From a virus: 36,984 nt of DNA. A model generated the notes under the pieces. The model was given only the letters and a program-made list of their open reading frames with translations, did not search any database and was not told the origin of the DNA. The DNA lies in IMG/VR virus record IMGVR_UViG_3300032296_000975, positions 1 to 36,984 of that record. The stretch is one strand, 5' to 3'. The position numbers and the translations under genes were made by a program. Below are positions 1 to 36,984 of this stretch, one piece after another (the stretch's first letter is position 1; each line of letters starts with the position of its first letter).

Positions 1-1902
1 ATCAGGCACGGCCAGCAGGGCTCCCCGACCGACCGCACACGGCTGACGACCTTCGCCGCCGCTCGCGACGCAGCCGCGCGCATGGGCTATGACGGCGTCG
101 GCTTCGCGCCCCTGCCTGACTTTGGGTACACCTTCCTCGACTTCGACCATTGCGTCGGGCCGAACGGTGAGATCCCCAGCGACATTGAGCGCATCATCGT
201 GCGCACCTACGCTGAGTACAGCCCCAGCGGCAAAGGCATCCGCGCCGCGCTGAGGGGCAATCTGGGCAACCATAAGAGCCACGCCACGCCCGACCGCTTC
301 GGCTTCGAGACGTTCAGCAGCTCAGGCTTTGTGACCTTCACCGGCAACATCCTGCCAGCCTGCGAGATGATCGGCCTTAAAAACACCGTCGCCGACGTTG
401 ACCAGTACACGGTCGACCTATGCGAGACCCGCTTCGGTTCGGTGCAGAACAACGTCATCGATCCCGACGACTTCATGGCAGGCCGCGAGCCGCGTCTGGG
501 CCTGACCATTGAGCGCATGGAGGAGCTAGTCTCCGCCCTCGATCCAGACATGGGCCGCGAGCAGTGGATCAAGGTCGGCATGGCTCTGGCCCATGAGACC
601 GACGGCGGCGATGACGGCTTCGAGATCTGGGACGACTGGTCGAGCGAAGGCTACACCTACCCCGGCACTGAAGGCCTGCGCGTTCAGTGGGACAGCTTCG
701 AGCGGCGCAAGGGCTCCAACCGCAAGCAGGTCACCATGGCCTCCGTTATCAAGATGGTAAAGGACGCCGCAGCAACGCGCCCCAGTAAGGCGGCGAGCGC
801 CTATGAGGTGTCGGCCAAGGCCGATGCGCTCGTCGCCGATCTGGAAGCGTCAGAGGGCGTCTATTCGCCTGCGGGCTACACCGGCAAGTTCCCAGTCCTG
901 TCTGCCGATGAGATGAGCAGCCAGAAGACGGCTAAGTGGCTCATCAAGGGCGTCGTGCCTGCCGCCGACATCGTCACGATCTTTGGCGCGTCAGGCTCAG
1001 GCAAGAGCTTTGTCGTGCTTGAGATGGCGGCCTGCATCGCACTGGGCGTGCCGTGGCGCGGCCACAAGGCCGAGAAGGGCCGCGTCGTGATCATCGCGGC
1101 GGAAGGCGCAGGCAGTTATGGCAAGCGCATCAAGGCGCTGGCGCAGCATCTGGGCATCTCGCCTAAAGATCTGGACATCGGCGTGATCGTGGTGCCGCCC
1201 AACCTCATGGAGGAGGGCGACGTCACCGAGCTGGCGGCATCGATTAAGGCGGTCGGCGGCGTATCCCTGATCGTGATCGACACCTTTGCGCAGGTGACGC
1301 CCGGCGCGAACGAGAACGGCGCAGAGGACATGGGCCTCGCCCTTGCCAACGTGCGCGTCCTGCGCACCGCGACAGGCGCGACGGTCGAGCTTGTGCATCA
1401 CGCAGGCAAGGACGCCCACCGAGGCTCACGCGGCTGGTCAGGCATCCGTGCCGCCGTCGACGCCGAGCTGGAAGTGACGCGCGATGAGAACAGCGGCGCA
1501 CGCCAGATCCGCACCAGCAAGCAGAAGGACGGCGAGGACGGCCTGCGCTGGGGCTTCAAGTTGGAGACGATCCTGCTGGGCTTCGACGAGGACGGTGACG
1601 AGATCACAAGCTGCGTCGCAGTCGAGGACGAGGTGCGGTCGACCGTGACCGAAGACAAGAAATCCGTGAAGCGTCGCGGTCGGCTTGAGACGCATGTGCT
1701 TGAGGTCATGACGACCTTTGCAGAAGACGCCGTCGTGCGTGCAGAAGAGCTCATCCAGAAGGCTTGCGATATGTTACCACCGCCTGAGCAGGGCAAACGT
1801 GACATCCGCCGCCAGTCGATTGTCAGGGCAATTCAACAACTTAGCAAGGAAAAGGACGGCCCTCTGCGCATGGAAAAAGGCATTGTAATTTTTTACGAAT
1901 AA
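1..1902 (+). CDS. Primase-helicase (AEP-like primase + PriCT + RecA-like ATPase), 5' end cut by window
   Basis: The frame is open from base 1 and the upstream residues continue a primase-like sequence, so the ATG at 82 is internal and the true start lies outside the window. Numbered from that ATG, LDFDHC at 19-24 carries the D20/D22 pair expected of archaeo-eukaryotic-type primases. It is followed by a YSPSGKGIR segment and FVTFTGN, both typical of that family. Residues about 140-230 look like a PriCT-type primase C-terminal helical domain. A RecA-like ATPase follows: Walker A GASGSGKS at 302-309 (K308), Walker B-like LIVIDTF near 395, then a VELVHHAGKD segment as in RepA/AAA_25 helicases. 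The last 80 residues may be a winged helix. It should prime and unwind phage DNA at the fork. It heads the replication operon. Confidence 0.85.
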   Translation: MRHGQQGSPTDRTRLTTFAAARDAAARMGYDGVGFAPLPDFGYTFLDFDHCVGPNGEIPSDIERIIVRTYAEYSPSGKGIRAALRGNLGNHKSHATPDRFGFETFSSSGFVTFTGNILPACEMIGLKNTVADVDQYTVDLCETRFGSVQNNVIDPDDFMAGREPRLGLTIERMEELVSALDPDMGREQWIKVGMALAHETDGGDDGFEIWDDWSSEGYTYPGTEGLRVQWDSFERRKGSNRKQVTMASVIKMVKDAAATRPSKAASAYEVSAKADALVADLEASEGVYSPAGYTGKFPVLSADEMSSQKTAKWLIKGVVPAADIVTIFGASGSGKSFVVLEMAACIALGVPWRGHKAEKGRVVIIAAEGAGSYGKRIKALAQHLGISPKDLDIGVIVVPPNLMEEGDVTELAASIKAVGGVSLIVIDTFAQVTPGANENGAEDMGLALANVRVLRTATGATVELVHHAGKDAHRGSRGWSGIRAAVDAELEVTRDENSGARQIRTSKQKDGEDGLRWGFKLETILLGFDEDGDEITSCVAVEDEVRSTVTEDKKSVKRRGRLETHVLEVMTTFAEDAVVRAEELIQKACDMLPPPEQGKRDIRRQSIVRAIQQLSKEKDGPLRMEKGIVIFYE

Positions 1903-1910
1903 TTTTGCTT

Positions 1911-1980
1911 AGGGGGGTTGCAATGCCTAATTGCAGCGACTATATGATGTCTATCAGCAACGCAAATAGGAGTACACATC
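1911..1980 (+). promoter_or_regulatory. Leader/promoter-like element, copy A
   Basis: This is the only gap of note after the primase. It holds a GGGG-TTGCAA block (TTGCAA at 1918-1923), a second TTGC at 1931 (offset 13), then ATCAGCAAC at 1953-1961 and an AGGAG ribosome binding site at 1968-1972 before the ATG at 1981. The same blocks in the same order occur before the gene at 8333. TTGCAA with a 17-base gap to TATATG (1941-1946) could be a sigma-70-like promoter, but copy B lacks an equally good -10. The element may therefore be an operator or an RNA leader. Confidence 0.45.
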
Positions 1981-2292
1981 ATGGCAACTGTAGCCGCAAC
2001 CATTTCCAACATTTCCCCAGTCGACCGTCTGGGCGACATCAAGGCCGAGATCGCCCGCTTGAAGGAGATCGAAGCTTTTCTCACCGACGAGATCAAGGAT
2101 CTTGGCGCAGGTGCCCACGAGGGCGACACCTTCCGCGCCACCGTGTCCGAGATCGCCGAGCGCCAGTCGCTCTGCCCCAAGGCAGCCGAAGCCAAGCTTC
2201 GTGAGCTGGGCGTCGACGGTCGCTGGTTCAGCAAGAACCAGAAGACCACAAAGGGCTACACGACCGTCAAGGTCGTGGCGCGCAAGGCCTAA
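1981..2292 (+). CDS. Small conserved phage protein, unknown function
   Basis: 103 aa, with AGGAG eight bases before the ATG. The N-terminal half (about residues 13-40) is a charged helix, DRLGDIKAEIARLKEIEAF. It is followed by a GAGAHEGDTFRATVSEIAE segment and a basic C-terminus ending TTVKVVARKA. From memory this layout matches short proteins common in alphaproteobacterial phages next to SSB and polymerase genes; no function is known to me. It is the first gene of the run behind leader A and is cytosolic by sequence. A role linked to replication is inferred from position only. Confidence 0.75.
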   Translation: MATVAATISNISPVDRLGDIKAEIARLKEIEAFLTDEIKDLGAGAHEGDTFRATVSEIAERQSLCPKAAEAKLRELGVDGRWFSKNQKTTKGYTTVKVVARKA

Positions 2293-2296
2293 TCCG

Positions 2297-2473
2297 ATGA
2301 TGGGCATCCTTGCAGCAGAGTTCACGTCACGGGGCCGCAACGTCCCCGCGACAGTGTACCTTACGCGGATCGTGGGCGGGCACCGCACGCACCTGATCGG
2401 CTTCAACGTGAGCGGCAAGCGTGAAGCGCGTCAGCTCGCCAAACAGTACGGCGCGCAGCCGTGGAACTTTTGA
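2297..2473 (+). CDS. Hypothetical 58-residue protein
   Basis: Starts four bases after the previous stop with a double ATG (2297, 2300) and ends at the TGA at 2471-2473. The sequence is MMGILAAEFTSRGRNVPATV, a basic central part, then KREARQLAKQYGAQPWNF. The alternating hydrophobic N-terminal half and basic helical end look like a compact alpha/beta protein. It fills the gap between two well-supported genes without overlapping either on its strand, which is the main reason to accept it. No clear ribosome binding site lies in the short spacer, so translational coupling is likely. Function unknown. Confidence 0.6.
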   Translation: MMGILAAEFTSRGRNVPATVYLTRIVGGHRTHLIGFNVSGKREARQLAKQYGAQPWNF

Positions 2474-2484
2474 GGGGAATTGAA

Positions 2485-2769
2485 ATGGACCGCACATATT
2501 ACCGCACCGAAGAGGATCAGCAACTGATCGAGGAGGCGAAGTACAACCCGAACTCGGAGCTGGCCGTCGTGCTGGCCGAGCGTTTGGATGACATAATGCT
2601 CGAAGCCGAAACGGATCTGTATGAGGCCAACGAGCGCACCGCCGACGCAAACCGCGAGGTGAGCCACCTCGAAGACAAGGTCTATGAACTGGAAATGGAA
2701 ATCAACAAACTCGAACTGATGATCAGCCAGCGTGACGAAACTATTGAAGAACTGAGAAAAGGAAACTGA
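2485..2769 (+). CDS. Hypothetical coiled-coil protein
   Basis: 94 aa. The ATG at 2485 is preferred over the in-frame ATG at 2461 because GAGGGG sits seven bases before it and the earlier start overlaps the previous gene. From about residue 25 to the end the protein is almost continuous charged helix with a heptad-like pattern of Leu, Val and Ile (SHLEDKVYELEMEINKLELM). It is acidic and lacks a signal peptide or membrane segment. It is probably a small oligomeric cytosolic protein. No family recognised. Confidence 0.7.
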   Translation: MDRTYYRTEEDQQLIEEAKYNPNSELAVVLAERLDDIMLEAETDLYEANERTADANREVSHLEDKVYELEMEINKLELMISQRDETIEELRKGN

Positions 2770-2772
2770 TAG

Positions 2773-3216
2773 ATGATTAAGATCGAAGTAGCAGGAAATA
2801 GCATCCCCGAAGTGGCCGACAAGCTGTTGGCTCTTGGTCACAGCCTGTACAGCAAGGCTGTTCTGCCCATTGCCAATGGGGGCACAGGTGCTCAGACAAT
2901 CGAAGAAGTTATGGGGGTAGCCGAAGCCGCACCCGTGGACCCTACTCCGGCCCCCAAGAGTGCCGAGGCTGCGGCTGGCTCCGAGAGCCAGCCAACGACG
3001 ACGGAACCCTCTTCTACCCCTGCTCCTGCGGCATCGGCCTCCGAGCCGCTCAACTTTGAGTTGGACGTTGCGCCGGTGGTGCTGCGTGCGGTGGCCGCAA
3101 AGGGTAAGCCATTTGTGCAGGACGTCCTGTCTGAGTTCGGCGGCGTCCGCGCCTCGGATCTGGACGACGCCCTGTGGCCTGAGCTGATTGCTCGCCTTGA
3201 AGCAGAGATCGCCTAA
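2773..3216 (+). CDS. Phage protein with Ala/Pro/Ser linker, unknown function
   Basis: 147 aa, ATG three bases after the previous stop with AAAAGGAAA upstream. Three parts are visible. The N-terminal domain (1-45) starts MIKIEVAGNSIPEVADKLLALG. A low-complexity linker rich in Ala, Pro, Ser and Thr spans about 50-92. A C-terminal helical segment (about 95-147) contains KPFVQDVLSEFGGVRASDLD. The two-domain plan with a disordered linker resembles short phage proteins encoded near recombination and SSB genes. Its TAA overlaps the ATG of the DUF2800 gene (TAATG), so the two are translationally coupled. No enzymatic motif seen. Confidence 0.7.
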   Translation: MIKIEVAGNSIPEVADKLLALGHSLYSKAVLPIANGGTGAQTIEEVMGVAEAAPVDPTPAPKSAEAAAGSESQPTTTEPSSTPAPAASASEPLNFELDVAPVVLRAVAAKGKPFVQDVLSEFGGVRASDLDDALWPELIARLEAEIA

Positions 3217-4454
3217 TGGCGCACGCAAAGCTTAGTCCGTCCGGCGCGCACCGCTGGATGGCCTGTTCGGGCAGCGTCGTTCTCGAGGCGGAGTACCCAG
3301 ACGACAGCAGCGTCTACGCCCGTGAGGGTACGCTGGCGCACGAGATTGCGTCGGAGAGTTTGCTCAACGACACGTACACGCCCGTGTACCTCGGCACCAA
3401 GCACACCGTCGACGGCTTCGACTTTACCGTCGGGCAGGATATGATCGATCACGTTCTCGACTACATGAAGCTCGTCCGCGAGCTGTCGCAGGGCAAGACC
3501 CTGTATGTCGAGAGCAAGGTGCCAATCGGCCACCTGACAGGCGAAGAGGGAGCCACAGGCACCAGCGACGTTGTCATCGTGGACGTGGCGGGCCGCAACC
3601 TGTCGATTGTCGACCTGAAGTACGGCGTGGGCGTTGCTGTGGACGCGACAAACAACCCGCAGCTCATGATGTATGCGCTGGGCGCATTGGAGATGTACGG
3701 CGTCCTGTGCGACTTCGACACGGTCAGCATGTACATCCACATGCCCCGCCTCAACTATGTCGGCGAGTGCCACATGACGACAGAGGATCTGCTCAAGTTC
3801 GCCGATCAGGTGCGCGAGGCGGCAGGGTACGTTCAACTGGCCCAGAGCCTCGACATGTCAGATCCCACCGACGATTTGGTCAAGGGCTTCTTCACCCCCG
3901 GTGAGAAGCAGTGCCGCTTCTGCAAGGCCAAGGCGACGTGCCCAGCCCTGCGTGCGGAGATGACCGAGGTCGTCGGCGGATCGGCTGCGGCCACGCTGGA
4001 TGAGTTTGAGGCTTTCTTACCGGAGGTGCCAGACATGCAGACAGGCGACAACTATCTGTCCATCGCCATGGCGAAGGTCGGTCTGGTCGAGGATTGGTGC
4101 AAAGCCGTCCGCGCCGAGGTCGAGCGTCGCCTGTTGGCGGGGCAAAAGATCGACGGCTTCAAGCTGGTCGAGGGCCGCAAGGGCAACCGCAAATGGAAGG
4201 ATGAGGCTGAGGTCGAGGCCCTGTTCAAGTCTTTCCGCCTGCGGCAGGACGAAATGTATGATATGAGCTTGATTTCCCCGACAAAGGCGGAGAAGATGTT
4301 CAAGAGTAACCCCAAGCGGTGGGAGAAGGTCGAAGCCCTGACCTCCCGCAGCGACGGTAAGCCATCTGTGGCATTTGCCTCGGATAAGCGGTCAGAATTG
4401 ACCGTTCAATCGGTCGCTGATGATTTCAGCGATCTTATTAAAACTGCAAACTGA
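3216..4454 (+). CDS. DUF2800 family PD-(D/E)XK nuclease-like protein
   Basis: 412 aa. The N-terminus, MAHAKLSPSGAHRWMACSGS followed by a DSSVYAREGTLAHEIA segment, is the hallmark of Cas4/RecB-like phage nucleases of the DUF2800 family. The core motif GTSDVVIVD...LSIVDLKYGVGV (about residues 112-142) gives the D and D-x-K residues of a PD-(D/E)XK site. A Cys cluster, CRFCKAKATC at about 229-238, may hold part of an iron-sulphur or zinc site, as in Cas4-like enzymes. Family knowledge suggests a DNA exonuclease acting in recombination or replication together with the SSB-like protein encoded next. This gene pair, followed by polymerase, VRR-NUC and SNF2 genes, is a recurring phage replication module. 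Confidence 0.88.
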   Translation: MAHAKLSPSGAHRWMACSGSVVLEAEYPDDSSVYAREGTLAHEIASESLLNDTYTPVYLGTKHTVDGFDFTVGQDMIDHVLDYMKLVRELSQGKTLYVESKVPIGHLTGEEGATGTSDVVIVDVAGRNLSIVDLKYGVGVAVDATNNPQLMMYALGALEMYGVLCDFDTVSMYIHMPRLNYVGECHMTTEDLLKFADQVREAAGYVQLAQSLDMSDPTDDLVKGFFTPGEKQCRFCKAKATCPALRAEMTEVVGGSAAATLDEFEAFLPEVPDMQTGDNYLSIAMAKVGLVEDWCKAVRAEVERRLLAGQKIDGFKLVEGRKGNRKWKDEAEVEALFKSFRLRQDEMYDMSLISPTKAEKMFKSNPKRWEKVEALTSRSDGKPSVAFASDKRSELTVQSVADDFSDLIKTAN

Positions 4455-4472
4455 AGAAGTGGATAATTGATA

Positions 4473-5057
4473 ATGGCTACACGTATTATGCTCAAAGGCA
4501 TCACACTGGCGTTTCCGGCTCTGGCCGAACCGCAGGCATTTGGCGAGGGCGAGCCAGCCTATGGTGCCAAGTTCCCAATCAAGCCAAATAGCGAACAGCA
4601 GAAGGCCATCGAGGCTGCTATGCTGGCCGAAGCTAAGGAAGCTTGGAAGGACAAGGCCGACAGCGTTTTGTCGATGCTTGAAGAAGATGGCAAGGTTGCC
4701 TTCACCAAGAAGGTTTACCGCTCGAAGAAGACAGGCGAAGCCTATCAGGGCTTTGACGGCATGCACTATCTGTCTGCCCGCAACGCCAAGACCCAGCCCA
4801 CCGTGTTCAATCAGTACGGTGAAGAGCTGAGCGGCAAGAGCGAGATTGAAGCCAAGGCGTTCAGCGGCGCGCTGGTCAACGCTTCGGTCGAGATCTGGGC
4901 GCAGGACAACAAGTGGGGCCGTCGCATCAACTGCTCGCTGCGCGGCGTCATGCTGACCGGCGAAGGTGAGAACTTCGGTGGCGGTTCCGCTCCAGCATCG
5001 GCGGACGAGTTCGCTGGTCTGGCGAAGGCTAAGGCCGACGCGGACGACATCCTGTGA
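4473..5057 (+). CDS. DUF2815 single-stranded DNA-binding-like protein
   Basis: 194 aa from the ATG at 4473; a TTG at 4467 is in frame but less likely. It begins MATRIMLKGITLAFPALAEP, which fits the ancestral enhancer-like/DUF2815 SSB family. A GFDGMHYLSARN segment and a KWGRRINCSLRGVML segment follow, consistent with an OB-fold. The C-terminus is acidic and ends DADDIL, as in many SSBs that recruit partners through an acidic tail. It should coat ssDNA during phage replication. It directly follows the DUF2800 nuclease, and its stop overlaps the GTG of the GapR gene. Confidence 0.87.
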   Translation: MATRIMLKGITLAFPALAEPQAFGEGEPAYGAKFPIKPNSEQQKAIEAAMLAEAKEAWKDKADSVLSMLEEDGKVAFTKKVYRSKKTGEAYQGFDGMHYLSARNAKTQPTVFNQYGEELSGKSEIEAKAFSGALVNASVEIWAQDNKWGRRINCSLRGVMLTGEGENFGGGSAPASADEFAGLAKAKADADDIL

Positions 5058-5308
5058 GCGAGGTAGGACACAATAGTGCGGGCGATCAGCTCCGTCTTCT
5101 AGTCGAGCGCATCGAGCGTCTCGAAGAGGAGAAGAAGGGCATCGCGGAAGACATTAGGGACGTGTACACTGAGGCTAAGGCCCGTGGATATGTGCCGAAA
5201 ATCCTCCGTGAGATCGTGCGCATCCGCAAGATGTCGAAGGAAGATAGGGACGAACATTTCGCGATACTCGATACCTATGCCTCGGCTATTGGCTTAGACC
5301 TACTTTAG
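5054..5308 (+). CDS. gapR: GapR-like DNA-binding protein (DUF2312)
   Basis: 84 aa, GTG start overlapping the preceding TGA (GTGA). The sequence GHNSAGDQLRLLVERIERLE at 5-24, then KKGIAEDIRDVYTEAKARGY, followed by ILREIVRIRKMSKEDRDEH, matches the GapR/DUF2312 family closely in length and order. In Caulobacter, GapR is a nucleoid-associated protein that encircles overtwisted DNA and assists replication by stimulating topoisomerases. Here it lies between an SSB and a polymerase gene, so a role in managing supercoils ahead of the phage fork is likely. The family is largely alphaproteobacterial, which is the best host clue in the window. Confidence 0.88.
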   Translation: MSEVGHNSAGDQLRLLVERIERLEEEKKGIAEDIRDVYTEAKARGYVPKILREIVRIRKMSKEDRDEHFAILDTYASAIGLDLL

Positions 5309-5313
5309 GTCTA
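5295..5313 (+). terminator. Short hairpin across the gapR stop codon
   Basis: TAGACCT (5295-5301) and AGGTCTA (5307-5313) form a perfect 7-bp stem with a 5-base loop. The stop codon TAG lies at 5306-5308. There is no T-tract after it, so by itself it is a weak terminator. It is the first of three consecutive inverted repeats in the gap before 5452. Confidence 0.4.
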
Positions 5314-5320
5314 TAGTCAT

Positions 5321-5360
5321 GGTACGCCCGCTCTCCTCATGTATCGTCGGCGGGCGTACC
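5321..5360 (+). terminator. Terminator-like GC-rich hairpin
   Basis: GGTACGCCCGC (5321-5331) pairs perfectly with GCGGGCGTACC (5350-5360), an 11-bp stem with an 18-base loop. It is followed by TTCTTTCT (5361-5368), a partial T-tract, so it could be a Rho-independent terminator or attenuator after gapR. The downstream T-tract is also part of the left arm of the next hairpin, which couples the two structures. Confidence 0.55.
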
Positions 5361-5441
5361 TTCTTTCTGGCGAGCCGCGCGCGGGTGCGGGTTGCTCCTG
5401 CGTTGCTGATAACCGAAGCGCGCGGCTCACCTGAAAGAAGG
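5359..5441 (+). promoter_or_regulatory. Long hairpin that pairs with the ribosome binding site of the next gene
   Basis: Arms 5359-5382 and 5418-5441 are complementary at 22 of 24 positions, around a 35-base loop. The distal part of the right arm (GAAAGAAGG, 5433-5441) contains most of the AAGGAG ribosome binding site (5438-5443) of the ATG at 5452. It pairs with CCTTCTTTC at 5359-5367. Folding should therefore reduce translation of the downstream gene. The loop carries two TTGC words (5392, 5403) that resemble leaders A and B. Confidence 0.6.
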
Positions 5442-5451
5442 AGTTATCAGC

Positions 5452-5754
5452 ATGACAAAACGCACAATCCCAGAAATCCGTGAGCTTATTTACGCGTTGA
5501 CCGCTGAGAGCGAGCAGCTCGCCAAGCGTCAGGTGAAGATCGCCAAGGAAATCGCCAAGCTGGCCGAGGAGACGACGCGCCGTTCGCCCGTGCGTGTGGC
5601 TCCGCACCGCCGCCGGAGGGTGACACCCGCCATTATTGCTTCGGTCAAGGCTATGGCAGCACAACACCCTGACATGCTTTTCGACGAGATCGCACGCGCG
5701 CACAACATCGACGGCGGACGCGTGTCCGAGATCTTGGCTGGTAAGCGCGGATGA
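5452..5754 (+). CDS. Small HTH-like protein, possible regulator
   Basis: 100 aa, strong AAGGAG site nine bases before the ATG. The N-terminal half (about 5-45) is a charged helix, likely coiled coil. A basic stretch HRRRR at about 52-56 leads into VTPAIIASVKAMAAQHPDML, then FDEIARAHNIDGGRVSEILAGK, which reads as a helix-turn-helix of the resolvase/sigma-like type (I-A-x-x-x-x-I-x-x-G-R-V-S-E-I). It is probably DNA binding. The long hairpin over its ribosome binding site suggests its level is controlled. Its stop overlaps the polymerase start (ATGA), so polymerase translation may be coupled to it. Confidence 0.75.
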   Translation: MTKRTIPEIRELIYALTAESEQLAKRQVKIAKEIAKLAEETTRRSPVRVAPHRRRRVTPAIIASVKAMAAQHPDMLFDEIARAHNIDGGRVSEILAGKRG

Positions 5755-7715
5755 ACGTCCTTTATCTAGATCTGGAAACCTTTTGCGCCGTCAACATCAG
5801 GCACGGGGCGTATCGCTACGCTGAAGAGGCGGAGGTGATGCTGGTAGCGTGGGCGTGGAACAACGAGCCGGTCGACGTGTGGGACACGCAGGACATCCCT
5901 GATTGGCGCAAGGCGCTACAGGAGATGATCGACCATGCCGACAGCGTCGTCATCCACAACAGCAACTTCGACCGCACCGTCTTGCGCGAGCAGGACGTGC
6001 ATATCCCCGTCGAGAAGATCGTCGATACGATGGTGCTGGCCCTACAGCACAGCCTGCCGGGCTCTCTGGGCCAGCTCTGCGACGTCCTGAACGTGCCCAC
6101 TGATAAAGCTAAAGACAAAGCAGGTAAAAAGCTGATACACCTATTCACCAAGCCGTGTCCCAAGAACTGGAAGTTGCGGCGAGCAACACGGGAGACGCAC
6201 CCCAATGAGTGGACAGCCTTCATCGAATATGCCCGACTTGATGTGGACGCGATGCGCGACGTACATGGACGCCTGCCGCATTGGAACGATACTAGCTATG
6301 AGCGCAACCTATGGCTCACAGACCAAAGAATTAATGACCGTGGTATCGCCGTCGACCTCGATTTCGCACGATCCGCTCTCCGAGCTTTTGACCGAACTTC
6401 AAGAGCTCTGGCCGCTCGTGCAACCCATCTGACTGGCGGCAACGTCACCTCGGCCACGCAACGGCAGCGGCTGCTCGACCATTTCAAGGACAAGCTCAAC
6501 TTCGAGCCTGAAGATCTGACGGGTGGCACTCTCAGCAACTTGCTCGGTGGGGATCTCGATCCGCAGGTGCGCGAGTTGCTGGAAATCCGCCAGCAGGCCG
6601 CAGCCACCAGCCCCGCCAAATACACCGTGCTGCTCAACGGCACATCACGCGACGGTCGCCTGCGCGGCCTGATCCAGTTCTGCGGCGCGGCGCGCACAGG
6701 GCGCGATGCGGGGCGTCTGTTCCAGCCGCAAAACCTGCCCCGCTCGCCTGACTGGTTCGACGACGTCGTGCAAGAGACGACGGTCGCGGCGTTTAAGGCA
6801 GACTGCGAAGATCTCATCTGGGACAACATCAGCGAGCGTTGCGCCTTCGGCGTGCGCGGCGCGTTGATCGCGTCTCCGAGCAAGAAGCTGGTCATCGCCG
6901 ATCTGTCGAACATCGAAGGGCGCGTGCTGGCGTGGCTGGCGGGCGAGGATTGGAAGATCAAAGCCTTCAAAGCATATGACAGCGGCGACGGGCACGATTT
7001 GTATAAGGTGACCGCTGGACGCATCCTCGGCAAAGATCCGGGCGACATCACAAAGACCGAGCGGCAGCTTCAGGGCAAGGTGCCTGAGCTCGCTGGGGGC
7101 TATCAGGGCGGCGTCGGGGCCTATCGTAAGATGGGCGGCGCAGTCTTTGACGCGATGACCGACGAGGCCATACAGGAGATCGTCACGGCATGGCGCAAGG
7201 CGCACCCGCGCACGCGCAGCCTGTGGTACGACATGGAGGCGGCTGCCCGCGAGGCAATCAACAATCTGGGCGAAAGCTTTGGCGTGCGCGATCTGATCAC
7301 GTTCGACGTCAAGGCGGACACGCAGGGCATCGCATGGCTGCGCATGCGGCTGCCGAGCGGTCGGTACTTGTGCTATCCGAGCCCAGAGGTGTCGGAGAGC
7401 GGCAAAATCACGCATGAGGGCATGAACCAGTACACCCGCAAGTGGGAGCGCCTCGACACCTATGGCGGCAAGCTGACGGAGAACGCAGTGCAGGCAATCG
7501 CCCGCGACGTCTTCATGTCCGGCATGCTGCGCGCCGAGGTCGACGGCTTCGACGTCTGCATCCGCGTCCACGACGAGTTGGTCTGCGAGACACCCGACGA
7601 TCCGTCGTATACAAGCGAGGGTCTGGCCGCGCTCATGTCCACCAACCCAAGCTGGTCGGCGGGGCTGCCCCTGTCGGCTGCGGGCTTCGAGACCAAGCGG
7701 TACAGGAAGGACTAA
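5751..7715 (+). CDS. Family A DNA polymerase with 3'-5' exonuclease domain
   Basis: 654 aa. The exonuclease domain comes first: LDLETF with D7 and E9, then VVIHNSNFDRTVL (Exo II), then YARLDVDAMRDV (Exo III). The polymerase domain has motif A ADLSNIEGRVLAWLAGE (D384, E389, R391), a motif B-like segment GKVPELAGGYQGGVGAYRKM, and motif C RVHDELVCE (H607, D608, E609). RLFQPQNLPR precedes motif A. All catalytic residues expected of an active proofreading polymerase are present. It is the replicative polymerase of the phage. The start overlaps the stop of the HTH-like gene. It resembles the phage branch found beside DUF2800/DUF2815 genes. Confidence 0.95.
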   Translation: MNVLYLDLETFCAVNIRHGAYRYAEEAEVMLVAWAWNNEPVDVWDTQDIPDWRKALQEMIDHADSVVIHNSNFDRTVLREQDVHIPVEKIVDTMVLALQHSLPGSLGQLCDVLNVPTDKAKDKAGKKLIHLFTKPCPKNWKLRRATRETHPNEWTAFIEYARLDVDAMRDVHGRLPHWNDTSYERNLWLTDQRINDRGIAVDLDFARSALRAFDRTSRALAARATHLTGGNVTSATQRQRLLDHFKDKLNFEPEDLTGGTLSNLLGGDLDPQVRELLEIRQQAAATSPAKYTVLLNGTSRDGRLRGLIQFCGAARTGRDAGRLFQPQNLPRSPDWFDDVVQETTVAAFKADCEDLIWDNISERCAFGVRGALIASPSKKLVIADLSNIEGRVLAWLAGEDWKIKAFKAYDSGDGHDLYKVTAGRILGKDPGDITKTERQLQGKVPELAGGYQGGVGAYRKMGGAVFDAMTDEAIQEIVTAWRKAHPRTRSLWYDMEAAAREAINNLGESFGVRDLITFDVKADTQGIAWLRMRLPSGRYLCYPSPEVSESGKITHEGMNQYTRKWERLDTYGGKLTENAVQAIARDVFMSGMLRAEVDGFDVCIRVHDELVCETPDDPSYTSEGLAALMSTNPSWSAGLPLSAAGFETKRYRKD

Positions 7716-7719
7716 AACT

Positions 7720-7989
7720 ATGGCATCGGAATACAACATCACATTCTTGCACGGTTTCATGGGGCCGGACGGAGGCGCGTCGTTCAGCTTCAACGCTGAC
7801 ACGGACGGCGAGCTGAGCCTGACCAAGAAAGAGGCTTTTAAGGCGGCGTTCAGCGACCAGACAAAGATCCGTATGGCCGACGGCAGCAACAAGCCGAAGT
7901 GCGAGGCTGACCGCGCATACTTGCACTACATCATCGACTGTTGGCTTGACGACAAGCCAGTCGATGCGCAACCCGACGAGATCAGCTAA
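7720..7989 (+). CDS. Hypothetical 89-residue protein
   Basis: ATG five bases after the polymerase stop, with AGGAAGG inside the end of the polymerase gene as the likely ribosome binding site. The first 35 residues alternate polar and hydrophobic (YNITFLHGFMGPDGGASFSF) and may form a beta-hairpin. The rest is acidic and helical and ends DEIS. No signal peptide, membrane segment or known motif. It lies between polymerase and VRR-NUC and has typical coding composition. Function unknown. Confidence 0.7.
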   Translation: MASEYNITFLHGFMGPDGGASFSFNADTDGELSLTKKEAFKAAFSDQTKIRMADGSNKPKCEADRAYLHYIIDCWLDDKPVDAQPDEIS

Positions 7990-7991
7990 GC

Positions 7992-8285
7992 GTGACCCCC
8001 GCAGGACGCCTACAGGACCATCTCAAGCGCGTCGTGCAGAAGAGCGGCGGTCAGTACCGCAAGGTGCGCTGGGAGGGCCGCAGGGGCTGCCCAGACTGCT
8101 TTGTGTGGTGGACGTGGCCCAAGGCGGCCTTCATCGAGATCAAAGCCGACGGCGACCGTGTCAGCGGGCACCAGCAGCGGGAGATCGAGCGCATGAGAAA
8201 CGACGGTTTTCCGGTGTTCATCGTCCGGTCGATAGAAGAAATCGACGAAATAGTGAAAAAAGTGCAGAAAGGGGTTGCAACCTGA
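7992..8285 (+). CDS. VRR-NUC domain nuclease
   Basis: 97 aa from a GTG two bases after the previous stop. RRGCPDCFVWW (about 30-40) provides the G-x-P-D motif, and AAFIEIKADGDRVSGHQQRE (about 45-64) the E-x-K and Q motif, of VRR-NUC enzymes. It ends with the usual FPVFIVRS strand. The stand-alone size is typical for phages. Family members are structure-specific or Holliday-junction-type endonucleases; it probably resolves replication or recombination intermediates. The last codons include the start of leader B (GGGGTTGCAA), so coding and regulatory sequence overlap here. Confidence 0.9.
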   Translation: MTPAGRLQDHLKRVVQKSGGQYRKVRWEGRRGCPDCFVWWTWPKAAFIEIKADGDRVSGHQQREIERMRNDGFPVFIVRSIEEIDEIVKKVQKGVAT

Positions 8286-8332
8286 CGTTGCATATGCCAC
8301 TAAGGGGCATCAGCAACACGGAGTTACCAATC
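8271..8332 (+). promoter_or_regulatory. Leader/promoter-like element, copy B
   Basis: Shares with copy A the GGGG-TTGCAA block (TTGCAA 8275-8280), the second TTGC at the same 13-base offset (8288), CATCAGCAAC, and a GGAGT ribosome binding site before the ATG (8333). TTGCAA to ATG is 58 bases here and 63 in copy A. The first block lies inside the VRR-NUC coding end. No convincing -10 box is spaced from TTGCAA, so an operator or RNA leader is as likely as a promoter. Confidence 0.45.
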
Positions 8333-9247
8333 ATGTGCAACGAAATTAACTGCTCACACGACTTTGACGATGCCATTGATGACATCTTCGGCACGTCGTC
8401 CGTCGCGCCAAGCTACGTTCTGGCCGACGCGGAAGTCACCCGCGCCCAGCGCGCAGCCACCACCTACACCGAGAAATGCCCCTCGTGCCGTGGCACGGGC
8501 CGCTTCGTAAGCTACAGCGGGCGTGTCGTTGGCGACTGCTTCAAGTGCAAAGGCGCTGGCAGCCAGACGTTCAAGACGTCCGCAGAGCATCGCGCTAAGG
8601 CCCGTGACGCTGCCGACGCCCGCAAGGCGAAGGCCGCTGCCAGCGCCGCCGAGCAGGCTGCTGCATGGCTCGAAGCCAATCCGGTCGAAGCCGAGTGGCT
8701 GCGTGAGCCCATCAAGGGCGACTTCACCTTCCACGCCGACATGCTCGCGTCGCTGACCAAGTACGGCAGCTTCACTGAGCGTCAGGAAGCCGCCGTGCGC
8801 AACGCCGCAGCCAAGTCTGCCGCGCGCAAGGCGCAGTGGGCGGCAGAGCGCGCCGAGCGTGACGCCAACAAGGCCGACGTTAACATCAGCCGCATCGACG
8901 AAGCTTTCACGTCCGCCGTCAAGGCTGGCCTGAAGTTCCCCAAGCTGCGTTTGGACGACTTCACCTTGTCCCTCGCCAGCGTCAACAGCCGCAACGCTGG
9001 GGCGATCTACGTTAAGCAGGACGACTTGTACCTCGGCAAGATCGCCGACGGCAAGTTCACCCGCAGCCGCGACTGCGACGCCGACATCGAGGCGCGCATC
9101 GTCGCCGCCTGCGCCGACCCCGCTGCCGCCGCCGAGGCTTACGGCAAGCGGACCGGCAAGTGCTCCTGCTGCGGTCGCGAGTTGACCAACGAAGAGAGTA
9201 TCGCTCGCGCCATCGGCCCCATCTGCGCAGAAAGGTGGGGCTGGTGA
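8333..9247 (+). CDS. Zinc-binding protein with DnaJ-like cysteine motifs and C-terminal DUF6011-like domain
   Basis: 304 aa from the ATG at 8333. The frame is open further upstream, but that part overlaps VRR-NUC and lies before leader B. CPSCRGTGRF and CFKCKGAG (about 45-75) are two CxxCxGxG repeats as in the DnaJ zinc finger, though only two rather than four. An Ala/Lys-rich helical region (about 85-185) links to a C-terminal domain with KCSCCGRELTNEESIARAIG followed by PICAERWG, matching DUF6011-type zinc domains. The role is unknown; the zinc sites and position suggest nucleic acid or protein binding in replication. Its stop overlaps the next GTG (GTGA). Confidence 0.8.
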   Translation: MCNEINCSHDFDDAIDDIFGTSSVAPSYVLADAEVTRAQRAATTYTEKCPSCRGTGRFVSYSGRVVGDCFKCKGAGSQTFKTSAEHRAKARDAADARKAKAAASAAEQAAAWLEANPVEAEWLREPIKGDFTFHADMLASLTKYGSFTERQEAAVRNAAAKSAARKAQWAAERAERDANKADVNISRIDEAFTSAVKAGLKFPKLRLDDFTLSLASVNSRNAGAIYVKQDDLYLGKIADGKFTRSRDCDADIEARIVAACADPAAAAEAYGKRTGKCSCCGRELTNEESIARAIGPICAERWGW

Positions 9248-10602
9248 CCTTCAAACCACACGACTATCAGGAAGAGGCCCTCGCGCACCTATACAAGGAG
9301 CGCAGGGCAGCCCTGTGGATGCCGATGGGCGGCGGGAAGACCGTAACCACCCTGACGGCTCTAGAGGCCCTCTCCGTGGTCGAGGACGTCTATCCGGCCC
9401 TTGTGCTGGCCCCGCTGCGCGTTGCGCGCTCTACGTGGCCTGACGAGGTCCAGAAGTGGCCGCACCTGTCGCACCTGCGCGTCGGCGTCATCACCGGCAC
9501 GCCTAAGCAGCGTCAAGCGGCGCTTGACACGCCCGCCGACATCTACACGACCAACTATGACAACCTTGTCTGGCTGCGGAAGGCGGTGGGCAACGCATGG
9601 CCCTTTAAGACTGTGATCGCGGATGAGTTCACGCGCCTGAAGTCCTTCCGCTTGCGGCAGGGCGGATCTCGCGCTCGGGCGTTGGGTGAGGTGGCGCACA
9701 CGCACGTCGACCGCTTCATCGGTTTGACAGGTACGCCCGCGCCAAACGGCGTCAAGGATCTGTGGGGCCAGATCTGGTTCCTCGACAAGGGCGAGCGTCT
9801 AGGCCAAAGCTTCTCCGCCTTCGCCATGCGCTGGTTCCGCAAGGGGTATGACGGCTACAGCCTCGTACCCTACGATCACACGCAGACCGAGGTCGAGGAG
9901 CGGCTCAAAGACATCTGCCTGACCGTGCGCGGCCTGCCGGTGGACGAGCCAATCACCAACCCGATATACATCGACCTGCCGCCCGACGCGCGGGACATGT
10001 ACACGGACATGGAGACCGAGATGTTCGCGCAGATTGGTGAGGAGGGTGTCGAGGCCGTCAACGCGGCGGTGCGCACGCAGAAGTGTTTGCAGCTCGCCAA
10101 CGGCGCGATGTACGTGGATGACGAGGGCAACTGGGAGCCAGTTCACGCGGCCAAGCTGGATGCGCTGGAAAGCATCATCGAGGAAGCCAACGGCGCGCCC
10201 GTGCTGGTGGCCTACAATTTCAAGCATGACTTGGCGCGGCTGCGGGATCGCTTTCGTAACGGTCGGGTCTTGGACGCAGACCCTGACACAATCAGGCAGT
10301 GGAACGCTGGGCAGATCCCGATCCTGTTTGCGCACCCTGCGTCGGCAGGCCACGGGTTGAACCTTGCCGACGGGGGCAATATATTGGCCTTCTATGGGGT
10401 CAACTGGAACCTCGAAGAGCATATGCAGATTATTGAGCGCATCGGCCCGATGCGGCAGAAGCAGGCGGGCTATGATCGCCCAGTCTTTATCTACCCTATC
10501 CTCGCCCGCAACACGGTCGATAGTCTCGTTATGCACCGCCTCACGTCCAAGAAGACGATACAAGAGGTTTTGTTGGAAGCACTGAAACGGAGAACGAAAT
10601 GA
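9244..10602 (+). CDS. SNF2-type DEAD-like helicase
   Basis: 452 aa from the GTG at 9244, which overlaps the previous stop; an in-frame ATG at 9160 lies inside the previous gene. Motif I MPMGGGKTVTTL (about 27-38) binds ATP, LVLAPLRVARSTW is motif Ia, and VIADEFTRLK is motif II with DEFT in place of the usual DEAH/DESS. LTGTPAPNG is motif III. The C-terminal RecA lobe has ASAGHGLNLADGGN, then QIIERIGPMRQKQAG (motif VI). Such short SNF2 helicases are standard in phage replication modules and probably remodel forks or displace proteins from DNA. Overlaps the next gene by ATGA. Confidence 0.93.
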   Translation: MTFKPHDYQEEALAHLYKERRAALWMPMGGGKTVTTLTALEALSVVEDVYPALVLAPLRVARSTWPDEVQKWPHLSHLRVGVITGTPKQRQAALDTPADIYTTNYDNLVWLRKAVGNAWPFKTVIADEFTRLKSFRLRQGGSRARALGEVAHTHVDRFIGLTGTPAPNGVKDLWGQIWFLDKGERLGQSFSAFAMRWFRKGYDGYSLVPYDHTQTEVEERLKDICLTVRGLPVDEPITNPIYIDLPPDARDMYTDMETEMFAQIGEEGVEAVNAAVRTQKCLQLANGAMYVDDEGNWEPVHAAKLDALESIIEEANGAPVLVAYNFKHDLARLRDRFRNGRVLDADPDTIRQWNAGQIPILFAHPASAGHGLNLADGGNILAFYGVNWNLEEHMQIIERIGPMRQKQAGYDRPVFIYPILARNTVDSLVMHRLTSKKTIQEVLLEALKRRTK

Positions 10603-10976
10603 GCAAGAGCTTTATATGCAGTTTCTGCGATGTCGAGCACGACACAGTGAAGCTGGCGCTGGACTGCTTCCAGTCGCATGCGACACCCAAGATGCCAGAA
10701 CCGAAGGCCGCCGAGCTGCTGGGCCGCGCTGCGGCGCACATGCACGACCGATCCGCGACCTATGACGAGCCAGAGGGCGAACGGTCAATGGGCAAGATTG
10801 TGACGGCCTTCAACGCCATCACAGGCCGCGACCTGACCGAGAGCGAGGGCTGGATGTTCATGCAGCAGGTCAAACTCGTGCGCCTGTTCACGCGCAGCGA
10901 GTATCACGCCGACAGCGCCGAGGATAACATCGCCTATGCCGCGCTGCTGGCCGAAGCCAAGGGAGAGGGGCGTTGA
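10599..10976 (+). CDS. DUF6378 family protein with N-terminal Cys motif
   Basis: 125 aa. Residues 6-29 (ICSFCDVEHDTVKLALDCFQSH) carry a CxxC followed by C and H, possibly a small zinc site. The rest, AHMHDRSATYDEPEGERSMG, then FNAITGRDLTESEGWMFMQQ and a HADSAEDNIAYAALL end, matches the DUF6378 phage family as I recall it. The all-helical pattern with conserved Glu/Asp and E-D-x-I-A-Y is reminiscent of MazG-like nucleotide pyrophosphohydrolases, which is only an inference. It sits at the end of the replication operon. Confidence 0.82.
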   Translation: MSKSFICSFCDVEHDTVKLALDCFQSHATPKMPEPKAAELLGRAAAHMHDRSATYDEPEGERSMGKIVTAFNAITGRDLTESEGWMFMQQVKLVRLFTRSEYHADSAEDNIAYAALLAEAKGEGR

Positions 10977-11125
10977 GCGAAGATAGTTACGACAAGGTGT
11001 TGGTTGCGTTAAACATGCCGCGCACCCGCGAAAACTATCTGTGGGTTATGTACGACGGCAACATACCAGAAGACTGGGACGAAGAGGCCGAGGAGCAGTT
11101 ACCCCTCGACCTTCGTGTTACTTGA
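10973..11125 (+). CDS. Short phage protein (50 aa), last gene of the plus-strand operon
   Basis: TTG start overlapping the previous stop (TTGA), with a strong GGGAGAGGGG site just upstream, ending at the TGA at 11123-11125. It contains NMPRTRENYLWVMYDGNIPE followed by DWDEEAEEQLP. The pattern 'RENYL...G.PEDWD.E.E.ELP' is familiar from very small proteins in alphaproteobacterial phages, so I consider it real despite its size. Function unknown. Its end overlaps the convergent minus-strand gene by 8 bases. Confidence 0.7.
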   Translation: MSEDSYDKVLVALNMPRTRENYLWVMYDGNIPEDWDEEAEEQLPLDLRVT

Positions 11126-12506
11126 CTTGGAACATGCGGCGCACAGGCTTGCCGAGTAGTTCTGCAATCCGAAGGCGGGCCTCGTCTGGTGAACTGGAAG
11201 TATTCCAGATGTCGGCGATGGCGCGCTTCAACTCAGGTGTTTTGCCCTCTTGGCCCCACAGATCGCGAACGCCTTCCCACGTAGCGGACTGCACTTCACG
11301 CGGCGTGTCGAAGCCCATTTCCTTGGCCGCCAGCGTGTGCATGTCCGATAGCGGGCCGTACAGCCCCTTAGAGCCGGTACGCGCTACGTCCGCTGCAGCG
11401 GGTGGCATTCCTTTTCCAGACGGTCCAAGGCCCATCGCGCGATAGACAATCGGGTCGTTCCCGCCGCCGGGGAAAAGGCTGGCCGCGCCCGCGCTGTGCG
11501 TGTCAATCGTCGAGATCGGCGCTTCGCTGTAAGGGTTGGCGATGTTGTTGTAGAACGACGGAACTTTGCCGCCGCCGAGAAGTTGGGCGTTGATGTTTTC
11601 CATCGACGGGTTGTCCAAGATCGCCAGCGCCTTGCTGACGCTGTCGCCGCTGCCCCACGTCATACCGCCATACGGATCGCCGTATTCGCCCGACAAGTCG
11701 ATCTTGCGGACAACAGGCGAGTTCCGTGTAGCATCGGCCAGAGAGACGCGAGCAAACTTGTCGAACTTGTCGGTCAGTTCCTCATAAGGCATGGACGCGA
11801 TGCGCTCCGCGTACTCGGGACCGCGTGCGGCGACCGCACCGGGAAGCTTCATCGTGTCGATACGGTTCTGGATGTACCGGCGGGCCTCTGAGGGGTCAGT
11901 AGCGAACTTATCGCCGTACATATCCATCAGACGGTCAAGACGAGCTACGTTGATGTCCCAAGGCGTCTGCGGGGAAGTAACCGCAGTCACGCCGTACCCA
12001 GCTTCTGGGGGAAGGCCAGCCCGCGCTGCGGCGCGTTCGGACACCATCTGTGCTGTCGGGTACCAGCCGCGTGCGGCATCGACCTTATCGGCGGGCATGA
12101 GGTCCGTCATGATGAACTTCAGGTTGTCCGCGCCACGGCGAACGCCCTCCTCGTATATCCGTTCGGGACTTGCGCCAGCCATACCGCGCATAAACGGCTC
12201 TTCGGCAAGCATGCCCATATTCTTTTCAAAGGCGGCAGGCGCAGCGCGCAGTGCTTCACCTGTTTGGATAAGAAGCCGCTCGTCTGGGTTGCCTTGGGTC
12301 GCGTAGTTCGGCGCGGTAGGACGCCGTGTGCTCACCATGAAAGGGCTGTCGGCCCCCGCTAGTTGTGCAGGGCGCGTTACTGCTAACGGTTTTGCCTTTG
12401 GGCCCTTAACAGAGGGCACAGGGGGTCTAATCCGGCTGGCTTTTTCTTCAGCTTCCCTAGCTGCTTTCCGCGCTGCCTTAGCGGCGAGACTGCTCAACCT
12501 ACCCAT
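11118..12506 (-). CDS. DUF7178-like late protein sharing an N-terminal tag with its neighbour
   Basis: 462 aa, last gene of the late operon; its ATG overlaps the end of the upstream gene by 8 bases. Residues 1-16, MGRLSSLAAKAARKAA, are identical to the start of the neighbouring ADP-ribosyltransferase-like protein. A basic, Pro-rich linker follows to about 65. The core has GWYPTA (147-152), SPQTPWDIN (168-176), KVPSFYNNI (314-322), TIDTHSA (333-339) and QSATWEGVRDLW (396-407). This order matches, from memory, phage proteins grouped as DUF7178. The 'K-V-x-x-F-x-x-N-I...T-I-D-T-H' part recalls the helix-hairpin-helix glycosylase signature, but I cannot show homology. It may be carried in the virion. 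Confidence 0.7.
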   Translation of the reverse strand: MGRLSSLAAKAARKAAREAEEKASRIRPPVPSVKGPKAKPLAVTRPAQLAGADSPFMVSTRRPTAPNYATQGNPDERLLIQTGEALRAAPAAFEKNMGMLAEEPFMRGMAGASPERIYEEGVRRGADNLKFIMTDLMPADKVDAARGWYPTAQMVSERAAARAGLPPEAGYGVTAVTSPQTPWDINVARLDRLMDMYGDKFATDPSEARRYIQNRIDTMKLPGAVAARGPEYAERIASMPYEELTDKFDKFARVSLADATRNSPVVRKIDLSGEYGDPYGGMTWGSGDSVSKALAILDNPSMENINAQLLGGGKVPSFYNNIANPYSEAPISTIDTHSAGAASLFPGGGNDPIVYRAMGLGPSGKGMPPAAADVARTGSKGLYGPLSDMHTLAAKEMGFDTPREVQSATWEGVRDLWGQEGKTPELKRAIADIWNTSSSPDEARLRIAELLGKPVRRMFQVK

Positions 12507-13518
12507 TGACTTCTACCTTCCCGCCCATGTTGTACTGTTTCATGATTTCTATCAGATCTGGGTTCATAACAACATAGTTTTCAGAGCCACCGCGCGTCAA
12601 TACGCGTGAACTGGGGTCCAGATAACGGATGCCGGAGAGCCCAGCTCCGGTCAGCATGTCGGCCATCGCCTTCGGTTGGATGTCGCTGCGGAAACTGAGC
12701 CGGTTGTAAGCATCGCCACCTGTCATGGGGTACTTGCCGTGCAGCAAATCTTTGTCGTTAATCCCATACCGCTGCAGCAACGAGCCCAACGCGCCCAGCA
12801 CTTGCGGTTGCTCCCGCAGCGGCGTGTCCCACGACAGCATATTGGCAGGATTGACGTCCAGCCCGACTTGGTAGAGCGCGCCGGGGGCGTCCCACTTGCC
12901 CGCGATTTCGCGGTTGAACCAATCAGCCGTGTCTGGCGCGTAGTCACCCGCTGCCATGGCTTTTTCAACGTCCAGCAAGTCGCCGGTGTTGATGATGTTT
13001 TCGAGCAACGCGGCTTGGTCATACAGTGGTCGGCCTGCCGAGATGGGCAGCCGGTCTGCTTTTTCCAACAAGTTAGAGTACACAAGGTTTGCGTCAACGC
13101 CGCCGATGGTTGGATTAGCCACACTGGCAGGCCTGTTGCCTTGGCGGTACGTGCGAGCTATGTTTGGTGCTTCGGTTGTGTAGATGCCGCGCCCGTACAT
13201 TTGCGGCCCAGCCCCAGTACCCAGCTTATCCAGACGGAAGCGACCGAGGGGGAGATCCTCGACAACTTCCAACCCCGGAGAAACGCGCAGGTCCGCAGGC
13301 CTTGGTCGATAAAACTCGAAGCCGTCGTCAACATTGCGGACCTTCACCTCTGGCTCGAAACGGTGCGGCGTGCCGTGGTACACCTCGAGCTTTGGGCGAG
13401 GTGGCTTGGGTCGTGCGGGTGTTGCGGCAACGCGCTCAGTGGCGACCGCAGCCTTGCTCTTAGCGGCCTGCGCTGCCTTCCGCGCAGCTTTAGCAGCGAG
13501 GCTAGAAAGGCGGCCCAC
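12499..13518 (-). CDS. ADP-ribosyltransferase-like (ART-PolyVal type) late protein with N-terminal tag
   Basis: 339 aa, GTG start sharing one base with the upstream TAG. Residues 1-16 are the shared tag MGRLSSLAAKAARKAA, then a basic Ala/Pro linker to about 42. The domain begins VYHGTPHRFEPE (46-57) and continues LGTGAGPQMYGRGIYTTEAP (99-118), ALYQVGLDVNPANMLSWD (214-231), GIRYLDPSSR (286-295) and SENYVVMNPDLIEIM (302-316). This is the layout of the ADP-ribosyltransferase-like domain found in phage 'polyvalent' proteins; His48 and Tyr113 are the likely NAD-site residues. Such proteins are known to be delivered with phage or plasmid DNA. It ends YNMGGKVEVNG, a GG motif seen in two other late proteins. 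Confidence 0.75.
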   Translation of the reverse strand: MGRLSSLAAKAARKAAQAAKSKAAVATERVAATPARPKPPRPKLEVYHGTPHRFEPEVKVRNVDDGFEFYRPRPADLRVSPGLEVVEDLPLGRFRLDKLGTGAGPQMYGRGIYTTEAPNIARTYRQGNRPASVANPTIGGVDANLVYSNLLEKADRLPISAGRPLYDQAALLENIINTGDLLDVEKAMAAGDYAPDTADWFNREIAGKWDAPGALYQVGLDVNPANMLSWDTPLREQPQVLGALGSLLQRYGINDKDLLHGKYPMTGGDAYNRLSFRSDIQPKAMADMLTGAGLSGIRYLDPSSRVLTRGGSENYVVMNPDLIEIMKQYNMGGKVEVNG

Positions 13519-14252
13519 TATTTTAGGCCCTTCTTAGCAACTAAAGCGGCGCTGCGCGCTTTACGGGCAGCGTTACGAACGCCGGGGATTACCGCAAGAG
13601 GCGGCAACACGCTGGCCGCGTCGACCATGCCTTGCATCCGAGCCGCTTCAGCGTTGTCTTCAACGTAGGGATCGAGCATCTGCGAACCCTCGCGCATGCG
13701 GGCGTAATCAGTAAGAGCGGCTGGTGCAGGCATCGCGCCGTAGAACAAGGTGTTAAACACAGCGCCATACGGATCGTCTCTGACCGCCTCGTAACCGCTG
13801 CGGGCGAGGTTACTAACATCCTGCGCGACGCCCATGGGCGTGCTGCGCTGGAAGTAGTTACCAACAGCGCGGAGAGCGCCGGGCGTCTCGCGGACAACAG
13901 CGGCAGGGATTGCTTGCGGTTTATGGAAAGCTGCGGCGTATCGCACTGGCATCTGCACGTCGTCCGGCTTACGAGCGCCGACACCGCCAGCACGGCGGAA
14001 ACGATTTTCGTTCGACCGCACGCCAGCTTCCACGATTGCGCGGTTGTTGCCCAGTGGCTGCAGATTGCGGCGGATGCGCTCAACTTCTTGGGGCGAGCGG
14101 CCTTCGACGTTGCGGGCAATCCACGCAACGGCGTTGGCTGGCGTGATGCCGTAGCGGTCAGCCAGATCCGCCGCAGCGCCGACGAGGTCGTTGCCCCGAC
14201 GGCTGGCCGCCATAACGAGATCATCGTACCAAGAGGTCTGCTTATTAGGCAT
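13518..14252 (-). CDS. Late protein, probable minor virion component
   Basis: 244 aa, ATG overlapping the stop of the 933-residue gene (TAATG). N-terminal helical part SWYDDLVMAASRRGNDLVGA, then an LADRYGITPANAVAWIARN segment, then a Pro/Ala-rich middle, and a basic C-terminus ARKARSAALVAKKGLK. The C-terminal basic Ala/Lys/Arg pattern resembles the tag that starts the next two proteins. No enzymatic motif recognised. It lies between the large internal-virion-like protein and the tagged pair, so a virion role is inferred from position. Confidence 0.65.
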   Translation of the reverse strand: MPNKQTSWYDDLVMAASRRGNDLVGAAADLADRYGITPANAVAWIARNVEGRSPQEVERIRRNLQPLGNNRAIVEAGVRSNENRFRRAGGVGARKPDDVQMPVRYAAAFHKPQAIPAAVVRETPGALRAVGNYFQRSTPMGVAQDVSNLARSGYEAVRDDPYGAVFNTLFYGAMPAPAALTDYARMREGSQMLDPYVEDNAEAARMQGMVDAASVLPPLAVIPGVRNAARKARSAALVAKKGLK

Positions 14253-17053
14253 TAGAACATGCTCGGTGCCATGACGATGCCGCCGCGCGCAAATCCGGGC
14301 TGCTCTTCTTCAACGGGCTGTTCGTTGTCTTCGCCTGTATACATCTTCAAAAGCTCGGTCAGATCCGTTCTGCCCTCCCCCGGAAGACCAACGCGGTACT
14401 GCTCAAGCGACAGCGGCGCGCGCTCTAGCAAGGTAGCCTGCGGTATGGCCGTTGCGGCGTAGCGCGCCATCAGGGCGTTCTTGCGCTCTTCAGGAGTGAC
14501 CGTCGTGAGGGTGAACGGGTCTTGCTGGCTCTGGATGATAGGCTGCATGCCGAAGACGGCGCGCTTTACGCTCGGCGTATACTCCTGTACCAGATTGACT
14601 GCCTTCGGAATGTACTGATCCGCGCCAATCATGCGACCCGCTGCGCCAATACCGCGCTCTGCTGCGCCGTACTTTTCGCCCAGCTCATAGGCCTTCATGC
14701 CGAGGCCGCGAGGCGATAGCGTGGAGGCGAGAAGAAGCTCAGGAGAACCCGTAGCAGCACCCCCAGTCGTCATCATGCTTGGTGCCATGCCACGGGGTTC
14801 AGTGCTCGACAGGTTGCGTCCTGCCAGCATGTCCCCAAGACCCTTGCCGCTTTTCGTGCTTTCCAGCAGTTGGATAACCGAGTTGCCGCGCGGGCCTTTA
14901 CCGGACTGCGCACGCATGAGCTTCGAGAGGGTGGTATCTGCACTCTTTGCACCTGCACCAATCGATGCCTTCACGTCGGCGAGTGTATCACTCGCAAAAC
15001 GATAATCGCCCATAACCTTGGAGTATAGGGGAGCTTTTGCGTTGATGGTGGCGTTGATTGACTTTGCGACATCGTTCGCGACCTTGAACTCAGGCGTACC
15101 GACTTGGTAGCGGCTGCCGATTTCCTTAATCGCGCGCTTCATCGCATCAAAGTCTTCGATGCTGTTCAGACCCTTGTCGAAGAACTCCATGTACTTCGCG
15201 TCGATTTCGTCCCACACGCCGCCAGCACCAGAAATGTCGATGCCTTTATGCCGCCCAACATTGCGGACGCCTTCAATAGCCTGTTCGACATCGTCAAAGG
15301 ACAAGATTTCTGGATTTTGCTTTAGCTTCTTCATGCGGCGCGTATAATCACGGCTGCGGTTCAGATAGAGTTCGCTAAGGGCTGCGTCGGCCTTAGCCAA
15401 GGGGTCGAGAACGTCGCCCGTTTCCGTTGCTTGCTCAACAAACTCCTGAGATCCGCGCTTACCAGCACTGAAGGCCTGCTTGACGTCAGCGCCCGTCGCA
15501 CCAACCATGCGGGCAGGGGCGTTCACAGCGAGCTGTTCCGCCACATTGCCAAGGGCCTTTGCGCCAAGTTTGGTTGTGCCAACCGCCAAGCGTGTTGGGT
15601 CCAACTTACTCGCACCAGTGGCGAAGCCTTCAGCGACACTGGCGAAACCTTCAGCGGCTTTGGCCGCGTTCGATAGTGCGCCAATCTTCCCGACCTTGGA
15701 CGCAAGGCCCGCAGTCTTCGCAAGGATCGTAGCACCCCCCGTTGCGAGGCCCGCGATGTCAGCGGCGATAGACGCTGGGTCTGTCATGAGGGCCTGTTTG
15801 AAGCCCTCAATGCTGCCGTAACGATCAGTGTAGTATTTCTTCAGGGCCTCATACTGGGTGTCGTCTGTGAGGCCAGTCGCGCCGCCAACGACCTTCACAA
15901 GGCTCTCAACCGTGTCAGGCAGATCGACAGTCAGGGCCTTGGCCGTATCGTATGCAAGCTCAAAGGTGCTCGGGATGAAGTTCAGCGCCGCGCCGCCGAG
16001 CACTTCGCCCCAGCCGAGCTCGGTCTTGCCCCCAGCATTGGCTTGAACGCCGAGCATCTTCTGCGCGTCCTTGTCGGCCTGCTCATAGCTAAAGTCCGAA
16101 AGACCTGCGCCATCACTGGTCTGCAAGTTCATGCCAGTGTCGAGAGCATTCTTTACAAAGTTCTCGTCTGGTTCGCGGCCAGTGGCGTTATAGTATGCGC
16201 TGCCCATGAGTGCGGCAAAGTCCGTCGGGTCGAATGTGCCATCCTTCTTGGTCTTCGCAACATACGCCTGAAGCGCCTTCACATCTTCAGGGACGAAGCG
16301 GTAGGACTTGATGTCCGAGCCAAAGGTCTGGATTTCTTCTGGCCCGAGGGCCTCGGCCAAAGCTTCGGGGGAGATGCCGAGGCGGTTGGCGACTGTCAGT
16401 CGGTTCCTGATGACCGTGCCCATGCCGTCCTGAAAGACTTCGTCGCTCGCCGCAGGGTCAATCGCGTCCTCAGTACTGTAGAGCAACTGAAGTTCACGAT
16501 CCGACACGGCACCCAGTGCCGCGCCCGTTGGGCTTTTGGCGCGCATGTCTTGCAGTTTGGTAAAGGCCGTGTTCGCCTGAATGGGTTTGAGAAGCGCAAG
16601 GACGCTGTTTGCCGGAGAGCCGGAGAATACAGACGCTGACGTGATACCCTGCCCGAGGCCGCTTGCGCCGAACATGTCACGGCTAAGCTTGCGTGCCTTA
16701 ACAGCGTTCCTGATTTCTGTCAGAACAAGGTTCTGCGCCTCGATCAGCGCGTCGCCGACCGGACGGTTGCGCATGAGCGCCTTTGCCTTTTCCAACGCCA
16801 TGCGAGCGGCTTCAGTCTTAATCTGCGCCAGCTCCGCGTCAGACTGAGCTTTGCTCGCCTTGGCAGGAAGCAGCGTCCGCGTCTGTTCGGCAGAAGCTGC
16901 CGAGGATGCGGCCCCCGCTTGCTTTTGCCCAATGCCCGCTTCGATTTCCCTTTCTTTCACGGGGGAACCGGGCTGCACAACGATGCTGCGCGAGGGGGAG
17001 CCTTGGCCTCCTGCCTCCTCGTAGCTTTCCCACCAATCTTTCTTTTGAGCCAT
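14252..17053 (-). CDS. Large internal virion / DNA-ejection protein candidate
   Basis: 933 aa, mostly helical and rich in Ala, Gly and Lys. N-terminus MAQKKDWWESYEEAGGQGSP. A long charged helical region spans about 60-125. Alternating hydrophobic and Gly-rich stretches at about 345-490 (ASIAADIAGLATGGATILAK) could insert into membranes. A long helical region with KRAIKEIGSRYQVGTPEFKV follows. It ends PGFARGGIVMAPSMF, carrying the F-A-R-G-G-I-V motif at 921-927. The size, composition and position after the tail hub and before two tagged proteins fit the ejection proteins of podoviruses. There is no sequence motif that proves the function. Confidence 0.7.
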   Translation of the reverse strand: MAQKKDWWESYEEAGGQGSPSRSIVVQPGSPVKEREIEAGIGQKQAGAASSAASAEQTRTLLPAKASKAQSDAELAQIKTEAARMALEKAKALMRNRPVGDALIEAQNLVLTEIRNAVKARKLSRDMFGASGLGQGITSASVFSGSPANSVLALLKPIQANTAFTKLQDMRAKSPTGAALGAVSDRELQLLYSTEDAIDPAASDEVFQDGMGTVIRNRLTVANRLGISPEALAEALGPEEIQTFGSDIKSYRFVPEDVKALQAYVAKTKKDGTFDPTDFAALMGSAYYNATGREPDENFVKNALDTGMNLQTSDGAGLSDFSYEQADKDAQKMLGVQANAGGKTELGWGEVLGGAALNFIPSTFELAYDTAKALTVDLPDTVESLVKVVGGATGLTDDTQYEALKKYYTDRYGSIEGFKQALMTDPASIAADIAGLATGGATILAKTAGLASKVGKIGALSNAAKAAEGFASVAEGFATGASKLDPTRLAVGTTKLGAKALGNVAEQLAVNAPARMVGATGADVKQAFSAGKRGSQEFVEQATETGDVLDPLAKADAALSELYLNRSRDYTRRMKKLKQNPEILSFDDVEQAIEGVRNVGRHKGIDISGAGGVWDEIDAKYMEFFDKGLNSIEDFDAMKRAIKEIGSRYQVGTPEFKVANDVAKSINATINAKAPLYSKVMGDYRFASDTLADVKASIGAGAKSADTTLSKLMRAQSGKGPRGNSVIQLLESTKSGKGLGDMLAGRNLSSTEPRGMAPSMMTTGGAATGSPELLLASTLSPRGLGMKAYELGEKYGAAERGIGAAGRMIGADQYIPKAVNLVQEYTPSVKRAVFGMQPIIQSQQDPFTLTTVTPEERKNALMARYAATAIPQATLLERAPLSLEQYRVGLPGEGRTDLTELLKMYTGEDNEQPVEEEQPGFARGGIVMAPSMF

Positions 17054-17058
17054 AGCTT

Positions 17059-17907
17059 TTACCTTCCGGGGATCGGGCGGGGTGTCTGGTTCGGATCGTC
17101 CACCGCGATGAAGTATCTGATTTCAGGCGGCAGCCTGATCATGTCGGCTTGATTGCGGATGTACCGCGTGTTCTCAAGCGTCGGGCCGTTCCCCGCTGCG
17201 GTACCCTGTTGCCCATTCGGGAAAACAGGCGTGATAGTGACCTTGCCCGACGGATCTTCAGTGCGGATATACTGCGGCTTGTTCGCCGCTGCGCGCGCCT
17301 TGATAACGGCCAAACGGTTCTTGAGCGCCTCGCCTTCCGCGCCCAACTCGCCCGTCTGATACTGCTGCTGAAGCTTCATGAGAGCCTCGGCGCGCTGCTC
17401 TTCAGCGGTGCGCTGCGCTTTGGCAATCTGGCCGAAGACAGGGCTGATGTTCGCCAGTGTGCCCTTAAAGCCGGGCATGCTGGTTGGGCTCAGAAAGGCC
17501 TGAGACATTGCGAAGAGCTGCTCGGACAGGCTGGGTCCGCGATAGTTCTTCTCGATGTAGGCCTTTGCGTCATTGAACTGCTTCAACCGTTGGTCCTGTG
17601 CCTTCTTCATGAAGGCAAGTTGGTCTTGTTCCCAGTCGGTGTAGGTATCAGACTTGGGGCCACCAACGGCAAGGCTCGATCCCTCTTCGCCTGTGTTGTT
17701 TGCGGCGTCCTCATCTGCAACAGCAAAATCTGCCTCGGGGTCCATATCGTCTTCTCCACCGGCGCTCATACCAGAAACGGGCCTAAATTCAACTTCGCTT
17801 GGGCGGACCGCAAGGTCGTACTTGCGCATGAACAAGTCAGCCGCCTCTTGGCCGTCTTGCGCAACCAAGTCATCATAGTTCTGCTGGGTGATAAAAGTTT
17901 TATCCAT
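17059..17907 (-). CDS. Internal virion-type protein, unknown function
   Basis: 282 aa, start overlapping the upstream stop by one base (TAATG). An N-terminal acidic part (1-85) begins MDKTFITQQNYDDLVAQDGQ and contains a stretch rich in Asp, Glu and Ala. A central helical region (about 90-215) has SEQLFAMSQAFLSPTSMPGF, typical of short phage proteins found between tail hub and ejection proteins. It then runs into a C-terminal beta-like segment (QYIRTEDPSGKVTITPVFPN). No signal peptide. Probably a virion or ejection protein. Confidence 0.68.
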   Translation of the reverse strand: MDKTFITQQNYDDLVAQDGQEAADLFMRKYDLAVRPSEVEFRPVSGMSAGGEDDMDPEADFAVADEDAANNTGEEGSSLAVGGPKSDTYTDWEQDQLAFMKKAQDQRLKQFNDAKAYIEKNYRGPSLSEQLFAMSQAFLSPTSMPGFKGTLANISPVFGQIAKAQRTAEEQRAEALMKLQQQYQTGELGAEGEALKNRLAVIKARAAANKPQYIRTEDPSGKVTITPVFPNGQQGTAAGNGPTLENTRYIRNQADMIRLPPEIRYFIAVDDPNQTPRPIPGR

Positions 17908-18980
17908 TAGCCGTAGCCCAGCAACTTGCTGAGGGCGGAGCCTTCCTTAGCGCCAGCCAGCACACCGCCAAGGCCCGACAGAGCGCCTGCGATTGTCGCC
18001 GCAGTCGTTGGCGTGCCCTTATAGTCCACGCCGCTGGGCACGATGCCCTCGTCAATCGTCGCGCCGGGTGCTGCGCCCGCCAGACCACGGAACGTGGCGA
18101 GGGCCTTGTCGATCTGCTCTTGCGGGTAGCCCTGCTGCTTGAGGAAGTCGCTGTAGGCAACGTCAAGGTTCTTCTGGTTGAGAGCCTGCTGCTCTGCGCC
18201 GACGCCCGTGACAGCCTGCGCGCCCTTGAGGCCGAGGGCCTGTTCGGATGCGGCGAGACCGCCGAGCTGCTCTCCGCCTGAAAGGAGGCGTGTGAGGTCG
18301 GAAGTTTGCAGGCCGCCGACAATCTGGCCGAGTTGGCCCATGCGCGCCAGATCAGCCGCAGAGAGACCCGCAGCTTCAGTGAAGCCGCTGCGAAGAGCTT
18401 CTGTCTGCTTGCCGAGGATGTCGGAGCTGGTGTCGCGAATAGCCCGTGCCGTGTCCGTCAGCATTCCTGATGGCGTTCCCGCACCCTCACGAGCGCCGAA
18501 GCCGAGTTGACCTGATTGGATGTAGCGGCCTTCGATAGCGGGGAGAAGGTTCTCGGTCAGGTTGCGTTGGCCCACCTCACCGATCCGCTTGACGACCTGC
18601 TCCGTGTATGGGTTCATGTACTGGCCGATGTTGGCGACTGTGTTTTGTCCTGCCGCCGTCAAATATGGCTGGGCGGTGGGCAGAGCGCCGGGGGTAGCGA
18701 GGGCCGCTTTGGTCACGTCTGTGGCCGCCGTCAGGCCGGGCTGGTACGCCGTGGCCGCCGTGTTGGTCATCCCGAAGCCCTGCTGCTGGCCCGGTGTAAA
18801 CTCCGCAACGCGCGGCATCGGAGCCGTCTCGTATGGGCGGTTCTGCACAGCCTGCTGGTTCGACAGGAGCTGCATAGCGTAGTTGGTGTACCACTCGGGC
18901 AGCACCGTCTGGCTGGTCGTAGACTTGACCGCAGATCCTGCGGGGATCTGGCCGTTGTTCAAGAAGTCGCTGAGCGCCAT
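17907..18980 (-). CDS. Internal virion-type protein, unknown function
   Basis: 357 aa, TAATG overlap with the upstream gene. It has TVLPEWYTNYAMQLLSNQQA near the start, NRPYETAPMPRVAEFTPGQQ, then GQYMNPYTEQVVKRIGEVGQ, and a later NLDVAYSDFLKQQGYPQEQI. The many Gln/Ala/Gly helices and the 'YxxPYxxxPxPRVAxFTPxQ' pattern are familiar from internal virion proteins of marine and other podovirus-like phages. It ends in a Gly/Ala-rich segment (ATIAGALSGLGGVLAG) that could associate with membrane. Probably ejected with the DNA or lining the tail; inferred from family resemblance and position. Confidence 0.72.
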   Translation of the reverse strand: MALSDFLNNGQIPAGSAVKSTTSQTVLPEWYTNYAMQLLSNQQAVQNRPYETAPMPRVAEFTPGQQQGFGMTNTAATAYQPGLTAATDVTKAALATPGALPTAQPYLTAAGQNTVANIGQYMNPYTEQVVKRIGEVGQRNLTENLLPAIEGRYIQSGQLGFGAREGAGTPSGMLTDTARAIRDTSSDILGKQTEALRSGFTEAAGLSAADLARMGQLGQIVGGLQTSDLTRLLSGGEQLGGLAASEQALGLKGAQAVTGVGAEQQALNQKNLDVAYSDFLKQQGYPQEQIDKALATFRGLAGAAPGATIDEGIVPSGVDYKGTPTTAATIAGALSGLGGVLAGAKEGSALSKLLGYG

Positions 18981-21076
18981 TAGATACGTCCTCCTACCAG
19001 ATAACGCTCTGGCCGTTTTGCATTTACACTGAACTTGCCCTTAGCAAGTTTTTGTCCCTTATGCTTGCGCAAATTAACGCGCAGCCGATCCAGAGCTTCG
19101 GCACCCGCCTTGCTCGATCCGTCGCCCAACAAGGCCACGGTCTCTGCGTCCATCACATACTCGCCGTCGGACAGCACCGCAGGGATGTCGTCGCTGCGGC
19201 CAGTGCCGGGGCCGGTGACTGCAAAGGCGTTACGCTTGGGCGAGCCGCCCCGTGCGAAGCGCATATTGTCTACGTCGGGAGCGTACATCGCAGGGGCGCT
19301 AGGCTCGTTTGGAATAGGTGTGGTGATAGGCGCGCTGATAGGTGTGGTGATAGGCGCGCTGACAGGCGCAGAGCCGGGCTGCGACACGTAGTTGAAGAAG
19401 CTCGCCTCGGGGCCGAAGCCGTACCGCGTCCAGTCACGAGGTTGGCCGTTCACTACGGCGAAGTCGGACTGTGGCCGAGCGGCGAAGTTGCCAGTCGCGC
19501 CGGGCATGTTCGGTGCAGGAAGCTTGGCCGAGAACAGCGGGTTGAGCGTCCCCTTGCCGCCGCCCGGATACATAACGCCCGATGAGCCGCCCTTGCCGCC
19601 CTCAATCAGACCACCGATCAGGCCAACGCCTGTGCTGCCGAGGCGCAGATAGTCGGCGATGTCCGAGAGGGACAAGCCTTTAGTCGCCGCGTCGGAGTTC
19701 ATATACGTGTCTAGTTCCTCGTCCGTCATCTCCGCACGGTCGGACTGGTCAGACGTGGCATTCGTAGCGTTAGCGGCGGCGGCTGCTGCGGCAGAGGCGG
19801 CGAAATCGGAAGGCAACAGGTTTGTCGGGGCTGTGACGACGATTTCTTTTTTGGTGTCGTCAACAGGCTGCTCAACAGGCTCCGCAACGGGCGGCTCAAC
19901 GGCGGGCTTGACCGCGTAATCGTTTATCAGGTTTTGCACGAGGGGATTGACTGCAAAAGAACTGGCACCCGGCAGGCCCGTTTGCGCCGTGACAACGATG
20001 TTGGCGGCGGGCTGCTCTACAGGCTGCTCTACAGGCTGCTCTACAGGCTGCTCTACAGGCTGCTCTAAGGGCTTGACCGCGTAATCGTTGATTAGGTTCT
20101 GCACGAGAGGATCGACGGCGAAAGAACTGGCACCCGGCAAACGGCCTGTGACCCTGATTTCCGCCAGAGGATCAACAGGAGGTTCAGCAGGCGGTTCAGC
20201 AATCAATCTATCAAGCGTCGACTGCGGCGGCGTCGCCGAAGGGTCCCACGCCGGATAACTGTTCGCGATGGAGTTCGCGAGGGACGATGAAAGAGCGTTG
20301 CCCGCTATAGAGGAGGCGAGAGGCCGTATCCCACTAACGATAATTTGATCGGCAGCAGCGTTTGTCAGCGCGCCTGTTCCAGCACCTCCTATCGCGGGAA
20401 TGCTCCCCACGGCTTTTGACACCCCCTGAGCAATGTCTCCCACAACGGGAACAGCGTTTACAGCTTTGTCGAGATAGCCGCCAATCGGAGTGCCCTTCAG
20501 AAGGCCAGCCGTGGCGGCAGAAAGGCCCGCAGATTTGGCGATGTCGCCAATGCTTTTGCCTTGCAGGGCACCAGAGGCGGCGGAGCCGAGGGCGCTTGCG
20601 GCCATCGTCGCGCCTACTTTACCAAGGGCTTGGCCGAGGAAACCTGAACCCGGGAGAAGCGCATTCGCCAAAATCGGCAAGCCGATGTCAAGGATGGTGC
20701 CGACAGGGCTCTTGTTGACTTTCTCGCGGGCAACATCATTCCACCGCGTGCCACCCACGCTGCCGTCGGAATTTATCGTGCGGTCGCCAGTCTGGATCAT
20801 CCAGCCAGCCTTGTTACCTTTTTCGTTTGTTATAGATTGACCAAGGGCGACAGCTTGCCGAGCCGCTTCAGGGCCGACGCCGCTGAACAGCACGTTGCCC
20901 TTGTTGTCGATGATGCGCACTTCTTGCTCGTCACGGACGCGGAACGTGTTGTCTTGCCCGAAGCCAGTCGCGTTCCCCTTGTTGGAGAGGGACGACGTGA
21001 TAAGCGCGCCTTGAGGCATCATAAGATCTGGACGTCCGCGACCAGCGTCAAGTCCGGGTGTATCACCAAATGGCAT
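18980..21076 (-). CDS. Large repeat-containing internal virion protein candidate
   Basis: 698 aa, one-base overlap with both neighbours. About 1-60 is beta-like (FRVRDEQEVRIIDNKGNVLF). Gly/Ala-rich hydrophobic stretches at about 130-200 could meet membranes. A Pro-rich region at about 280-430 holds (VEQP) repeats and two copies of an LPGASSFAV-LVQNLINDYAVKP unit, with EIRVTG, NIVVTA and EIVVTA boxes. The C-terminal domain, with RSDDIPAVLSDGEYVMDAET and KRPERYLVGGRI, is a conserved end found on many phage virion proteins. The last residues form the Y-L-V-G-G-R-I motif. Likely an internal or tail-lumen protein. Confidence 0.75.
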   Translation of the reverse strand: MPFGDTPGLDAGRGRPDLMMPQGALITSSLSNKGNATGFGQDNTFRVRDEQEVRIIDNKGNVLFSGVGPEAARQAVALGQSITNEKGNKAGWMIQTGDRTINSDGSVGGTRWNDVAREKVNKSPVGTILDIGLPILANALLPGSGFLGQALGKVGATMAASALGSAASGALQGKSIGDIAKSAGLSAATAGLLKGTPIGGYLDKAVNAVPVVGDIAQGVSKAVGSIPAIGGAGTGALTNAAADQIIVSGIRPLASSIAGNALSSSLANSIANSYPAWDPSATPPQSTLDRLIAEPPAEPPVDPLAEIRVTGRLPGASSFAVDPLVQNLINDYAVKPLEQPVEQPVEQPVEQPVEQPAANIVVTAQTGLPGASSFAVNPLVQNLINDYAVKPAVEPPVAEPVEQPVDDTKKEIVVTAPTNLLPSDFAASAAAAAAANATNATSDQSDRAEMTDEELDTYMNSDAATKGLSLSDIADYLRLGSTGVGLIGGLIEGGKGGSSGVMYPGGGKGTLNPLFSAKLPAPNMPGATGNFAARPQSDFAVVNGQPRDWTRYGFGPEASFFNYVSQPGSAPVSAPITTPISAPITTPIPNEPSAPAMYAPDVDNMRFARGGSPKRNAFAVTGPGTGRSDDIPAVLSDGEYVMDAETVALLGDGSSKAGAEALDRLRVNLRKHKGQKLAKGKFSVNAKRPERYLVGGRI
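19904..20138. repeat. Two 70-bp direct repeat copies inside the 698-residue gene
   Basis: Segments 19904-19973 and 20069-20138 match at 63 of 70 positions by eye. They encode the duplicated LPGASSFAV(D/N)P-LVQNLINDYAVKP unit. The 165-base offset keeps the frame, so the gene grew by in-frame duplication. The tandem 12-bp array lies between the copies. Confidence 0.85.
20011..20070. repeat. Five 12-bp tandem repeats encoding VEQP units
   Basis: The unit GCTGCTCTACAG on the plus strand is repeated four times exactly, and a fifth copy ends AAGG. On the coding strand this gives repeated Val-Glu-Gln-Pro in the Pro-rich linker. Perfect 12-bp copies suggest recent slippage, and the length probably varies between relatives. 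Confidence 0.9.
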
Positions 21077-21312
21077 CAGTTTTGTTCCTCAAGCATTGGA
21101 TAAACCCGCATAGCCCACTCGCGCCAGTCCGTAAATTGAAAGGGGTCAGGCAGGGCGCGCTGCGTAAAGGGGGACGCGCGTACAAACCCTGTGGCCCATC
21201 GTTGCCAATCAGCTTCGTCGTCCAGTTTCCCAAACGCCCAAGCGTCATTGGTTGTCAATATAACAGCATCTGCCCATTCGAGCAATGACATACCGATGGG
21301 ATTGATAGCCAT
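21076..21312 (-). CDS. Small conserved late protein, unknown function
   Basis: 78 aa between the tail hub and the 698-residue protein, overlapping both by one base. It begins MAINPIGMSLLEWADAVILT and contains DDEADWQRWATGFVRASPFT, followed by QFTDWREWAMRVYPML. Rich in Trp and acidic residues; no signal peptide. The W-x-x-W-A spacing and size resemble small proteins placed next to the tail hub gene in related phages. It might be a tail accessory or assembly factor, inferred from position. Confidence 0.7.
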   Translation of the reverse strand: MAINPIGMSLLEWADAVILTTNDAWAFGKLDDEADWQRWATGFVRASPFTQRALPDPFQFTDWREWAMRVYPMLEEQN

Positions 21313-23087
21313 CAGCCGATGACCGTGCCGTCGCCGGGCTGGACGTGCCCAAGAATAAGGCCCATCTCGTAGTTTCCGCCGATGGCATTACTCGTAAAAC
21401 GGAAGCGCATCTCGCGCCGCTGGTCCTTAAAATAGATGACCTGCTCTTGCGGCGTTTGCGGGTTTTCGTAGATCGTCTTGAGCTCGCCGTTCACTTCCGG
21501 CGCGCGAGCGTTGGCGCGGCCCATGACCTGCACGGTCATGTCGCCAGACTGCACGAAGTCAGGTTCCAGCATAAGGACTTGAAGGGCCTTGTTGGTCTGC
21601 GACTGGACTGGAAGCGACATGTCGCCCGTCTCGAAGTAGGAGAGGATTGGGTTAACCACTGTGCCGTCAATCTCGTCCGTCCCGACCTCATGCACCCAGA
21701 ACTTGTAGGGCTGGACAAAGGTCAAAGTGAACGTGGCCGAAGAGCCTGCGCCGCCTGTGACCGACACAGGGTTGGTTGGCGGCGTTGTGTAGCTGCCCGC
21801 ATTGGTAATCGTTATGCCGGTAATACCTCCGCTGCCGTTGACCGTCGTCACAGTCAGCTCAGTCGGAAAGACATCGATCCCGCCGCTGACGAGTAGGGTG
21901 TTGCCCACGGCGTAGCCGGTGCCTGCCGCCGTGATTGTGACCGCAGTGGCCTCGTAATTCTGCTGCTCGACGCCCGACATGAGCGGCTTGCGGAACACGG
22001 CAGGGAACAAGCCCGCGCCGCGACCACCGTTGGGCAGCGGCGTGTCGTACCAGATGTTTTCGCGCACGTTGTAGACAACGGCGTGGTTCGGCTCGAGGCT
22101 GTCGCCGAACGGGAAGCACCACCAGATCTCGCCAAAGCGTGGCACCTTTACCGCGAACACTTTCTGCCGCTGGGCATAGTTCAGGTTGTCGAAGAAGAAG
22201 TTGATGTTCAGATTGTTCTGGACCTCGCGCACGACGCCGTTGAACATCAGGAAGCGGTCGGTCCCAATCCAATAGAAGACGCCGTCGTACTCGATGACGG
22301 ACTGCGCCGACAGGATTGAGCTCTCGGTGCTGATTGTGTCAAATTGGAAGACTGGCGTTCCGCCTATGTATGTCATACGCACAATGCTGTCTGCGGACCA
22401 CAAGAGGCCCGAGGGGCTGTTACCGGGGCCGCCGCGCAACGGCATGCCGCGCACGATCTTTTGGCCGGTCACATAGGCATTCCCCGCACCGGAGCTGGTG
22501 AAGTCGTCAGGTCCATTCGGAACCGACCACGCAACGTAGCCGTCATTGCCAAAAACAACAGTGTAGGGAGGCAGCGATACGACGCCGCCAGTGGCGCTGA
22601 AATTTGCGGGAACAGCCGTAACTCGCGTCAAGGCGGTCGTGGCGAGAAGGTCGCCGACGAAGAGCTCGCCGCCGTCGCTGTTGCAAATGCAGTTTAAGTT
22701 CGGCGCGACCTGCGCGACAATCTGGTTGCCGTTGGTCAAATCATAACCGAGGGCAAACTGCCAGAGATTTGCATCGTTAGCCGTGAAGCTCGATGCTGGT
22801 GTGCGGTTGCTGATGACGCTCGTGTTGTACGTGCCGTCAATGTAGAACCGTTCGACGCGGTTGGCCGATCCGGCGTGGACATAGGTCAGCAGATCCTGCG
22901 TGTACTCCGTGAGCGTGCGGGGCAAGCCGCGCAGGAACTTGTTGACCGAGCGATAGCCGCCAATCTTACGAGGTAGGCCACGCTGAAAGCGGACCCACTG
23001 GCCGTCAACGTACTGGTCACCCTCGAACTTGGTGCCGTCCCGCTTGATGCCGGGGAGAGAGCGGATCTGGACGACGTTGTCTGCCAT
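21312..23087 (-). CDS. Tail hub / packaged DNA stabilisation protein (P22 gp10-like) with inserted beta domain
   Basis: 591 aa, predominantly beta. It begins VVQIRSLPGIKRDGTKFEGD with QWVRFQRGLPRKIGGYRSVN, the typical start of the P22 gp10-like tail hub/stabilisation family. A later VIEYDGVFYWIGTDRFLMFN segment, plus KVPRFGEIWWCFPFGDS, are further hallmarks of its propeller. Residues about 375-456 form an insertion: repeated TAAGTGYAVGNTLLVSGG and GITITNAGSYTTPPTNPVSV, a small beta module found in many phage structural proteins. The protein should plug the portal/tail junction after packaging. It supports the podovirus-like assignment. Confidence 0.82.
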   Translation of the reverse strand: MADNVVQIRSLPGIKRDGTKFEGDQYVDGQWVRFQRGLPRKIGGYRSVNKFLRGLPRTLTEYTQDLLTYVHAGSANRVERFYIDGTYNTSVISNRTPASSFTANDANLWQFALGYDLTNGNQIVAQVAPNLNCICNSDGGELFVGDLLATTALTRVTAVPANFSATGGVVSLPPYTVVFGNDGYVAWSVPNGPDDFTSSGAGNAYVTGQKIVRGMPLRGGPGNSPSGLLWSADSIVRMTYIGGTPVFQFDTISTESSILSAQSVIEYDGVFYWIGTDRFLMFNGVVREVQNNLNINFFFDNLNYAQRQKVFAVKVPRFGEIWWCFPFGDSLEPNHAVVYNVRENIWYDTPLPNGGRGAGLFPAVFRKPLMSGVEQQNYEATAVTITAAGTGYAVGNTLLVSGGIDVFPTELTVTTVNGSGGITGITITNAGSYTTPPTNPVSVTGGAGSSATFTLTFVQPYKFWVHEVGTDEIDGTVVNPILSYFETGDMSLPVQSQTNKALQVLMLEPDFVQSGDMTVQVMGRANARAPEVNGELKTIYENPQTPQEQVIYFKDQRREMRFRFTSNAIGGNYEMGLILGHVQPGDGTVIG

Positions 23088-23650
23088 TAGAATACGCTTG
23101 CCTCAAGGTCGATTGTTGCGGTGTCGAGTACGGTGCCCGTGCCGATCTTACGTATTTGTACGGTAAACTGACAGAGCTTGCTGTTACCAGTACCAAACTC
23201 TTCAACGTACCAGTTCCTCGTAGTAGACAACGCAAGCCACGTCCCAGTGCCGCTACCACCCGACAGTGTACCCGATGTTAGGGTTACCAGTGCTTCATAG
23301 TTACTGGATTGGTTTGTAGGCGTACACCACTGTTCAAGGTTTGTTGGGTTGATGCCCCCCGCCTGTACGGACTGCTCGACCTGCCCTCCGGCTGTGAGGA
23401 AGTAGTAAGCGTAAGCGTCACTAACACCAGACCCAGATATATACTGATCGGTAATGGAAATAACGACGTTGCTCTTGCCGTAGAAGTTGGTCGGCACGAT
23501 GATAGCGCCAGACGCAACGCCCGCCAGCGTGCGGACGTCGGTGTCGTTCAGCGAAACCGTGGCGGTAGCGGATTTGCCCAGTTCGAGGTTGATAGACTGC
23601 CCCGCAGTGCTGCCGCCCAAGCTGATTGGGCCTGAAGAGTTGAGCGTCAT
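23087..23650 (-). CDS. Fibre-associated structural protein
   Basis: 187 aa, one-base overlap with both neighbours. It starts MTLNSSGPISLGGSTAGQSI and continues NLELGKSATATVSLNDTDVR with GVASGAIIVPTNFYGKSN. This N-terminal block (1-65) is common on phage and prophage tail proteins, where it is followed by variable beta-rich ends, here about 65-187. No signal peptide. It lies between the fibre and the tail hub and is probably a tail tip or fibre-base component. Confidence 0.78.
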   Translation of the reverse strand: MTLNSSGPISLGGSTAGQSINLELGKSATATVSLNDTDVRTLAGVASGAIIVPTNFYGKSNVVISITDQYISGSGVSDAYAYYFLTAGGQVEQSVQAGGINPTNLEQWCTPTNQSSNYEALVTLTSGTLSGGSGTGTWLALSTTRNWYVEEFGTGNSKLCQFTVQIRKIGTGTVLDTATIDLEASVF

Positions 23651-26600
23651 TATTTAACTCCCCGTAGCTCGTCCAGTTCTGCCTTTAACTCTGCAATGGC
23701 CGCGAATGCCACTGCGACCAGTTTCTCGTAATCAACAGCCAGTGTGCCATCATCGCGAGTGCGAACGGCCAGCGGGAACATTTCTTGCACGTCCTGCGCG
23801 ATGACGCCGAAGTCGCTCTTGCGGACGAAATAGCCGTCCTCACCGCCATGCTCTGCGATGTACGCGTCGGTCCAGTCGAACGTCTTGCCGCCTACCGAAG
23901 ATACGATGCCGAGGGCGTTTTCAATCGGCTGCACGTTCTCCTTGAGACGCGCGTCCGACGAATAGTAGGCCGTGACGTTATTGGTCGCGCGGATCTCGCC
24001 CGCCGTACCAGAACCCGCAGTGCCGACGCCAAGGCTGTTGACCTGATAGTTGTTGCTTGTGTTGAGCGCGTTTGCCGTGGTCGCCGTCGTTGCGTTCGTC
24101 GCATTCGTCGCGTTGGTAGCGTTTGTTGCATTGGTGGCTGTTGTAGCGGTTGTAGCGGAGGTAGCTGTTGTAGCCGACGTTGCCGTCGCCGCGTTGCCGC
24201 TGATGTTAATACCCCAAGTGCCGGATGCGCCTGTGCCGTCTGCTTTAGGAGCACCAACGGTGCTGTAGTCAATCGTGCGTGCTGCCGACCCGTTAAACGT
24301 CGTGCCCGCCGCTGCGCCACCTGTGTTGGTGAAGGTTACCGCATTGGTGACCGATCCAGCCGTAGTCGCTGAGGTAGCCGACCCAGCAGTCGTAGCCGAG
24401 GTGGCAGTCGCCGCGTTGCCGTTGATGCTTATGCTCCAAGTGCCCGACGCGCCGGAACCAGTGGCCGAGGGAACGCTAAGGTTAGACCGAGCAGTTGCCG
24501 CATCGGTTGCGCCTGTGCCGCCGCTGGTGACAGGCAGAGTGCCTGAGACCTGTGTGGTCAGGCTGACGCCAGACAACGTGCCGCCGAGCGTCAGGTTACC
24601 CGAGGAGGTGACGGTGCCCGTGAGCGTGATGCCGTTGACCGATCCAGTACCGCCAACTGAGGTGACGGTGCCGGTGGTGGAGCTGGTGCCCGCGCCGATG
24701 GCCGAGCGGAACGACGCCGCGTCGAGAGCCGAGACCGTGTTGTCTGCGTTGAAGCGGGGGAACGTAACGGCACTCGGGTTGGCGAGGGTGAACATGCTGC
24801 TGCCGATGGCCGTCGCGCCAAGGTTGGTACGCGCACCTCCAGCCGTCGTCGATGCCGTGCCGCCCTGTCCTATGCTCAATGCGGTCGTCAGGCCCGATAG
24901 AGCCGTGATGTCGCTGTTTGCACCCGAGGCAGCCGCCCCAAGGCTGCTGCGTGCGCCCGCAGCCGTCGAGGAGGCTGTGCCGCCCTGCGCGATGCTCAGA
25001 GGCGTGCTGAGGCCCGATAGAGACGTGATGTCGCTGTTAGCGCCAGAGGCAGCCGCGCCGAGGTTCAGACGCGCACCAGAGGCCGTAGCGCCGCCTGTGC
25101 CGCCATTCGTGACGGCCAGAGTGCCGCCAAGCGTCAGCGTGCCGCTTCCAGTGACAGGGCCACCAGAGAAAGAAAGACCCGTCGTGCCGCCCGAGGCGTC
25201 GACTGAGGTAACCGTACCGCCGCCAGCCGTCGACGTAATCGTGATTGAGCCGCCGCCGTTGGTGATGCTGATGCCCGAGCCAGCCGTCAGGGTTGCCTTG
25301 GTCAGCGTGTTGCCGGTGCTGTTGCCGATGAGCAACTGCCCGTCGGTGTACGAGGTCTGGCCCGTGCCGCCGTTGGCGACAGGTAGCGCAGTGCCTGACA
25401 GCGAGACGGCGAGCGTGCCTGAAGTCGTGATAGGAGATCCGGTGACGGACAGGAACGAGGGAACGGTCAGCCCAACGCTGGTCACCGAGCCTGAACCCGT
25501 GCCGACGCCCACGCCGTTGATGAAGAGACCCGTCGCGTTGATCGTGCCTGTGCCCTGCGCGCCACCCGTCGGTGCGCCGACCTGCACGCCGCCAGAGGCA
25601 GTTAGCGCGGTGATGTCGCTGTTGCTGCCCGACTGGGCCGCGCTGAGGTTAGAGCGCGCACCTGCGGCTGTCGTAGATCCTGTGCCGCCCTGCGCAACGG
25701 TCAAGGCCGTTGTGAGGCCCGTGATCGAGGTGATGTCGCTATTCGCGCCAGACGCTGCCGCCGCGATGGCGGAGCGGGCAGCAGCCGTTGTGGATGCCGT
25801 AAAGACGCCGGTGCCGATGCCCGTGCCGCCGAGGTTGGTCAGCGCGGAGCCTGCGGTGGTCGCGCCGGTGCCGCCCTGTGAGATGCCGACCACGCCTGCG
25901 AATGCCGCCGCAGTCGTTGCGGTGATGATGTCCGTGCCGTCGGAATAGTAGATACCCGTCGTGTTCTGCGTCACAACAACAGGGGATGAGCTGCCCGACA
26001 CGCGGACAGAGAGGGTGAAGGCACCCGTCGTCTGGTTATTAATCCAGTACTGCTGCACGGTGGCAGGCACGACGACAGTCACGTTGCCGCTCAGTGTGCC
26101 TGTGAACTTGTAGGCAATCCGGTTCAGTTCAGATCCGCTCAGCGTGTACGTGCCTGTAGTGACGGCGACAGACGTGTAGTCGAAGGCAAAGACCGCCTGC
26201 TGGCCGAGGCCGATGGTGTACCACTGGATGCCGTCGGTCACGATGCTGGCGCTGTCGCCCGGCTGCAAGGTGAGCGTGCTGCTGCCATTGATCAGCTCTG
26301 CGCCAGATGGGTCGACGACAAGGTCGCCCGTGCCGCTGTTGCGCAGGTTGATGAACCAGCCGTCAGTCGCCGAGACGGAAGTTGGCAAGTTCAACGTGCC
26401 CAGTGCGCCTGTCCAGACAAAAGTCTTAGCGCGGTCGCCTGTGGTCGTCGTGACTGGCGTTGAGGAGAAATCGACAACCTCGGCGTTCTGCGCGAGAGTT
26501 GAGCCGAGGGCAACGAGGCCGGGGCCTGCAAGCGCAGAGGCTTGCGCCTGTGCGGTAGCCGCGCCGTAACGGAAGACGCGCCACGTTCCTGCGACCGTTG

Positions 26601-26928
26601 TGTTGTCCGTCAGGTAAATCTGCCACTGCTCGCCTGCACTCATGCTGAGAATGGCGTTGCCTGCGGCAGTGTCGACCGTGACGATGCTAGGGCCGAGGTT
26701 GTTGAAGAGGATCGTCTGCCCGACGCCGACCTTCGTCGCGTCAGGCATGATGATGGTGTAGACGCCAGTCGGCGTTACATCGATGATGCGGGCGACGACG
26801 TTGTTGCCGGTGGTGGCCTCAAGCGGCCACTCAAGCGTTACATCGCCAGACAGCGACAGCGGAAGATACGACACGTCCGAGGGGTAGATCGTGCTGCCCC
26901 CGAAGACCTGAGTGAACGATGTGGACAT
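23650..26928 (-). CDS. Tail fibre/spike with C-terminal S74 intramolecular chaperone
   Basis: 1092 aa. The N-terminal part (about 1-340) is beta-rich and should attach to the tail. The middle is built of repeated modules of the kind QGGTGATTAG...ALTNLG and GANSDITSLSGL, typical of phage fibre shafts. Around 895-965 there is a low-complexity AT(N/S)AT region. The C-terminus is the endosialidase-type chaperone (Peptidase_S74): YYSSDARLKENV with Ser991 and Lys996 as the self-cleavage pair, a GVIAQDVQEMFP segment, and a final coiled coil. The chaperone trimerises the fibre and is cut off. It binds the host surface. It lies directly downstream of the adaptor gene. Confidence 0.9.
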   Translation of the reverse strand: MSTSFTQVFGGSTIYPSDVSYLPLSLSGDVTLEWPLEATTGNNVVARIIDVTPTGVYTIIMPDATKVGVGQTILFNNLGPSIVTVDTAAGNAILSMSAGEQWQIYLTDNTTVAGTWRVFRYGAATAQAQASALAGPGLVALGSTLAQNAEVVDFSSTPVTTTTGDRAKTFVWTGALGTLNLPTSVSATDGWFINLRNSGTGDLVVDPSGAELINGSSTLTLQPGDSASIVTDGIQWYTIGLGQQAVFAFDYTSVAVTTGTYTLSGSELNRIAYKFTGTLSGNVTVVVPATVQQYWINNQTTGAFTLSVRVSGSSSPVVVTQNTTGIYYSDGTDIITATTAAAFAGVVGISQGGTGATTAGSALTNLGGTGIGTGVFTASTTAAARSAIAAAASGANSDITSITGLTTALTVAQGGTGSTTAAGARSNLSAAQSGSNSDITALTASGGVQVGAPTGGAQGTGTINATGLFINGVGVGTGSGSVTSVGLTVPSFLSVTGSPITTSGTLAVSLSGTALPVANGGTGQTSYTDGQLLIGNSTGNTLTKATLTAGSGISITNGGGSITITSTAGGGTVTSVDASGGTTGLSFSGGPVTGSGTLTLGGTLAVTNGGTGGATASGARLNLGAAASGANSDITSLSGLSTPLSIAQGGTASSTAAGARSSLGAAASGANSDITALSGLTTALSIGQGGTASTTAGGARTNLGATAIGSSMFTLANPSAVTFPRFNADNTVSALDAASFRSAIGAGTSSTTGTVTSVGGTGSVNGITLTGTVTSSGNLTLGGTLSGVSLTTQVSGTLPVTSGGTGATDAATARSNLSVPSATGSGASGTWSISINGNAATATSATTAGSATSATTAGSVTNAVTFTNTGGAAAGTTFNGSAARTIDYSTVGAPKADGTGASGTWGINISGNAATATSATTATSATTATTATNATNATNATNATNATTATTANALNTSNNYQVNSLGVGTAGSGTAGEIRATNNVTAYYSSDARLKENVQPIENALGIVSSVGGKTFDWTDAYIAEHGGEDGYFVRKSDFGVIAQDVQEMFPLAVRTRDDGTLAVDYEKLVAVAFAAIAELKAELDELRGVK

Positions 26929-26930
26929 TA

Positions 26931-27584
26931 TTAGGCCTCCTTGCGCACAGCGGATCGGTCGAGGATTTTACCAAGGTCTTCGCCGTTTAGCATCGCCGCC
27001 GCGCGATCATACATGCTCTGCCAAACTTGGATGCGTTCGTCGTTCTTCAGGAACGGCGTGGCTTCCACCAGCGTGCCGTAAAGCAGAAGCTGTGGAGCGT
27101 ATTCCGTGACCCAATTCGTCTGCACGCTGTCGTCGAGCAACGGCGGCAATTCGTAATAGAGGATCTCGAAGGGGTAATCTTGATCGGGCGTTGGCGCGAT
27201 CAACCAGTGGCTATAATCATAGTCGCTGTAGAAAACAGGCTGGTCGGTGTCGAGTGCGTTGGGCCAGTACGTGCGAATATATTCGTAATCGCGCGTGAAC
27301 AGGAACTTGCGATTGTCACCCGTTGCGCCCGTGCCGATGTTGATCGACACGGTGTCGCGCCAGCGGTCGGGCTTAGGGTAAACCGATTGCCCAGTGTTGA
27401 GCTCGCCCGTCACGACATTGATGAAGCCCTGAACCTTGAGTTCACGAGCAATCTTGCGCTCCGCCAAGTTGATGAGGCGCGGGATTTGCTCGTAAACGAC
27501 AGCGTCAGACGCGAGTGTCGCGCCGCGCTCAAGGTAGCGGCGGACATCCTGTTGAAGGCTCTCGAAGGTCATCGTCGTGGACAT
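26931..27584 (-). CDS. Head-tail adaptor (SU10-type)
   Basis: 217 aa, ATG after AGAGG. Helical N-terminus FESLQQDVRRYLERG with IPRLINLAERKIARELKVQG, followed by a beta part with FLFTRDYEYIRTYWPN and FEILYYELPPLLDDSVQTNW. It finishes with helices LLLYGTLVEATPFLKNDERI and WQSMYDRAAAMLNGED. This helix-beta-helix plan matches adaptor proteins of podoviruses such as SU10 that sit under the portal. It should join the capsid portal to the tail hub. The portal gene itself is not in the window. Confidence 0.82.
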   Translation of the reverse strand: MSTTMTFESLQQDVRRYLERGATLASDAVVYEQIPRLINLAERKIARELKVQGFINVVTGELNTGQSVYPKPDRWRDTVSINIGTGATGDNRKFLFTRDYEYIRTYWPNALDTDQPVFYSDYDYSHWLIAPTPDQDYPFEILYYELPPLLDDSVQTNWVTEYAPQLLLYGTLVEATPFLKNDERIQVWQSMYDRAAAMLNGEDLGKILDRSAVRKEA

Positions 27585-27628
27585 AGGGGCCTCTATACCT
27601 GTTTTTTATTGGTTTGGACAGACACCGC

Positions 27629-27802
27629 CTACAGATATTCGGCGAGGGCAGTTGCGATGCCTGCGAAAGTGATAAGAACGGCTGCGATTTTGCTTTTCTT
27701 ACCGAACTTCGGCGCGTCTCCGGCCATCGGCAAGATCTTGTTGGTGGCTTTCTTGAGGATCGCCTTTTCGGCTTCCTTCTTCAATACGCTTTTCAAATCC
27801 AT
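27629..27802 (-). CDS. Small one-membrane-segment protein, candidate holin
   Basis: 57 aa, from the ATG at 27802, which has AAGGAGA eight bases upstream; an in-frame ATG 21 bases earlier overlaps the endolysin end and lacks this site. The first 42 residues are basic (MDLKSVLKKEAEKAILKKAT). One hydrophobic segment, IAAVLITFAGIATALAEYL, fills the C-terminus. It lies 11 bases after the endolysin gene. A class III-like or pinholin role is possible but unproven; the two membrane proteins upstream of the endolysin are competing candidates. Confidence 0.65.
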   Translation of the reverse strand: MDLKSVLKKEAEKAILKKATNKILPMAGDAPKFGKKSKIAAVLITFAGIATALAEYL

Positions 27803-27813
27803 TGTTCTTCTCC

Positions 27814-28428
27814 TTAGAGCCAAGCAGCATATTTCTTGGTTTTCAGTTTACGGTCTTCAAGGCCGTGGGTTCCGCCATTGATCCGCTTTGTCAGGGCAAG
27901 GATCGCAGCGTCGTTGATGCCTTGGTCGCAGATCGACCAGAGCTTGTTTGCGTCAAAGAACCACAGGGCGCTTTCAAAGCCGAGTTCGGTAGCGACGAGG
28001 TCTGGATTGTCCAAAATCTCCTGTTCGCGACCAATGTATTTCCCGAATGCGCGGTAGTTGTTCTTCCCGGTGAGCTGGAGCGGACCTCGGCCCCGGTATT
28101 TCCAACCGTCACCAGACGCTTCATCGCCGTTGCCCATACGGTTGGCATAGACGCGATTGGCTATGCGCTGCGGCTGACGCTCATACGCCTTGGCGAGTGC
28201 ATCGGTCGGGAAGTACTTTCCGAAGATGCCGCGCAGTCCCTTCGCGCCGTAGTTCAGGTTTTCGCTGAAGGCCTTAAAGTTGCCGCTCTCGTGCGCCGTC
28301 TGGGCAAAGAAATGCGCGGCGCGGTTCTTGTTCAGCTTGAAATGGGCGCAGGCGGATTTCAGTGTCCCCGGTCCGAACGCACCATCTGGATGGCATCCAC
28401 ATTTACTTTGAAGGTTTATAAGGCTCAT
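27814..28428 (-). CDS. GH19 chitinase-like endolysin
   Basis: 204 aa from the ATG at 28428, which overlaps the upstream TGA (ATGA). The N-terminal 30 residues (LQSKCGCHPDGAFGPGTL) look like a remnant of a peptidoglycan-binding repeat. The catalytic core has AAHFFAQTAHESGNFKAFSE followed by NLNYGAKGL, where Glu47 and Glu56 are the expected acid and base of GH19 enzymes, then YRGRGPLQLTGKNNY. It degrades the glycan strand of host peptidoglycan at lysis. No signal peptide, so a holin is needed. Likely partners are the small membrane proteins next to it. Confidence 0.92.
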   Translation of the reverse strand: MSLINLQSKCGCHPDGAFGPGTLKSACAHFKLNKNRAAHFFAQTAHESGNFKAFSENLNYGAKGLRGIFGKYFPTDALAKAYERQPQRIANRVYANRMGNGDEASGDGWKYRGRGPLQLTGKNNYRAFGKYIGREQEILDNPDLVATELGFESALWFFDANKLWSICDQGINDAAILALTKRINGGTHGLEDRKLKTKKYAAWL

Positions 28429-28937
28429 TTCCCCGCACTCCGCCAATCTGGAAAGTCATTTTCGTCAACTACGCCGTCGCCGTTGGCATCATAGCGCAAA
28501 TCGTTGCGATACTTTTCCCAAGGCTCCATGTCATCGTCGTCGTCGTCATCTGGCGTGTCGATGAATACTGTATCCTGCGGATCGTCATATGCCTTTGGCG
28601 CTGGTGCAACCATATCAGGCGTAAGCGGTAGTGGGTCTGGTTCGGGCGCTACAGGGGCCGCAGGCTCAGGCTCAGGATCGTTGCGGTCTTCTGGCGGCGG
28701 TGGAACCAGCTCACCCTTCATGCCCATCAGCGTGGCGTAGGAACCAGCCACAGCGCCGACAACCGAGGTCATGACGTAGCTTAGGAGGCCGAAGACGTCC
28801 TTGTTGTCGATGATTTCGTTCGACACGAACAGGCCAACAATCATAGCACAGGTAATGGCGCAGATGACAAACGCCATTGTGCGAGCAGCCAACAAGAGCG
28901 CCTTGATGCGCGCTTCCATTAATTTATCTTCCATCAT
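28425..28937 (-). CDS. Membrane protein with Pro/Asp-rich tail and dockerin-like calcium loop
   Basis: 170 aa, TGATG overlap with the upstream gene. Two hydrophobic segments (about 20-42 and 48-72) would form a hairpin in the inner membrane. A Pro/Glu/Asp linker (about 78-120) leads to an Asp run at about 130-136, then DANGDGVVDEND at 150-161. That is a full 12-residue dockerin/EF-type calcium loop (D1, N3, D5, G6, D9, D12). Two membrane spans, small size and the endolysin next door fit a class II holin, but the long tail with a calcium loop is unusual. Confidence 0.68.
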   Translation of the reverse strand: MMEDKLMEARIKALLLAARTMAFVICAITCAMIVGLFVSNEIIDNKDVFGLLSYVMTSVVGAVAGSYATLMGMKGELVPPPPEDRNDPEPEPAAPVAPEPDPLPLTPDMVAPAPKAYDDPQDTVFIDTPDDDDDDDMEPWEKYRNDLRYDANGDGVVDENDFPDWRSAGK

Positions 28938-29458
28938 CAGTCCTTTCCGGCCAGCGGGTTCGCCAGCGTCTTTTGAATACGTTCGGCAGTCTCAGCCTCA
29001 AGTTCCTTGATGCGACGCTGCTGCTCCTGATCCTGCTGGCGCAGTTGCTCTATGACAGCGCGCTGCATCGCCATGTTCTGCGCGTCGCTATTCCTAACGC
29101 TGCTCGACACCGCGTCAACTGTCTGGCGCGTGCCGCTCACGCTGCTGGAAATGCTGCCCGTCATATAATTTAGGGCTTCGCTGTTAATCTTGGTCAGACG
29201 CTCGACACTCGTGACGCGCTCATCCAGCACCGAAATGCGTCCTTCAATGCCAGACAGATCCGGCGGCACATAGGCAGCGGTCACTTCCTTCATGGTCAAG
29301 AACTGCTGATACACTTGGAAGCCAGCCCAGAGGCCGCCGACAATGGTCGATATAGCCGCGAAGATAATGGCAATCTTGCCGCTGCTCAGGCCACCAATCT
29401 TAAAACTGAAGCCGCTCTCATCAAAGGCGACCTTGGGTTCCTCATCTGTACTGCTCAT
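28937..29458 (-). CDS. Membrane-anchored coiled-coil protein
   Basis: 173 aa, ATG after AGGAG, overlapping the preceding gene by 17 bases. After an acidic N-terminus (1-28) comes one hydrophobic segment, KIAIIFAAISTIVGGLWAGF at about 28-47. The remainder is polar and helical: a YVPPDLSGIEGRISVLDERV segment, then a long Gln/Glu/Arg coiled coil IEQLRQQDQEQQRRIKELEA to about 155. With an N-terminal membrane anchor and periplasmic coiled coil, it has the architecture of a phage i-spanin or Rz-like protein. No o-spanin lipoprotein was found, so spanin is only a suggestion. Confidence 0.65.
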   Translation of the reverse strand: MSSTDEEPKVAFDESGFSFKIGGLSSGKIAIIFAAISTIVGGLWAGFQVYQQFLTMKEVTAAYVPPDLSGIEGRISVLDERVTSVERLTKINSEALNYMTGSISSSVSGTRQTVDAVSSSVRNSDAQNMAMQRAVIEQLRQQDQEQQRRIKELEAETAERIQKTLANPLAGKD

Positions 29459-31085
29459 CTACCATCTCCTGCCAGCGGGCATCATTCGTCTGCATCAGTC
29501 GATACAATTCAAAGTTTGCGTCTTGCAGCCTACGTCGGCTGTATATATCACGAATTGCGTAAAAGTCAGCCCTATCTTGCAGGGATGTCTGAGTGTACGC
29601 AGCGAAGTCCGGCACGGCTCCCATTTCATTGATGGTTTCCGATTGGCCTTCTGACATCTCGTTTTCTGATTTTTCAGATGAGGCGGTTGCCGCAGCGGGC
29701 GCGGCGTTGCTTTGACCGCCGACGCTGTTCAAGATTTCAAAGGTATTAGCCATCGAAACAGGGCTGCCCACTGCTATGGCGGCATCGAGCGGTGACGAGC
29801 CAAGGCCGACACCGCTGCCGCCTGCAACGGAAGCACTCGACCCAAAATCGACACGCATTTGGAAGCCAGCAAAGCCCTGCACCGATTGTGCGTTGCCTTC
29901 AAAGGCCGACGCTTGGCTGGCCTGTTCGGCCTCCTCGAAGAAGGCCGATTGCTGCGCGCTCTCCTCAAGCGCCGTAGCATTTGCTTCTTGCTCCGCGCCC
30001 GATGCGTCTTGGCTTTCCAAAGCGTTCTCTGCGCCTTCCAGCGACGCCAAGGTTTCACTGGCTAAAGTTTCTTTATCATCTTCGGGGCCTTGCGCCGCCA
30101 ATGCAGCCAATTCTTCAGGGGACAGGCGCTCGTCATCAATATCTTCTAAATCCTGTTCCGACACCAGCTCTTCGACGGTGTCGTCTTCGACCGCCTCTTC
30201 AACGGCAGCCTCCTCAGCGGCAGCTTCGGCGTCAGCTTCGAGCGATGCTTCGGCAGTTTCCAGCGCCTGTTGCGCTTCTTCAATCTCCTGCTCGGCCACA
30301 TCTTCCATCTGCACTTCTTCCTGCGGCGTCTGCTCGACTGAAGCCACGGAAGTGTCCGACGTGCTTTCCGTAGGATCAGGTGCGCCGACATCGATGGATG
30401 CCGGTGGGCAGGTCGGGTCCATAGGCGTTGCGTTGCAGTCAACAGGCACAACCTCTGGCTCAGGCGCAATCCACGACAAGAGGCCCGACTGGTTCTGTAG
30501 GAACTGCGCGTTGCGCCCGTAGAAGAGCGGGATGTTATCATCCGCAGTTGGGCCGGTGAGGCCCGCAGTAAAGTCGCGGTAGCCGGAGAAGCCCAGATTG
30601 CCAAAATTCAGTTGTATGTCCCCGTTGGCGAAGAGGCCAATCTCGAAGGTGCTGCTGTTGTTCGTGCCATATTCGTTCACGCCATACCAGCCGAAGAGGA
30701 TTGAGCCGTCGTCGCGGCGATAATATGGGTTGCCCGTATAGCTGATTAGGTCTGACCAGTAGGCATAGATTGTGTTGCGCTGCGCCATCTCGATAGGCTG
30801 GCCGTTGCAGCATAGATGCGCGCCGCTCTGGAACGACACAAAGCCGTTCGACGACACCCAAACGTCACTGAATGTCTGGCCCCAATAATCGAACTCAAAG
30901 CCGAGAGCCACGTTCCGCGTGTTATCATCGCCCAAATTGAGCGGTGTCATTGTGGTTGGAGCGCCGAGGATTTGCGGCGGGATTAAGGCAGGTTCGTAGG
31001 TCTGCGCAGCCGCAGATGTACTGACCAGCAATGCAGCCAGTAAAGAGATTAGACGCTTAGTCTGCGTCGGGGCGGCGGTCGGCAT
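29442..31085 (-). CDS. Secreted nidogen-like domain protein with acidic coiled-coil middle
   Basis: 547 aa from the ATG at 31085; an in-frame start ten codons earlier lies deeper in the upstream gene. Signal peptide: KRLISLLAALLVSTSAAAQT with cleavage after AAA. Residues about 30-180 form a beta domain with FEFDYWGQTFSDVWVSSNGF and a FEIGLFANGDIQLNFGNLGF segment, as in NIDO-type secreted domains. The middle (about 230-400) is very rich in Glu and Ala with predicted helices. The end is helical (FYAIRDIYSRRRLQDANFEL). Unusual for a phage. Position beside lysis genes suggests export to the periplasm or outer surface. Confidence 0.68.
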   Translation of the reverse strand: MPTAAPTQTKRLISLLAALLVSTSAAAQTYEPALIPPQILGAPTTMTPLNLGDDNTRNVALGFEFDYWGQTFSDVWVSSNGFVSFQSGAHLCCNGQPIEMAQRNTIYAYWSDLISYTGNPYYRRDDGSILFGWYGVNEYGTNNSSTFEIGLFANGDIQLNFGNLGFSGYRDFTAGLTGPTADDNIPLFYGRNAQFLQNQSGLLSWIAPEPEVVPVDCNATPMDPTCPPASIDVGAPDPTESTSDTSVASVEQTPQEEVQMEDVAEQEIEEAQQALETAEASLEADAEAAAEEAAVEEAVEDDTVEELVSEQDLEDIDDERLSPEELAALAAQGPEDDKETLASETLASLEGAENALESQDASGAEQEANATALEESAQQSAFFEEAEQASQASAFEGNAQSVQGFAGFQMRVDFGSSASVAGGSGVGLGSSPLDAAIAVGSPVSMANTFEILNSVGGQSNAAPAAATASSEKSENEMSEGQSETINEMGAVPDFAAYTQTSLQDRADFYAIRDIYSRRRLQDANFELYRLMQTNDARWQEMVDEQYR

Positions 31086-32031
31086 TTTCTTCCCATGCCG
31101 CTGTCGCAGCTTCACCGATTGCGCCCATGAACGGGCACGGTGTTCCGGCCATTTCCATTGCCCTGAAGACGCGGGGGTCTTGGCACAGGAGGCTCACAGC
31201 AGCCACGCGCATACCCATGTCGTACAGGGTCTTCGACAGCTTCATCCGCTCGCAGTTCTGATCGCGCACAGTGCGTCCAGCCGACAGGCCAATGATTTGC
31301 GTCTGCACTGCGCCTGACTGGCCGGTGGTGCAAAGGTCTTGGCTGTAGGACATCATCGACGGCGCAATGGCGCTGGGTGGCGGCGACTTGATGTTCTGAT
31401 CGATAACCTGCCGAGAGACGTTCTCGCTATAGCTTTTGCTGTCGGAGACGTTGACGTTGTTGTTCTGGTTGACGTTGTTCGTCGTGCTGTTGATTGTGCT
31501 GTTGCTCGTGTCGATATTCCGGTTGGTGTTATCGGACCTGCTGTTCACGCTCTGGTTGATTGTGCTGTTGCTCGTGTCGATATTCCGGTTGACGTTATCC
31601 GACGTGCTGGTGTTCTGGTTGATGTTCGTCATCGTGCCAGAATTGATATTAGTGTTCTGGTTGATGTTCGTCATCGTGCCAGTATTTTGGTTGATGTTCG
31701 TGTTCGTTGAGACGTTATTGTTCGTGTTCACCGAGGTGCTGGCGCTCACGTTATTGTTGTTGTTCGTGTTGACCGATGTGCTCGTGCTGGCATTGACGTT
31801 GTTGTTCGTGTTGACCGACGTGCTGGTGGAGGTGTTGTTATTGTTGTTGGTGTTCGTGCTGGTGGAGGTGTTGTTATTGTTGTTGGTGTTCGTTGATGTG
31901 CTGGTGCTGTCCGACGTGCTGGTCGTGGTCGTGTCGTAGACATATGATATTGGCGCAGGGGTTGTCTGCGCGAACACGAGAGAAGCCGCGCTAGTGGCGG
32001 CCACAAAGCCAAACAGAACCCGTTTCATCAT
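31057..32031 (-). CDS. Secreted Asn/Thr/Ser-repeat protein with conserved Cys-containing C-terminus
   Basis: 324 aa, ATGATGA overlap with the upstream gene. Signal peptide MMKRVLFGFVAATSAASLVF-A-QTTPA. Residues about 35-215 are almost only Asn, Thr, Ser, Val, Ile and Asp in tandem repeats (NTNNNNNTSTST, and a 22-residue unit with NRNIDTSNSTIN). The C-terminal domain (about 225-310) has DLCTTGQSGAVQTQIIGLSA, GRTVRDQNCERMKLSKTLYD and a final CQDPRVFRAMEMAGTPCPF, with four Cys. This C-terminal domain occurs, from memory, in other marine phages without assigned function. Likely exported to the periplasm or cell surface; the repeat part resembles beta-solenoid or adhesin-like sequences. Confidence 0.72.
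   Translation of the reverse strand: MMKRVLFGFVAATSAASLVFAQTTPAPISYVYDTTTTSTSDSTSTSTNTNNNNNTSTSTNTNNNNNTSTSTSVNTNNNVNASTSTSVNTNNNNNVSASTSVNTNNNVSTNTNINQNTGTMTNINQNTNINSGTMTNINQNTSTSDNVNRNIDTSNSTINQSVNSRSDNTNRNIDTSNSTINSTTNNVNQNNNVNVSDSKSYSENVSRQVIDQNIKSPPPSAIAPSMMSYSQDLCTTGQSGAVQTQIIGLSAGRTVRDQNCERMKLSKTLYDMGMRVAAVSLLCQDPRVFRAMEMAGTPCPFMGAIGEAATAAWEENADRRPDAD
31490..31891. repeat. In-frame tandem repeats in the secreted protein gene
   Basis: Two identical adjacent 36-bp units at 31820-31855 and 31856-31891 encode 12-residue Asn/Thr/Ser repeats. A second family with 66-bp spacing has near-identical segments around 31490-31525 and 31556-31591 (22-residue unit). A third has 42-bp spacing around 31612 and 31654. 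All spacings are multiples of three, so the repeat number can change without breaking the frame. Confidence 0.85.
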
Positions 32032-32240
32032 CGATCCGCCTTGTTGTCTAATTTGTCCTCAATCCGACGGAGGTGGATCATCACCTCGTCGAACTTTTTG
32101 TCGATGGCATTGAACTTCTCGTCACCAAAGCCAAGGCGCGCCTCAAGCAACGTCAGACGGCTGTTGAGGTTCACCCATACGGTTATCAGGCCCCCGATAA
32201 AGGTCAGCACGGTCACGAGGGTATTGATGTCGAAGTTCAT
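32028..32240 (-). CDS. Small membrane protein with coiled-coil tail
   Basis: 70 aa, ATGA overlap with the gene before it and TGATGA overlap with the gene after. One hydrophobic segment at about 8-26 (LVTVLTFIGGLITVWVNLNS) is followed by a heptad-like helix LTLLEARLGFGDEKFNAIDK, then KFDEVMIHLRRIEDKL. The topology is the same as the 173-residue protein downstream, in miniature. It could be a phage membrane regulator or a spanin-like or antiholin-like protein; no family assigned. Confidence 0.65.
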   Translation of the reverse strand: MNFDINTLVTVLTFIGGLITVWVNLNSRLTLLEARLGFGDEKFNAIDKKFDEVMIHLRRIEDKLDNKADR

Positions 32241-32599
32241 TTCAAGTTCCGTAGCTTATACACCGCCGACAGATACACTTCTGTGACACCGTCAATTAAA
32301 TTAGCCACTGCGCGGTTGCCCTGACAGATGTCTTCGTGATGCTCTTCAATCCATGCCGCGTCGGCCTCAAGCAGCTTCAGCACGTCGCGTTCAGACACAT
32401 CGGGAGCGGGTATGTTCCCGATGATGCTGAACGCGCCTTGGTAGGCTTCTACGAGACGGTCGATTGCGTCGATGACGTCGTCGTAGAAGCGGCCCAATGT
32501 CTTGTGCTTTGCGAAACTACCATCACCCTTGGCGCGCCAGTGCTCAAAGTGCGCCACGTTGCGTGCGTAGAACACGCGACTGATGAGTTCCTCGATCAT
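32237..32599 (-). CDS. DUF5856-like all-helical phage protein
   Basis: 120 aa, starting two bases before the upstream stop region ends. The helices ISRVFYARNVAHFEHWRAKG, then SFAKHKTLGRFYDDVIDAID, then LVEAYQGAF match, from memory, a phage family with a ferritin/Dps-like four-helix pattern (H..HW....FA.H...G.fYd..id.iD.lvE..qG). The His and Glu residues in the helices would fit a metal site, but no function is established. Lies in the accessory section between the fibre and lysis genes. Confidence 0.75.
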   Translation of the reverse strand: MIEELISRVFYARNVAHFEHWRAKGDGSFAKHKTLGRFYDDVIDAIDRLVEAYQGAFSIIGNIPAPDVSERDVLKLLEADAAWIEEHHEDICQGNRAVANLIDGVTEVYLSAVYKLRNLK

Positions 32600-32600
32600 G

Positions 32601-32804
32601 TTACGCGCCGTTCGGAGCGAGTTGGGCGTTTGCCTGCTCCATGATCTTGCGCAGCAGCGGATCGGCTACCTTGTGCGGCAGCTCCTGCAATGCGGCGAGA
32701 ATGAGGTTCACGTCGTTGACGGCCAGTTCCAGCTTTACAACTGGCTCCTGCTGCACGGCCTGCGCCTGATTGTCTACGTCGAGATGGTCCAATTCGGGGT
32801 TCAT
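32601..32804 (-). CDS. Small conserved phage protein, unknown function
   Basis: 67 aa, strong AAAGGAGA before the ATG. An acidic/Gln-rich N-terminus (1-22) is followed by PVVKLELAVNDVNLILAALQ and ELPHKVADPLLRKIMEQANA. The pattern 'V.LEL.V.DVN.IL.ALQELP...V..L..KI..Q' is familiar from short marine phage proteins encoded near fibre genes. No membrane segment. Function unknown; perhaps a structural or assembly accessory. Confidence 0.75.
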   Translation of the reverse strand: MNPELDHLDVDNQAQAVQQEPVVKLELAVNDVNLILAALQELPHKVADPLLRKIMEQANAQLAPNGA

Positions 32805-32816
32805 ATTCTGTCTCCT

Positions 32817-33188
32817 TTAACTAGCTGGTGGTGTCGGGGTTGGTTCTTCCCACGGAAAATCGCCTTCAGGAACGTCCACTACTGGGTCTTTCTCTAGGGC
32901 AATCTGCTTGTTGATTTGAGCATCAACGTGGTCTTTGTAGCCGCCCACGACAACGGCTTGTATCCAACCAAGGACGTCAGCCTCGGTCAAATCTTCGTAA
33001 GGGATAAACGTAGCGGGGTCTACGCTGGAAAGCGGGAAAGGCGTAGCGCCGCTAAACGTGCCGCTGTCACCGTCTTCGTCTGTGCCGGTGCAGGTCCATG
33101 TGGATTGCACAACGACGTTGTCGATGTCGAGCGCGACATCCGTGGTTTTCTTCAAGGACGTGATCGCCCAAGTGTATGTGAGTGCCAT
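32817..33188 (-). CDS. DUF7936-like phage protein, near tail fibre
   Basis: 123 aa, begins one base after the fibre stop. Beta-rich N-terminal part: TYTWAITSLKKTTDVALDID, then VVVQSTWTCTGTDEDGDSGT. It is followed by SSVDPATFIPYEDLTEADVL and GWIQAVV, and a Pro-rich end. The 'F.PY.dLTE..VLGW' segment is characteristic of a small phage family seen in cyanophages and other marine phages. It directly follows the fibre gene, so a fibre assembly or decoration role is plausible but not shown. Confidence 0.8.
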   Translation of the reverse strand: MALTYTWAITSLKKTTDVALDIDNVVVQSTWTCTGTDEDGDSGTFSGATPFPLSSVDPATFIPYEDLTEADVLGWIQAVVVGGYKDHVDAQINKQIALEKDPVVDVPEGDFPWEEPTPTPPAS

Positions 33189-33189
33189 A

Positions 33190-36100
33190 TTACTGTTCCT
33201 TTGCTTCTAGGGCTTTTACCTTATTTGTGAGTTCTTTTACAGCCTGAATTAACAAGCCGATGGTGGCGTTGTAATCGACGGATTTGTATTCTTCGTTTTC
33301 AAAGATTGCTTCTGGAAGAACCTGCTCGATTTCCTGCGCGATGACACCAGCGTAGCGCCGCTCTTTGTCGTCCCTGTCCGTTCGGGTGTAGGTGACGCCG
33401 CGTATCTTGTCGAGTTTGTCCAGCGCGCTTGGGATTGTTTCGACGTTATCCTTGATGCGGATATCAGAATAGGCAGTGATGTTTCCGTTCGCAGTTAGCG
33501 ACCCGCCGACATTGACAGTCGAGGTGTTATACCAAGCAAGGTAAAGGTTATAGCCGGATTGCGCGTCAATATGAAGATTGCCGTTTGAGGTGGAAACGGT
33601 GCTGTGGTCAGTCATACCACCATTACCGCCAATCCTTAGATACACACCGTAACTTGAATTAGGCCCAAGGAAAATTTCACCGCGCCCACGGAACGAGGTG
33701 GCGGTGGTGTTCGGGTCAATGTAATAACCGGTGTCGTTGCTGTCGTAGAAGACAGGCGCACGAAGGCTGCTTCCAGCTTGGAGGCTGTTGTTGACATATA
33801 CGTTGCTGCCGCCCAGCGGGTCGCTGCCATTATTAATAGACATGACCTGCGTGACCATGTCGTAGTCGCTATAGAACTTCATCCCGCCGTAGCCGGGATT
33901 AGCACCCATCTTGATGCCCGTGTGGAAGGCTATGCGAAGGTCAGGATATGGATGCGTCCACGCACCAGCCTCACGGTAAATAGCGTAAGCGGTAGAATAG
34001 TTGCTGCTAAAATAAATGCCGTATTGGGTGTCTACAGATACGTCTTCAATGTTCCGTAAAGTGTAACCAGCAACTGAGTTAAGGACGGATACACCAGCGG
34101 CGTCAACGTAGTAGTTGGTGTTGTTGCTGTCGTAGAAGATAGGTGCGCGAAGTGAGCCAGCGCCTTCAGCGTAATCTCCTAAGATTGACAGGGCTAAAGT
34201 GTTGCCGCACCAGAAATTGAATGTACCAGCGGAAGAACCACTTGACTGGAACTGCACGTTTGTTGCGCTGACGCTAGGCGTAGGCGCGCCACTATATCCG
34301 GTCCTAATCCAGAGGCTTTGCGTACCAGTGGTGCTGAGTAATTGGATACCCGATGCGCCATTTTGGTTAACCCTAAAATCGCCGAGGACATTCGAGCCAG
34401 CGTTAGGGTTGATATAATACGCAGTGTTGTCAATGTCATAAAAGATAGGAGCGTACACACCGCTTGAGTTAATGTACGCCATATTACTGCCACCACGGGT
34501 ACGGAAAAAATGCGTGGTGTTGTCGTGATAATTGGCTGGGTCTGCGCCACCAAGATACAGCCTGATACCGCCATCAGGCGACCGCAGGTACAGATACGAG
34601 GCGTCGGTAAAATTGATAGCCTGCGTACCGCTGGGGAACTGGATTTGGCTTAGACGAGCAATGCTGAGGACCGACGTGCTATTCGGATCGAGGAAGTAAG
34701 CAGTGTCGTTGCTATCGTAGAATAGGGGCGCACGCATATCGACAGGCGCAGTCACGTACCCGCTTGTGTGCATCAGCAACCAAGAGCTAGTGCGGACGCC
34801 GTTAAAACCAGACGAGCATCCGCCAATCCAGAACGTGTTGCCGGTGTCGATACCCATGCCCATCGCGTGCTGGCCAGCGCGGGTGAAGCCGATATATGAA
34901 TAGTTGTTGTCGGTGCGACGAGTGATACCCAAAAGGCCGTATGGGTCTGGGGAAACGACGCCGCCATCATAGACGTTGAGGCCAGCGGTGTTGTTAATCT
35001 GCCCCAAAACGCTGGTGCTGGCCGGATCGACGTAATAAGCAGTATTGTTGCTGTCGTAGAAGATAGGCGCACGGAAGCTGGTGTTAATCTGCGCATAGCC
35101 ACTTGAAACACCTGTGAAGGTAAAGTCTGTCGCTTCAAACGACATCGGGCCATAAGCAGAGGCATCACGGCTGTATGTTAGGACGTAACCGCGACCGCCG
35201 CTCTCACCAATCTCAACCGCCAAACCCGTGGCACTAGCAGAGGCGTCGCCCCACCAACCCGCAGCGCGAACTTGACCAGCCGCATAAACGCCGCCCGCAG
35301 TGATAAGTGACGTACCCGTGCTCGCCGGATCGAGGTAGTAGCTGGTGTTGTTGCTGTCGTAGAAGATAGGCGCACGGATATCGACGTTGGCCGTGACGTT
35401 GCCGCTGGAGTTTATGGTTAGACGTTCTGTGCCTAGACCGCCACTAATAGCACCGGTATTAAACGTCATTGTGCTGTAGGTCAGGACGTTCAGGTCATTG
35501 CTTGTGCCATACCGGATACCACCATCGCCAGAGCTTACTGAACTGATGAGGAGCTTAGAGGCATAAGTGTACGCAGGTTCGAGACGGTACAAAACGTCTG
35601 CCCCCGCTGGGCCAAGAGCATGAAATCTCCCAGCAGGCGAACTCGTACCAATCCCGACATTGCCTGCATTGTCGATACGCATACGTTCTGCAAGGGCTGT
35701 TGACCCGTTCGTCGTGGTATCGAACACAAGGTGCGTTCCACGGGCCGTGTCTGTCCAATTTTCCGACGCCATCAAACCTATGCGAACTTGGGAACCGCCA
35801 GCATACGCCGTTGTTCCGTAGCCCCACGAGGACAGGAAACCAAGGTAGTTACCCGCCGAAACTGCTGTAGGAGCCGCAGCCGTTCCGTTGGCACGCCTTG
35901 TATGAATGCCGGGGTTACCTCCGAAAGCGTCTATAAGGACGCGCGTACTCGCAGCGTCAGCCCCTGATACTGTAAGTATTTGTTCCGCGCTGCTGGTAGG
36001 AGGAAGCGTACCTGCGTTCACACTTACATGGAATTTAGAAACAGGTGCAGTCGTTCCGACGCCCAAATTACCTGCGTCGGTGATACGCATGCGTTCAGTT

Positions 36101-36984
36101 ATGGCGTTCGCCTGAGTTCCGTCATTGTCTGTTCCGAATACCAGATTGCCCCTAAACCCAGTAGAGCCTGTGGCAACGATACCCGCGTGCGCCCACGCCC
36201 CAGTATTGTTGCTATTGTCAGTAAAAACCAACCCTTGCGTAAAATCTACCGTGCCATCAGCGGAGTTGTTGTTAATGTTGAGCGCACCGATATTAGCACC
36301 GCGATATGCAGTCTGTGTGCTGCCTTGGAACACGCCTTGCCCAACTACGTCTAACTTTGCCAATGGCGAAGCAGTACCGATACCTACGTTTGTGCCGTTG
36401 TCGTAGATGACAGACGCGCTGACAGCCGACGTGCCATTACCCTTGAGGACATAGCCCGACGACAGGGTCGTCGCGCCTGTGCCGCCGTTGGCGACATTCA
36501 GCGTGCCTGCGAGCGTAATCGTTCCGCTGCTGGTGACTGGGCCGCCCGATGTGGTCAGGCCGGTGGTGCCACCGCTGACGTCGATGCTCGTCACAGTGCC
36601 CGCGCCGCTCGTAGGCGAGGAGATGGTGAAGTTCGGGTACGTGCCCGTCACAGTCGTAGCGCCCGCGCCTGTCAGCGACACGACCTGATCGGGAGCCGTG
36701 TTGGTAACGGTGATGGAGCCAGAGGCCGTGATGGGGCCGCCAGAGACGCTGACGCCTGTGCCCGCAGTCAGGTTGACGCTGGTGACGGTGCCGACATTTG
36801 ACGTGTAGCCCGCAGGGTTGCTCGCAGGATACGCTCCGAGGTTCGACAGCGCGCCAGACGCGTCCGTGGCACCTGTACCGCCATTGGCGATGGCGAATGC
36901 GCCAGACGTAATCTGAGAGGCCGCTATGGCTATCGACGAGCTGGATGCAGACGTAATCTGCCCTTGCGCGTTGACCGCGATGAC
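33190..36984 (-). CDS. Large tail fibre with S74 chaperone, 5' end cut by window
   Basis: At least 1264 aa; the frame stays open to the right edge, so the start lies outside. The visible N-terminal part has fibre modules such as IANGGTGATDASGALSNLGA and GTVTSIDVSGGTTGL, shared with the other fibre. The middle includes six copies of an (I/L/V)FYD(S/I)(N/D)(N/D)T-Y(Y/F) box between beta-rich segments with INSSGNVTANVDIRAPIF-like joints. The C-terminus is an S74 chaperone: AYSDIRIKDNV with Ser and Lys five residues apart, a GVIAQEIEQVLPEA segment, and a coiled coil. It is the first late gene visible and probably the long receptor-binding fibre. Confidence 0.9.
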   Translation of the reverse strand, partial: VIAVNAQGQITSASSSSIAIAASQITSGAFAIANGGTGATDASGALSNLGAYPASNPAGYTSNVGTVTSVNLTAGTGVSVSGGPITASGSITVTNTAPDQVVSLTGAGATTVTGTYPNFTISSPTSGAGTVTSIDVSGGTTGLTTSGGPVTSSGTITLAGTLNVANGGTGATTLSSGYVLKGNGTSAVSASVIYDNGTNVGIGTASPLAKLDVVGQGVFQGSTQTAYRGANIGALNINNNSADGTVDFTQGLVFTDNSNNTGAWAHAGIVATGSTGFRGNLVFGTDNDGTQANAITERMRITDAGNLGVGTTAPVSKFHVSVNAGTLPPTSSAEQILTVSGADAASTRVLIDAFGGNPGIHTRRANGTAAAPTAVSAGNYLGFLSSWGYGTTAYAGGSQVRIGLMASENWTDTARGTHLVFDTTTNGSTALAERMRIDNAGNVGIGTSSPAGRFHALGPAGADVLYRLEPAYTYASKLLISSVSSGDGGIRYGTSNDLNVLTYSTMTFNTGAISGGLGTERLTINSSGNVTANVDIRAPIFYDSNNTSYYLDPASTGTSLITAGGVYAAGQVRAAGWWGDASASATGLAVEIGESGGRGYVLTYSRDASAYGPMSFEATDFTFTGVSSGYAQINTSFRAPIFYDSNNTAYYVDPASTSVLGQINNTAGLNVYDGGVVSPDPYGLLGITRRTDNNYSYIGFTRAGQHAMGMGIDTGNTFWIGGCSSGFNGVRTSSWLLMHTSGYVTAPVDMRAPLFYDSNDTAYFLDPNSTSVLSIARLSQIQFPSGTQAINFTDASYLYLRSPDGGIRLYLGGADPANYHDNTTHFFRTRGGSNMAYINSSGVYAPIFYDIDNTAYYINPNAGSNVLGDFRVNQNGASGIQLLSTTGTQSLWIRTGYSGAPTPSVSATNVQFQSSGSSAGTFNFWCGNTLALSILGDYAEGAGSLRAPIFYDSNNTNYYVDAAGVSVLNSVAGYTLRNIEDVSVDTQYGIYFSSNYSTAYAIYREAGAWTHPYPDLRIAFHTGIKMGANPGYGGMKFYSDYDMVTQVMSINNGSDPLGGSNVYVNNSLQAGSSLRAPVFYDSNDTGYYIDPNTTATSFRGRGEIFLGPNSSYGVYLRIGGNGGMTDHSTVSTSNGNLHIDAQSGYNLYLAWYNTSTVNVGGSLTANGNITAYSDIRIKDNVETIPSALDKLDKIRGVTYTRTDRDDKERRYAGVIAQEIEQVLPEAIFENEEYKSVDYNATIGLLIQAVKELTNKVKALEAKEQ

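What the first reader, a model, noticed from the sequence alone, without database searches (positions are those of the whole stretch)
11118..13518. Two adjacent unrelated late proteins share an identical 16-residue N-terminal tag
The genes at 12499-13518 and 11118-12506 encode proteins with no other visible similarity, yet both begin MGRLSSLAAKAARKAA. Comparing codons, 11 of 16 differ (including GTG versus ATG) while all 16 residues are the same. This argues against recent DNA copying and for selection on the peptide. The peptide is a basic amphipathic helix followed in both by a basic flexible linker. It sits at the end of an internal-virion protein operon, so it may be a signal for packaging into the capsid or for ejection with DNA, analogous in principle to capsid-targeting sequences. 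I know of no description of this tag.
Basis: partly seen in the sequence, partly recalled or inferred. Interest (0 to 1): 0.85.

Follow-up and report, generated by a model that had tools for sequence, protein, structure and literature searches.

The report
Shared N-terminal cargo tag in phages
An uncultured phage and its relatives put the same short start peptide on neighbouring, otherwise unrelated proteins that are swapped between phages like cartridges, which looks like an address label for loading proteins into the virus particle, although loading itself has not been tested.

Summary
In detail: the two adjacent late genes share 16 of 16 N-terminal residues, 11 of 16 codons differ, and their bodies are unrelated. 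Relatives show a system. A generalised tag matched 26 places in IMG/VR, all 26 heading ORFs of 96-626 aa; in 257 Gb of cellular genomes it matched 11 places, none heading such an ORF without a long open frame before it. A tag profile marks 36 of 1182 ORFs in 19 contigs (21 of the 36 built it); 15 contigs carry two or three consecutive tagged genes, the other four are cut by the end of the held DNA. Bodies fall into about ten families. An ADP-ribosyltransferase-like body 88% identical to a tagged one carries another tag (MSWQKD...), shared with its own neighbour. The genes sit behind the ejection-protein genes, a slot empty in cultured Caulobacter phage RW. K/A-tagged genes follow a gene C module in 14 of 14 contigs tested; MSWQKD genes in 0 of 2. 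Best reading: a virion-loading and ejection address on interchangeable injected effectors, working like T4 and P1 capsid-targeting sequences but without similarity to T4's. Packaging is untested. New variant of a known kind.

The parts
13471..13518 (-). Tag copy A: codons 1-16 of gene A (GTG start), MGRLSSLAAKAARKAA
12459..12506 (-). Tag copy B: codons 1-16 of gene B (ATG start), the same 16 residues, 11 of 16 codons different
12499..13389 (-). Gene A body: ADP-ribosyltransferase-like (YHGTPH ... YGRGIYTTE ... ENYVVMNP). Related to phage proteins that hit ART-PolyVal; it does not itself match Pfam ART-PolyVal
11118..12506 (-). Gene B: tag plus DUF7178 body (Pfam best stretch residues 140-195)
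13518..14252 (-). Gene C (244 aa): no tag; stop overlaps the start of gene A; in relatives the same module is free-standing, fused to the C-terminus of the ejection protein, or in front of a cargo; candidate adaptor (inference)
14252..17053 (-). 933-aa ejection-block protein; its close relatives mark the slot in other contigs; ends in FARGGIVMAPSMF
17059..17907 (-). 282-aa protein between the 357- and 933-aa genes (no confident family match)
17907..18980 (-). 357-aa protein, PHROG 4287 'DNA ejection protein'; 49.5% identical over residues 2-312 to Caulobacter phage RW (gene 065c)
18980..21076 (-). 698-aa protein of the same block, ends in RYLVGGRI
10599..10976 (+). Convergent gene (DUF6378) that bounds the slot on the other side

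Best explanation
The shared N-terminal peptide is a portable address label for virion cargo. Genes A and B (and 2-4 such genes in relatives) encode interchangeable effector proteins encoded with the ejection proteins. The tag would dock each cargo on a phage-specific partner inside the head, most likely the gene C module or the ejection-protein complex, so that it is packaged and leaves with the DNA. In the new host the bodies (ADP-ribosyltransferase-like, DUF7178, PcfJ, ParB-like plus ART) would act on host functions or defences. Shown here: tag identity with silent codon divergence, the tag on about ten body families, tag/body exchange, arrays, location, restriction to phage ORF starts. Inferred: docking partner, packaging, ejection, and the action of the bodies.
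For: Peptide-level selection: wA/wB 10 silent, 0 non-silent differing codons; L036 pair 9 and 0. Specificity: 26 of 26 IMG/VR matches head ORFs of 96-626 aa with at most 53 open codons before them; of 11 matches in cellular genomes only 3 lie in ORFs of over 100 aa, with 69-198 open codons before them. A tag profile built from 21 tags scores 36 of 1182 ORFs at 33.7 bits or more, none at 8-12 and one at 5-8. Arrays: 15 of 19 contigs have 2-3 consecutive tagged ORFs; in L080 a fourth, one residue shorter, follows. Bodies differ. Over all tags, tag follows the phage: within-genome, different-body similarity 0.77 versus 0.48 for different-genome, same-body (genome effect P 0.00025, body effect P 0.27; 28 proteins). 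L037's ADP-ribosyltransferase-like body is 88% identical to L036's, but both L037 cargo genes carry another tag. DNA breakpoints flank the tag. The slot lies after the ejection genes and is empty in Caulobacter phage RW. A gene C module lies directly upstream in 14 of 14 K/A-tag contigs tested and in 0 of 2 MSWQKD contigs (five of the 14 built the profile). ART and ParB domains are known from virion-delivered polyvalent proteins (PMC5512222 passages; domains here). Positive control: adjacent T4 ipII and ipIII share 12 of 16 N-terminal residues.
Against: No virion proteome or packaging test was found for any carrier. Of 22 close relatives of gene B with a visible N-terminus 17 lack the tag; a fused gene-C-like module was recognised for the L004, L005 and L057 types, but not confidently for L001, L003, L006, L014 or L020, so untagged, apparently module-free cargo exists. 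L019's second cargo has a tag-like start although no module was recognised upstream. Among K/A-type tags alone body relatedness also predicts tag similarity (means 0.76 within genome, 0.70 same body, 0.57 neither; P 0.0025 and 0.002, 25 proteins). Structure models of A and B are poor (mean pLDDT 56 and 40) and the PDB fold search of model A found nothing.
Confidence: 0.68

Rival explanations
1. The tag is a short nucleic-acid-binding tail (lysine/alanine helix) that keeps late proteins on phage DNA by charge, with no specific virion receptor.
For: Net charge of the first 30 residues is +2 to +9 in all 31 K/A-tagged or tag-like proteins measured; K/A-rich low-complexity linkers also occur inside untagged relatives.
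Against: The second shared tag (MSWQKD...) fills the same position with net charge 0 to -2 in 3 of 3 proteins. G2, S/T5, L/F7 and A8 are kept in 21 of 21 tags, more than charge needs, although the search pattern itself demanded most of these residues.
Confidence: 0.1
2. The conserved block is a recombination joint: repeated DNA at gene starts lets phages swap cargo, and the peptide is a by-product.
For: Homology breakpoints lie exactly before or just after the tag.
Against: The two copies in one genome differ at 14 of 45 bases with no residue changed; selection for DNA homology would do the opposite. Both can be true: the joint may be a consequence.
Confidence: 0.06
3. The tag assembles the neighbouring late proteins into one complex in the producing cell (toxin/regulator or lysis-timing complex), with no role in the virion.
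For: Tagged genes are neighbours in 15 of 15 contigs that show a second one and, in the window, translationally overlapping.
Against: Location directly behind ejection proteins and body types known from virion-delivered polyvalent proteins.
Confidence: 0.09
4. The tag acts after injection, as a membrane or target-directing helix in the new host cell.
For: The window's tag is strongly amphipathic (99.5th percentile of shuffles).
Against: Four of nine K/A tags tested are not notably amphipathic; over all tags, tag type follows the phage rather than the body.
Confidence: 0.07

Closest known systems
Capsid targeting sequence (CTS) of T4-type internal proteins (IPI, IPII, IPIII)
   Same: Several proteins with unrelated, fast-changing bodies share a short N-terminus: PMC3012670 (passages) says T-even internal proteins are highly diverse with only the CTS conserved; PMC12373910 (passages) says the N-terminal signal directs packaging. 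My comparison recovers T4 ipII/ipIII (12 of 16).
   Different: No sequence similarity to ipII/ipIII N-termini; T4-type [LI]xE sites (motif recalled) in only 5 of 34 tagged N-termini; different kind of phage; here at least two tag types exist; packaging unproven.
DarB N-terminal capsid targeting sequence of phage P1
   Same: N-terminal 30 residues suffice to send a reporter into the head; the cargo serves anti-restriction (PMC9024508 passages).
   Different: The P1 authors found no consensus among Dar N-termini; here neighbouring cargo share it exactly.
N-terminal propeptides of giant phage SPN3US head proteins
   Same: Proposed to target inner-head/ejection proteins into the prohead; two paralogues, gp53 and gp54, share an identical 15-residue start (PMC5694885 passages).
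   Different: Much longer, cleaved by a prohead protease, and the shared start is on paralogues, not on unrelated bodies.
Polyvalent proteins of phages and conjugative elements (PMC5512222)
   Same: ART and ParB-like domains, predicted to be packaged and injected (passages; domains here); homologues of A and B bodies lie inside giant phage proteins.
   Different: Here the domains are split into separate smaller proteins, each with its own tag.
P22-like/podoviral ejection proteins
   Same: Operon context; relatives of the 357-aa and 933-aa neighbours.
   Different: The tagged proteins lie downstream and the slot is empty in Caulobacter phage RW, so they are accessory.

Membership tests
T4-type CTS internal proteins | Proteins with unrelated bodies share a short N-terminus | tested here: met
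T4-type CTS internal proteins | Bodies are exchanged between phages while the N-terminus stays | tested here: met
   (wB/L036c, wA/L049a)
T4-type CTS internal proteins | Sequence similarity to the T4 CTS | tested here: not met
   anchored scores 2-3 (wA, wB) and -17 to -14 (L037a) against ipII/ipIII, versus 49 for ipII against ipIII
T4-type CTS internal proteins | Cleavage by prohead protease behind an [LI]xE site (motif recalled) | tested here: not met
   motif in 5 of 34 N-termini (first 45 residues); only the motif was tested, not cleavage
T4-type CTS internal proteins | N-terminus sufficient for packaging; protein present in virion | not testable with these tools
   needs proteomics and fusions
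P1 DarB-type CTS | N-terminal signal of under 30 residues directs packaging | not testable with these tools
   one search gives the criterion
Polyvalent proteins | Two or more effector domains in one polypeptide | tested here: not met
   A and B show one body each; homologous domains do lie in giant proteins; the tagged L070 protein has ART-PolyVal plus a sub-threshold ParB match
ART-PolyVal (PF18760), gene A | Match above the Pfam cut-off | tested here: inconclusive
   A itself and L050b: no match; homologues L040 32.0 bits (cut-off 31.2), L042 30.0, L046 19.9
DUF7178 (PF23802), gene B | Match above the Pfam cut-off | tested here: met
   58.4 bits versus 27

The most novel reading that the evidence does not exclude
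These phages carry a plug-in effector magazine: a slot behind the ejection genes holding 1-4 exchangeable effector genes, each stamped with the phage's own address peptide. The peptide docks on an adaptor (the gene C module) that is itself mobile: free-standing (window, L049, L050, L068, L069, L054, L075, L077), fused to the end of the ejection protein (L070, L078, L080, L081, L083, L084), or fused in front of a single cargo, which then needs no tag (L004, L005, L057 types). Phages without a recognisable gene C module (L037, L061) use another tag, MSWQKD, so a cargo that moves between the two groups takes on the recipient's tag. This would be an address-and-receptor code for protein delivery by short-tailed phages.
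Probability: 0.33. Interest if true: 0.86.

Novelty: new variant of a known kind. Interest (0 to 1): 0.73.

Why it matters
From recall and the papers seen here, shared N-terminal packaging tags on unrelated proteins are described for T4-like phages; P1 has a single mapped one. A second, unrelated tag family in uncultured phages would give a search handle for injected effectors: the tag profile alone separates cargo genes from other ORFs without borderline cases in the loci held (36 of 1182), most of them without a Pfam match. It also offers a short address for loading proteins into a phage head, and a natural test of which virion protein reads it, since two tag types occur in genomes with related cargo.

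Tried and rejected
Structure: AlphaFold models of A and B from shallow alignments were poor; the PDB fold search of model A gave no match at E<=0.001 and I did not interpret it. A profile search of solved structures with the A family found nothing at E<=1.

Generic start: rejected; of 11 pattern matches in cellular genomes none heads an ORF of over 100 aa without 69 or more open codons before it.

Recent gene duplication: rejected for the tag; 14 of 45 bases differ in codons 2-16 without residue change.

One tag for all relatives: rejected; see L037 and L061-L064 and the untagged cargo.

Untagged cargo always fused to gene C: my first impression by eye; the profile test bears it out for L004, L005 and L057 types only (L003 shows a weak match to L004's N-terminus, E 6e-5; L014 shares 18 of 19 start residues with L054's 170-aa gene C relative; L001, L006, L020 and L019's 726-aa protein not recognised).

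Completely unrelated B-type bodies in all relatives: not claimed. L037b hits DUF7178 weakly (E 0.02, below cut-off), and the L036c, L050c/L069c and L037b/L068b groups join in one blastp component, so part of the B-slot bodies may be one deep superfamily. hhalign links of the DUF7178 alignment to two of these groups cover only 27 and 21 columns.

Tag as a remnant of the K/A segment behind the fused module: suggestive only; best internal scores 15.8-20.9 bits in L004, L005, L010 and L024 (shuffle maximum for L005 13.5), 13.4 in L003 (9.3), but L001, L014, L020 and L057 do not exceed their shuffle maxima.

Proteomic support from Sulfitobacter phage phiGT1, whose gene 5 product resembles the A body: the passages and outline I read place the mass-spectrometry table in a supplement that I could not open, so nothing is claimed.

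Dropped before counts: overlapping loci of the same contigs (L002, L039, L047, L048, L065-L067, L071-L073, L085) and the cellular and named-phage loci L086-L100; near-duplicate contigs were kept. In one search, of 34 proteins the near-duplicates L074a, L076a, L077a, L078a, L078b and L080c. One search's 34 proteins include four incomplete ones (L049a, L054a, L068b, L074a); its 11th component is L074a alone, a fragment 96 of 96 identical to L081a, hence 'about ten' families. The control ORFs include the tagged ones.
Full report
Observation. The two ORFs and the shared start are as described. Residues are 16 of 16 identical with GTG read as Met; 11 of 16 codons differ. Codons 2-16 hold 14 base differences, all silent. 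The bodies do not match each other by blastp or profile comparison. Within the window's record the tag was found only here.

What the proteins are. Gene B carries DUF7178 (58.4 bits, cut-off 27). Gene A has no Pfam match, but its body aligns with parts of phage proteins in which Pfam sees ART-PolyVal at 32.0 (cut-off 31.2), 30.0 and 19.9 bits. It is therefore probably an ADP-ribosyltransferase of the polyvalent-protein type. Homologues of both bodies lie inside much larger phage proteins.

Where they are. Upstream in the same operon are the 698-, 357-, 282- and 933-aa proteins. The 357-aa protein matches PHROG 'DNA ejection protein' and Caulobacter phage RW (49.5%). The 933-aa protein is related over part of its length to an annotated ejection protein of Pseudanabaena phage Pan3. 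In phage RW the ejection genes are followed, after 114 bp, by the convergent genes: the slot that holds C, A and B in the window is empty. In five other contigs with a 99% identical 933-aa gene the slot holds one 696-aa protein instead; in two more (98%) it holds a 617-aa protein with the DUF7178 body.

The tag is a family. A generalised pattern gave 26 matches in 19 stretches of IMG/VR (18 contigs), all in frame at the head of an ORF of 96-626 aa, with 1-53 open codons before it; three of these ORFs run off the held DNA. In 257 Gb of cellular genomes it gave 11 matches; three lie in ORFs of over 100 aa, with 69, 118 and 198 open codons before them, the others in shorter frames. A position profile from 21 tags scored 36 of 1182 ORFs at 33.7 bits or more, none at 8-12 bits, one at 5-8. 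The 21 match by construction; the other 15 are mostly near-duplicates, with three new kinds (second ORF of L075, first of L081, second of L083). In the 21, G2, A8, A12, A15 and A16 are invariant, K10 and A11 are 20 of 21, position 5 is S or T and position 7 L or F; the search pattern demanded most of these, so the invariance is partly imposed. Fifteen of the 19 contigs have two or three consecutive tagged ORFs. In three of the other four the tagged ORF runs off the held DNA (L049, L054, L074), and in L079 the upstream neighbour appears to be cut by the contig start. The contigs were found through at least one tag, but the second tag was not part of the search. Some contigs are near-duplicates (L075, L076, L077 and L082; L070 and L078), which leaves 11 distinct arrays.

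Bodies. Blastp groups the 34 bodies into 11 components, one of them a fragment that belongs to another. They include ADP-ribosyltransferase-like, DUF7178, PcfJ (L069a, L080b, L080c) and ART-PolyVal (70.3 bits in L070) proteins; a ParB-like part in the last group is weak (PHROG E 0.0035, Pfam E 0.04, below cut-off). Nine other tagged proteins scanned gave no Pfam match at E<=0.01 (L036c, L037a, L049a, L050b, L054a, L070b, L075a, L081a, L084a), nor did L069b and L083a; L037b and L050c gave only sub-threshold ones.

Tag and body separate. L037 carries an ADP-ribosyltransferase-like body 88% identical to L036's and 77% to the window's, but its tag is MSWQKDAAKLIGEFGK..., and its downstream neighbour, with another body, begins MSWQKDLAKLAGEYGK.... 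The body of that neighbour occurs with a K/A tag in L068 (65% identical). An automatic comparison of neighbouring ORFs in the loci then held listed four pairs with shared N-termini, all of them cargo pairs. DNA comparison in 30-nt windows shows sharp borders: wB and L036c are 0.87-0.97 identical for 120 nt before the start and 60 nt after it, then 0.73, then 0.37-0.63; wA and L036b are 0.17-0.60 before the start codon and 0.90-1.0 for 210 nt after it; wA and L049a share the end of gene C (0.67-1.0) and the tag (0.80-0.97) but fall to 0.5-0.7 in the body. Over 28 dereplicated proteins, tag similarity is 0.77 within a genome between different bodies, 0.48 between genomes for the same body and 0.45 otherwise (P 0.00025 for the genome effect, 0.27 for the body effect). 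For K/A tags only (25 proteins) the values are 0.76, 0.70 and 0.57, and both effects are significant (P 0.0025 and 0.002); without two divergent tags (23 proteins) 0.84, 0.73 and 0.65 (0 of 4000 permutations, and P 0.014). The proteins are not independent, so these P values are indicative.

Gene C. Gene C is 93% to 64% identical in L049, L050, L068 and L069 and 30% in L054. A profile of the first five finds the module free-standing in L054, L075 and L077 (E about 1e-9), at the C-terminus of the ejection protein in L070, L078, L080, L081, L083 and L084 (E 3e-73 to 2e-82), and in front of the cargo in L004, L005 and L057 (E 2e-11 to 7e-9). It does not confidently find it in L001, L003, L006, L014, L020, L019 or in the ejection proteins of the MSWQKD contigs L037 and L061. 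So a gene C module lies directly upstream of the K/A-tagged genes in 14 of 14 contigs tested (window, L049, L050, L054, L068, L069, L070, L075, L077, L078, L080, L081, L083, L084; the first, second, third, fifth and sixth built the profile) and in 0 of 2 MSWQKD contigs. L036, L074, L076, L079 and L082 were not tested. This fits an adaptor that reads the K/A tag. Against it stand the untagged cargo without a recognised module (L001, L006, L020) and L019, whose second cargo has a tag-like start without a recognised module.

C-terminal feature. Of 30 complete tagged proteins 28 have GG in the last 40 residues (exceptions wB and L019b), against 190 of 596 ORFs in general and 29% of internal windows; a stricter motif fits 21 of 30. 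In the window the 591-, 698-, 357- and 933-aa late proteins also have GG near the end. It may be a second shared signal; not pursued.

Mechanism. The tag is under selection as a peptide, is used by neighbouring unrelated late genes, follows the phage rather than the body when all tags are taken together, and marks exchangeable proteins beside the ejection genes. A virion-loading and ejection address is the explanation that needs fewest extra assumptions. T4 ipII/ipIII, a known case, behaves the same in my comparison (12 of 16 shared; each compared with its other neighbour, 1 of 16). The tag is not the T4 sequence and mostly lacks the T4-type cleavage motif (5 of 34). That MSWQKD tags are not basic argues against plain DNA binding. 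Packaging, ejection, docking partner and effector action are inferred.

Literature. Searches of the open-access library for capsid targeting with internal proteins, polyvalent proteins, shared N-terminal ejection proteins in podoviruses, injected anti-defence packaging signals (no paper), capsid targeting with podovirus and N-terminal signals of internal virion proteins (10 of 266 listed) listed no paper that, from titles and the starts of abstracts, describes this tag. Passages were read in PMC5512222, PMC9024508, PMC3012670, PMC10386132 (also outline), PMC12373910, PMC11053796 and PMC5694885. Subscription papers are not covered.

Noticed in passing
window 12499-12540, 14252-14300, 18980-19010; L050, L068, L069, L070, L080-L084: Of 30 complete tagged proteins 28 have GG in the last 40 residues, 21 in a hydrophobic-GG-[LIVKRMF] motif, often before a short basic tail; several ejection-block proteins share it. 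A second, C-terminal, shared signal is possible.
   Followed up: partly
L037 4893-7477, L061-L064: A second, unrelated shared N-terminal tag of about 45 residues (MSWQKDxAKLxGEYGKxxVxRLxGILP...) on two neighbouring cargo genes (L037) or a single one (L061-L064).
   Followed up: partly
L038 2434-4398: A gene resembling the window's convergent gene 10599-10976 lies on the same strand as the ADP-ribosyltransferase-like gene, followed by a truncated MSWQKD start: rearranged or chimeric contig.
   Followed up: no
L050 (reverse) 12620-13144: A third cargo-like ORF (174 aa) starts MPRGVGLAVRAARTAAAEAKKRAA, a divergent tag candidate (7.9 bits), and ends FAVGGRVAGSKKRPTY.
   Followed up: partly
L084 (reverse) 2049-2537: A tagged 162-aa protein whose body looks by eye like a GNAT acetyltransferase; Pfam gives no match.
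   Followed up: partly
window 23650-26928 and 33190-36681: Two large tail-fibre genes (1092 and 1163 aa) match some of the same PHROG tail-fibre families at their C-termini.
   Followed up: no
window 12499-13518 (PHROG 873): PHROG 873 is labelled 'endolysin' but matches the ADP-ribosyltransferase-like body of gene A; possibly a label taken from another domain of a multidomain protein.
   Followed up: no
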